Assembly: GCF_963678975.1 (NCBI RefSeq)
Contig: NC_089278.1
Coordinates: 15,915,959-15,979,958, forward strand
Reading direction: 5' to 3'
Source of the DNA: Dysidea avara
Lineage: Eukaryota; Porifera; Demospongiae; Dictyoceratida; Dysideidae
DNA length: 64,000 nucleotides
Both the position numbers and the translations under genes were made by a program. The notes under the pieces are model-generated. The model was not told the DNA's origin. It worked only from the letters and a program-made list of their open reading frames with translations, and did not search any database. Positions 1 to 64,000 of the stretch are shown in pieces; positions within the stretch are counted from its first letter, which is position 1, and every line of letters begins with the position of its first letter.

Positions 1-298
1 GCATTCCTTGGCTTGTCTCTCTTGGCTTCTTTTACTGGGCGAAGGGCTGGCAGTGACAAACCCGGCAGATGACTCATTCCGCGGCAAGAAGCTGTACACC
101 CATACATTACATGGTGGCCATCTGGATGAGATGTTGAGTAGAAATCACTCCTCTTCAACTACCCACTCGTCCTGTCGAGATACTGAGCAAATTCTCAGTC
201 TCACCCACATCGTGCCATTTTCGAATACTGATTGGTCTCGTGACTGTCCACCAGTATATTTACGTGATGATCCGTTCACTTCATACAAACCAGTATAG
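1..298 (+). CDS. Possible 3'-terminal exon of a gene entering from the left edge
   Basis: An open frame runs from the window edge to a TAG at 296-298 and has no convincing ATG of its own near the start, so it would be the tail of a longer protein. The visible residues begin with a short hydrophobic run (ACLSWLLLLGEGLAV) and continue as a polar, His/Ser-rich stretch ending in DDPFTSYKPV. I recognise no family. The composition is more protein-like than the AT-rich DNA that follows, but 96 codons without a stop can arise by chance. Sequence to the left of the window would settle it. Confidence 0.25.
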   Translation, partial: HSLACLSWLLLLGEGLAVTNPADDSFRGKKLYTHTLHGGHLDEMLSRNHSSSTTHSSCRDTEQILSLTHIVPFSNTDWSRDCPPVYLRDDPFTSYKPV

Positions 299-3238
299 TA
301 GTATACTGTATTTTTGTAGCTGTGTAGCTTTTTATTGTAGCTGTGTGAATTCACTGTATGGTAATTATATCCTAGCTAAAGGGGGCCATGCTGCATGGGT
401 TCCCTGTGAAATTTGGGGGGAAAGTTGCGAGTTGCTAGCTAGTTTTACTTTAAAGTTTAGCATCAATTTTAAATTTTAAGGCATTTTCAAGCCTTTAAAT
501 TGCAAAAATTCTGAAGCTCCTGGGGGTTGCACCCCCAGACCCCCATTGAACTTCTAATTGCTAGCTATAACTAAATGAACCATACAGCAAGTTTCATGCT
601 GTGTCCCCTGTATGTCAGGTCTACAATTATACATAGTATAGAAAGTCTGAAGAACAACAGATAGGCTTGAGCATATTTATATAGCTAGCTAGCAGTGAAA
701 TATCACTAAAATTGCATATCTGAGTGTCTAATTTTCAAAAATTTCCTGTGGGGGCATGCCCCCAGACCCCCCTAGAATGCTCGTGCTTCACAGAGTGTGC
801 TTCGCACACTGTGCAACAGCTCCTCTCTCATTGGCATGTATACAGTAGCAATTTCAACATTATAGTCAATGGCCTGACCAACTCAATTTTCCCTCCTCCG
901 GCCCTGCATGTATATAATTTAGTTTATATTCATGCTATTGCTATTATTAATTCAGCTAGATAATTAGATTTGTAAATACTGTAATTTACCATAATTCATA
1001 AGTCATGAATTATTATTATATTATAATTCAGTAATTACATTGTTATGCACTGCTAAGGAAGTATAACTCTTTAACACTTGCTCAAACAAACCAAGCATCT
1101 TCTCAACTGTTTTATAGTGTTTTCTCCACGCGGATTGTTTAGAGAAAGCCTCAAGGCTGCCCTTCATTTTCGTTTGCATAAGTACGTACAGGACATGCCC
1201 CTTTCTCCTCAAAGGAATTCTATATTTTTGGTTGTATTACACCCGTATAGCCCATTAGGAAAGTTATTCACAACGTATTCTTTAACCCATTTAACTCAAA
1301 TTTCGAAATATCGACCTCAGCATAAAGCTTAGCTTCTTGAAAGTGTAATGCAATGTTTACGAAGCCTTAATTCTTTTCACACATGCAGGCTGCTTTTGAC
1401 ACAAAACTGTTTGCTCACATGGGTGAAATGACACAGACGTTATGCTACATTCTTACCAAAACAATTACAGCAACTAGGTGCAAATGCCCTGCAGCCAGCA
1501 GTGGGGTGTGCGCCTGGTTAAAATGGTGCATATTGTTCATTGTCTCTGGCATAAAACATGTCACATAGGTATATGGCTACCAATCATATCAATTGTTAAT
1601 GGTAGAGAGTACTCGGATACTAAAAATTCATGATGCCTAGTTTCCAAAGTCATTCCTTACATCTGAACAATCATAATTATGCAAGACACTGTTTCTAAAC
1701 CAACCTGCCAGAATACAGCTTCAGCTCCATTTCCCATGGAAATATTCTTTTCAAACAACCTTAGTGGACATGTGTAATACTGTAGTTGCACATCAAACCA
1801 AAAAAGGAAAGCCTAGCTAGCTGTTCCAGATCAGTGACCTAACACTGGGGTACCTGAGCATCACTTGGGTGCTACAGTTGATGCAGGAAATTCCTCAGGA
1901 TTAGTAACTAGCAGGAGGTTTGTACCATGTCTCATGGATAACAGCATGGGCACTCAAAGTCTCACCTGACATTCAGTTGGTATTTCACTTCATCAGCAGA
2001 AACAAATGCCAACTGTCCATTGTATATGCACAACACATGCATGTGTGTGTGTGCAATGAGTTCAGGAATAGGTTTTCAGTTGGACTATAGATAAACTGTA
2101 TTACTTAGAGCACTGCAGCAGGTGTGCATGGAAAATACGGTAAGAGATTAATACAGCATGAAGCGAAGCCAAGTGCTGTCAGGTCCCCCCCTCCAACCCT
2201 AGAGTGCTGTATTTTTGTACACAAGTTTAGACAGGCGGTGCTTTAAGAGACTTTCTAGTCGTGTTCTTCAGACCATTCATCTTAAGTACTCAGTTTTCGG
2301 CCATCACACTATCAGCAAGTGTATATATAATCTATCTCTATTCATAGAAAGAAACAGCTAGTATTAGTTAGTAATTTATAATTAGGAAACTTAGATAACT
2401 TGATCAGTTTGTTTACATGTGTTGCTATATAAGGAGTTTGTTACTATATGTTTGACAATAGAATATACATGAAAGTATATGAAGTCTATGTCTCTGGATG
2501 TCTTTATCATATTTGCTTACATGTACGTACTAGTTCTTATCCTAGATCTCTGGAATACTATCAACTTGCCTACTAAAAAGTCCTGGTACTTTTAATATAC
2601 AAGTTACATTCCATAACTTTAGCGTTCCATAGAAGATTTATATGCTCAGACAGTTTTTTCAAGACAGGATGAATGCTCGATGTTTGTGGTACATGCCTAC
2701 ATTGAAAGGAAATGGGGACTATAAAGTGGAACCTATCAATAGGCACCTAACAAGAAATCCCCTACAGTTTGGTAGAACAGCTGGAGATACATTAACGGAT
2801 GTTGCTTCATCATATACACATTAATGTTTCCTGTGTGGGGTAAAATTACTACCTTCCCTATTTCCTTAATTCTTTTCCAAACTAATTATACTTATGTCAC
2901 TATATTATACAGTTAGTCCAATGGTTATTGACTGATAAAATTATTTCCAAGCCACTAACAGACAACGGATGCCAGTAGAAGTACGAACAACAGAGAGTTT
3001 ATAAATTTGCGTGTCTAGATGCACCACACCAATATATATATAATACATTTCCACTAAGAATTTATCCTTCTTCCTGGTACCTATTACTACAATGTCACAG
3101 ACTCTGTGAATTTTCTGTCCGATTGAACATTGCGTACTGCACATCTTATACTATGTACTGCCCATGTGATTAATGCACTACGACTTTTGAGTAGTATGCG
3201 ATGTTCAAACAGAACAGTAACAAAATATCAGGCTTTAC
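299..3238. other. Gene-poor stretch with repeat debris
   Basis: I see no supportable exon here. At about 505-545 and 746-775 there are GC-rich modules of the type TTTCCTGGGGG...CCCCCAGACCCCC, which also occur in the TIR elements near 56.3 kb and 63.8-63.95 kb, so a decayed element of that group probably occupies about 370-830. About 1030-1180 is a dispersed repeat with a second copy near 30970-31130. An open frame at 2642-2824 (+) has no recognisable content. The 3' exons of the gene on the minus strand at 3239-5779, if more exist, could lie in 2900-3200. Confidence 0.4.
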
Positions 3239-5779
3239 CGTACTGCCTGGCCACGTTAACAATGGAGGGTTTGCTGGCGTTGAAATCACCATCAACTTCT
3301 TCTTGCAGTAGGTCTGCTCTGGATACTCTCTGATAGACAGGAGTGGCTACAGGTTACTTACTAGAGTTATATGTACTAGATGTGTATGGGCCAGACAACA
3401 GTAGTATAGCATTTTACAGCAAGTAACACACAAAGTATAAACACCCTAATTGAACATTCACCAACAAGATGGCTTTTTACACATCACTACACAAGCAGCT
3501 CTATTAGGATCCAGTTGTTGCTGTGATAGTACTATATACAGTCCTGACTTAACACTTTTGAAGATAAAAGGAAACCAACAAGAGCTTGGCAGTTACATCA
3601 CCATTAGAACAGGGGACCAATCTCACAATCTGATTGAATTAAGGTTATTGTAGCAGCAACAACAAAAGAAAAAATCATGTACTAGAAACACTAAATGCAA
3701 CAACATCTGTGCACATCACTAGTGATGCAGAGCTTAGTACTCTGTACTCACACCCACATTCTCACTGGGTTAGATTGGCTGATTTTTCATTGTTAAGATT
3801 TCAACTCCCTGTACTAACTGGCTTTAACTATTTCACAGATCCAGGGGGATAGCAGTTACAATCAAAATAATAAAGTATTACTGAGATACTGTACCACTGT
3901 ATTGCCTCCTCTTTTTCTTTGTGATGTCATTGGTTGGCAAGATAGGATCTAGTGAAGTTGATTTTATTGGATAGCATTGGCAAACTTGGCATGGCAGAAC
4001 ATAAATTTTACTGCAAAATTTTTGAACAGTACTCATGCCATTGAAACAACATAGGAACTGCTGTTACATTTCTGCCGCTCATTGGTCTTGCATTTCCCCA
4101 CAAGAATAGCAAGAAGCTACATATGTGGCAAGATACGGGACCAAAATCTGCTATCATTTTGGTGTAACACTTGTTACAAGTGGTACATTGTTACATAAGT
4201 CTGTTCCCATATTACCAACTAATGACATTATTAAGTGGCTGGTAAATTAGTAAAGAGAGTTCATGATATTCGTATGGGGCTTATTTCACAATTAGATGTT
4301 CTCTTGTCAGTAACAACCAAACTACATTATATCATTCAGTGTTTCAAAGCTACAATGATCTAACAATAATGTATCAATGTCATCAATGGAATGATATGAA
4401 TGACAAACGTTGTTAAGAATAGGGCAAGTGATAGGCGTTTATGCAGCTTAAATGGCACAATATATCAAGTTTCTCAACAACACATATGCGATATCCTGTA
4501 TTACAAATGTACATATACATATCACCACATCAATGTATTACAGAAGTATATATATTGGTATACACCATATTATATTCAAGAACTTTTACAGTTTTACCAC
4601 TACCTCACACATTGTGGGCATAGTTATAATTTCATAACAAGGGGTTGCATCATTTTTTGACTAGTTCACGCTGGTAAAGATGGTCTGTGATATACACAAC
4701 ATTCAGAAAAGGCCAAATAATAAGGAATGGCTTTATAAATGGAACAATGTAGTATTCGGATAAGGATAGTTTTAAGCATGACACATGTGTTTATGGATCA
4801 AAGAAATGACATACATGTTTATAGCTATACAAATGTAAAAACTAACCGGTGAAGCAATAATCATTGACAAAGGACGGTCGGATGAGCGTTCAGAACCAAC
4901 AACAGGGCTGGCTGTTTGCTTAGATGCCACCTTGCCTTTCATTAAGCACTTCTCTAGATTCTTCTCCGTGACTCTTTCTCGATTTCTTTTAACTACTGCG
5001 TGATCAGTGAAATCCTTAGATTGAGGATGTAAATCTCTATTGGGACTACCAGTCTTCTTAGGCAGTTCTAATGGTTCCCTTGAAGTTACCCCATTACCAG
5101 TAGAAATCTTTGCCAGAGGATGAGAACCTTCAGTGGAATTGAATTTCTTCAGCAATCCTGAAGGTAGTTTTGGTTTGTCAGTTATAGGCTCATGTTCTGT
5201 AGAATTTTTAAACTCAGGTTGCACCTCTTTGTTAAGTGCAGGACTTTCAGATTTCTTCAACAGTCCTGACAGCTTCTTAGGAGTCGGTGGAGGTCTCGGT
5301 TTAGGTGGAATAGCTGGTCCTGTTCTGTTGGTTGCATAAACAGTACGTGGTTTTCTTGGCAGTGGTGGTTTAGTCCTGTTACCTTGTGGTGAGGTCTGCA
5401 TTTTTCTTGGAACGACCAGAGGCTTACCTGACACTAACGAACCATTTTGGGGCCTTATGGGCGGGCTTGGCCTGTTACAGATAGGACTATTTTCTTCATC
5501 AACGGATTCATATGAACGTGGCAAAGTTGATGTGTTCTTAATTTCAAGCAAGTCATCAGAGCTCCGCCATCTTGTATGCAGAGTACGACTACGGGGGCTA
5601 CCAGGTGAAGAACTCAACTTAACGCGATTGGTGTTGCCGGTTGGACTAGTCAGCTGGGGCGTTGCCTCCTGCGAGTAGTCCTGGGGATCGTCATCCTCTA
5701 TAAGTGACGTAGGGGTGTGAGTTTTATCCAGCGTCTTCCATCTTGATCCAGGAGGTAGCAACGGTTTCTTGGCAGACAT
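3239..5779 (-). CDS. Proline-rich, probably SH3-binding adaptor or scaffold protein (3' end uncertain)
   Basis: Exon 1 is 5779-4847 (311 codons) and ends at a GTTAGT donor in phase 0. A second exon at 3329-3239 is bracketed by CAG and a GTAAAG donor and adds about 30 residues (RVSRADLLQEEVDGDF... NVARQYG). Exon 1 is low-complexity, Ser/Pro/Lys-rich and starts at MSAKKPLLPPGSRW. SH3-ligand cores (PPLPRKP, IPPKPRPPPTPKK) lie around residues 140-170. After them come three degenerate ~30-residue modules beginning LSGLLKKSES, LPSGLLKKFNST and LELPKKTGSP. No folded domain is visible. I infer a cytoplasmic adaptor for SH3 proteins. A terminal exon may start at an AG near 3118, where the open phase would close after about six residues, but that site is weak. 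The ATG is followed by a basic, proline-rich start with no competing upstream ATG nearby. Confidence 0.6.
3330..4846. other. Intron 1 of the proline-rich gene
   Basis: The stretch between the GTTAGT donor (4846 on the minus strand) and the CAG acceptor (3330-3332) is AT-rich, with overlapping short open frames on the plus strand at 4400-4660. None shows a domain or splice context. I see no mobile element that I could delimit. Confidence 0.5.
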
Positions 5780-5952
5780 CAGATCTCAAACTTTTGGTCA
5801 CGAATATTTCGCACGTGAGACAGTGTGCGATAAAAGGAGTAAATGGGGGTGTGTACTATTTGTAGTGTAGTGTAACTGAAAACATTTAGTAGCAATTTGC
5901 TACTAGTATCTAGGCTCTGTAGGTCACGAGTTTAAAGACGAGTTAATTAAGG

Positions 5953-6172
5953 TAAATGCGGGTATTTCCGGACAGCGCACAATTCCGGACACTTCGTGTA
6001 TAACACCCAAGAATGAATCAACTAGAACACACTTTTCGATTTTTATAATCCCTATAAGAATAGCTATTCACACCAGAAATTTCAAGGCAATCCGTTGTTT
6101 CGTTCCTGGGCTAGCTTGGTAAAGGTGCCAAAGTGTCCGGAATTGTGCGCTGTCCGGAAATACCCGCATTTA
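5953..6172. mobile_element. 220 bp MITE with ~40 bp perfect terminal inverted repeats and TA target duplication
   Basis: The left end TA-AATGCGGGTATTTCC and right end GGAAATACCCGCATT-TA are inverted copies that match for about 40 bp, through CGGACAGCGCACAATTCCGGACACTT. The flanking TA pair fits Tc1/mariner-type targeting. The interior (about 130 bp) is non-coding. The element lies upstream of the proline-rich gene at 3239-5779, about 175 bp from its ATG. The right-hand TA is also the left-hand TA of the foldback element that follows. Confidence 0.85.
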
Positions 6173-7577
6173 GAGTAAAGTATTAATTATCGGACAATAT
6201 GATGTTCGGACAGCTGCCATTCACTTCCTGGAAATCCTGCAGCTTTGGTTATTGTACCAAAAGGTAGGCTACAATAAGCAATAATTATCCTCCAATAATC
6301 AGCTTTGCATGATTAAAAGTTTAAGAGTTACAGCCAATAGTATGCTTAGTCCGATAAAATCTATGCTCGGATAAAACTATCAGTTGTCGGACTTTGATTT
6401 TTACTACCATTAAACAATCTCCAATTTATTTCAAATTTGTATGCAATATACCTGTACTCATTAGCTATTAATGGCCAAAAAATGGTTTCATTATCGTTAG
6501 CATAAAGGGAGTACGAGCCTCCCAATTTTTAGCGGTATTGTCGGACGCCCTCCGTTTTAATTTAGCCATGCCCACCAACAGAGTTCATGCTTTTTGCAAC
6601 AAATGCACCAGTGCTAAACCACAGAAGAAGGTAAATAAATATCTTTCAAGAGTAGAGGTGTGTTTTAAAGTTGATATTCAAGATATTTCTATTGGAACGC
6701 AGTATTTTTGGCTCATAAATGAAGGAGATGCACGCTAGGTGGAAAAATGAAATTACGAGGAACAACTTTCTGACCAACCACATTTGTTAGTCTTGGTGCC
6801 TCAATCGCGAATACCACCTAGAAATGAAAAGATGTTCCATTTTCTATCTTCTATGGATGCACAAAGCAACATTTTCGTCCTTTTTGTTTCACCCATATAA
6901 GGTAGAGAAAGAAAAGCCTTTCAATTTCCGTGACAGTATTTGTGATAGGACACCAAGACTAGCATATGTAGGTGGTCAGAAGGTGGTTTTGCTTAACTTC
7001 ATTTTTCCACCTTGCGCGCATCTCCTTCATTTAGGAGTCAAAAATACTGCGTTCCAATGGAAATATCCTGAATATAAACTTTAAAGCACACCTCTACTCC
7101 TGAGAGATATTTATTTACCTTCTTCTGTGGTTTAGCACTGCTGAATTTGTTGCAAAAGCATACAAACTCTGTTGGTGGGCATGGCTAAATTAAAGCGGAG
7201 GGTATCCGACAATACCGCTAAAAATTGGGAGGCTCGTACTCCCTTTATGCTAAAGATAACGAAACCATTTCTTGTCCATTAATAGCTAATGAGTACAGGT
7301 ATATTACATACAAATTTGAAATAAATTGGATATTGTTTACTGGTAGTAAATATCAAAGTCCGACAACTGATAGTTTTATCCGAGCATAGATTTTATCGGA
7401 CTAAGCATACTATTGGCTGTAACTCTTAAGCTTTTAATCACACAAAGCTGATTGTTGGAGGATAATTATTGCTTATTGTAGCCTACCTTTTGGCACAATA
7501 ACCTAAGCTGCAGGATTTCCAGGAAGTGGGTGGCAGCTGTCCGAACATCATATTGTCCGATAATTGATACTTTACTC
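6173..7577. mobile_element. 1.4 kb foldback element with ~640 bp inverted arms
   Basis: The left arm (about 6173-6815) begins GAGTAAAGTATTAATTATCG; the right arm (about 6937-7577) is its inverted copy ending TACTTTACTC, flanked on both sides by TA (6171-6172 and 7578-7579). The arms differ by scattered substitutions and small indels, and about 120 bp of unique spacer separates them. Open frames in each arm (6538-6738 and 6824-7084, both +) lie over the inverted-repeat sequence and are not independent genes. A transcript through this region would form a very long hairpin. Confidence 0.85.
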
Positions 7578-7632
7578 TACCTTACTAGCTGTACTGAGTC
7601 TAGTTTTAGTTGCATGAGCCGGTCATGCAGTT

Positions 7633-7680
7633 TAGTCTGGCGTAGCCAACCCGCGCGCCGGTCGGCTACGCCAGACTATA
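7633..7680. repeat. Short TA-flanked GC-rich hairpin, minimal TIR element
   Basis: TAGTCTGGCGTAGCC is followed by a 16-base GC-rich loop and then GGCTACGCCAGACTA. The stem is perfect over 15 bp and the outermost bases are TA on both sides. It looks like a TIR element reduced almost to its two ends. Confidence 0.6.
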
Positions 7681-10039
7681 TGCAGTTGTGTGAGATTAGT
7701 CCGGCAGTAGCTAGCTAGCTATATTATACTATGTATGTCGAGCCCGGTGTATGTAGCTAGCTCTCTAGATCTATTATAGATCTGTATACTATAAAAAATG
7801 TGTATCAGATAAGTTATCACTGAGTAGCTATTTCAGTGGAAGTACATGGCTACCATGCACTTCCACTGAATAAGAATTTGATGGTACTATAGCTATAACC
7901 TTAATAGTTGCAAGCCTGTGAGATATGCATGATTTCGCTCTAGGCCCCCATCTTTTACTGTACAACTATATAGCTATATAGGGTATTTTAATGCTGGAGT
8001 TATCCCCATGGATAGTAACATCAAATTCTTTCCTGGAAAAAAAAAAAACTAATGGTAATTTCATTTTTAAAAGAATTGCCATGCTCAGTTGTGATTAACT
8101 ATACTGTAGTTAGTTATGTAAAGGAGGCAAAACGTTTTGTCATGTTATAGCAAGGTGTGGTTCAGTTCTCCTTCCACTGATACATATAGAACAATTACAC
8201 ACTTTACTTGCATTGAGACTTGCATGACAAAATTTCAATTTTTTGTATGATGGCCATAAGCAGAGATTTTAGTTCAGAGAAAATATAAAATATATGCGCT
8301 CAAGATATTGTATATATGCTAGTCATCGAGCACCTGGCACATTGTGTTGTACTTCTTTCAGCCACATGGGAGTGCACGATGAGTTGTACATCATGCTAAA
8401 CAGTATTGTGATAAGAACTAATATATTCCCTATTGCACAACGCTATCTCCATTAGCATTGTACAATAGGGTTAGGGCTAAGGTGCTGGAGTCAGTTAGCT
8501 ATACAAAGTCAAAGTTGAACTGCAAGGAAATAGCTTGAAAGGAAACATGCATTATACAAGCAATGTAAAAAACTCTTTTTTTTGTGTGTTAATTTTCCTT
8601 AATGGTGGGTTTTTCAGGCATTGATTGCATGTACCATGCAATGTCATTGAACAGTAAAACAGAAAATTATATAGTAAACACCATCAAAATACCACGAAAC
8701 CAGTTTATAATGTAATTAACTTCTGAATCTAAATTATAGCTAATCTCTAGATGTGATACCTCATGCATGACTGCATTGTGTGTAGTCAAGAGCTTAAAGT
8801 CTTCTCTCTGAAAGAGAAACTATAGGATCCCCTTAACTGTAGTGTTGAGTATCACATTCAGATTTGCAGCACAGTGATGAAACATTCATTCAGGAAGCTC
8901 AGAGAGGACTAGTATTTATAGCTATAGTGTTGGCTGTATGTGGTTATTATGGCAATGCACTTCCCAATTATTTAGAGGTGTGATACATTTAGACTACTAA
9001 TGGTCACTGTGTGCTTTTATACAAGGAAACTGATCACTTTGGAATTTTAAGTTCGATTAGGGATCAGAGAAATAAAGTAGTGAAAAAGGGAGGTCTGAAG
9101 ATATACTAGTGGACATTAAATCCCTACTTCAGTCTATACCCATGACTGAATTAAACGTCCAATAGTATATCTTCAGGTGTAGGAGCTGTATATCTTCAGC
9201 TGTTTTGTAACATTAATAATATTATGACTGGTGAACCCACACATATGCAGGCTTATTGCTTTGCCTGAACATGCTCCCCAAATATCAATTACCAAAGAGG
9301 CCATTACGCTTTGTTTTCAGCTATGTTCAGCCCATTACGTAGTAGTACAAACAAAGGAAAAGAACCTCTGCAATCAATCAGTCACAACGGAAAACACTAT
9401 TCCCATCAAACGTAGGGAAGCCATCATGTGGCGTTACCCTGAATCAACACCTTGTGCCGTCAGAGGACACAGGTAAGTCCATGAAGCATACATTGCATGC
9501 ACTGCGGTATGCTAAAAGGCACCAGTTGGGCTGAAGCGATGTCAAACAGTGAAAATATGAAGCCTGTAGCCTTAGCCATTATCGAGTTACGCTTGTCTGA
9601 AGGCATCAGGCAGTCAGTCAGCAGAAATTCCACTAAATACATTTTAAAAAATTTGTAGCAACTCTTTGGAAGTGTTTTAGGTCATACTGAAGGCAATTTT
9701 GGCCTTGGCTATACCTAACCAATACTGCCAAGATGCCATGAAGGTATTGTGAGGCTGGTGATATATTTGGCCAGAAAACCTCATGATCCCAACTATTGTA
9801 CTGTATAGCAGTTGTAGGAGAGCAGTATAGTTTAATCGGTTTCAGTTTGTGAGATCATTTTGTACATACATATATAGAGGTGACCATCAAGAGTTTCTAG
9901 TAGACACTATAATATACATATCATACTTCACCATATTATTATAATCTGTTCTAGTTCTAGTCTACTTTGCAGATGTCATATAATTGGCAATTGAAAAGAG
10001 ATGATCATTGTACAACATAAAAAGTGCTGTGGCAAGTGA
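7681..10039. other. Intergenic stretch with small hairpins and a dispersed repeat, no gene seen
   Basis: At 7838-7878 TTCAGTGGAAGT and ACTTCCACTGAA form a hairpin. At about 9093-9177 CTGAAGATATACTAGTGGAC and GTCCAATAGTATATCTTCAG form another, spaced by about 45 bp. About 9284-9770 belongs to a dispersed repeat with a second copy at about 25985-26425. No open frame shows a domain or splice context. The 3' UTR of Twinkle (minus strand) must lie just below 10040, but I do not see a canonical AATAAA there. Confidence 0.5.
9284..9770. repeat. Dispersed repeat, copy 1
   Basis: Blocks including GGCCATTA, CAATCA.TCAGTCAC.AC.GAAAA, CACAGGTAAGT.CATGA.GCATACAT and ACTGCCAAG...CCATGAAGGT.TTGTGA occur in the same order at about 25985-26425. 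The copies are diverged and carry indels. I found no terminal repeats and no coding capacity, so the class is unknown (a SINE or decayed DNA element are options). Confidence 0.5.
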
Positions 10040-13000
10040 TTATTTTTTTGTGCTTGTTTTAAGTTTTGAAAAATGAGTAAAAGGTTTGGGTTTCCAAAAC
10101 TGTGACTTACGATGCTTCAAACTGGTAAGTGGTTTAATAGCTCCATCTCCAGTACTGTGTTTACTTTTCAACTTAATGTCGTCAACATACTCATTTTCTA
10201 CTTCTTGCTCTAAATTAGAAGATGTTCTATTGAAATTTTGGGAAATATTTGATGAAAATTCTTGCTCTGATATAGAAGACCTTCTAAAACTTTGGGAAGT
10301 GCTTGACAAATCTTGTTCTGAATTAGGAGACTTTCTATCAAAATTTTGGGAAATGTTTGATGAATCTTGCTCTGAAGTAGAAGACCTTTTCTTGAAATAT
10401 CCAGAAATGGTTGATGATTCTTTATGAAAGTCCAATATCATCCGTCCTAAATCTCCATCAAATCTGTTCTTAGCAACCTATTAACAGTATAAATAGTCAT
10501 TAACTGTCTGCCAGCAGAGATATAATATGAACCAAAGTAAATTGGATATATGGTACATGTTGCCTTTAACCATATTTAACCATAATCAAACGCTGTATTT
10601 AATTAGGCGATTTAGCTAACAAACATCTATACCAAAACAGCCAAGCTATGAAAAAAGGATGCGGCCCTCAAAAAGGCTATGGTGAAAAAAGGTGGCAGCC
10701 AAGAAATGGCTGTGATGGTAGGTTAATGGCAAAAATTTTAATAATGACAATTCAGGTGAATGTGTACAAATACGCTCGAATTGTCGTTGTTAAATTTTTT
10801 GCCATTAACCTACCATCACAGCCATTTCTTGGCCGCCACCTTGGATTTCACATCCTTTTTCAATCTAGCTTTTTGGGGGCTGCACTCTTTTTTCACAGCT
10901 CGGCTGTTTTGGTATAGATATGACTTGCTTTTGTAGCTGAACTCTCTACACAGTGAGCTGTCATGTAGTTGAATGCTCTAATAGGGTAACTTGCTAACGA
11001 TGCTGAATGCTCTAATAGGGTGACTGTACTATTACCTATTAGAGTATCTCAATTGCACATTTGCTACATGTAGTTGGATTTTGTATTATAACTCAGTGGC
11101 TTTTTACTCTGATTCTTCTATACTACTGCAAGGACTTTCTATGATGATTATTCTATCTACATACTGGTTTTCAGCTCACTTTTCTAAGCGGTTTGCCTGG
11201 TAGGCATGTAAACTAGTGTTTTTTAAATTCATGAACTTGATCGCGTAATTGTGACACAGGTTGAGTTTTGTGTCATATCTCCATGGTCTTTATCTCGATT
11301 CCTTTCAAACTACAAAAAGGCACTCCTACAATGGTCACTCCATCTACATAGAAATTTTCAACTCATTCCTCCTAGGGGTTTACCCTGTGGGCATGACAGA
11401 ACTTGAAATGACTGGGACGATTTTCTTCAAATTTGGTACTATATGTAGACTCCCCTACCTGATGGGCACTTCTGTAGCAAATTTGGTTCCAATCAGATAA
11501 GAGATCATGGAGCTACATATGCGTTAAAATGATATTTTCTTTCTTCCTGTCAAAATACTCATGGTGTGGCGCACTGGCTTCTTGGGACTATCGTGTGTCT
11601 TGATATCACCAAAATGATGCCAAATAAAACATATAGAACAGCTTGATAAAACGAGAAAGTATGACTGTGAAAAACAGTATTACTATTAATTAATGATAAA
11701 CCAATTTCCAATTATCTACTGATTAATCACTACTGCAAACGGCATGTGCGCTGCTTAAAGGATTTTCTAAATTAAAATGATGCCAACAAGTCTTTTGTCC
11801 AAATTTTTGACTCGCCAATATTCCACTTATACAGTAAATTTTGTTCCAGCTATTAGAAATCCCCAGTTGAGAACTGGATACTAGGGTAACCAGGACAACA
11901 AGATGTATGGAATATAGGACAATACCATACAATTCTTACCTGAAGGTATTTAGGCTGCTTAGGAAGCTTTTGAAGGATGAGTATGTTATCAGCTTCTTGG
12001 CTAGCTTTAGCTGACCCTGATATTGATGCTGTCTGCAGCTCAACATGACTATCTTCCTATATAGATTGAGACACTATTATATAGTATACTGATCACCTGG
12101 TGTTATATGCAAGAAAAACAATAATTTTGAATGTTAGTAGGGACCAAGCAATACAAAGCACTGAACAGAATCTTATCTGTACTTAAACCAATAATAGCAC
12201 TCTACCCTAAGTCATACCACACTTACTAAAGTAGGGATTAAACTGGTTTTTAGCTTCTGATTGAATTTAGTTTCATGTGGTTCCTTTTTTGTTACTGTGA
12301 TCCCTACTGATATATAAAACTCATAAGGTTTTCATATACTTGTCCAGCAACCCATCATTACTGGAACATGCACAGCATAACGGAAACTAGGAAAGAATGG
12401 CTTTCTATTACATTGGTCTCTGTATACCCAATTGGCTGGTTCCACTGTATTAATCACTGTCAATTAAGTAAAGCAGCAGTTTGATTATATTTTTAGCTCA
12501 ATTATGTTCTGCACATTACACAGCCTTAAGAACAGACAAAGCACACAAAAATATCTGCAATCAATGCACTTGCTTGCTCTATTGTTTATAAGTATGTCCC
12601 GGGAATGTTTGAGATATTTGCTTATCTGAAAAATTAATGCGTGCGTATGTATGTCTGTCCATACTCATATGAGAAAAGGTATTACAAAGTGCTTTGCTTT
12701 GAGTGATGAATGGCAAGGCAGTCACTAAAACGGATTGCTATGAGTACCGACTAAAGAAATAGCTGATGTTTGGGTGTATTGTGTTTTAACAGCGGTGTTA
12801 AATGTGAACTTCATACCTATAATCACATAATTGTGGAATTGTCTAATCAGCTTATCTGTTACTGGAGTTTTAAATAGCACAACACCAACTTGTGTTTTTT
12901 GTTGAACTTAATTGTTCCTTGTATACAGAGTGTAGTTTTATCCCTAGAAAAAATGTTTAGTCAAATATAGTACCAATTTTCTAAGTACGTAACTAGGTAG

Positions 13001-16000
13001 GCATACTAGGCAAGCATCTGTGATATAGTATATTTTTTACAAAACTACTAAACAGCTAAACCTTATGTTTGAAAAAGTGTATTTAAGTTGGTTACTAATC
13101 ATAGTTGCAAATGTACATTAACAATAGCTTCTAGCTTCAATGAATCTTATTTCGTGGCTTATTACCATTTCCACTGTACTAACAATGCTAGTAACCGGCT
13201 TCTTTCAAATAATTCATGGCATAGACCACTCAGTTATGTGTAATATTGTGTATACACATAAATTTCTTACAATCAACACATATCAATGACTTTGCCTCTG
13301 TTTCACTAACTAAAATTGTGCAATGGCACGATGAGCCTTACTCAAAAGCCTGATTGTTTTGAAAAAAAAGAGAGTAAATGTTGTGTAACATACTGTACAC
13401 TGTATCATCATGGGTCATCTCCAGATTGTGTTTGCATAATGAGTTTGGAAACAGTAGTGTTCAGAGGTGTTAGTCTGAAATACTTCATGTTGTAAAGCAA
13501 GTGAGGTTGTTTACTCGTGAAATTCTTTTGTACATGTGTGTGATAGATGTTCATACTAACTTTTGGCTGGTTTTAGCAATGTTGTAGATATGAAATTGCA
13601 AGTGCAGTGATGGTGTTACAAAATCGCTCTTACATGCCATGAGTATCCAGTAACCATGTGCAGCACAATATATCTAAATCATTAGTCAAAACTACTATTT
13701 TTCCTTAAAAAGAACATATCTAAATTGTTACAACATAACACTGTTGTTCAATATGAATTCTAATGGAGAACCAGGGCTAAAATGGTGAGACGCCAACTCC
13801 TCCAGTGTCATGTTATCACTACACATGTGATGTGAGTGCAACCCGGACATAACACATACAGCATACAATAATAACACGGATAGTTTACTAACTGATTATA
13901 CTGGAGGTATATTATACCTTTCTGGGGTGTATGACAATTGTCACATGAACATTCTTCATAAAAGCAAACTTTCTGAATTCTGCAATTGCTTTGTTTTGAA
14001 GAGAATATTTGTCATCAATCCTACAGTACAAATTACAGTTGTTACAGGATATGTGAACACAAATACAAACGTACGTAATGTACAATAGTCTGCAACCAAA
14101 ATGGTCCCCCTATACTAGTACTTCTATTGTTATACTCAAGAGTTCTGTTTAAGAATCATGATAATTTCACACATAATAAAATATCATAGATACAAATCAT
14201 GTGATTCCCTAGGGATTGAAATAACTGAGGCTTCACTGCACAAACATTTTTCCAATTGGGATTACACCTTAAACACACTTACCCAGCAGATCCTATCATA
14301 AACTGCAAGTTATCAATTACTACATGTTGAATATCATAAATGTAGGCAGCATGGGTCATTACCTAAAATGATGGTGCTGTATGTATCATTATAATAATGT
14401 CTTGTATATCGGTTACCTCAATTACTGTATCGATGTCCACTGTTCCATAAAAGTTCATAAAATAAAGTGGAAGTTGTTCAAATTGGTCCGCCCAATACGG
14501 ATACTGACTAAGTGACTTTTCCAATTTAATACTGCACAAAACAATGCCAAGGTCACTATAGTACTTATTATACAAGACATGTACATTCAAGGTAAAAACT
14601 ATGTGTCCATGCCAAAACAACCAAAGGGTGTTGTAATACCCGTGAAATGAAAGTTGGTGGGCAAGAAATGGCTGCAATGATGTTGATTATTGAAGACAGA
14701 TGTTACAATTTAATTATATCGTTGACTATTTGTAATCTTATACTCTAACAGAACTTTTGAGGACTTCCAATATAACGCACATGGAATGTTTTATTTATTA
14801 GACAGTATGTTAAAATAATTGTGTGCCTGGTTTTCTGCATGGCGATCTTTTTTGAATCCTTAAGCAGTGGTGACAGCAAGTATCAAGTGTGGACTTGTTT
14901 GTGCTGAACTTTTTAAAAAAGCGTGTGTGTATGTTTGCACCCATGTGAGCAAAACTTTGTAATCTAACAGCAGCCTGTAGTACATGAGAAATGAAACTTC
15001 TAGGCAGGTAAGCTGTGGTTAATTCATGACGGTTTGAAATACAGGTGTAGTGATTCTCCACAAACTTTGTAAACTACCTTATCGTTGGGCTCTTCAGGTA
15101 TTTAACAACCAAAAAACACTTTGTAGGCTACCAGGAAAGACATATATATCTCTTTATGGGGAGTATTCCCCACATACTTTCTAAGTGATCAAGAGTTGTA
15201 CAGGGATAAGTGACAATCACCTAGAGATATAAATTATTAATGGACCTAAAGAATGGCATACACAAGACCATGTACATTTCATTTACAAAACATTCTTAGC
15301 AGGCTAAGTGTTCCCATGCTAGTTTTCATACTCAGTAACTATGGAGTATTCTCAATACTGTTATGTGAGGTGTCTGCTCTATTAGGGTATTTTTTGACTG
15401 ACTGCTCTATTAGAGTATCTTGATTGTGTATCATGTTTTTTTTGTTGAGGGGGAGGGGCATGTGCCCCCTGTGGATCTGCCACTGAGTAAGAGTTTGTAT
15501 GGAGTGACTTTAAGGCTCTAAGCAGCAACATTTTCACGTATATCAATGCATGATCATCAACCCATCAACTACAACTGTATTATATTTCTGTACTATAATG
15601 TACACTAGACTATAAGCAACACACTTACCCTGACAGCTGATTTAACAATGTCTTCACAAGACGGACATTCTTGATTTCAAAACTTCCCCACAATGTGGTT
15701 ACCTATGGTGATAGTGCAAACTGTGCTAATTCAAAACAATTATTGGTAACTGAATACTTCTTGAATATAGCCACTGCAAGAGTTCATAGTAATGTATAAC
15801 TGAGTTGACATGTGCTATTTAAGTGCCATATAGTATGTTAATAGCATCCATAACAGGAAACCACATAAATAGGGCTGGGATGAATAGTGAAATTTATCTT
15901 CAAACATTCTAATCCTATTTTTTAATAAGTTTGTAAGCATTTGGTAAGTGCATAGCAGTAGTACTGAATGATGTGATCAATCGATTGCAAATGGGAGTGT

Positions 16001-19000
16001 CCGCTATATTGCAATCATGCATAGGCAAACACCAACTAATGGCTAAAAGGACGTTTTCCATAAATTATCTATCACTTTATAAGGTTTTTTAAGGCTACAA
16101 TCACATTAGCAAGTAGGCATGAGGCTATTATGCTCCAAAAATTGAGCATTATGCTTTTGAGCAGTGCTAAAAAATCACCTATTATACTTTTGAGAATTTC
16201 CTATTATTCCCAAAATTATGCCACCATAATTGGCTAATGATGCCAGTTTATTACAAGTTTAACAGCAGGTTAAACAGGGTTAACTAGCAGGACGACCTTG
16301 CCTGGATTGTCACACTAGTCATACAGGTTTTGACCCAACCCCCCCTAGTGCATTCCAATAATTCAGGCACGTATTTCAAAGAGGTCTATTAGGGGGTCCA
16401 GTCTGACATTCCAGCACATTTGAAGTAAACAGTTAGCAAGCCGTTGTTATCTTTCCCTCCCACCCACCTCCTCAATCTCTTCTTCCATTAACAATAAAAT
16501 AGTTAATGTGACATGGGCGGTGCTCTTTTGTCTCAGAGGAAGTTGGGTGGGTTATCCCCAAAATGCAGAGGAAAACTAATTGATGCATTATTTCAGGAAG
16601 CACTCGAGCCTGAAACAATAAGAGGACAGACATGCTTGCTAATATGCAGGCAGACAATTGCCCAAGGGTAATGTCCTGCAGGCTCAGTGTCAGTTCAATC
16701 TATTTATGGAGCACCAATATCAAGCCCATAATCCCATTCTTTAGAATGAATAGCTTACACGAATACACATTCCAGGATCCGTGCTTGACTCATCGACTCC
16801 GGCATCTAGTTAATGCTGTATTAGACTGTTTTCATTGATGTTTAAGCTTAGAATAGTCTTGAATTCTTTAGCTGGTAGCATATTTCATTTCAATGTGACT
16901 GCTTTATTAGAGTAAATAATATTCACTGACTGTTCTATTAGAGTTTCTGACTGCTCTATTAGAGTATCTCGATCTTCTTTAATGAATTGTGCAATCTGCA
17001 GATTTTCCTACTGTTAAAGCTTTATAATCACCTCAAAATTCTAAAATAATTCCTGATTCCCACACATACTTATTATGCTGGCATAATCGCCGCCCTAGTA
17101 GCAAGCTAAACTGCAATGGTGGGCATGGCACATGGAGATAGAAGAGATGAACATCGATCACACAAGATGAATAAGCAGCTGCAATAAAGATAACAATGTT
17201 TATTTGTAATTCTTTCATAGGCTATGAGTGCATTACGAAGCTTCGAATGATAGTTTTTAAAATTCGAAGTTTACTTAACCTTTGAACCCACGAAACATTT
17301 GAAGCTCCCTACACATAAAAGTTAATTACCTACCTAAATTATAAAAATATTTAACTTGGGTGCCAGGAAGTGTAAGGACAATTTTGCTCAAACCTTTGCT
17401 AGTACACGTACGTAGTATATACAGCTAACAATGCCTTAAATACTTTTTTAGGACAGTGTGAACTGGGAATCTGATAGCACAACATCCACTTTGTAACAAT
17501 CATACCTATTGCTACATTCCACTCAGCAAAATACATACATGCAGAAAACTGACAGCACTAACACTACTAACCCCTTGTTGACAGAGATCCAGTGACATTT
17601 CACTGACAAGAGTTGTCTTGCCACTTCCAGTTGGTCCAGTCAATATCGTCACCTCACCAGGCCTGTGACCCTTAAGAGTCTTTGTTAGACCAGGAAACCT
17701 CTGCCACTGAGGAGTTGTTAAAGTATAATAATAATTTAAGTGTGTATTGTAAGTATGTGTACCACAAGTACATACATACATACACATACACCATACAATC
17801 TATAGCTCACTTTCACACCAGCCACCTTCTCAGCATTAAGATAGTCAGAGTACACATCGTCTCTCAACTACAACAACAAATAATGTTTTAAAATAGTCTT
17901 CATACTACTGCCTACCTCTGGAAAAGTCATTATCTTGTTATGTGCTATTGGCCTTGCAGATTCGATTGTTTCTTTTAAGTTATATCCCTTCATTGAACAG
18001 TGATTAGAATCTTTGTATAATATAGTGTTATGGTGCATACCTCACTGAGTGCATGTACTGCATTCTTGATGTCCAGTTCATTATGGAACCTGACAGAGTG
18101 ACAATCACATAACTAGAACACAACCTGAATATGATTTCTTAATTCATTATTTACACAGTAATATATTAGAAAAGAACAGTACTAAACTATTTCATATGAT
18201 TGGTCAAGTAAAACACAATTGCCGCATACAGCTGATACAGGCAGGAATTTATACTTCTAGCACGCACGCACGGACGCACACGCACACGCACACACAGTAT
18301 ACCTTATAATGCACATGCATACAACATACATATCAGAACAACTTACGTTACAGCATAGCATCTCTTCATGTTCAGCTTTTTAGCAAACTGGTTAGTAGCC
18401 TGCTTTGACTGTGGATCATTACCAAGCCACAAAATGATCTTCTCAAATTGTTCCAATTGTGGTAACAGCTGCAAATAAATATACAGTAAACTCTGTATTA
18501 AAGTGGGGCATATGCACTTATGCAGAAATTTTGAAAAGCTAAATGACTGTTCTATTAGAGTAGTTGATATTGTCTGACTGCTTTAGTACATAGAATATAA
18601 ATTCTCAATTGATCTAAGTATTTTTCTGAAACTTCTCTAAACTAAATATTACAACAACAATAATCTATTTACAAGCACATAAATGCTGTACATATCAGGA
18701 AGTATACAAGGTACAGTATAATAAACTACTATACTATACAGTACTAATATTTTAAAAATTGTTAATTTAATGCACAGCAATACAATTGATGTTTCTACCT
18801 CAGGTGAAAGGTTCAAGCAGCCATTTGGTAATGACAGTGCTGGCATCTCAGTAGCTTGGTGAACTGCCATAGCATCAAACTCACTTGCAGTTAACACCAC
18901 CTGTAATGTTGTAAGAGAATATTCTTTAACTGACACTATAGTGCTACTTTTCATATCTTTGGCCAGTGGCCTAGCACTCTGCACATAACAAACATGCCAT

Positions 19001-21447
19001 TGTATTGCTTAGCTTTAAAAAGTTCAGGGGGAATGGGTTGCAAAATCTAAGATGGCAGCCAAGAAATAGCTGCAATGGTGGTAATGAGTAACACTACAAT
19101 ACTGTGATCATCAATATTAAAATAATTGTGTAGCCATTTCTTTCCATAGCGACCTTTCATCTCACCCTGAACTTTTAAAAGGCTGAGCCCTTTTTTGTCT
19201 TGGCTGTTATGTCTTTGTACATTTGCAAGCCAGTTTTAGTGCTTGCTTTTACTTGTATTTTTCTTCTCAAAAAAAAAATTAAATGTTTGTGCATAATTTA
19301 CTACCTTGATGAAAATTACATTGGATGGCAATTCCATTAGAGGGTTTTTATCATGTGTAAGGCACTCTTTACAATATAACTCGGTAGCCGTTAGTACAGC
19401 TTATTTTTAAACCGCAAAGTGTTTGAGTGATTACCATGATACTTATGAGATTACCTCCTTATCAGACTCCTTAATCAAATTCCAGCCAAACAGTCCATGT
19501 AGGCCATGTCTATGGTGATACACCATGATGTATGTGTACAGTATAAAAATATTTAGCTGACCTTGGTTCAAAGTATGTCTTCCTGTTGGCCTGTTCTATG
19601 GTACTCTCCACCTTGACCCTCGCAATATTCTTGTCATTATAGAATGGATATGCTAAACATTGTTGATCTATTTCCTGATTGTTGGCAATAGTGAACTATA
19701 TTGTTACACATAGATGTATAGTGATGATACAAACAAGACAATACAATCAGAGGCGACTGCTCAATTAGAGTATTTCAGTACATTCAGTGTTCACTCTATT
19801 ATTAGAGTGCATGTTCTGTTAGAGCTTTAAACACCTAGAACTGCACTATAGTAATACTACAACTGCCACTTGGCTGTTCACTCAATGGAGACACTATTGT
19901 ATGATACACATATTATCAAAATGACAAAGAACAGACCAAGCCGTAACACTGCATACACTAAATTTTATAATACACCTGTGTTACATTAATTATTCTAATG
20001 AATAAAATAATCATTATAATTTATAATGATTAATTTATTCATTAGAACACACACCGGTAACTGCACTTTATTATACAATGGTAGATCCAGGATGGGGCAT
20101 TTGGGACAAATCCTCCCCCCTCAGTGGAAGAACCATACTTCTTTTGATAAAAATACTATACACCTTGTCAGACCAAAATCATATACCTCATGACAACTGC
20201 ATATTATCGCCATTTAGTTATTGCAAACTCACTCGAACCAAAGTTAAAACAGCCGTCAAACTGTCATCCAGCATCTCCGTATGTACTAAGCGCCTCTTAA
20301 ACTAATTATCGTGTTGTTTTAAAGACTTTCATAACCTTTTAAGCAGCTTTTACGACTTCACTACCATCTGTAAAGGACATAATGACAAAATCAACCTACT
20401 AAGGAGTGATCATTGCTGCTTAAAAATACAGCAACTAGTAAGAGAATCTGCTCTCCCCAACCACATATAACTTAGGCCATTTGTGCCCCTCCCCTCCCCT
20501 TGCCAGCTCCTGGATCTGTCCCTGTTATATATATACATGCGCAAACCTTTCCAACCACAGTGTGCACATTAAATTTCTCCAATGTCTCTGATGATATTTT
20601 CTACAGAAAAAAAAACAAAAACAAGTAGTGATTCTATCACATTTACGCAAGATGTACAAGATATACACATGCATAACTTATTAACATACATTAGAACCAA
20701 ACAATTTCATTGCTCTGTTCATAACAGAAACAAGAGACATCTTCCATGGTAAAGTTTGTGACCAAAACTTCTCAGCAGCACTGACACTGTTCAGGAGCTT
20801 ATAATTGGTAGGTGGTTGGCTGGTCACAGGTTTTGATTGAGATCTGTTATCTATCCAACTGCTGAAATCAGTCCAACTGCCTATATGAACAATAAAACAA
20901 GGCCAATTAAATCTATTGCTAAGTAACTAGCTGAGGTGTAGCTTGCATGGGTGGGTAGGTTATGGTACTCCTGGATTCTGTTATTTAAAATGTGCAGTCT
21001 AGACACTACAGCTATGTTGTATTCAGCTATCATGAACTGGTAATCAAAGTCTGTGGTGTAATGTGAAAACAAGCCATTGAGAATGAGATTTGAATGGTGG
21101 CCAAATAACCATGAAATCCAGGAAAAATTTTTTGTACATATGTGGCAGATGAAGTACTTACCTGACATCTTACAAGGCTGACACACTACACTTCCTGTGG
21201 TCTTGTTGACATGTACACCATAACCAACAACTCCATTCTTCTCTTTTACAGTCTTATCACATATAGGACAATCGATCATAAATGATGTGTGTCCCTCTCT
21301 GTACACAAACTGCTTCTCATCCAAGTAAGTCTTGATAGATGCAGCGTTAGGTGATCTTAGGACCGTCAACTGTCTGGTAGTCAATAGGTTATAGTTCACA
21401 GACTTTAAAATTCTTTTTGACCACTGTGCTACTTTATAGATGTACAT
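10040..21447 (-). CDS. TWNK: Twinkle, mitochondrial replicative DNA helicase
   Basis: Seventeen coding exons join in frame to 720 residues: 21447-21162, 20880-20690, 20600-20547, 19674-19562, 19509-19455, 18900-18799, 18468-18347, 18089-18041, 17987-17916, 17867-17811, 17706-17572, 15702-15629, 14531-14417, 14362-14283, 14020-13918, 12056-11940, 10477-10040. All introns are GT-AG with matching phases. Residues 1-40 are basic with no acidic residue (mitochondrial presequence). A CxxC...CxxC zinc-binding pair is C60/C63/C89/C92. The TOPRIM-like region (234-290) lacks primase catalytic residues (TASEFD, GND). The RecA-like helicase has Walker A GPTGSGKT (391-398), SFE with E421, Walker B HVVID (D492), IHPRK and [11 protein letters not shown]. 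Family knowledge: this hexameric 5'-3' helicase unwinds mtDNA ahead of its polymerase. The start is chosen because an acceptor-like TTGTACTATTGCAG directly precedes it; upstream in-frame ATGs (21516, 21498) lie before that site. The C-terminal tail carries tandem repeats. Confidence 0.93.
10204..10420 (-). repeat. In-frame tandem repeat in the Twinkle C-terminal tail
   Basis: Four diverged units begin at 10204, 10261, 10312 and 10366 (spacings 57, 51 and 54 bases, all multiples of three). On the coding strand each gives a Ser/Gln/Glu/Asn-rich block of the form SxxSEQDxSSxSQxFxRxS. They lie after the conserved core ending NRFDGDLG and before the basic C-terminus (KTSTKK). The keeping of frame suggests that the tail is translated. 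Confidence 0.8.
10626..10919. mobile_element. MITE with ACCAAAACAGCC termini, in Twinkle intron 16
   Basis: Left end TCTATACCAAAACAGCC and right end GGCTGTTTTGGTATAGA are inverted, and the inverted homology continues inward (GGCAGCCAAGAAATGGCTGTGATGG against CCATCACAGCCATTTCTTGG, and so on) almost to the centre, making a near-complete foldback. A related element lies at about 59415-59675, and fragments occur near 14600-14720 and 19016-19180. Confidence 0.8.
10974..11050 (-). repeat. Dispersed CTCTAATAGAG-type motif, three copies, in Twinkle intron 16
   Basis: Three degenerate copies (TGCTCTAATAGGGT twice, then CTATTAGAGTATCTC) lie within 77 bases. Reading the Twinkle transcript, they appear as the GATACTCTAATAGAGCA form. 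Confidence 0.6.
15372..15425 (-). repeat. Dispersed CTCTAATAGAG-type motif pair, Twinkle intron 12
   Basis: CTGCTCTATTAGGGTAT and GACTGCTCTATTAGAGTATC lie about 23 bases apart on the plus strand, antisense to Twinkle. Confidence 0.7.
16897..16975 (-). repeat. Dispersed CTCTAATAGAG-type motif triplet, Twinkle intron 11
   Basis: GACTGCTTTATTAGAGTA, GACTGTTCTATTAGAGT and CTGACTGCTCTATTAGAGTA follow each other at about 21-30 base spacing. The last is followed by TCTCGAT, which also follows or precedes copies elsewhere. Confidence 0.7.
18544..18568 (-). repeat. Dispersed CTCTAATAGAG-type motif, Twinkle intron 6
   Basis: Single clear copy GACTGTTCTATTAGAGTAG, with a weak second GACTGCTTTAG about 30 bases on. 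Confidence 0.6.
19016..19180. mobile_element. Small TIR element in Twinkle intron 5
   Basis: AAAAAGTTCAGGG at the left and CCCTGAACTTTT at the right are inverted. Inside are GGCAGCCAAGAAATAGCTGCAATGG and a diverged inverted counterpart (GTAGCCATTTCTTTCC), which relates it to the MITE at 10626-10919. Confidence 0.5.
19755..19825 (-). repeat. Dispersed CTCTAATAGAG-type motif cluster, Twinkle intron 3
   Basis: GACTGCTCAATTAGAGTATT is followed by ACTCTATTATTAGAGT and TGTTCTGTTAGAGC, three diverged copies within 71 bases. Confidence 0.6.
19993..20047. repeat. AT-rich 27-bp-arm hairpin in Twinkle intron 3
   Basis: TTCTAATGAATAAAATAATC and its near-perfect inverse GATTAATTTATTCATTAGAA flank a nearly loop-free centre. 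No flanking duplication could be assigned. Confidence 0.6.
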
Positions 21448-22062
21448 CCCTGCAATAGTACAACAAATTACAACTTGGTCATTATAAGCACACAACATTG
21501 GAGCAGTCTTTGGCATCTCCTACATAACCGTTACAAGACCAATAAATAAATGGATCATTTGCTTTCATATTATATGGGGTACTTAATACCGGACATTATA
21601 CATTATTCTGCACCCTAAAAACTGGCTTGGTGAACCTTACAAATATGAGCAATGCATAATTTTGAGACAGAGCAAGCAATCTGATTAGAGCTACCAACAT
21701 TCCCGCAAAGCCAGTTTTTCGGGACAGGCAGTAGATGGTAATACAAACTACATCTCCCAACAATTACTTCACAATCTCAGTGGCAAATTTACCTAGTCTC
21801 GTCCTCCAGACTCTTTCTCCAGGTTATAAACTTATTGTTAAATGTCACCTTGGAGAAAAAGGTCTGAGGATGATGAGACTCTATAGAGTTTACTATATAT
21901 TTAGTGCCAAAGTAGTGACTTTCCCATCAAGCAGTGCTGTAATAGCATGCATCATTCATCTCTTGTTTCACTACTTTTTAATGCATAGATCCCTACTTCA
22001 TTTTTAAAAATACTAGTTTGTTTAGTTTTTTGTCGTAGCAGAGCTAGCTACAATGTAACTTG

Positions 22063-22114
22063 TGACTGTTCTATTAGAATATCTTACATGACTGTTGTAT
22101 TAGAGTATATCTCG
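22063..22114 (-). repeat. Dispersed CTCTAATAGAG-type motif pair, upstream of Twinkle
   Basis: GACTGTTCTATTAGAATATC and GACTGTTGTATTAGAGTATA, followed by TCTCGAG, are 27 bases apart in the same plus-strand orientation as the copies inside Twinkle introns. Confidence 0.65.
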
Positions 22115-22248
22115 AGTCAGCCAAGGGGTGTGCAGCTAGCTAGGTCATTTTGTTTACTGATAAGTAGCTAAATAGCTAGATTGTTAAGAGGTATGGTACA
22201 TGTGGTCTCCGCACTCTACCGCTATTAGTCCACCTATATAGACCTTTA

Positions 22249-22461
22249 CAGTATAGCGGGAAATTTTCGAGGGATGAAACTTTCGTGAAACTGTGTAAAA
22301 TACGCGTTTTTGATTCACAAAAGTCTAGAAAGTAGATTTGGTAAGGCGATATATAGCTATGTGTATAGACCTGAAACACTTCACGATTATATTTTCACAA
22401 AGCTATCATTACTTGCAAAATTCGTGAAAGTTTTGTCCCCTGAAACTTTCTGGCTATACGG
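22249..22461. mobile_element. 213 bp MITE, CCGTATAGC-type termini, TA flanks
   Basis: TA-CAGTATAGCGGGAAATTTTC at the left and GAAACTTTCTGGCTATACGG-TA at the right are inverted with substitutions, and a second inverted pair (GGGATGAAACTTTCGTGAA / TTCGTGAAAGTTTTGTCCC) lies just inside. The ends match those of the element at 27775-27976, so the two form one family. Confidence 0.75.
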
Positions 22462-23697
22462 TATTTGATGGGCGTGATCACAAAACTATTGTGTATATAC
22501 GGGATCCCAATCGCAAAGTTGCAGATATCTAGCTAGTATATCTCTTCTATAGTAGCACTGGGACTGAAGCACTTCTGAAATACAGCTCTGAAATAATTCT
22601 GTAGCGTCTAAATATGCTGCTGAAAGAAAGTGTTTTGGATGAAGAAGAAGACAAACAGTCTGATTGAAGATAAAAGAAAAGACAAGGCGCAGAGAGCCTA
22701 AGCTCGTCGGAACCCCAAAAGGCACATCCCACTGGTGAGTTTGTTATTGCTGCGTAAAATGGTGGCTGTGCACTGCTTGAAAAAATCCCAGACCAGGCAG
22801 TGACTTGATCCACACACAGCTTGCAGTCTAGGCAAATGCTTGAGGAGCCACACAACCTGGGATCCAGGATTTCCTCTGCATTCAGCCAGTACTTAACAAT
22901 TATGTCTTCTCATTTTTTCATCATTGTCCAACTATCCCTCTAGGGATCTGCAGGGAGGCAACAAATTAGCCTGTGGCACAGTGAGTCAGAAACCTGAAAA
23001 CTCTCCTAGTTATTAAGAAATAAAAAAAAAAATCCGCCCTCCCGCACTGCTATTTTGAGTACAGGAGGATGAGAAACCAATAATTAAGTCTGGGGAGAGC
23101 AGCAGGCTAAATAAGCCCATAAGAGCACCTCCAACATTTACAACGTGCGACACACAGAGGACATGCATACATATCAAATACACATAAGTATATGGGGACA
23201 CACACCACCCACGCGTGCACTTTGGAGCAAGGTGCGCGGCACACGTGGTATATATTTCAAGCCACACCAGTAATATTATATTGTACAGGCTGTTAGGCAA
23301 GCAGCGCACGATATTAGCTCACCATTAGTTATTGCAGGAACCGCGTTTCTACTGTACAAGACACAGAATAGATTGAATTGATCAGCATTCAATTTAAAGC
23401 GCAACCAAAGATTAGGAGCACATTAAATTTATTTCACAGTTCTTTGACTCCGGGATTGAGGAATGGTTATCAAATTATGATGATGTGTTGAAGTAATTCA
23501 TGTGAGCCGACAATGGCTAGCAGCAACAAGTGAGTTTTTAATAGAAAGTTTGCCAATGATCTGACACAGCCAATTGAAAAATCATCCTGTAGAAGACAAA
23601 TAGGTCTAATCTCGTGAATCTCGAGTGTGTATAATGCGAGGTATAATGCAACAAGTAGGCGTATAAAGTAAAACTCTAATAACAATAAATACTTAGG

Positions 23698-23985
23698 TTT
23701 AAAGGAAGAAAATCCATCCCTCGATCCATCCCTCCTGGAGGAGACTGAGCTGAGTGTGGCGCCTGACTAGACATTGGGTGGCCTGCAGTTGGGGTAGGAG
23801 GGATTTTTTTCCTTTCTTTGTCCCATTTTCTGTTTCACCTTGTAGCTACTGTAGGTTAAGTAATGTTTAAGTCTCTAGTTCCAGTTTGTTAGGTTAGGTA
23901 ATCCAAAGGCTGCAGCACATGTTGCTGTCAGATCTTCGGTGCTGGCCACTGTAAAGCTCTAATAACAATAATAACAAAACACTGA
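23698..23985 (+). mobile_element. Possible 3' end of a non-LTR retrotransposon
   Basis: A stretch with TCCCTCCTGGAGGAGACTGAGC, GGTGCTGGCCACTGTAAAGC and a terminal CTCTAATAACAATAATAACAA tract resembles the simple-repeat-tailed 3' UTRs of LINEs. A second tail-like CTCTAATAACAATAAAT sits at 23672-23690. No reverse transcriptase frame is visible upstream. Confidence 0.35.
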
Positions 23986-24233
23986 AAACTTGAGGACGTG
24001 GTATCTTGTTTTAAACTACTTTGGTACTGAAGGTAGCGAAATGCCCTTTTCTCCTCTGAGCATTGCAAATTCCTGCTAAGAATGGACAAATTTATAATAA
24101 GGCATTTTGCATATAATAATAACCATTGCCCCTAGCAACCTGAATTTAACATTATTTGTAGGTGTCAATGTCTAAAGTCACTTCTCCAATTTTGAAAGAT
24201 CTATAGGTAACAATTACAAGGGGTATAGTATGT

Positions 24234-24611
24234 TCACGTTGAGCTGAATCCTGGAGAACAGCTAAAAATTAAAATTGGATTTATTTTCAACAGAGTTAAC
24301 ATTTCAGCCAACCAGATGATTATTGATAACAGCAAAGGTGTCAACAACAGACATGTACGGTTTGGCTCCATTACAAGTTCGGGAAAGGGCTGTAATGGAC
24401 ACTGTACTTATATGGCTTCCCCATAGGAAATGTATTGTGGAAATTTTGATTGGCTGTAAATACTATGCCAAACATTTGAACAAAAAGATTTTGAAATATT
24501 TTTAGCGGGTCAAGCAGTACTACAAATGAGCCAAATTTCAACATCATGTGTAATTGCATCCATGAGTTATTAAATGTTTTTGAGGATTCAGCTCAACGTG
24601 AACATACTATA
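24234..24611. mobile_element. 378 bp MITE with ~29 bp perfect TIRs
   Basis: TATAGTATGTTCACGTTGAG...ATCCT at the left and AGGAT...CTCAACGTGAACATACTATA at the right are perfect inverted copies for about 29 bp. The outermost TA on each side may be the target duplication. The interior has no coding capacity. Confidence 0.85.
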
Positions 24612-24677
24612 GTCACTACCAATAGTTCTGTAGAACCATCTGCGACCGGGATCAAAATCAAATCAAGCAATCAAGAT

Positions 24678-25013
24678 TAGGGCTGGGCGATAGTGAATTT
24701 TTAAATGTCCGAACGATAGTAAGACACTGTTCACGATAGACGATAGTATAACAAGAGTGAAAATCTACTTATTACCTTCACAGAGATATGCAAGGAGGGA
24801 TGCACTTATGGATATGTTTTTGACTAAGAGACTAAATAGCCTTTTTAGACTGATTTTTGTTCCCAAATATTATTTTTACAAGTGTTTTGCATGAATATTT
24901 GCATATTTTTACATCTTAATTACTGTCTGATAGTAATTTTTCAATCGATAGGTGATACACGATAGCGATACTATCCCGATATTCTGATATGTTCATACTA
25001 TCCCCCAGCCCTA
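24678..25013. mobile_element. 336 bp hAT-type MITE (TAGGGCTGGG termini)
   Basis: The ends TAGGGCTGGGCGATAGT and ACTATCCCCCAGCCCTA are inverted. The flanks ATCAAGAT and GTCAAGAT make an 8-bp target duplication with one mismatch, the length typical of hAT elements. The interior is rich in GATA/CGATAG repeats. The element at 52433-53400 has related termini. Confidence 0.8.
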
Positions 25014-25082
25014 GTCAAGATGTAAATTAGCACTGAAACAAGCGATTAAGACGTCAGGTTGTAGGGGCAACGGTTAAGGTCC

Positions 25083-26900
25083 ATGCACAATGTTAAACAC
25101 CCAACTGATGATTTACGATTTATGAGGGATAAAATGTTGGACATTTTAATTTCACAAAGTCTAGATTATGGATACAATACTCCTTTAGCTTCTGTATTTG
25201 TGGCAGTTATTTTAGAGAATTGCTACATGTGTGTTCATTATTTCAAAAACACACTATATATATTTAACTGCTGTGAAGGTGTTGCTCATGTAGCAAGTTT
25301 CCAATTGGTTTAATTGTTTCTCTTTACTTACTAACAAACTAATACCACATGTAGCTCTGATCCTGTCAGCGGTGGGTGGTTACAGTGGGTGTATGACAGC
25401 ATGTGTGTGTTGGAGCACATTTGGACCACTGCTGATATTCAGTTAGAGCTCTCCATTTATCTGCTGGCTGGTGTGGTGGTCTTGTGGATATTAATAGGGA
25501 TGGCTTGGTGGAACTACGAAGAAGCTATTTCAAACCTATTTGAACTAAGAAGTAAGTGCTGTGTGTACACGACAAGATAGCCACCATTGTTTAGCTGAAG
25601 CTGACAACTACATTCTGGTTTTATATGTATCTTACACACTTGGGTAATGTTAACAACACTGTACCATGTTTTGGCTTCCACTTTGGATTTCAGAGTGTTA
25701 GGGCTACACTTTGTCTTATACTAATAGTACTATAGTGTAGCCATAGGCATTATGTGGATAAATATATTTTGGAAATCATGTCTTTACAGCAAGTTTAGCA
25801 CTTAGTACACTGTGTATGTGCATGTTAGTTAGCCTTATATGGCCAGTCCCTATTCTCTACATGGCACTTATTGATTGAAGATTATAAGCACCTCATCAAA
25901 AGAAAGAATGGCAGCAAACATATCGTAAAATTAATTTTACATCTGAATGTGCCTTAGCTGTTATTTACTGAAAGTGAAGTGGCCATTATGCTTCATTCTC
26001 AGTCTGATGCACAGCATTACAAATAAAGAGCAGTACAAGAGGCACCTCCGTAATCAATCCAGTCACTACAGAAAATACGGGTGATTCACAGGGAAACAAT
26101 GATGCACTACTGCAAATTGCCACCAGGAGCTTATAAGCATTGAAGACGCAATTACTGCTCTCTTTATAGGGACATGTGGCTGTGAAGGCATTTCATAAAA
26201 GATGAAACAGCTACATCCTGAGTGTTACGCTCCTTTGCATCTAGCAGTGCTTATGAGCTCCTGTCGCCACCTTACAGGTAAGTACATGATGCATACATGG
26301 ATTGTATGGCAAAGATACTTGTTGGGCTGTAAAAAAATTGTAGCTACGTATTGGAAGCATTTTAGACCACACTGAAGGCACTGACTAATACTGCCAAGTC
26401 ACCATGAAGGTGTTGTGATGTTAGTTTCTAGTCAATATTTTTTGCGAACCTTCTAGTATGCAGTACTACCGTATACTGTATGAGAAGCACCATGTGGAGA
26501 GAGAAGGGTCTGGCCACTTGAGACTAAATGTTATACTTAGCTAGTATTCAGTGTTGTATTTCTGCTATTTCATCAGGTAATTCAGTGGCAAATGTTCAAG
26601 TTTCTAATCTGGCTAGCTCCAGCAGTGAATTCATTGCTCCATGGTATGTAGTTTGTATGATAGAATCATAGGTGGTATAGTATCTATGATAGAATACTAG
26701 TATCACAGATGCAGGAGACTGAATTAATGCAGTACCTGTATAGTACCAGCATAGCTTCAACTGTAAAAGCATGATATAGATCAGAGTATATTACAAGAGT
26801 GGTACACTTGCTTTGTTTTTATTATAGGCAAGATCACAGTTTTCAACTATCACCAGAAACTAAGAAACTCACTCAGCGGATCAGACACCCACAAACTTGA
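25083..26900 (+). CDS. Unrecognised small single-pass membrane protein
   Basis: Four exons join in frame to 155 residues: 25083-25228 (GTGTGT donor), 25370-25551, 26577-26643 and 26828-26900 (TGA). The phases agree and all sites are GT-AG. The middle exon has a strong transmembrane segment (SIYLLAGVVVLWILIGMAWW) followed by NYEEAISNLFELR. The C-terminal tail is polar, Ser-rich and basic (SSSSEFIAPW, QLSPETKKLTQRIRHPQT). The last three exons are well supported; the first is less certain and its donor is only fair. An in-frame TAG at 25062-25064 limits upstream extension without another exon. I do not recognise the family. The stop lies 268 bp before the USO1 ATG on the same strand. Confidence 0.55.
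25985..26425. repeat. Dispersed repeat, copy 2 (intron of the small membrane protein gene)
   Basis: Shares ordered blocks with 9284-9770, including ACAGGTAAGTACATGATGCATACAT, TTGTTGGGCTG and ACTGCCAAG.CACCATGAAGGTGTTGTGA. Confidence 0.5.
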
Positions 26901-27168
26901 ATACATTATTTACTGTACTCGCAGTTTATAATTTTCTGCTGTATATATGGTACTTATGTGATTAGAAAATTAGTCGATCAATCAAAAAAGCCACCAACAT
27001 AATAAGCACTTTTCTTCACACACACGCTTGTAGTTTGTACGAGCATGCAAGAGCTCATACAACTTAAGCGCCCCCCAGGTTAGCGGCTTACAATTGGTCA
27101 CTGCGCCAAAAATAAAATTCGAGTTTTGGTTGGACAATTGACCTCGCAATTGACCATTGTTTCTGAAG

Positions 27169-30100
27169 ATGACGTCCTGGTTCGGCTCCATTATGGGATC
27201 CCAAGCGGATCAACAAGAACCCTCTGGGGCCGATACGGTATGGGCAGATGTGTTTAGCAGATAGTATGCCTTAGCTGCTAGCTTTGGTGTGCACTTTTTG
27301 GAATACTTAGACGGTGGTCTTACATTACAAAAGCAGTTTTATGAATTTGCAGTATTTATGTGTACCATAATTTTAATAAAAACTTCGGAGAGCTTTGTGG
27401 CGGTACTTGAATCCTGATAAAGACAGGATTTATGACACGAATGCTAGCATGTATGTGATAACTAGCTAACTTTAGTGATATTATACTGGCTAGCTGCACG
27501 TTCTCTGCTGTCAGTACATTTCGTATAGTGGTAATAGAATGTTTCGTGTGTGTTAGACATTAAAATGGTGAAATTCATTTTGTGTGTATTGGACTATATC
27601 GGTGTTTTCAGGTAGTTGTGTACACCTGAGTCTAGGCCCCCCTTATCTTACCTTGTAGCTATCCCTGTATGTTGCCATTATCATGACGTTTGCTACTTGT
27701 TATAGTAGAATAAAGATTATAGATATACTGCACCTGTGCTGTTTATTGGGTGCTTACACTAGAAAATTAGAATACCATATAGCCGGAAAGTTTGGCGGAA
27801 GGAAACTTTGGCGAATTTGCAGTGATAGGATTTTGGCGAGAACAAAGTTTGGCAAATTTGTTGAGCTACTACAGATTTGTATTGGACAAACAATTTAGCA
27901 GTTTTAGTTTGGCAAAACATTGTTCACTCGCCAAATTCACCAAACTTTCCTCCTGCCAAACTTTCCAGCTATACGGTACACACTGGAACTGAAAACACTA
28001 CATATACATGCGTACATATACACAACATTGTTATAGTATGATATCGGTGCAATCTGACATTTAAAGTGCTATTGTTGCTAATGCCAGCCATTTGACAAAT
28101 TAAGGAAGCCTTAGAGTTTCATCCTATAATGGTTCGTATTCTTATAGCTGTACTTCATTCATTTATAAAGGTTGAAAAGTTATGCAATCGTGTATCATCA
28201 GCAACACTGCTGGCTGACAGAAGAGATGCTCTCAGAGCACTCAAATCTCTCTCAAAGGTATATAGTGTGTTTACTGTGTTGTCTTGCTGTCTTGTCAAGA
28301 GTAAAATTATATACGTCAACATTTCTGTCACTGCTGTATACAGACTTACAGGCTAGAGGTAGGGACACATGCGATGGACATTGTCATCAACGTACTGCAG
28401 ACAGACAGGTAACATGATAGTGTGTACTGTACTGTGTGATGTGTACTGATATGACAATATTTCATAGGATGGACACTGAGATTACTGGCTATGCTCTGGA
28501 AACATTGGCCAATGTGATGAGTGCTGAAACAAGTATGATAGTATGAATTAGGCTGTAAATTACATATTAATACTTTTGTGGTACAATGTATATATTCATT
28601 TAACAACTGTTCAGCTGTAAATGCCTTGCAAACACACTATGGCTGCAAAGGATTGGTCGAGACCACAACCCCTTAATTGTATTTAGCCAGTTTTGCTGAT
28701 TTCTGTACTCATGTGCCAACTTACTGACCCTACACGTCCATGAAACAACTAATCAAGAATTGTGTTAGTTGAACTGTAGACTAGTATAATGATCACACCA
28801 CTGTCGGCTGCACGTTACACAATATCCATAGAGTGTTGATCAATCTACACAGATTTACACTTGCTGTATTAGTTCATACAACGTTCACTAATCACATCTT
28901 GCAACATATGTACTGTAATTGCATTGGATTATATAATGCTATTTCACTTGGTAGTGCCACATTTTGTTAGTATACAGTAGCTGTAGCATAAACAACAGGT
29001 TTTGTTGGGTTTTGTGTACTATGAAATTGACTACATGTCTTCTACATTGTGTTAGATTCTCCGGAAGATTTAGGAGTTCAGTTTATCGAGATGTTTATAA
29101 AGAAACAGGACAATGTTGCATTAATACTAAATGCACTAGAGGTATGTGCTTTAGTATGTTATTAAATTTCCATCTCTTAAGAGTACTTAACATGGAGTAG
29201 TGTACCTTAATTTTTGATAAATATGACTGGATTTGCAGGAATCTTACAATCCTAATTTTACAATCAGAGTGCATTAAACACAATTAATGGGTGGAATTTC
29301 TATAAATGTTAAAACTTAAAAGTACTTGTTTTGTAATGAAGGAATGGTTGGTGTCATGTTGAACATGTGCCTTGTGCGGTCAACTCACGTCTTTCTCTCA
29401 TAGTTTTTGCATTTGCCCTAGTCATAGGAAGGACCTGTTACGCTCTTGGCCTCAAGAGCTGAAATTTTGTTTGTCCATTCCTTTGGTTTTCTAGATAGAA
29501 GAAATGTAATAAAATGGCATTCGAAAAACTACACAAACATGTGGGTTTCTTACATATCCTGTCACAATTTAATATCACAGTACAGTTATGTAATGTGAAA
29601 TTCATGGACTTAATTTCTTACAGGAGTTTGACTTTCAAATCCGCAGACCAGCAGTCAAGCTCTTAACAGCATTGTTAACAGTGAAGAGGTATCACATGTT
29701 ATGCACATGTATGCCATGATCATGCTGCCTACAGTAGCTGTATTAAACCATGTTATCCAGTTGGTCCAGATGTGGTCCTGGTTATGTGTGTATGCATGTG
29801 GGTGAACATGTATTTGTGAGAACAGTGTTATTAACTACTCAATCGGTATACGCCATAATAAGCTTTGTTTTCAGTGTATGTTGTTTGTGGTATTTTTAAA
29901 GCATGTGTGTTCTGTAAATATACAAGTTTTATACTATGAGCTGTAGTATTGATTGGGCTTAATATAGTAGGAGCATTGTGAGTTCAACATGAAGAGTCTT
30001 GAACTTCATCTTGTAATTGAACATTACCTGTTGTTCACATATGAAATGTTACATGTGTGGAAACTAGGACATGTACTACCAGGTCACGTACAGAACAGAA

Positions 30101-31771
30101 ATATTTATTCAACAGATTCTTGTCTCTATAGTCAAACTCATAAATTATATCATGACACACACGTAATCTCCAGGAGACCAGGACCATGTACTGGATTAAT
30201 ATGTACAGTGTACACTATTTGTAACTCACATGACTTCTTAATATTACATTGTTATGTGAGTTATTTTTCATTTTCTAGTGGAGAATTACAGGATACTATA
30301 CTAGTCATTCCACTGGGTGAGTTGCGTACATGTCCCGACCTGAATAATTGTGTTATGTCTGTGTGCATCTTACATTGACCTCATGCATGCTACAACAGCT
30401 TTTACTTACCAAACCATTTCTTAGCTGTTATACTTTGTGTTTTTATATTTTGACCATCAAGTGTTAATTTTCACTGTGGTTTCTACATGACATGGTCCAG
30501 GTATATCAAGAATAATGGAACTGTTATCGGATACAAGAGAAGTGATAAGAAATGATGTGAGTATGATCACTTGTATATGCTGTAATGATGTGTAGCATTA
30601 CTACTGTACGTGTTCTTAATTTATATCTATTTACTAATTGTCCATATTTATGTAGATCAATATACTCTAATAGAGCAGTCAATATATAACATGTGTACAC
30701 ATAGTGTGTACTGTACTGTTCTAACGGACTGCTTATTGCCAGCATTACTTGTATTAGTTATAACAGTATTGAAATGTACAGCATAGACTGTAAACATGAT
30801 ATTCTGTTGATGCTATACTACCTCTGAAAACCAGGCGCCCAATGAATACTATTAGTCAACTCTCTTTATAAATTTAATATTGCACAGCATGCTATCATGA
30901 TGTTATTGTAGCTTGTTTCTTGTAACAGTACATGCAGTACATTAAAATTGGATGTATTTCATAATTATTTTGTAATTCATCAATAATGTTGCTATGCATC
31001 GCTAAGGAAGCATAACTCAAGCAAACTACTTTAAACACAAATTACATGCGAAAGTATCTTCTTAACTGTTTTATAGTTTTCATATGCAAATTCTCTAGAC
31101 AAAGCCTTTTGGCTGCTGTTTTTTTTTTTGTTTGCATACAAAGAAGAAATGCCTCCTAAGGATATGCCGTTCTTGGTGGCGTACAAAAGTTGATACTTTT
31201 TTTCATGCCTGCTATAGCACATAGACTAACCCCTATTAAACTTTTTTACATGGTTTCTGTGGCTGTTCAAATAAACACGACGAAAACAGAAAGCTAACCT
31301 TCAGTACAGTACGTAAACAGCCTTTAGTCATTGAATGAAAGTTTATTTTCTGTAGCTCAAACCTTTTTGCTCATGTGAGTGTTGGACAGACATACTGACA
31401 CGGTCTTGCTTCTAGTTTAAAAACTGTCATGATTTGCTTGACTGCCACCCTGAATTTTCATCACATCTTTTACACAATCACAGTCTCTGTTTGAAGGAGG
31501 CATGGAGATACTAATGTGTTTAACTGTATTTGCATTTTAAAGGGATTACTACTTCTATTGCAACTCACCACATCAAATTCTCAGATACAGGTGAGAGTTG
31601 ACCTTTTGTTTATAAGTCAATTGAGTACTTTATGTAACATCTCATGTGTGCTTGTTATGGGAAATGAAAAATAATGTTGCTGTACAATCATGTAGAAAAT
31701 CATAGCTTTTGAAAATGGTTTTGAGACACTGATGGGTATTGTTCAGGCTGAAGGATACAGCGAGGGAGGTA

Positions 31772-31851
<80 letters not shown>

Positions 31852-34800
31852 TGTGTTGTGTGTGTGTAGTGTTGTGAATGCATTAAATGTTAATGCAAAC
31901 ACTGTGTTTTCATTTAGGTATCGTGGTTCAAGACTGCCTGGCTGTAATGGAAAACTTGCTAAAGTCTAACAACTCTAATCAATCATTTTTCAGAGAAGCA
32001 AGGTACATTAGTGTGGTATCTGTACATTCACATATTATTTCTTGTGTACATACTGTTGTTTATCTGTTGATGTGTTGTCAGTATACATACAAGTTTCACT
32101 TCCTTAGCTTGATAACAAGACTTGTACAATTTTTCAAGTTTGATGGTATGTAGTTTGAACTAATGTACGTGTGTTGTCATGGCAACTGTTACAGGATCCC
32201 AAACAACCTGGGGTGACCAGAAAGTGGCTAATGTTTCCTTAATGTTGAAGGTCTGTTTGTTCCTTGTGTCTACAAAGCTTGCAATATATTGTTATTAGGT
32301 GATCAGAATATTAGTAGCTCCCAACAACACTCAACAGAACATCATAGCTTGTCAGAAGGCCATAGAGCAGTGTGGTATGTTCACCCTATTATATGTAAAT
32401 GGCACTTACTAGTACATGCATGCACTACACACAGACACTTAGACATATGTCATACGCATTAGAAAACACACTAATATGGTGCACACATACTAGTGTGTGA
32501 TGTCCATTGTGTACTATGGGCTCTTGGGGTACATTATTCAGCCAAGTGTGATAATAGCAGTATAAGAAAGAGATTACTTCCTTCATTAATAGTTCTGCAT
32601 GTTTCCTTCTGGTTTGATAATAGTATACTAGTAGTCATTTTGTGGAGTAATCTTTGGAGACCACTGCCTTCTCTGTGATAAGCAGGTCCATGATGTCTAC
32701 AATATCTGAATAAGTCATGGACTGGAATAGGATGCATCGGTGTCTTCACTAATTTGCCACTACTCTGGCATGCATCCCTTTCCAATACCAATGTTGGACG
32801 AGCACATTGTAAAGCTTGTGACTTGTAAAGTGTCTGGCACATAGACTGCCATGATTATCACATAGTGCTCTGTCTTTCTATGATCACAATATCAACTACA
32901 AGCCACATGGTCCAACTATCAACTACAAGCTAGATCTAGCCACAAGTTCTGACCAGCTGAAGTGTTCTATAATACAGATACCAACTATATGTTTATACTA
33001 TTAGTTTAGCACTCTATCAATTGTATCATGTGAAAGTCAAGTGTCAGTTATATCATAAACTTTATCAAACAGTAATTTTGTTATAACTCTGTGTGCTCCT
33101 TTAACTTTATCTGGTAGATTTCCTTGTTCCAAGTGTTCCCCAATCTCCACTACTTCAGGATGTTTGCAGTAATGTGATAGTTGCAATTTTGTATATCATT
33201 TTTTGCTAAGCTTTCAGCTGTTGCCTCTTACATAGGGTTCCGAGACAGGACAATACAGACATTTCCAAGACAGGACTTCTCCCTATCAGCACAATATACA
33301 ATGTTTACATGGCTCTTTGATGCCTTAACCATACATTCTGGTCCACCAGTCGATAGCTTGTGTTTGACGTCTGCAGTAGAACCTTTTACACAGAGTGATC
33401 AGTATACAAATAGTAATCAAAGTGTGAGTTGCTCCACACAACAGCAAGAGCCTCTATCCATAACTCCTCTCAGTCTTCTAATTGGTTTATGTGATTGGGT
33501 GACATATATAGACTGTCAGAGAATAACACAGCTGCTAGACCTTGGTGTGACACATTGGTTTCCAGCATACAGTAGCTTTTGTACTTCCTCTTGCTGTGTT
33601 GCAAGAATGCATCGAGTGGGTTGTCTTATTGTTAGTATGAGGCAGATCAATAGCACATTGGTGGGTTTCCAAAGAGTCAAGTCCCAATTATTATGCCTTC
33701 TGTTCTCAGCCACTACCACCTCTACCACATACTGTTTTCCCCCCAGTTCCAATTGTAGTTTAGCTGTGCCACTAGTTAATAACACCATTTATGTGAAAAG
33801 CAGCATGTGGATTGACAACAAACAAATATACAGTGTTATTGGTCATATTTGAGTTACCCTCCCCTGCCTGGCCAACAGCAAAGGGGGTTTCTAGTTTCCC
33901 TGTCTAGGTGATAAAGTCCCTCCTTCCCGCAATGGTAGTAGGTCACGCTTGGCATCTGGTCTCCGCGTGGGAGCTGATTTAATGGCTTTCTACTATGACT
34001 GTTGTCTTGTCTGCTAGTGTTCAGCTGATTTATCCCCATCTCAAGCTGTGACATCCTCTGGGATAGCTGTTCAATTTCTCACATCAAGGTCTGTTCCGAT
34101 GATAGTGGCATATGCCTCACGGCACCTCCACTTGAGCCAATTGTCCCGACTGTGAACTCCTCAACCTTCCCACGATAGCTGGCTTCACCATATACGACTC
34201 CACTTCCAGTGTGGCATGTTACGAACACGTGGGGTTAGGAAGACTGATAATCACGTGACTTAGTTTGTACAATGACATCACACACAATATTTCATGTAAA
34301 TACAAAACAAAATTAAATGTTCCTAAAATCCCTAAAAGTGTGTGACACTCCCGGGGTTGATTACCCCAGGTAATCAAAGTTCCAATCTTACAACAAATTA
34401 TTGTCTATTCAGTTACTTCTAGTGGGATGAGATGCTGCAATGGTCGACGCAAGACAGTAGGTTTCCTCTCATTATTCAAAACTTGAACACGTGCACCACG
34501 TACCAGCTCATCTCTTCCCTTCAACAGTTCAATAACTCGTCCCAGCTTCCACCAGCATCGTCCGGTGTGGTCCTCTTTCATCACCACGATGTCTCCTGTT
34601 TTGATTCTATTAACAACTCTCTGTTTCTCATTTCTGCAGTGATGATACTCCCTCAGGGCTAGCAAATATTCTCGTCTCCACTGCTTTGTAAACTGATCCA
34701 AAACTCGAAACTGATGACGAGCTCGCTTAGTCAATGCCCTCGCTGTGCTCTTCACTTCAAACTGACGTCCATTTGGGGTGGTAATAATCTGTCGTCCATA

Positions 34801-37800
34801 AATTAAATCTGCCGGTGTCAGGGGCTGAGATACTCCTTCATCATCATCGTATAGGTAAGTCAATGGTCGGTTGTTCAATGTTCTTTCTACTTCCATCAGC
34901 ACGGTGCGTAGCTCCTCAAAACTTAAACACGCTCTGCCCACAGTCTTCTTGAGGCATCTCTTCACACTGCCAACCATCCTCTCCCAGAAACCCCCCCACC
35001 AAGGGGCCTTCTCCAAAATAAAACTCCAGTGAACTTGATGATTGACTATATATTGCTGCACCTCTTGTGATCTGACTATCTTCTTAACATCAAATGATGC
35101 TGATTTGAATGTCTTGGCATTATCTGTGATAATGACTGCTGGCAATCCTCTCTGACTAGTGAATCGTCGAAAGGCCAGTAGGAAAGTAGTACTGGTCAAA
35201 TCTGCGGTGAGCTCCAGATGTACTGCTCTTGTGGAGGCACATGTGAACAGACAAATATAAACCTTGGATTGACCATTGGTTGCTTGAGAATCCTTAACAT
35301 ATAGCGGACCAGCAAAATCTATACCAGTATTAAGGTATGGTGGTCCTTCACTTACACGTTCTTCGGGGAGATCTGGTGGTACTGGTGCCGGATAAGGTTT
35401 CCCTTCGATCCTTAAACAGATAACACATTTCCGAATGACCTTCTTTACTGCTTCGCGACCCCTTATAATCCAATAGCTCCTTCGAACTGAATTCAGGGTT
35501 TCCCTTATCCCATCATGTAAAACACATTGGTGGTGATAGCTAATTAACAATGTAGAGAACCAGTGTTTTTGTGGCAACAAGGTAGGATTGTTAGAGCATG
35601 ACGGAACTGATGCACTGCCAAGCCTGCCACGACAGCGGATCACTCCTCTGTCATCTAAGAAAAGGTGCAACTGTTTCAGAAAAACTTCTTTCTTCAGTAA
35701 TAAATCATGATACTCGTTTGCAAAGACTCGCTGCTGAATTGACTTCACCCACAGCTCTTCTGCTAATTTCAAATCCAGGGCTGACAAACCCTTAGGTTCA
35801 GGGTTATCTTGCTTTCTGACCTTCTGAATCATGGTCTTAGTGAATTTTATCACCAGAGCAGTCACTCTCAACAGTCTTAGTCTTGAACCAAATCTCTCCA
35901 GATCAATAATTCTCTCCAAATTTAAAATGGCTACACTTGCATGATTTACAACTGCCAGTGCATGCGTGACAGCACAAGGTTTCTTTACCAATTCCTCAAT
36001 AGCCTTCTCTCTGTCATAGGTTGTAGGTAGGTTTGGCCATTGATGAATGGGAACCTTAAGAAACGACGGTCCATTCCACCACAAATCATTGTTGACAAGA
36101 TCTTCTGCCACACACGATCTTGAAGGAATATCCGATGGATTGTCCTTCCCCGGACAGAATCTCCATGAATCCCTGTCAGTCAGGACACAGATTTCCTCTA
36201 CTCGATTCTGGACATATGGTTTCCACTGGCGCTCATTCTTAATCCAACACAGTGTTGTGAACGAGTCTGTCCAACAAAAGGACTGGGTATCTAAAGGTAG
36301 TGAATTTAATTGCTGTTGCACTGTATTAAGAAGCCTCGCTAAGATAGTGGCACCAAGAAGCTCCAGTCTGGGAATAGTCTGCTTCTTTATCGGTGACACC
36401 CTTGCCTTTGATGCTACTATATTAACATCAACCGAGTCTCCTTCTGAATACTCAATCCTCAAAAATATGACTGCTGCATAGGCCTTCTCAGACGCATCAC
36501 TGAAGCCATGAAGTTGACAACGAACAGGTGATCGGTCCTTAGCGAACAAACATCGGGGGACTTGAATACTTGTCAGTAATGAAAACTCCTTAGTCAATCG
36601 CATCCAATGTACTAGTGAGCTTCCTTCCAGTTTATCGTCCCAGTTAACCTTCTGTGTACACAACTGTTGAAAGATAACCTTGAATGACACTGTAAATGGA
36701 CTGATGAACCCAAATGGGTCGTATACTTTAACAGTTACATGCAACAGAGATCTCTTAGTAGAAGGAAGGGTATTCACAAACTGGATCAACTCATTAAAGT
36801 CAACACAGAAATTGTCTCTTGAAATATTCCACCCCAGACCCAAAATCTTGAGCGGTTTATCTACTGCTGGTTGACTAACCGGGATATTTTTTGCTGCTTC
36901 ACCTTCTGTTCTGTCAATCATCTGTTGCAGGGTGCTATCATTGGTTCTCCACTTACGGAGATTGAAACCTCCCTTCTTCATGATCTCCTTAGACTGACAG
37001 TATAAGTGATACCCTCCTTCAACATCGGAGGCTCCTCCTGGGAAATCATCAACATACAAAGTGTTAGACAACAACTCAATTACCACTGGATCATTGCACC
37101 TTTGTCGAGAAAGGTGATGTTGAATTACTCCTTGTAAGATGGCTGGACTTGGTGTAAGACCAAACACCAACCTGCAGAATCGGTACTGTACAATCTTAGG
37201 ATCTGCTTCCTGTACTTTATCAAACCACAGCAACCTTAGCATATTGCGATCTTCCAATTCAATCATAATCTGGTGAAAGGCCTTCTCTATATCAGCCGTA
37301 ATTCCAATCCGGTGAGTTCGAAATCTCAATAAAACATCAAAGATCAGAGGTGTCAAATTTGGACCCTTTTTCAAACAATCATTTATGGAGTGATGTCGCT
37401 TCTCTGACCTTGCTGAACCATCGAAAACGATCTTCAGTTTAGTAGTGTCCTTATCCTCCCTTATAACACCATGGTGAGGAAGAAAATAAGCACTACGAGA
37501 GCTTAACTCTGACATTGGTACAGGTTCAATTATGCCAGTTTGCAACTGAGTTTGAAAAATCTTATCGTACTCCATCATCAAAGCCTCTCTACCTTGCAAA
37601 CGAGCCTTCAGCTTCATCAGCCTGCCCACACACAAGTTGTAATTCGAAGATTCAGGTCTTGCTGACTTCCAGGGCAATCCAACCTTGTAACGGCCCTCTA
37701 TAAAATCATACTTGATCTGGGATGGAAAGGGTTCTTTAGTCAAGTCCAGAACAGGCTCTTCCACAATTCCAATAGATTCAGTTTCCCAAAATCTTCTCAG

Positions 37801-40800
37801 CTCTTGTTCCAATCCACTCGTACCTTCTGAATGTTCACCCAACGTTGTGGGACCATGAATGGCTACAGCTAGATGAGTATGAGACACATTACTGTCAAGT
37901 TCTTCACCTGTTACTGGTCCAGATATCAGCCATCCCAATCTACTACTTACAGCTACCAGTCCACCGGATCCTCGAATTATCTCATCGTGAACGATTTCCC
38001 GATAATGATCAGAGCCGATAAGTACATCAATAGATCCATTGTCCCTGCGGCCATCATCAGAGTGGGGGAGATCTGCAAGCTCTAACTCCTGGAATTCAGG
38101 GTGTTGTCCAAGGGTAACAACTCTATTCAAGGGAGAACAAATACTAGGAAAACATAGAGCTGTAAATTCGATTCCTTCCTGACACCTTCCCAACAGTTTC
38201 ATCTTAACCAAGTCACATTGCTGTCTACTAAATGACTGACTACCAAACACATTCAAACTTACAGATTCTTTCTTCAGTGCAGTGAGACCCAATCTGTTCT
38301 TCAATTTAAGAGTAATGTAGGATCTCTGACTCCCACTGTCTAATAACACTCTCACAGGTACCAATTCATTACTGCTGTTTACTGCAAAACCACTGGCCGT
38401 TTGGAGCAAAACAGTTCCTTGATTGTAAGCTGCTGTTTGAGTGGTAGATGTCTCTTCAGTGTTGGGTACAGTGACTAGGTTTGCTTCGGGTAGTCTTGGT
38501 TCTCGTGACTCGCAAATGGCTTGATGATGTCGACGTCCACATTTGCGGCACCTCCTTGCACTGTGACACTGACTGGCATGATGGCCTACCGCAAGACAAA
38601 CAAAACAGCGACCATCTCTCTTCAAAACATCCTTCCGAGCTTGTACGCCCTTCACAACTTCACAGGAGGCAGAGAAGTGCTCTCCTTTACAAAACAAGCA
38701 TGATCTTCCTCCAGAGCTCTGCTCCCTGATAACAAATGACGAAGTAGTCCCTCGATTATGCCTGGACATCCCTGGCTGTGAATCCGACCTGTTCTCACTT
38801 ACTCTAACTGTGTCACTAAGCTCACGTGCCTCCACTTCACACTTAATGACTTGCAGCAATTCGTCCACCTTCCAGATGTCTCTTGTAGTCACTCTTGCAA
38901 TTTGCAGTCGGACCTCACTAGGTAATTTGGCCATAATCACAGGAATAAGGAAACTACCATATTCTTCAGCCTTCACACCCAAGGCTTCTAGCCCTCTACC
39001 ATTAGCATGGATCTTGTCATAAACTAGCCGAAGGTGTGATGCCTTATCCCCCAAACACTTGGGGACCTGTAGTAGCTTCTCCATGTGTGCAGCAATAATT
39101 GTTTGAGTCTTTCCAAAACGTTCGTGCAGGATTTCCTTGGCCGCCATGTAGCTCTTCTCTGACAAAGGCAGTCCCTGTATGCTGCGAGCAGCAGCCCCTT
39201 CTAGCAGCGAGTTCAAGTAATTGAATTTATCTATTGCTGATAATCCAGAATTGCGGTCCACCACGCTTTCGAAGCTGTCCCACAACGTTCGAAATCTTGT
39301 TATATCACCGCTGAATCGCAGCAAGGTAAACTTGGGGAGTTTCAGTTTAACAACGCAGATAGCGACTTCATCTTCTCTCCTTATGGGAGGTAATACTAAG
39401 GGAGTAGACTCGCGTTTACTATGGCCATTGTCGGGTGCACCCGTCCTATTAATGCGCTCTGGCTCACGTGTTTCTATTGACTCACGTGTCTCACTTATTT
39501 CACGTGACATAGTCTCACCTCCCGCCTTCGTGGCTTTCTCTTCTATCCTTATATCACTTGACTTAGAAGGTAATACACTTTCAATCTCCACTCTAAGCTG
39601 CGTTATTTTATTCGACAGTTCTTCAGCCTCGATGACCTCATTTTCAATTTCGTCTGTGGGGCACTCTGCTAGTATTAACTCATCGAGCGCCGTCAACAAT
39701 GTGCATTTTCCCTCCTATTGTTTCGAAATAACTTCCAATCGACGTAAGGAGTCATCTTCCAACAGTTCGGTCTCCATCAAGGTTTTCGCCTCTCGAGTGA
39801 ACTTTGTTACAACGCCCCTCTGGCCTCATCTTCGTGCCTTCAATCGGTCTAGATCCACTGACATCTCTTCTGAGCCTTCCTTCAATCAATGTTGATGACT
39901 TTCTCAAAAGTTCTCGGGCCCCACGTTGGGCGCCATGTTACGAACGCGTGGGGTTAGGAAGACTGATAATCACGTGACTTAGTTTGTACAATGACATCAC
40001 ACACAATATTTCATGTAAATACAAAACAAAATTAAATGTTCCTAAAATCCCTAAAAGTGTGTGACATGGCACGTACAGCTTCTTCTACTTTTTTGGGGCG
40101 TTGTTGCTTGACTGCAAATGCCACCTGTGGGTTACTCAAGCAGTCTAGGTAGTGGGTTAGGGCCATCTGCTCCACAGCTTTTGCGTCTAACTCAGGGAAA
40201 GCCTTTCCAGTAAGGCGTCATAGTTCCTCAGCAAATCTTCACACCCTTCATTTAGACATTTGGTTCACACCTGTAACTCAGCATTGTAGAGCTCTTTATT
40301 ACTAGCTGGCTCAAATCTCTGTGTCAGTGCTTCCTTGGCCCTGCCATAATCAGCTTGTGCCATCTCAGACAAACTTTGAAATGCTTCTGGGCCCTCCCTG
40401 CCAGGCATACCTTGATCCAGTTCAGTTTAGCTTCCACATCCCAGTCTTTGACGGTCACTACGTTCTCAAACCTGGCTATCCAACCATCCCATCCCTCGCC
40501 TCCTTGTGAATTATCCGTGGCTTGTTGCGTGACTAATCTTCCGCGATGGCAATCACTATAGGGTAACAAACGGAGCAACCAGTGCGTGTCAAACTCACCT
40601 CATGTACGTGGTACCAATTCAGACCATGGTACAAAGTATTAACGCCTGGGGTTAAAAAGAAATTCATTTGATGAAATCCTGCCGACTATGCCACATGTAT
40701 AGCCGCTGGTTCAAAGCCATATGCTTCAACAACACAAGGTCACCCTTCTCATTAACACTATATGCATGCACCTACACCACAGTGCATTATATGGAATACA

Positions 40801-41868
40801 AGTACAAATCAGTATAGCCCAGTGTTACATCAGTATAAACCCGAAGGATTTGTTTTCTTACCTGCTGTACTGGCTAGACAATCATCTCAAGGCAGAGTTT
40901 TAAACAAATCTTCCCTTCATTCCCTCATAACAGTACCTTTTGTCCAGTAGAGACTCGATATTACAAACAAGTTACAGCTGCCTTGAGACCTAAGAATACT
41001 AACAAGTTGTTTGGGGCTATTGTTAAACCCCACAAGCCTGTTGCTTCATGCACTTGCAACAGTCTTTCAGAATTACTTCAGTGCCAGATCTGCCGCCAAG
41101 AATTCTAGGAAATTGATGTGCAGTGATTGTTCCTGTGGAATCCATGAGCCTCCGGTGCTCGCTCCATTGCACACTTTTCCCCAATCTGAAAAGGGAAGAA
41201 TCTGATTGGATCACCATTTGAACTGGTCTCCGAAGTGTGGTTCTCCCATTCCACTGCAGGGCTGGGGGAAGCAAAAAATATTGGTTAGGCAGACTCATGT
41301 TGCAATGTACATTGTCACATTAATTTCTTGACCAGGTGTGTGACATGCAAAGCATGCCAAGGTCTGGGGACATGGCCCTCCCTCCCCACCTTCAGGGAAA
41401 TTTTGAAAAATAAGTCAAGAAACCATATTTTTTAGCATTTTAAGCAGTAAAATGCTAAAGATTTGAACCTCAATATATGCACAAGTGTATAATAAAAATG
41501 TAACTTTGTAGGTACATGTAAATAACATTACAATGAATATGATAGAAATGTTTTATACAAGATACTATCGTATGTATGACATGTACGTAGATATAATACT
41601 CCACTCTCTTCCTAAGTACCAAATACTTTTCTTCTATCATTAGCAATGGAAAGCTCAGTTAGCATGGATGTAGCAGTGGCGGATCCAGGGGGGTTTCATT
41701 GGTTTCCACGGAAACCCCCTTTGAAAAATGATTGCGTAACAATTAAATGTTTTAATTATCGCGGCGTGCGTCTCGATCGAGATACTGTAATTAGAGCAGT
41801 CACAGTAGCTACTAAAGTAGTGTGTAGGAAGTTTTTAATATATTTTATGTACTATTACTAGGCTGTGA

Positions 41869-41906
<38 letters not shown>

Positions 41907-44900
41907 GTCTCACCTTACCAAACCAGACGATGTAGTGCAAACGTTTGCGTATCTCATGTCAATATATATCTCCACCTTCTAAACTGGAAACCCCCTTTAT
42001 AAATTCCTAGATCCGCCACTGTGTAGCTTACACTGTATCAGTACATGTAGCAACATTACATTTTTTGTGTCATTGTAGACCTTAAGTAAGTTCTAATCTG
42101 ACATAACACAGATATACTTCTTTCAGACACAAAATGAGCTTCTTTCAGACACAGCATTAGTGGCTGGTACTAACAAGAGCTACTTGGACAGCTGTGCTGG
42201 AGACAAGGCCTGAAAGCGCTTTTAGATGTCCTGGAACTGAAGCTGATGGCCAGAGACAGCAATTTTCAATTGCCCAAGTAGCTCAAGCTGTGTTTCAAGT
42301 TCAGATTTATTGAAATCTGATGCATAGAAAGTAACTACTTCATTTAGTTCTTGTTGCTGCCTTAATAACAAGCTGTTCTAAAGTAGATTATGTTTGATAA
42401 TCTTTGTGCTGAAAACGGTTTTCAATTGTAACAATGGCTGAATCAATGCTCTGAAAATAAATTTCTCTGTAATGCTGCTTGACATCAGGAGGATGATAAG
42501 GTTCTGTTGTACCATCTTCATAATGCCTAGGATGTTTACGTACACAAGGCAAAGCAGGATCATTGACTTTTTGCCCAAAATTGGTCTAAGCTGCTAGTCC
42601 TATCCTGCTAAGCTGCCCTGTAGAACATGGTAGAATAGTGGGGCTACCTGAATATAGCTTGTGAAGCTGCTTTCAGCTTCCCTCTGTACTGGGAGAGTTA
42701 GCGAGCAGATACAGTCTTGCAGGCCAGGAGATGGGCTGCCTCTCTGCAGAATTGTCTCAATTTTGCCAGGGAGTTTGAGTTGAATGTTCTGAGAATCCAC
42801 CATCAGTCCCAGAAATTTAGCTCCTAGACTTGATGGCGTTAGGACAGATTTCTCCTGGTTGATAACGAACCCCAGGGCTTCTTGGAGAAACGTCAATGCT
42901 TCCAGATGTTGGACAACTTCCTCCTTGGAGTCTGCCGGGATCAACATGTCATTGATTTAGACTATTATTCTGATACCCCAAGACCTCGACAGGGCCATCA
43001 GTGGCTTCAATACCTTGGTGAAGGTCGATGGGGCACAAATGACAAGCAGGTGAACTGGTAACATATCCCGTCTACCATGAATCTTAAACTGCTGAAGATC
43101 GGAATGGTGAAGTAAGCATCCTTTAGGTCCACCTTTACCATCCAGCCCGCTTGACAGAGCAAGGCCCAAAGAGCCCTCCATTTTGAAGTGGGGGTGGAGA
43201 CCCACTACCTTTTCACAGGCCTAATCTGACCATTCTTCTTTGGTACCAGGAAGAGGGTGGAGGTCCAACTGTGTCGTTGGATTGTGCACCTTTGTGAAGG
43301 AGTTCCTTTATCTCCTCCAGCAAGAGCTTTGTGCTCCTTGGAGAACACCCTTTCCTGTGGGGACTTTGAGATTCGGTTGGAATATAACAAAGGGTATTTA
43401 TGGTGTTCAATACCCAAGTGTCCTTTGTCAACACCTTCCAGGTGTCTATGAAGGAATCCAATCTCCCTGCCACACCACAAAGGGTTGGTGGAACCACAAA
43501 CCCCATCCCTTTTGCTTTCAGCAATCTAGAGTTTATATTTTTGAACATGACATACAGTTACATTTGTTGCACTACTTGCATACTGTTTATCAGCAACTGC
43601 CATTCCTATGGTTTCTTCTTCTGGGGGTTGCTCCATGGTCGTACCAGTGGGTAGTAGGGTGCCAGATGTTGCTTCTGAGGGTATCAGTATCCTGATTTGG
43701 TAGGTGGTCGGTTGGAGAAGGCCTTCCAAGAACCTGATGAAGGTGGGTTGGTTGCAGCCTTGGATCTCTGTAATGAAGCCACCTGGTCCAGGTACTCAGT
43801 GAAATCCTTTGGAAAGTTCTGTCCAAACAACATTGAAATGGCCTTGCTAAACTTGTTTTCCCTTTTCTGAGCCCATAAATCAAGGTCCCGGTTGTACTCT
43901 TGAAGCACATGAGTTCGTCTCAGTGTTGACATCTGGGAGGAGACATTACTTAGTAAGCTAGTAGCAGCCTCCACTGCCAGGGAAATCCCGTCAGAAGGGA
44001 TCTCCAGGATCTCCGTCAATGGTGCCACCGTATCCAGCATGGAGGCTTGGACTCAGGATAGGCTCCAATCGCTCAACTTCATTGACTTGGAGCATTGAGA
44101 GCTTATCACTGAGGGTGCCTTTGCTACCACTATCTTTAGTAGAACAAAGTCGTTTTGAACCTGTAACCTCTACAGGTTTTCAGGGACACGAAGCTTTGCT
44201 TCAGGAGCTCCTTGGTAGCTGGGCTGACTTCAACGACGTGCATAGATGCAGTAAAGAACAAGTTGAAATCCTGACAATGTGAGCTCCAGCCTGATAGGTG
44301 TGTTCCTCACTTTTCTGTTGAACCAAGGCATAAAGTGCCAACAGATTGATGGGAACTGACATCAGTGTAAGGAGAATCCTGGTTAAGACTGTACAACACT
44401 ATCAGAACTAGAGAAAGTACTACTACTAAACTTGCGAAAAATTATCATGGCATATTTGCTATGATAGGTGGAGGTAGACACAAGTAGGTGTCACACCTAT
44501 TGTATTTCAGAATGCTCAGCCTCATTATATCAGTGGTGTTTGACCTAGTTTTACATTATTACCAGCTGTTACTAGTACATGAGCATGCGTGTCTGCAATG
44601 CAACCCACATCAAGCACCTTGGCTTCATTCATGACCCTTAAATTTCCTGTCAAACTTGACTTGGATATTCTTAACTTAACACCCAAGTCATGCAGCTGGC
44701 CAGCTATTACATGCACACTCGAGTTCAATGGTATGTATACTCTAGTGCACCCGCGCTATTTGTCATGCACAGAGAAGTTATCTTTCATGACCGGTAGGCC
44801 TTGCAATGGACACTTGGGGTACTCCAGACATAACACAATAACATTTATTTATTTATTTGTGTTGCTGGACAGACAGACAAGTGTCTGATGCGTCCAGGGA

Positions 44901-47900
44901 ACTAGCCCAAAAAAACAAAAGCACAATCATAACACATACATCAACAGTGATATTTGTTAGTTACTAGAATACAGTAGTTTAAATCCGATTAGAGTAGAGG
45001 GGAGTGAATTCTTGTCAACATTACTAATAGAATCTGCTACTGTGTCAGTAGATCTAGTTTGAGCTACTTGAGGCACTACTGTAACAATCTTTCCTCTACG
45101 AATGGTCAAATATTTTTCCCCTGCTGACAAATGTCTTTTTAGCTCAACATGTAGTTCCTTGGCTGCCCCCCTTTCCTTTAGAGTGATATATACACTTTGT
45201 TATAGGAGGAACTGTGTCTCAGTTTGCTGGCTCTCTTCAAGATGTTTTATTTGGTAGAAGCTTCGGCTACTGAAATCAACAAAGGTCTGCCCTTATCATC
45301 AATAGGCTTTTTTCCCAACCTGACACATTTCAGCAAATTGACATTATCAATCTTAAGCTCAGAAGAAACCAATTGGGAAAAAGCATTCTTATCTTGCTGG
45401 GTTCTAGCTTTTGTAGCTGAGGCACTCGGCTCTGGAAGATTATATATAACAAGGTTACATTTCCTTCTTTCTCTATCTAAATATTCATCAACTACTTCAA
45501 CTGGACTAGTAGAAAGCAAGCTGTCAACGACAGATGGAGGTTTTGATGTTACAGTATTTGCAGTTGCTTTGATTTCACTCTCTAAGTTCTGGTTTAGTGA
45601 ACACAGTTCATCAACTTTAGAAGAAAGCTCAGAAAGTACATCTCTAATTACATCTTGTTCTTCTGCTAGTGTTTGCAAAATGCCTCCATTTGTGTTTTCA
45701 GACGGTGATAGAGTTGATTGTACATTTCGAAATATAAATTTCTTCAAGCGTGTCACACAATTGTTCAGTCGACAGTAATATATGACATTGCTAATTTTAT
45801 TAGTTACTTGTGAGAGGAGCTGATAATGCTCCTTATCTACTCCTTCACATTCAGCATGTACTAATGATGTGCACAAATCACACTGTAACACGTCACTTGT
45901 AGAAGTAAACTCCTTACTGCTGTATTCACATATCTCGACTTTTTTACTCAACAAGACACCCTTTGTGTCTGGGGAATTGTTTGGACAATTTCGTTTGGTT
46001 CCACAAAGTTGAGCAGCCAGCAGGCTGTCTTCCAGTTGCTTTCCGTTAGTGGCATCAACATACATCATTCACCAATTCTAATTAGTACCTCTTTTTTATA
46101 CAGTCTGGCTTAAAGTACGGAACCAACGTATGTTCAGTCAATGTTCCTTCCTTCTAGCTCCTTGCGACTAGTGTGAGATTATCTGTTACCTTTCAGTGCT
46201 TTCGCTGTTTCGCAATCTTCATATTGGTTGCGTGATGAATCATATGGAACCCTTATGACTCCTCTTTTCTTATCTGTACTTGCTCTTTCAACCACATCAG
46301 ATCAGCCTGGTTATGAAATGAGTCCCCTGCTGTGTACAGGCTGCATGTTGGATACTATATACAGTGTATAGTGTGTACCATGTCTTCCTATTACAGGGTT
46401 ACTCTCCCACTTGTGTTCCTTCATGTTTGCTGGAGGTGTTCCAACTGAAATATTGATAGAAGTTAGTCACTGTCATTGTTTCTGTGTGGTCTACTATCTG
46501 TAGTACTTTGTATGGGCCATTAGCAAGGTGGCGTTTTACATTAATAATCATCATGTGACATGTTTTTAATATCCATATTATAAATACTCAATATTTTGAG
46601 GGTTAAGGGGTATTTTTGGGATGGGGGGCTAACAGTGAAAATTTTATCCTTGAAATATATTAGTCCTTCAATGTTTGTAATTCAAAAAAAAAAAGAAGCA
46701 ATTATTACAACATTGCTGAACCTCAAAAATATTTCCTATTTAGTACCAGGCTTAATGGTAGACAATATATTATACTGTACAACACACTGGCTTACTACCA
46801 ACTAATGAAATTTGTGGCTTGTTAAAATAAATGCCAGTAGCAGCTGCTACAGGTATGTGGTACCCAGTTCTCATAGTTTATTGGCGTGCATCACCAAGTA
46901 AGCCATTAGTCTCATGCCCAGCCGGGCTCGCGCTAATGTGCAAACACCGTCTGGTGACATTGCTCGAGTTTCTTGGGCCCGGAAGTGCGATCTAGCCAAA
47001 ATATTGGCTGGCCAATTAGAATTAAAGAGTTGCATAATTGTTTAAAAACAGTGAAAAGCCATTTGAAATAGCTAGGAATAAAGTAAACTCAGAATAGGGT
47101 GTTTACAAGATGTGTTCTCTTCATTTATCGTATTAGTAGAAGATAGCGTTTCATTTCTGGTTAAACGTCGAGTCACGATTCTTCGGTCTTATATTGAGAG
47201 ATTGAAAAGCACAACTTGACAACAAATGTCTTGAACAACCTAGGTGAGTAACTTTTAGTAAACAGTTTTAAATCGTCTGCTGTTTCATCTACTTCCAATA
47301 CATTCATGCAATTATGCAACTCCTCGATTCTGATTGGCCAGCCAATATTTTGGCTGGATCGCACTTCTGGGCCCAAGAAACTTGAGCATTGTCACCAGAT
47401 GGTGTTTGTGAATTAGCATGAGCCCGGCTGCGCATGAGACTAGTAAGCCATCCTGTGTAATCTGCATGTGCCTACTTACTCCCCAATGGATGTCTACGCA
47501 ATGGTTTTGTACTTAAAATGGAGTTAATGTCAATGTAGCATTTTGTAAGCTATTTGATATCTATCTACCTTTTTACTTTTCAGACCATCAACACTGTGGC
47601 TGAAGTGATCAGAGGTTATCGCACTAACCAACAATTCTTTGATACTGTACAAATCCCATCTACCCCTCCAAGGTGTGTGTCATGTACAATTGTAGTGGTA
47701 CAGGTATATTGGGTCCCATGTAAACTGTGCACCATTGTCATCCAGATGTTTTTAAATTGACTGTTCTAATAGGTTATTTTGTCATTGCACAGATGTTCCA
47801 TTTTTATTAGCCAGTAATTATATGTACAGTATAGAATGGGTTTCTGAGCAAACTCACTTACTGTACTGATAATGGTATTCAGACATTAAGGATGCATATC

Positions 47901-50900
47901 TACTATAATGCAATATGTGTTGATCCTTTAAAGTAATCATACACTGTTGTATGGTACGATACATACTGTAGGTCAGCTATTCTGGCACTGCTGATGTCTA
48001 TGGTGTCTGATAAGCAACCAGTTCCCCTCAGATTTGCAGCTTTGTATTGTTTTCAAGTGAGTAGTGTGTAGGATAGTGACTAGTGTTGTGCCATTAACAA
48101 TTGTAGTCATATTTGTACAAGAATGATAGTGGACAAGAAAAGGTGATCAATACCTTGTTACCTTCTTCTGCTGAATGTGAGTTAAAGAATTAGAATCTTA
48201 TGACACGTAGTGTTGTTCAGTATCAGTAGTAGTTGTTACAAGTGAATGTCAGTCCATAACTAGCAAACTAAGTTGTCCTCTGGGGCTAGTCAAAAGCAAT
48301 GTATTGCTAAAGGGGATGTTGTAGTACTCTTGGAATACCGGTGTATCACCCAAGAAACTATAACAGCCTTCTGTTTTGTGTTTTTGGCACTGTCCGGTGG
48401 TCAAGCGCAATACACCATGCAACACATACAGCGCACTCTTATAGATGTTGTTATGATGTGCCTCCGGAAGCTCTTGGAGTTGAATTGAGTGTTTGATCAA
48501 CATGTGTGTGTTTTTGTGTGTTCTATTATAATAATATATAGGCATTACAGGAACGGGATGAACTTTGAAGCCAGGTGCTATGCTTAATGTACTAGCCTAC
48601 ATGTTAAGTTGTGCTTGTAAATCATGTGTAGTAGCCATCATAATTCAGGCTGTACAGTACAGTGATACGGTCTTGAGGAATGAACAGCCATTTATTCAGT
48701 ATAATGTAGAGAAAATAGATTCAACAAATACAATCTTTCTACCCTTTAGCAACTGTCTCAGTTGGACAAGTCTTATGTGCCGGATTATTTGGGTCAGTCC
48801 ACTCTACATGTGTAACTGTTTAGTTGATGTTTGCTTGTGGTCCGTGTGTAGACAAGATGCTCTGGCTAACTGGTGTACTGCAGTTGGTTTGGCTGACTCA
48901 CTAAATGCTAACCTCAAGCCACAACTACTGCGTGTACAGCTATCAATGCAAGGTAACTATATTGACTGTAATTGTTATAGTGGATTCTACATCGTGTGAG
49001 CCAGTTGTTCTACCTGTGTGGTATAATGACAGTTATGTAAAATGTATGTGTACATTGGTGTTATAGGCTGATTGTTACAGGTAAAGGTGAACAAGTGACT
49101 TTTCTGCAGCAGTGCATCAATATTCTTGTGGAGGTATGTTTGTGTTACAATAGACAGCGTAGAACACTTACCTATTGTCCAATAACATAATCTTTGAAAT
49201 TTGTACAAGTTAGGGATATGGTGAGGATCTGCTGTACCCACTAGAATCTTTTAATTCTCTTGGTAATCCAAGCAGCTGGGCACCAAAGTGTGGTCTCAGA
49301 TAAGTGAAATGAGCCAGAAGTTACTCTAATAGAACACAGACTTATTTTGAATTGAATGCATACTGTCTGCTGCAAAAAACTCTTTTTTATGTTTAGATAA
49401 TAAAATGTTGGTTATTTGGACTCGAATAATTGAATATTCACAGTACAAGACAAAGAAAAGTTCAAATAAAATAATTCTAAAATGCTTATGATTTAATATG
49501 TATGTGTATGCATAGAAATACATACAAGTGTATAGTACGTAGTTATGTGCTTTATGTTGTTTTTGACACTTCCACTGCAGTCAGCTAACCTAAAGACCCA
49601 GACCAGAATGGGCTTGCTAATATTACTGTGTACATGGTTATCAAACTGCAGCATAGCGGTCATTCAGTTCCTTAACCATGCCGCTAATGTGCCTTTTGTA
49701 TCCTTCATTTCTCTTTTGTACTTTTGTATGTGTCTTTATGTATTATATGCATTTAGAGATCATCATGGCGGGTATAAGTTTCGTATAGAGATGTATATTC
49801 CTTGACCCTCTGATCACAGCTCAGTGGTCAGGTAGAGGAGAACACTGATAAGGAAGGAGATAAACTAGTACGAGGACTGTGTGCCATGTTGCTTGGAATA
49901 TGTATTGCCTATCATGATGGGAGCACTGCAGATTACACCAAGTATGTGTGTTAGGGCTGAAACATATATATATATATATATATATTTTTTTTTGTAGTTA
50001 TAACAAACTTACGAGGGATATGACTAAAATATACGCATGATCTCTGAGAGAGCGCAGCGCTTGAGGGAGAGTGCTTATATCGGCACTTTTGATCTCCACC
50101 ACAGGTGTGTGGTGGAGATCAAAAGTGCCACTCTGTGGTATATAACTGATATACCATGGCAAACTGTGGTACATTTTATAGTTGTAATATGGGCATGAGT
50201 GATTTTCCTGATACGTATGCCCAAAGCCCAAGGGCTGCAGGCATACATATCAGGCAAATCACGATTGCCCATGTTACAGCTAATATGTATCACTTCCGTT
50301 CAGGCTGATAGCCTTGATGCCAATATGAGTGTAACCACTGGATTCATTTTATATGCATGCCTGAAAGATTTGATTGTGGTTAAGCAGCAAATAACGTAGC
50401 TACGATTGTTATTTTTAAAAACGGATGAGTCCTACGGATATCACAGAAAAGTTGAGTATGGCAAATTTCAGGGAATTTACAAGTGTTTTAATGCTTTTGC
50501 GTTGTTTAAAAACTAATCACAACGTATATTAAAGACCTAAAGGGGTAAGCTTCGTTATAGAGTGGTTAACTCGTGTTGTCAGTAATATGGGCGTGTCCAC
50601 ATTCAATAGTGTGCCAAAATGCTTGTGAATGCACTGTAAGACTAGTTCTCACCTTTATGTATCATGACAAGGATACTGAAACACCTTCATTTGAGTGCTT
50701 CTTGTGGCAACACTTCAATTTGTGGTAATCATCACGTGAGCATTAATTTATTTCCACAATTGATTTCGGTCTGAGACAAACAGAGGACGGTGCCACTACC
50801 TCATCCACATCAAGGCCATGCTTACTTTGGTGAAAGTGGCTTGCTCTTTTAGAAGTGTAACCACTTTTCCGGGATACATTTCAATGTACACCAGTGTACA

Positions 50901-53900
50901 TTTAGATGTCTCCCTGTAAAGAGGTATACATGGCAAATGTATCCTCTGGAATTTCTTTGATCTGAGGTGTGAAAGTGTTACATAAGTGATATACCACACT
51001 TTGTAGCTACGCTTACCATATATGGTGTAACTTTACACATTCCGTGAAATCCTTATCTAAATGGTAAACAAGTTTATAATAACAAGCGCCTATATCATCC
51101 AACAATTATTCACCTCGCTAGTAAAAGGATTTTCGATGAGCTTTTGCCTCCTCCATGGATAACTCAGTAATTGTGGCGTGCACTACTAAAGAGTAGATCC
51201 ATCAAGGATTTCAATCTCCAGCAGGTACTGCTTCGCTATAAATTGCTATCTGTAATCGTTTCATCTACTGGGGGTGTAGAATATAACATGATTTCTCGGG
51301 ATATGACTAAATATATGCACTCTCCCTTGAGCGCTGCACGCTCTCGGGAGGTCGTGTGTATATTTTAGTCATATCCCTTGTAAGCATGTTATAACTATAA
51401 ATTATATATCCGTATTATCTGGATATCCAGATATTAATTCAGTATCCAGCATCCGAAACCACTATGCACAGACTTGCTGAGTGGAGAGTAGCAAACAACA
51501 GTCTTGCCCTTACACGAAGCATGTAGTCTTAGATCTTAGAATAATTGTAACTCTTGGAAGCTTGGACCATTCGTAATTATGACAGTCTACTGAAACAAAT
51601 TAATATATCCCATAAGTTAGTAGCACAAAATTTTTGATGTTGGTTGCCTGCATGATCTCTTGATACATACACTTGAAGTTCTGTTAACTTTTATTGTTTA
51701 GGGACACTCTACGCCAGTTGATTGTACACAGAATTGGAAAAGACAAATTTGATGATTGCTTAAATTATATCGGCACTTCAGAAATTTTTATCAAAGCCGC
51801 TAAATCACCACGTGTAAGTTTTGTAGTGAGTTCATTTAGTGTATGTGATAGTCTAGTGTGTTCTACTATTAGATTTCAGCAGATGATATTAACAATACAT
51901 TTTTTGATTATTCATTCACACAACTTTATAAGCAAGCCAGAGGTACGTGCAAGTTACATGTGTACATCTTGTAAGTCTCATATAACAATTTAAAGTTGAC
52001 ATTTAATGCGTGCCTCACCATGCCTGTATGGTTTGATATTGTCTCTGTAGAGGTAATAGTACAAACGTTAGATGATAACTATACTCCGCCTAACACGGAA
52101 ACATCAGCGGCTGCTGCAGCAGCTGCTGCTAATGTTGAGCCTAACACAAGTATTGAAGATCATGAGAACATTGTGACCTCTTATAAAGAACTGATAAGGG
52201 ACCAGGTAAGTACTGTACAAAGTGTGACACTAAAATTACAGGTTGTAATTTGTGTAGGACACTGCATTACTGGAAGCAAAGAAGAAATATCAAGAGTTAG
52301 AGAAATCACATAGTGAGGTGTGTTTCTCTAGTTATATCCAATTTGTGTGTATGAGTTTGTTGTTTTATTTTGTGCACACACAGTCTCTAGATTACACCAT
52401 TGTACTAATGTATTTTAGTCTCATACCCAGACTAGGGCTGGACAAATTATTGTAAACTCATGGTATATGAATGAAACAATACTTGTATTATCTAAATTTT
52501 GATGAAGCACCGATATCAATATTACTATGATATTTAATGCCGATATTTACCAGAATGCTTGTTTTTCTTGCCCTTGTGATATTGTTCTAATCTAGAATGG
52601 ATCACATTATGTGATGCCATTGAGCAATGGCGGCTAGGCACTTGAAATCAAGATACTCTAATAGAGCAGTCAAATACTCTAATATAACAGTCACTTGTGT
52701 GACCTGATTTTACAGAACCAATCCAAATTGCACATCAGGCAAAATCAAACTAACACCACCAGTGGATAACTACGTATCATACTAGTAGTTTTGACCCTCA
52801 GTACTACTCAAACTACTCATTTAACAGATGTCTTTTCTAGGTGGTGTCGAGAGCTCGAATGGCGGTTTCTGGTCTTGTGAAGGGCTTGGTTTGGCAAGAT
52901 CAGCGGTTTACTGGTGGATGGCCTGATAATGTTGGCCAAATGTTTTTTCTGCTGCATATCAGCCACTAAGAAGCCAGCACAGCCCTGTATTCTTGTTTCT
53001 GCACTTCAATACCCCCATTTTGAAGTCTATCTCTTGCCTACTCCACCCACCCCACCCTCCTCCCCCTTGTGAGCACTCGTGATACTACTTTGCTCGCCCA
53101 ACTGCTCAGATTTTCTATCTTATTTAGCAGGAAACTCTTTAAGCAGCTACAAGTACTGAAAGTGGTCTGAAAGGTAATAGATTGATGCATCTCTTGTATA
53201 CACGTGCTTGCTATCCTTGGCAAGTTTACTGACTTGAATTCTTTATCTTAAAACTTTTAATGTGCGATTTGGATCATTTTTCCAAAATCCAGTCACATAT
53301 ACACTTTGAAATTTATGTCTATATATGAAAATACTGTGATATTAGTATTATTGTATTTCCACTATTAATCGTATCATATTTTCAATACTTCCCAGCTCTA
53401 GTGTATTTGGGTAGGGAAAAATAACGTTTTGCAGTCTGGGCACAAAACTAATGTATTGTATTGTTGCTAGGCTAAAGATCTACTACAACAACAGAGTTCA
53501 GAAATTCAAATTTTACGTGAGCAAGTGATGGCACTTAATCCTAAAGACGATGGAGAAACAGGTCTTAGCACTATTACGATATAAAATGAGCTGTACACAA
53601 AATAGAATACTATAACTACTTCATGGTCCTACTATGTGTACATTATATAGTGTTTGACAAACCACCTGCTCTCAGCACTTCACAGACTGCTGAGTTACAA
53701 CAGACCATTCAAGATCTTCACAAGCTACATACATCACAACGTCAAGAAATTGTCCAAAGAGATACACAGATTGAGAAACTGGTGGGTTGCTATAGAAATA
53801 CCATGCAATCAAATAATTGTATAGGGCTCTGACTATGTTACATTGTTACGTTACCTTGTAGCAGTTGCATTAAAATTAATCTTCCAACCTTAGCAGTATA

Positions 53901-54498
53901 TTTCAGTAGTGTATGGATACATCATGGATCCCAGATATGGATACATCATGGATCCCACATATAAACTACACGAGAATAAGTCAAAGCACTACATGCTTTT
54001 TTTTTTACCTTTCAGAAATTAGAACTGGAAAATGCTAAACAGTTGCAATTGAAGGAACATGAAGAGAAAGTCAAAACTCTGGAGGCTGAGCTTGCTCAAG
54101 TTAAACTTGAAAACAATGTACTTTTGAAAGAAAAATCTCAACTATCTGAAAACATAACCACATTGGTAAGGATCTTTTATATATAATACAGTGTACAATT
54201 GTAGTAGCTATGTTTTTGTTTGTTTATATAGAAAGAAACACAAGACGCAGCAGTCAGTACTAATGACAGTCAACGGGTATCAGAATTAGAGTATAATTTG
54301 AAACAGGCGAAGAAGACTTATGAAGAGTTGAAGAAGACTCAACAAACACAGCAAGACCAGCAGGATGATTTACTTGTGCTACTTGCAGAAAAAGATGCAC
54401 GAATCAAAAAATTTAAGACCTTGTTGCAAGAAAATAAAATAGAGTTTTCAGAATCTGAAAGTGAAGGTGAAGAAGAAGAGTCAGATGATGACTTATAA
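27169..54498 (+). CDS. USO1: USO1/p115, general vesicular transport factor (Golgi tether)
   Basis: Thirty-one exons join in frame to 892 residues: 27169-27237, 28171-28257, 28344-28408, 28468-28532, 29056-29141, 29624-29688, 30279-30316, 30501-30556, 31543-31590, 31696-31768, 31918-32002, 32108-32145, 32195-32250, 32299-32374, 33118-33173, 47584-47672, 47972-48056, 48107-48176, 48750-48792, 48852-48952, 49081-49133, 49581-49697, 49820-49941, 51702-51813, 51873-51942, 52051-52205, 52258-52317, 53471-53561, 53651-53781, 54016-54165, 54232-54498. Diagnostic segments: DRRDALRALKSLSK, GYALETLANV, ENLLKSNNSNQSFF, TINTVAEVIRG, LLILLCTWLSNC, DHENIVTSYKELIRDQ, QDDLLVLLAEKDARI. Family knowledge: an armadillo-like head (here to ~600), coiled-coil tail (~640-870) and acidic C-terminus (SESESEGEEEESDDDL) tether COPI/COPII vesicles with GM130, giantin and Rab1. 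A poly-Ala run sits near residue 630. Exon 15 could instead end at 33179 (two more codons, phase kept). Confidence 0.95.
27775..27976. mobile_element. 202 bp MITE, CCATATAGC-type termini, in USO1 intron 1
   Basis: TA-CCATATAGCCGGAAAGTTTGGC and GCCAAACTTTCCAGCTATACGG-TA are inverted, with inward repetition of GGCGAATTTG / CGCCAAATTC. It is the same family as the element at 22249-22461. Confidence 0.8.
30659..30682 (+). repeat. Dispersed CTCTAATAGAG motif, USO1 intron 8
   Basis: ATATACTCTAATAGAGCAGTC, a full-length copy, here in sense orientation relative to USO1. Confidence 0.7.
30970..31130. repeat. Dispersed repeat, second copy of the 1030-1180 sequence (USO1 intron 8)
   Basis: TTGCTATGCATCGCTAAGGAAGCATAACTC, TCTTCTTAACTGTTTTATAG and a TTTGCATA block match 1030-1190 in order, with substitutions and indels. 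No termini were found. Confidence 0.5.
31774..31867 (+). repeat. (GT)n microsatellite at the 5' splice site of USO1 intron 10
   Basis: An almost pure GT tract of about 75-80 bases, with a short interrupted extension, begins five bases after the donor GT of a 149-bp intron (31769-31917). The long Thr/His and Cys/Val open frames over it come from the repeat. Confidence 0.95.
33300..34216 (-). mobile_element. LTR-retroelement remnant, zinc-knuckle and protease-like part
   Basis: The frame at 33788-33516 (-) has an aspartic-protease-like stretch (AKLQLELGGKQYVVEVVVAE), and 34054-33854 (-) carries YYHCGKEGLYHLD, a decayed CCHC zinc knuckle. Stops and frameshifts separate the pieces, and the first aspartate of the protease triad is not visible. 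The upstream gag part lies at 40067-40620, on the far side of the inserted BEL/Pao element. The large + strand frame 33181-33852 is its antisense. Confidence 0.6.
34217..34347 (-). repeat. 3' LTR of the BEL/Pao element
   Basis: 131 bp, ends TG...CA (plus strand TGTTACGAAC...GTGTGACA). It differs from the other LTR by one base by my reading (AACACGTGG here, AACGCGTGG at the right). Confidence 0.95.
34405..39864 (-). CDS. BEL/Pao gag-pol polyprotein, broken near its N-terminus by two in-frame stops
   Basis: An uninterrupted frame of 1,764 codons runs 39699-34405. Numbering from there: a gag domain (DUF1759-like, FRTLWDSFESVV); three zinc-knuckle-like motifs at about 330-400 (CLFCKGEHFSASC, CFVCLAVGHHASQC, CRKCGRRHHQAIC); retropepsin-like LLDSGSQ near 453; reverse transcriptase with YVDD near 882; an integrase HHCC zinc domain near 1386; integrase core D near 1460 (GIDFAGPL), D near 1520 (ITDNAKT) and E near 1571; and a DUF5641-like C-terminus. 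The frame has no ATG near 39699. The likely ATG is at 39864-39862, in the same frame but separated by a TGA (39828-39826) and a TAG (39717-39715). Both could be C-to-T changes. All enzymatic motifs look intact, so the copy is damaged only at the start of gag. Confidence 0.93.
39919..39935 (-). other. Primer-binding site of the BEL/Pao element
   Basis: Directly inside the 5' LTR the minus strand reads TGGCGCCCAACGTGGGG. The TGG is complementary to the CCA end of a tRNA, as expected for minus-strand priming. The tRNA species is not assigned. Confidence 0.75.
39936..40066 (-). repeat. 5' LTR of the BEL/Pao element
   Basis: 131 bp, one difference from the 3' LTR. At 131 bp it must hold U3, R and U5, so promoter and polyadenylation signals are unusually compressed. 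Confidence 0.95.
40072..40620 (-). mobile_element. LTR-retroelement remnant, gag part
   Basis: The frame 40578-40324 (-) reads GWDGWIARFENVVTVKDW and continues with AKLNWIKVCLAGRAQKHF, typical of Ty3/gypsy-like gag capsid. It is the upstream half of the element whose zinc-knuckle/protease part lies at 33300-34216; the BEL/Pao insertion separates them. A primer-site-like TGGTACCACGTAC occurs at about 40600-40615 on the minus strand, but no LTR pair was found. Confidence 0.65.
40621..41673. other. Part of USO1 intron 15 without an assigned element
   Basis: The 5' LTR of the older LTR element should lie somewhere right of 40620, but I cannot delimit it because no second copy is present. The open frame 41298-41023 (-) shows no domain. 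Confidence 0.35.
41674..42021. mobile_element. 348 bp TIR element (CAGTGGCGGATCCAG), TSD TGTAG
   Basis: CAGTGGCGGATCCAGG and CCTAGATCCGCCACTG are inverted and flanked by TGTAG on both sides (41669-41673 and 42022-42026). A subterminal pair (TTTCCACGGAAACCCCCTTT / AAACTGGAAACCCCCTTT) is directly repeated. A pure poly-T run of about 36 bases (41870-41905) lies in the middle. The element at 55572-56360 has the same termini. Confidence 0.85.
42130..42599 (-). pseudogene. Coding-like fragment of unknown mobile-element origin
   Basis: On the minus strand around 42325-42230 a frame reads DFNKSELETQLELLGQLKI and ends at a stop. It looks like the start of an amphipathic, coiled-coil-like protein. It lies next to the DIRS-like remnant and may belong to it. 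I recognise no family. Confidence 0.3.
42600..44300 (-). mobile_element. DIRS/Ngaro-like retroelement remnant (gag-like ORF and reverse transcriptase)
   Basis: Fragments in three frames: a gag-like ORF at 44040-43684 (VLQEYNRDLDLWAQKRENKF, LFGQNFPKDFTEYLDQ); a reverse transcriptase start at about 43340-43210 (TLFLVPKKNGQIRPV); and a later RT part at 42947-42600 (LGFVINQEKSVLTP, then KFLGLMVDSQNIQLKLPGK), which is characteristic of DIRS-group RT. Several frameshifts and stops, for example between 43205 and 42957, make it inactive. No tyrosine recombinase or split terminal repeats were found. Confidence 0.7.
44842..46080 (-). mobile_element. LINE remnant: ORF1 plus tailed 3' end, no reverse transcriptase
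   Basis: ORF1 (46068-45247, -) encodes a PHD-like zinc finger (LQCDLCTSLVHAEC ... YYC), a coiled-coil stretch and an RRM-like domain (RRKCNLVIYNLPEP, LLKCVRLGKK). It then meets a TAA near 45246. The protein continues past that stop and, after a frameshift near a G-run at about 45172, ends around 44967 (LHVELKRHLSAGEK, PSTLIGFKLLYSSN). About 90 bases on, TCCCTGGACGCATCAGACAC and an (AAAT)n tail (44842-44862) form a normal LINE 3' end. ORF2 is entirely missing. Confidence 0.7.
46919..47440. mobile_element. 522 bp MITE with ~130 bp TIRs, TA flanks
   Basis: GTCTCATGCCCAGCCGGGCTC at the left and its inverse GAGCCCGGCTGCGCATGAGAC at the right are flanked by TA. Homology continues inward through TTTCTTGGGCCC, AGCCAAAATATTGGCTGGCC and GAGTTGCATAATTG. 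It ends 143 bp before USO1 exon 16. Confidence 0.85.
47758..47780 (-). repeat. Dispersed CTCTAATAGAG-type motif, USO1 intron 16 (reversed)
   Basis: GACTGTTCTAATAGGTTAT is a diverged copy in the orientation opposite to the other USO1 copies. Confidence 0.5.
49322..49337 (+). repeat. Dispersed CTCTAATAGAG-type motif, USO1 intron 21
   Basis: TACTCTAATAGAACAC, a truncated copy in sense orientation. Confidence 0.5.
50082..50129. repeat. Perfect 21-bp-arm hairpin
   Basis: GGCACTTTTGATCTCCACCAC, a 6-base loop, then the exact inverse GTGGTGGAGATCAAAAGTGCC. Confidence 0.9.
50184..50276. repeat. Hairpin with ~38 bp arms nested in the TIR element
   Basis: TGTAATATGGGCATGAGTGA...TATGCC and GGCATA...TCACGATTGCCCATGTTACA pair with a few mismatches around a loop of about 18 bases. 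Confidence 0.7.
52433..53400. mobile_element. 968 bp hAT-like TIR element in USO1 intron 27
   Basis: Ends TAGGGCTGGACAAATTATTG and AATACTTCCCAGCTCTA are diverged inverted copies of the TAGGGCTGGG termini of 24678-25013. No clean target duplication could be read, so it is older. It contains a pair of the dispersed CTCTAATAGAG motif at 52650-52695. Confidence 0.55.
52650..52695 (+). repeat. Dispersed CTCTAATAGAG motif pair, USO1 intron 27
   Basis: AAGATACTCTAATAGAGCAG and AAATACTCTAATATAACAGT, 22 bases apart, sense to USO1. Confidence 0.7.
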
Positions 54499-54815
54499 TA
54501 ATATGAAATGTAGTGCATGTGTGACCATATGAAGTATTCATGCTGAAATGTGCATTTATTGCTTGTAAAATGTTAATTGGTATATAGCTATAAATGCATG
54601 GTTTAATTACATGCAATAAAACCTCAAATTGTGGGTGAATAGGCATGTCTGAATAAGGCAACTAACTGAAGTCATCCATTTACCCACAAAACTTCATTCG
54701 CTGTTTTATCACTCAATCACTGATGCAGATGCAATCCTTCGGCACTGTACCATTTTGGGGGGAGGGGGTTGGAAGAAGGGAAATTTCACAAGGTCTGGGA
54801 TACTACTGTATACTT
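54499..54815 (+). other. USO1 3' UTR and flank
   Basis: The sequence after the TAA holds AATAAA at 54615-54620, about 117 bases past the stop, a plausible polyadenylation signal. No gene content follows before the duplicated exons. Confidence 0.6.
54615..54620 (+). promoter_or_regulatory. Polyadenylation signal of USO1
   Basis: Canonical AATAAA, the first one after the USO1 stop codon. Confidence 0.6.
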
Positions 54816-55010
54816 CAGGTTATTCTGGTGCTACTGATGTCGGTTATGCAACCAGTTCCCCTCAGATTTGCAACTTTGTATTGTTTTCAAGTGAGTAGTG
54901 AAATTATAGTGACTGTGTGATATAACGCTTGTATCATCATAGCTTGTACAATTAAGGAAGATAATGTGGACAGGAAAAGGTGATCAACACCTTGTTACCA
55001 TCTGCTGGTG
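54816..55010 (+). pseudogene. Duplicated fragment of USO1 exons 17-18
   Basis: 54816-54893 matches exon 17 (47972-48056), including CAACCAGTTCCCCTCAGATT, TTGTATTGTTTTCAA and the GTGAGTAGTG donor. About 60 bases on, a copy of exon 18 reads GGACAGGAAAAGGTGATCAA then CACCTTGTTACC. The exon 17 copy has lost nine bases in frame (three codons before QPVPLRF) and a few substitutions. The exon 18 copy is damaged at both ends. The intron between them is also related to intron 17, so this is a genomic duplication and not a retrocopy. Confidence 0.85.
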
Positions 55011-55571
55011 GGTTGAGGAATTATAATTTATTTATAAATATATGACCAAATTTTGGAAAATAGTGGCATGTGAAATATTTAGAATCTTGATGTTTAGGGT
55101 AGTGCAGGGTCCAGTTTTTGAAAACTTAATTTAAGGAATTGAGAACTATGATCATGTAGCTAATGATTATTTGCACACATGCATGGGGATAGAGATCTCC
55201 GCTATTTATTTCACTTGGGTGTACAAGATACATCTTCAGTCAGAAAATAAAATAACTATGATTCAGTGTCCGTACAAAATCATTCATTTTTGCCTCAGTC
55301 TCTGGTCTATAGCTACAAGGTAACAGAGTTAACTCCACGTCATGCATTTCCATATATCCCTTCTCATATTAATCTATTGATACATGGGATATCAATGCTC
55401 TGATTAGCTGTTCAAACAATCATTTGATTCACACGAGGGTGGTACTTATGGATCTCTATAAGTTTTCACTTTTATATGCTGCCAAATTAGCTAGCTAAAA
55501 GCAGTGTGTATCTAGTCTGGTTCCTGCTGTGAGTTATAGACATCTAGCGAAATTGGGATCACAGTGGAGGT

Positions 55572-56360
55572 CAGGGGCGGATCCAGGGAGGGGGGGGGCT
55601 TTGGGGGCTGAAGCCCCCCCCCCTTCACTATTAGGCTTTACTTGATCAATATGCTGAGTATTATAATGAAATCTTGTCTTAGCATAATTATATGATCACT
55701 AATAATACAAATACTCATAAGTCCATCTTATAAACATCTTTCCAAGGTATTATCAGTGGATTTATGCTAAAGTTTATGCAACAAGGACCCGGATCAACAT
55801 TGGAGGTGTACAAGATCGAGATACTCTAATAGAGCAGTCAGCTAACTACTCTAATAGAACATTCACTGGAAGCATATAGTTGGTTCTGTTATGGAATTTT
55901 TCCAAATCTGCCTGCACCTATACATACAATGAAGTGCATTGGTCTGTTTAAAGGGCTTCCTTCATCTACTTGTGTAGTTAAAATGTATGGCAATACTTAA
56001 TTTAGCTACACAATTTCCATTGAAAATGCTCTCAGATTCAATCTTGTATTGTTAAATTTCAAAATTTTCCACGTTCAACATTATTATTCTAACATGCACC
56101 TATTCAGTGTTGTACAATTGTGAGAGGGTGCATCATGTACTTGGTTGTCTGAACCTACCCAAACTTTTCCATTAAAAAAATGCTTTAGAGAGCCATACCT
56201 ATAATCTAAAGGCAGTATATAAAATATCTACAGGTAGAAAATATTATGAATTTTATGTGGAAATGTCTCAAAATTGCAGTATTTTAGCATCTATTTTTCA
56301 AAAATTTCCTGGGGGGGCATGCCCCCAGACCCCCCTTTATAAATCCTAGATCCGCCCCTG
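55572..56360. mobile_element. 789 bp TIR element (CAGGGGCGGATCCAGG), TSD GAGGT
   Basis: CAGGGGCGGATCCAGG and CCTAGATCCGCCCCTG are inverted and flanked by GAGGT at 55567-55571 and 56361-56365. Subterminal GC-rich blocks include CATGCCCCCAGACCCCCC. It is non-autonomous, and its termini and 5-bp duplication are like those of 41674-42021. Confidence 0.85.
55815..55866 (+). repeat. Dispersed CTCTAATAGAG motif pair inside the 55572-56360 element
   Basis: CGAGATACTCTAATAGAGCA and TAACTACTCTAATAGAACAT, 27 bases apart. This copy lies within a mobile element. Confidence 0.7.
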
Positions 56361-56473
56361 GAGGTCCCCCGTTCCCTCTGAACAATGAACTTTGAAATTT
56401 AGCTATTGTTGGCATGACAGTGCGTAATAGATCTTAACCTGCTGAACAAGCTCTATTATCTGAACACCAACAA

Positions 56474-56498
56474 TGACTGTTCAATTAGAGTATTTCGT
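56474..56498 (-). repeat. Dispersed CTCTAATAGAG-type motif
   Basis: GACTGTTCAATTAGAGTATT, a single diverged copy in plus orientation. Confidence 0.55.
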
Positions 56499-59146
56499 CG
56501 ACAGTGTGCAAGCATAGATGAGTATGATTCATGCATTGAAAAACAATTGAAATTATTATTGGGCACCGGATTTCCGGATATAACAACGGAATAATTATAC
56601 GTAAGGATGCACTGTCTTTTGACAAACTGCAAGTTTTATTAGCTGGTTGCTCAGCCGGTATTAGCTATCCTTATTCACTGCACTGGCAGATTCGATTCTT
56701 TGTTCAAAGCAGTTGAGGTGACTAAGGTGAGTACCTTATGAGTATTCTGGGCCGGAATATCTGTCATGCGTCACGGTCAGTCCTTTCTCCCGGTACCAAA
56801 ACCTTGCGTTCGAAACTAGGATCATTTAGTATTTTTAATCGGTTAGACTTGACTCTGTTTATAGTGCTGTATTTATAGCAAGTACATGTTACAATACCTA
56901 GAAACCATAGATGTTACATGATTATGATACTACGTAGTATCTATGTAGAAACTCGGACGCAGTCTGTAATAACTTTAAACAGGCTGTAGGACCAGGTGTC
57001 CTACCACAGACCTTCAGCGCCTGTGCTGTAAAGAAACCCTAAATAAATAATAAACCAAATCCGCGTCTGGCATCTCACAATTATGTTCTCACGTAATTAT
57101 TTTCACTGAAAATCAACCAGGAAAGCAAACCCAAGAGGAAAAGTGGTAGATTTACAAGAAAACAAATCTATTCATTTAGTATGCTTTACCGATGGATGAG
57201 GTCTCGCCTCAGTTTAGCGATAGATAATAATGATCTATAGCATGGTTTAGCAAGCTTAAGAGCTCTAGCTAGAGGGCTGTCATATGATGGCGATAAGTTC
57301 TGTTGGCTGGGGATTTGAAGCTGTTGTTGATTTTGCCTGTTCATCAGCATGCACCTTCTGACCATGCAGGATCAAGCAATTAAGGGGCTTTGTGCAGTGA
57401 ATCAAAAATCTATATGGACATTTGCAGTTGACAATCAAGCTCTTACAGGTGAAGAAGTTTTCTCCAGCGAAACCTAAAATCATGCCCTGTAAATATCAAA
57501 GTTATCTGTTACCAAGATCAATCCTTGACTATGCATCAATCATTTAGTTGCCATGCATATGATGGAAATATTTCAGATCTCAGCTATTTAATTAAGTAAA
57601 GCAATCATAGTAAAATTTTAGCAATAAAATTTCTTGATCCTGCATTTTAACTGGCAGTGTGAAGGTGGCTACCATATATGGTGATTGGCAACAGGTAGCT
57701 TAGATTTTTCTTACGTTTTTAGAATCAATATCATCTTGAATCCTTAAAATTGTACAAATCCTTTGGCTTCTGGATGGGGAATTGCCACTTATACTACAAC
57801 TATACCGCCACATTTTGCTGTGCATTGTCACTATTGGCTATATACCCCTTTATTTTGTAATTTAGTGTTTTGAACTCTACCAATAGACACAATAATGTTA
57901 ACTATAATGTATCATGCATGTTCCAAAACTTATTGGTAGATAACAAGATATCTTTATGTTGTAGCATTACTCAAATTGGTGTGATACTGTTGTTTACACA
58001 GTGAATTTAAATTTCTTGATTTGTTTATGCCTGTCAAGATTTAAAAAAAATAATGCTGTAGCTATTTCCATATAATATTTTTTATTCTCTCAGGATGGAT
58101 TTAACAATTTAATATTGGTAGCTATGGGTTGAGTTAACTGATAGGCCCTTTCTGTAGGGGACTCAAGCCTAACTATGTATGACATTGATGATGTGCTTAC
58201 TACAGTACATGACCTCCGATATGTAGTTGACTGGAGCTCCAGTTACATGTGGGACTCTGTATCCTGTACAGGGGTAGATACCCTGGGCATTTTGACCTTA
58301 CTGTTTGATGTCAACCTACACCACAAATATGTAGCTGGAGTCAGCACTATGCACATGTATGTACAGTGTCCTCTCCCACAGTGAGTACAGAGAGATGTGA
58401 TTTTATTCATAGTAATAGCTAGAATCCATCTTGCATAAAATCAGTTCCATATTTAGATGCAGGAAATACCAACAATAGTTTGCTAATGTATACCATGTTT
58501 AGTGAAGTGCACCTGTAAGTGTCTTTATCTACATAAGTTTTGTGACTATGGAGGAATGTATTTTTACTTAAAGCACCGCAATGCATGTGTATGGAAAATA
58601 TAGCACATGGAGGGCATGTCAAGAGACCAAGTGATAGTATTAGATATAGTTTCAAAGACCACCCAGCCCTATGCATGAGTGCTGTATTTTTTGTGCATAC
58701 AAGCATATAGGTAGTACTTTACGTGAAAACCTGTAGCCCAGCTGTTGTTTGTATGTAACTCTTCTCTGATTGGTAAAAATTAGTTATTGAATGTTTTCAT
58801 ACATACATTGGTGCTTGCTAGTCACACCAGTGAACAGCACTACTTTATGTGGCTGGAAACATTATTCATTTATACTACAAGGCCAAGAATCTGGACCAAT
58901 GTCACAGATGACCTTGAGTACATGGTTGGCTAGTAACAAGACTAGTTGACATTTTATTCAAGCAAAATTCTTTTCAATGCCTTAGCTGTGTTAGTATCCC
59001 ACTTGCATGGTTATTATTCAGCTACATGTACAGGCTACAGTTTTATTAATTTTATTGTTGGTGGGCAATGGTGGTCCCACATATGTATCATTTGATCTGT
59101 GAATTTCATTGTGTTTGTTAACCGACTATTCAATTTGTGTACAGCA

Positions 59147-59231
59147 ATGGCATTGACTGCAATTAGAGCCAAGAGGACTCGTTATTCTGCCATTGAAGAT
59201 AGATATGAATTTGAGGAGACTCTTGGGGTTG
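59147..59231 (+). CDS. First coding exon of a CAMK-like protein kinase (partial, gene continues beyond the window)
   Basis: An ATG three bases after a GTGTACAG acceptor opens 28 codons that end at a GTAAGT donor in phase 1. The residues include RTRYSAIEDRYEFEETLGVG. YEFEETLGVG fits the first strand and glycine-rich loop entry of Ser/Thr kinases of the CaMK group (family knowledge: Y/F-x-F-x-E-x-LG-x-G). The remaining exons are not in the window, so the hAT element at 60335 onward appears to lie in the first coding intron. Which CAMK subfamily it is cannot be said from 28 residues. Confidence 0.6.
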
Positions 59232-59414
59232 GTAAGTAATGCACACATGCACATTCAATCTTTGGTCATGTGCACAATCTGTAGTAGAATGTATAAGCAA
59301 GGCTGCACACTATAAGAACGTCATTGGTTCTGCCACAGGTGAAGTAGCATACAATATGTTCACATCAAGTATGGGTTATGATTGGCCCACATAATTATGT
59401 AAGCTGTATAAATA

Positions 59415-59675
59415 ATCTAATCCAAAACAGCCAAGCTCTGAAAAAGTGTCTAGCCTACAAAAAATAGGCTATTGTAGTATGAAAAGGATGTGATGTCAAA
59501 TGTGGTTGGCTACAATGATATTATATCTGTCACTTAATTTGTGACATTACAAATTAAGTGACAATATCATTGCAGCCATTTCTTGACCACCACCATTGAT
59601 ATCGCATCTTTGTCATACTAGCCTATTTTTGGAAGGCTACACCCTTTTCACAGCTTGGCTGTTTTGGATTAGATA
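59415..59675. mobile_element. MITE with TCCAAAACAGCC termini
   Basis: ATCTAATCCAAAACAGCC and GGCTTGGCTGTTTTGGATTAGAT are inverted ends. Inside, GTCACTTAATTTGTGACATTACAAATTAAGTGAC forms a second hairpin. It is related to 10626-10919. It lies in the putative kinase intron. Confidence 0.8.
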
Positions 59676-60334
59676 TCAGTTCTTTTGTATTTGTATATAC
59701 TGGTGGCTATCTTTTGTATTTCCTACAAGTAAACAAAAGAAAAAGTAGATTTTAAGAGACGTTTGTACTAATTTTACTTCATATTAGTTGCAGAACATTG
59801 CATGTATATGGCTGCTCTAGGATCTTGAAGCACGCTTGGTACAGCATATATGATTGGTTTTCACATTACTATGTAGCTAAATCATTGATATTTAAACAAT
59901 AGGTAATTCAATTAGATAAAGATTTCATAGATTTCCTACCAAGGGAAGTTGTAATTTTAGTAGTTTTTGTTCACAGTATTAGCTCTGTAAGTAACTTACA
60001 TGTTGTGAATGTCAAGTACAAAAGTAGTTGTACTGTTAAGTGATGCTCCAAGCATTTCATGCTGATCCTTATTTTCATGTGAATGTTGGTTCTTCCTTTT
60101 GTGTTTATACACTCCATGCACCCTAATTCTCTGATAGTAAGTGATTATAATAGATTTCAGTGACAGATTTAGTATTGTTAAATGGGGGTTTCTGAAAATT
60201 GGTATAGCTGAAAATAAGGCATATGATGACATTTCTCCAGACATTTTTGAGATTTAAGAAGCTCTGAGATCGAATTTTAGACTATTTTTAGTTAACAAAT
60301 TGCAATAAATCCAAATGCTTTAAACTGTAAATAA
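59676..60334. other. Kinase intron sequence without assigned feature
   Basis: AT-rich. I looked for the expected next kinase exon (glycine loop and VAIK-type lysine) and did not find it. The minus-strand frame 60244-59996 shows no domain. Confidence 0.4.
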
Positions 60335-63300
60335 CAGGCCCGTAGCCAAGGGGGGTTCGGTAGGTTCGGACGAACCGCCCTCTTGGGAAAAAGGTCCACA
60401 ATTTCAGTAAAAAGGTCCACAATTCCAAGTCCATATAAGTCTACAGCAAACTGGAATCGATTCCTTAAAGTCCACGTACTTTATCCCCAAATCGCTAAAG
60501 CTGATAACAATCGATTGTGGTTTTACATTATACACGTGATTTAACACCTTATGTAAACAACAGTGATGGGACGCGCGAAACAGAAAGAGCGTGAGAGGAA
60601 GCGGTCAGCTTCTTCCTGTCAGCGACTAGATAAACTTTTTGCGAAGAAGAGCAAGGTATTTGAAGAAGAGGTGATTGCAATTGATAGTAATTCTGACGAC
60701 GATTCCGCTGAAGATGTTTTGACCAGCTCTACTCCCTCCTTACCTTCTGGTAATATAGCTAGCTAGCTATATAGCTAGCTTGCTATAGTGAATAGATAGT
60801 AGATAAACATTCTAATTCTCGTAAATGCAAGTATTAAATTACCCAGTTTTGAGTGTAAAATGATTCTACTGTGCTCATGCAAACGTGGCGTGGCTTGTGC
60901 CTGTCAGTTATCTACTATACAACAGACTGTCAGTTACTGATTATTCCAGGATGCTGTAATTCAATGCACAACATATAAACAATAGATTGTGCTAATAATT
61001 TTAATTGTCATTAAATTATCAACTCAGTATACCATGTATAGTAGAAATACAGTGTAATGTATAGTATGAGTACGTAATACGTAGTATGAAACTGATGGCT
61101 CACAATAAATCATTCTTCTAATCTATTATAGGAACGGAAGTCATTTTAAATCCGGTTGAAGATATTACCAGTAGCTATACTCCACCATCACTACTTACCC
61201 CTGCATCATCATCAGCTTCTGAGTCTCAAATGGTGAAAGCAACTGATGTGCCACAACCTAGCAAAACACCAAGCCTTGTCCAAATGGACATTGGCATAAT
61301 CTATTCTAAGGCTACGTCACCTGCTGATTTTTCTGCTGCAGTGCACTCGCTGATGGTGGCTGAAAAGTATGAATTGCTTACAAACCATAAAATTACACAC
61401 AAGGACCATGCATTTCCAACACAGCATGTTGGTGGTTGCAATCGCAGTTTCAAACCTGCATGGCTTTCACTGCATCCTTGGATGGTGTACAGTGAGCAGG
61501 TTGATGGAGTATTCTGCATCATATGTGCCATTTTCTGCACTGATTTGTCCAAAGGAAGCTTTGTTAACAAGCCATTCCATGCGTGGAACAAAAAAAGTGA
61601 AAAGGCTAAGGAGCATGAAAATTCTTTGTATCATCAAAAGTGCATGGAACTGGCTGATAGCTTCAAATATAATGTTGAGCATCCGGATGTCTCCATCACA
61701 TCTCAGGTAGATGCTCGCAAAGCTGCAAATATCGAACGCAACCGTAGCATTCTGAAATCTTTGGCTAGCGCTGTGCTGTTTTGTGGCAAACAGTGCATAG
61801 CCTTGCGAGGAGATGCAGAGAAACCTGAAACACCAGGTAATCCAGGAAATTTTCTTGCTCTACTAAAATTGCTAGCTACAAATGATGATATATTAAGGAA
61901 ACATCTGGAAACTCCTGCAATGAGAAATGCAACATACATCTCTCCTCAAAGTCAGAATGATTTGATTGAGGTTATAGGTGAGCAAATATTCCAAGGCATA
62001 GTAGATGATGTCAATGCATCTCCATTTTATGCTATTCTGGCAGATGAGGTAACATCCCACAATGTGGAGTACCTAGCTTTATGTGTCAGATTTTTTGATC
62101 ATAAGCAGAATACAATCAGGGAAGAATTTTTGGCATTTCTGACCTTAGTAAGAATAACAGGTGAGGCAATTTCTGCAGTCATATTAGGCTTCTTAAGTAA
62201 GAACCAAATTCCAGCATCAAACATGCATGGTCAGGGGTATGATGGTGCTAGCAACATGGCTTCAGATTCGGTAGGTGTTCAAGCACGTATTAAGCAGGCA
62301 GCCCCATTAGCTACGTATGTACATTGTAATGGCCATTGTCTTAATTTAGTTATCAGCAAAAGTTGTAAATTACCACAAGTACGCAATGTTCTTGATCGGA
62401 TGCAAAGCTGCAGTAAGTTTTTTCTGTACAGTCCAAAGCGAATGGGTGTTTTAGAACTCATTATAAGGCAAAATGTGGTTGATGAGACAAGAAGAAAACC
62501 CTTGTTGGATGTTTGCAGGACCAGATGGGCAGAACGGCAGAGTGCTTATCAACACTTCTATCAGGCATATGTGTTCATTACTGAGGCTTTGGAGCTGATC
62601 GGCTACAAACGGCACATGGAAAAGTATGGCACCACCTATTCAGATTGGGGTACAACAAGCCGTAGTGATGCACAACAACTGCTAGCAGGAATCATCAGCT
62701 TTGAATTTATTGTAGTCTTTCTTACAACTTACCAATATCTCTCACACTTAGCTGGTATCACAGTAAAGCTACAGAAACGTACACTTGATATTATTGAAGC
62801 TCATGAAGAAATTACAGAGATTACCAAAACTTACAGCCTTGAGTGGAAAAATGTTGACTCTGGGTTTGCTAAGATATTTGAACACAGCAAAAGAGTTGCA
62901 GAAAAAGTAGATTGCACCATTCAAATGCCACGCATTGCCTCTAGGCAGAAGCATCGTAGCAATGCTACAGCAGATAATCCTTGTAAATACTTTCAAAGGA
63001 ATGTAGCAATACCACTGCTGGACCACATAATTTCTTTCTTGGACCAGCAGTTCTGTGATTCATCTGTTACTGCTATTATGCTGTTAGGGCTTGTGCCATC
63101 TATTCTTTGCAGAAAGAATATTAACCTTGAAACAGCTGTTTCCAAATACAGTGCAGATCTTCCATCCCCAGAACTATTCCAAATGGAACTTAAGCGTTGG
63201 AAAAATCGCTATACTGGTAAGAAAACCAGAGAAAGACCATCATCAGCTGGAGAAGCACTAAAGGAGTGTGACAAGGATATGTTTCCCAACATATTTGTAC

Positions 63301-64000
63301 TTTTACAGATTGCTTGTACCATTCCAGTAACATCCTGCGAATGTGAGAGGAGTGCAAGTGGATTGAGGCGTTTAAATAATTTTCTAAGGGCATCAATGGG
63401 AAAAGATCGGCTCTCCCATTTGGCATTAATGCATATACACTATGACACTCCAATAGATCTTGACAGTGTAGTAGATACTTTTGCCACACAACATCCACGT
63501 AGACTTGAGCTGGATTCACTGCCCTGAAATTCACATAATTATTATTATGATTTGGCACTTGTAACATTTTTTTAAACCACTTACAGTTTAATAGCGATAA
63601 CAATTAACACTTTTATAGTGTACAAATTCTTTATCATGATAATATTATGTGTATAACTACATAGTCCCTTGTTGCAATGCATATGGTACAGAATTGACAC
63701 ATCAGTAAAAATCGTGCTATTTTAGTGGCTGAAATGTCACCAAATTCAGTCTTTTAGCATGTATTCCTTAAAAAATTTCCTGGGGGGGCATGCCCCCAGA
63801 CCCCCCTAGTTTTCGCACACCATATCACACCATATGCATAATTATGGTGCAGAATTAGTAAATAATTGTGCTATTTTAGTGGCTCAAATTCAGTCTTTCA
63901 GCATGAATTTTTTTTTAATTTCCTGGGGGAGCATGCCCCCAGACCCCACTAGTTTTGTGTGCTTCGCACACCCTCAGCGTCACACTAAAAGGTCCACTTT
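60335..64000 (+). mobile_element. hAT-type DNA transposon, right end outside the window
   Basis: It begins at CAGGCCCGTAGCCAAGGGGG, a terminus of the CAG...GGGGG type, and runs past the window end. It encodes a two-exon transposase. The 3' non-coding part has two copies of ATTTCCTGGGGG.GCATGCCCCCAGACCCC (about 63773-63810 and 63918-63952), and its last visible bases AAAAGGTCCAC repeat a block present twice just inside the left end (about 60390-60425). The right TIR and the target duplication are not visible. Confidence 0.8.
60566..63527 (+). CDS. hAT transposase (TTF-type zinc finger, DUF4371-like, C-terminal dimerisation)
   Basis: Exon 1 is 60566-60749 and exon 2 is 61132-63527, joined by a GT-AG intron in phase 1 (859 aa). 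The N-terminus is basic (MGRAKQKERERKRS), probably nuclear-localising, then acidic/serine-rich. A TTF-type zinc-finger region spans about 160-240 (GVFCIICAIF ... KEHENSLYHQKC). The RNase-H-like catalytic core shows ILADEVTS (D about 366), QGYDGASNMA (D about 432) and CECERSASGLRRLNNFLR near the end (E about 798), the hAT dimerisation/DDE region. The architecture resembles ZMYM1/P52rIPK-like hAT proteins. Family knowledge: it cuts and pastes the element via its TIRs. No stop or frameshift breaks the frame, so it may be active. The ATG at 60566 precedes the basic tract directly. Confidence 0.9.

Follow-up and report, generated by a model that had tools for sequence, protein, structure and literature searches.

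The demosponge Dysidea avara carries a Twinkle gene whose product, judged by its sequence and by analogy with the fly protein, is very probably a helicase with a primase-dead N-terminal half, in which a ribbon of four cysteines would bind a single metal centre, stabilising the N-terminal domain and supporting contacts with DNA or membrane. Cysteines kept beside a broken TOPRIM site are the common non-chordate condition in the aligned rows sampled. Most likely, the sponge displays the ancestral animal state, and the chordates, human included, are derived.

The Twinkle mitochondrial DNA (mtDNA) helicase gene lies complete on the minus strand at positions 21447–10040 of the window, the whole 64,000-nucleotide stretch of DNA that was analysed. 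Rebuilt from this DNA, it comprises 17 exons; all 16 introns have GT and AG ends and the product is 720 amino acids long. Its features are:

10040..21447, minus strand: Twinkle mtDNA helicase gene in 17 exons, coding for 720 aa, or for 727 aa if exon 4 uses its upstream acceptor
21162..21447, minus strand: exon 1, presequence-like N-terminus and most of the four-cysteine domain
21268..21270, minus strand: codon of C60, first Cys of CPIC, aligned with T7 gp4 C17
21259..21261, minus strand: codon of C63, second Cys of CPIC, aligned with T7 gp4 C20
21181..21183, minus strand: codon of C89, first Cys of CQPC, aligned with T7 gp4 C36
21172..21174, minus strand: codon of C92, second Cys of CQPC, aligned with T7 gp4 C39
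20690..20880, minus strand: exon 2, in which the four-cysteine domain ends (SWTDF) and a linker follows
19562..19695, minus strand: exon 4; start 19674 in the model of the preliminary description, 19695 (TATAG acceptor) according to the NCBI protein
18880..18891, minus strand: TASE (237–240), at the place of the TOPRIM EGE motif; catalytic Glu replaced by Ala
18415..18423, minus strand: GND (283–285), at the place of the TOPRIM DxD; first Asp replaced by Gly, second Asp kept
17572..17706, minus strand: exon 11, with Walker A GSGKT (394–398)
10040..10477, minus strand: last exon; the helicase domain ends here and is followed by a low-confidence tail containing roughly four 18-residue repeats

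By its sequence the gene is that of the mitochondrial replicative helicase Twinkle. The preliminary description, which had named an animal Twinkle, was right in this respect: the top protein match is P0001, 'twinkle mtDNA helicase-like [Dysidea avara]' (727 aa, 99% identity), and orthology with known Twinkles extends across the full length. The Walker A motif GSGKT at 394–398 is accompanied by Pfam matches to AAA_25 (E=2e-21) and DnaB_C (E=2.3e-9), and Toprim_2, at 21.7 bits, falls marginally below its cut-off of 22.1. The predicted structure aligns to human Twinkle over residues 31–608. The translation of exon 1 (21447–21162, minus strand) begins MYIYKV and contains DCPICDK; residues 1–33 include six Lys or Arg and no Asp or Glu, as in a presequence. 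From orthology we infer helicase function and mitochondrial localisation.

The junction of exons 1 and 2, where the sponge reads GSWTDF and human Twinkle GSWEDF (PDB 7t8b, E=2.4e-144), is supported by homology across it and by the NCBI model of D. avara. That model, P0001, is letter-for-letter identical to the rebuilt 720-residue protein save for seven added residues, FTIANNQ, at 178–184. Two acceptors in the same frame are available to exon 4, at 19674 and, 21 nt upstream, at 19695; FTIANNQ can be read in frame from the upstream one, a TATAG acceptor that starts the exon at 19695 and that fits the NCBI protein. The 727-residue form is preferred to the 720-residue one because three other sponge rows compared (P0004, P0007 and P0013) have residues at this place, where Geodia reads ...KTEFHTVSGREE, Ephydatia ...KAKFPTLSGTTA and P0007 ...NAKFPQATGEAQ. 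Exon 4 thus most likely starts at 19695 and the protein has 727 residues, which shifts TASE to 244–247 and GND to 290–292 and leaves the cysteine numbers unchanged. The last exon harbours a 54-bp tandem repeat (10203–10422, minus strand; 4.1 copies, 72% matches), which translates into an 18-residue protein repeat beginning SEQ in the low-confidence C-terminal tail of the predicted structure.

The four cysteines that had been read in exon 1, C60, C63, C89 and C92, are encoded by the rebuilt gene at exactly these positions: CPIC at 60–63 and CQPC at 89–92 form a C-x2-C...C-x2-C motif N-terminal of TOPRIM. All four columns are invariant in 16 sponge and cnidarian-side rows, in which 41 of 316 N-terminal columns are invariant; for randomly placed columns the chance of this is p ~2.5e-4. 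As six of the seven N-terminal cysteines are invariant in those 16 rows, C190 and C311 among them, invariance alone lacks the power to single out these four. Exon 1 searched alone gave nothing meaningful by sequence against the PDB (best E 0.42) and sub-threshold matches only against Pfam.

These cysteines had been matched both to phage gp4 and to plant and protist Twinkles. The latter part stands: homology with the motif of primase-type Twinkles is firm on profile comparison, in which the four-cysteine region matches eight protist Twinkle rows with primase residues at 99.1%. The motif is common to the sponge and to Twinkles with intact TOPRIM acids, such as those of plants (for example Arabidopsis) and the protist and algal rows P0159 (Acrasis), P0170 (Phaeodactylum) and P0190 (Stentor); these keep TEGE and DxD, whereas the sponge has TASE and GND. 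Primase activity has been reported for the Arabidopsis protein in a passage of PMC3610141.

With the phage zinc ligands the homology appears to be positional. Sponge Twinkle and T7 gp4 have a common domain order and match over TOPRIM and helicase (E=2.6e-17), and a MAFFT multiple alignment places C60, C63, C89 and C92 on gp4 C17, C20, C36 and C39. When hhalign compared the four-cysteine region with gp4-like phages it likewise set Cys on Cys, but the match, at 4.7% and E=0.0026, is not significant, and against seven gp4-like phages the four-cysteine profile was non-significant for all five Twinkle groups tried, protists included. The A2 profile matches T7 gp4 from TOPRIM onward and does not reach the zinc domain; VIA-align of the full predicted model finds T7 gp4 chains, and no range shown extends into their zinc domain. 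The exon-1 structure model, built on an alignment (A4) mostly of rows picked for carrying the cysteines, has fold matches that include primase zinc domains, tied with unrelated chains. In the full Pfam table the sponge protein has no match to Zn_Ribbon_Prim (PF08273). This model is missing too, among the matches listed, for nine other Twinkles, including four protist or algal ones with intact TOPRIM acids; for five of the nine, these four among them, the list covers the best 25 rows. It may therefore simply be narrow.

The distribution of the cysteines was followed in 56 Twinkles picked for spread from 304 proteins returned, to which T7 was added; rows without letters over the cysteine places were not chosen for these 57. 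Clade labels rest on record names for 3 of 8 sponge-clade, 1 of 6 cnidarian-side and 3 of 9 protist or algal rows, and on the tree or likeness for the others. The full set CCCC occurs throughout the sponge clade (8/8), the cnidarian side (6/6, including P0009, Dendronephthya) and the insects (6/6), in the single priapulid and the single myriapod and, outside animals, in Mucoromycota (4/4), protists and algae (9/9) and T7. Annelids (2/2) and one relative have CHCC, that is CxxH in the first pair (rows P0030, P0128 and P0121), and the three molluscs (P0238, P0243 and P0127) have CLCC, in which CxxL leaves three of the four cysteines. All eight hemichordate and echinoderm rows (P0024, P0028, P0038, P0114, P0122, P0235, P0236 and P0286) retain the first three cysteines and have a fourth at 91 instead of 92, giving CxC, and so has the relative P0290; because the spacing up to the next W is the same as elsewhere, this ambulacrarian cysteine moved by substitution.

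Chordates keep at most two of the four cysteines in all six rows: both amphioxus rows and three of the four vertebrates have C89 only, and Alosa (P0029) keeps C63 and C89. Human Twinkle (TWNK; PDB 7t8b/7t8c) had been said to have lost the set and to possess one cysteine in the corresponding segment, and its alignment (7t8b) agrees on both points: C89 alone remains, as in macaque (P0035), whereas the sponge has all four. A separate alignment contains 91 rows that are vertebrate by their name or their likeness; position 60 is Ser and position 89 Cys in all of them, Cys at 63 occurs in Alosa P0029 only, and position 92 has Thr (67), Ser (23) or Ala (1) but never Cys. In a wider count, 112 of 141 rows have a letter at all four places, the other 29 being gapped at one place at least, and 97 of the 112 are CCCC. 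The 15 others are five vertebrates, five ambulacrarians, three annelid-type rows, one mollusc and P0157. The last, an insect-side row with Trp at the second cysteine place (CWCC), is the sole exception seen to insect retention.

The designation 'zinc-binding', which the preliminary description had attached to the domain, goes beyond what is established, as the equivalent cysteines of Drosophila hold a 2Fe-2S cluster according to PMC8688847. The site could nevertheless bind structural zinc, as in gp4 and DnaG, with 2Fe-2S a speciality of the fly or the insects, and this reading falls only a little short of an even chance. It agrees with the ligand spacing C-x2-C...C-x2-C, with the presence of primase zinc domains among the fold matches of the predicted model and with the C-x2-H...C-x2-C arrangement of annelids, a ligand set known from the zinc sites of bacterial DnaG. 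The fly domain also remains stable when zinc is substituted into it, as PMC8688847 reports. Against zinc, 2Fe-2S is the sole metal identified for an animal Twinkle in the literature found; from sequence, moreover, the two are indistinguishable here.

Clusters of the 2Fe-2S type are made in mitochondria, where Twinkle acts. A second reading, to be entertained with some reserve and at somewhat less than even probability, holds that such a cluster is present throughout non-chordate animals as a redox-sensitive part of the mtDNA replisome and was lost in chordates. In the alignment the sponge cysteines occupy the positions of the insect set, Drosophila nasuta included, and the D. melanogaster protein binds 2Fe-2S (PMC8688847). 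However, metal data on other animal Twinkles were not found among the papers listed from the open-licence literature, and the Cys-to-Leu change of molluscs (3/3) leaves three of four cysteines. D. melanogaster Twinkle resembles that of the sponge in its C-x2-C...C-x2-C motif, broken TOPRIM and role as mitochondrial helicase; its metal is 2Fe-2S, whereas the sponge protein is known from sequence. The fly row in the alignment is D. nasuta P0200, and insect TOPRIM motifs are more degraded than the sponge's, as exemplified by VSNLID in this row.

The TOPRIM motifs TASE and GND lie exactly at the places given for them in the 720-residue model, 237–240 and 283–285. The accompanying claim that the catalytic residues are lost holds in part: compared with TEGEID and MFDMD of T7 gp4, Ala stands in place of the first Glu and Gly in place of the first Asp. 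Of the three acids that a primase requires (Glu and both Asp), only the second Asp remains. The aligned residues are those that we take to be the catalytic acids of TOPRIM primases. It is very improbable that the primase half, as an intermediate enzyme, still primes by means of the second Asp and a metal site. The second Asp is indeed present in six of eight sponge rows, and the sponge retains Glu at position 240 of TASE; however, all eight have Ala, Gly or Arg in place of the catalytic Glu, and the first Asp is Gly in seven, with a gap in the eighth (Ephydatia). By contrast, T7 gp4, an active primase, and all nine protist or algal rows keep Glu and both Asp. Two of the three acids being gone, the idea of an active or half-active primase was rejected. 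The least credible reading, that the four cysteines are a product of chance or of the gene model, can be set aside, for the NCBI model of the same species has the same cysteines, the exon 1/2 junction is homologous to human Twinkle and all eight sponge-clade rows carry the set; an artefact of the gene model was rejected on the first two counts.

Three animal rows are exceptions at the TOPRIM places: Amphiura has Glu at the first, and Asp occurs at 290 in a myriapod row and in the lepidopteran P0201, in the latter beside an alignment gap. As the remaining motifs are broken, these stray acids are read as chance or misalignment. Rows P0167, P0171, P0175 and P0203, presumably Mucoromycota, have Arg for the catalytic Glu and keep both Asp and the four cysteines (4/4), apparently a further case in which primase chemistry disappeared and the cysteine motif stayed. 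The tree does not settle the placement of these four rows; Glu may have been lost a single time, before fungi and animals diverged, or on two occasions. No choanoflagellate or other non-animal holozoan was recognised among the matches listed (best 120 of 735, 120 of 217 and 90 of 90).

A division of labour can be proposed for the sponge protein. By orthology, the C-terminal, ring-forming helicase would unwind mtDNA, and the primase-like N-terminal half has most likely lost the ability to synthesise primers, which for mtDNA are presumably supplied by the mitochondrial RNA polymerase. The ancestral four-cysteine ribbon most likely binds one metal centre, either Zn or 2Fe-2S as in Drosophila. By analogy with the fly, whose cluster-deficient double variants are reported to be unstable (PMC8688847), the centre would hold the N-terminal domain together, and the ribbon may help the helicase to contact DNA or the inner membrane, as has been proposed for Drosophila.

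The preliminary description had seen in the sponge an unusual animal caught in an intermediate state. This view does not survive the comparison, as the same state recurs in sponges (8/8), the cnidarian side (6/6), insects (6/6), the priapulid and the myriapod; with CCCC and a broken TOPRIM usual among the sampled non-chordates, the sponge is not intermediate between plant-like and human Twinkle. The sponge row helps to root the character and, together with the cnidarian-side, priapulid and arthropod rows, points to a cysteine site in the animal ancestor, so that the chordates would have lost it and its absence in human would not represent the general state of animals. A broader scenario, with a likelihood approaching one half, is that the cysteine centre outlived primase activity as a metal site in its own right. 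It would have been kept in sponges, cnidarians, priapulids and arthropods and remodelled separately in Bilateria, as CxC in hemichordates and echinoderms, with His in annelids and Leu in molluscs, and, in the chordate stem, amphioxus included, would have all but disappeared. In that case the identity of the metal and the redox control of mtDNA replication would vary by phylum, with human Twinkle an extreme.

The co-occurrence of the cysteines with a broken primase site in invertebrates is already in print. PMC9653094 describes, in 'D. melanogaster and other invertebrates', an N-terminal domain with several primase motifs, including four cysteines, and names C68, C71, C102 and C105 as the fly residues that interact with a 2Fe-2S cluster; PMC8688847 reports that the human protein binds neither metal. 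One passage of PMC3610141 has the four cysteines absent in metazoans, and another says of some animals that they 'have the zinc fingers' and diverge at other motifs of the primase, a description that the sponge state fits. The sponge protein is hence ordinary invertebrate biology, known in kind, and the remaining interest lies in the change across Bilateria. Neither a sponge-specific or phylum-wide account of the site nor the bilaterian pattern (CxC, CxxH, CxxL and chordate loss) was found in the open-licence literature searched. With regard to the iron-sulfur site of Drosophila Twinkle, a replicase paper of 2015 (PMC4419789) listed its functions, distribution and evolution as 'important new questions', to which the 57-row tally offers a first answer.

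Other open frames are present in the window. A single frame of 1769 aa (34405–39714, minus strand) has by eye the look of a Pao-type retroelement polyprotein; a 300-residue slice of it had no match in Pfam. A frame of 273 aa (45247–46068, minus strand) shows a weak PHD-finger match under the Pfam cut-off. On the plus strand, an 801-aa frame (61122–63527) contains DUF4371 and a hAT dimerisation region according to Pfam, which marks it as a transposase of the hAT type or a gene that arose from one.
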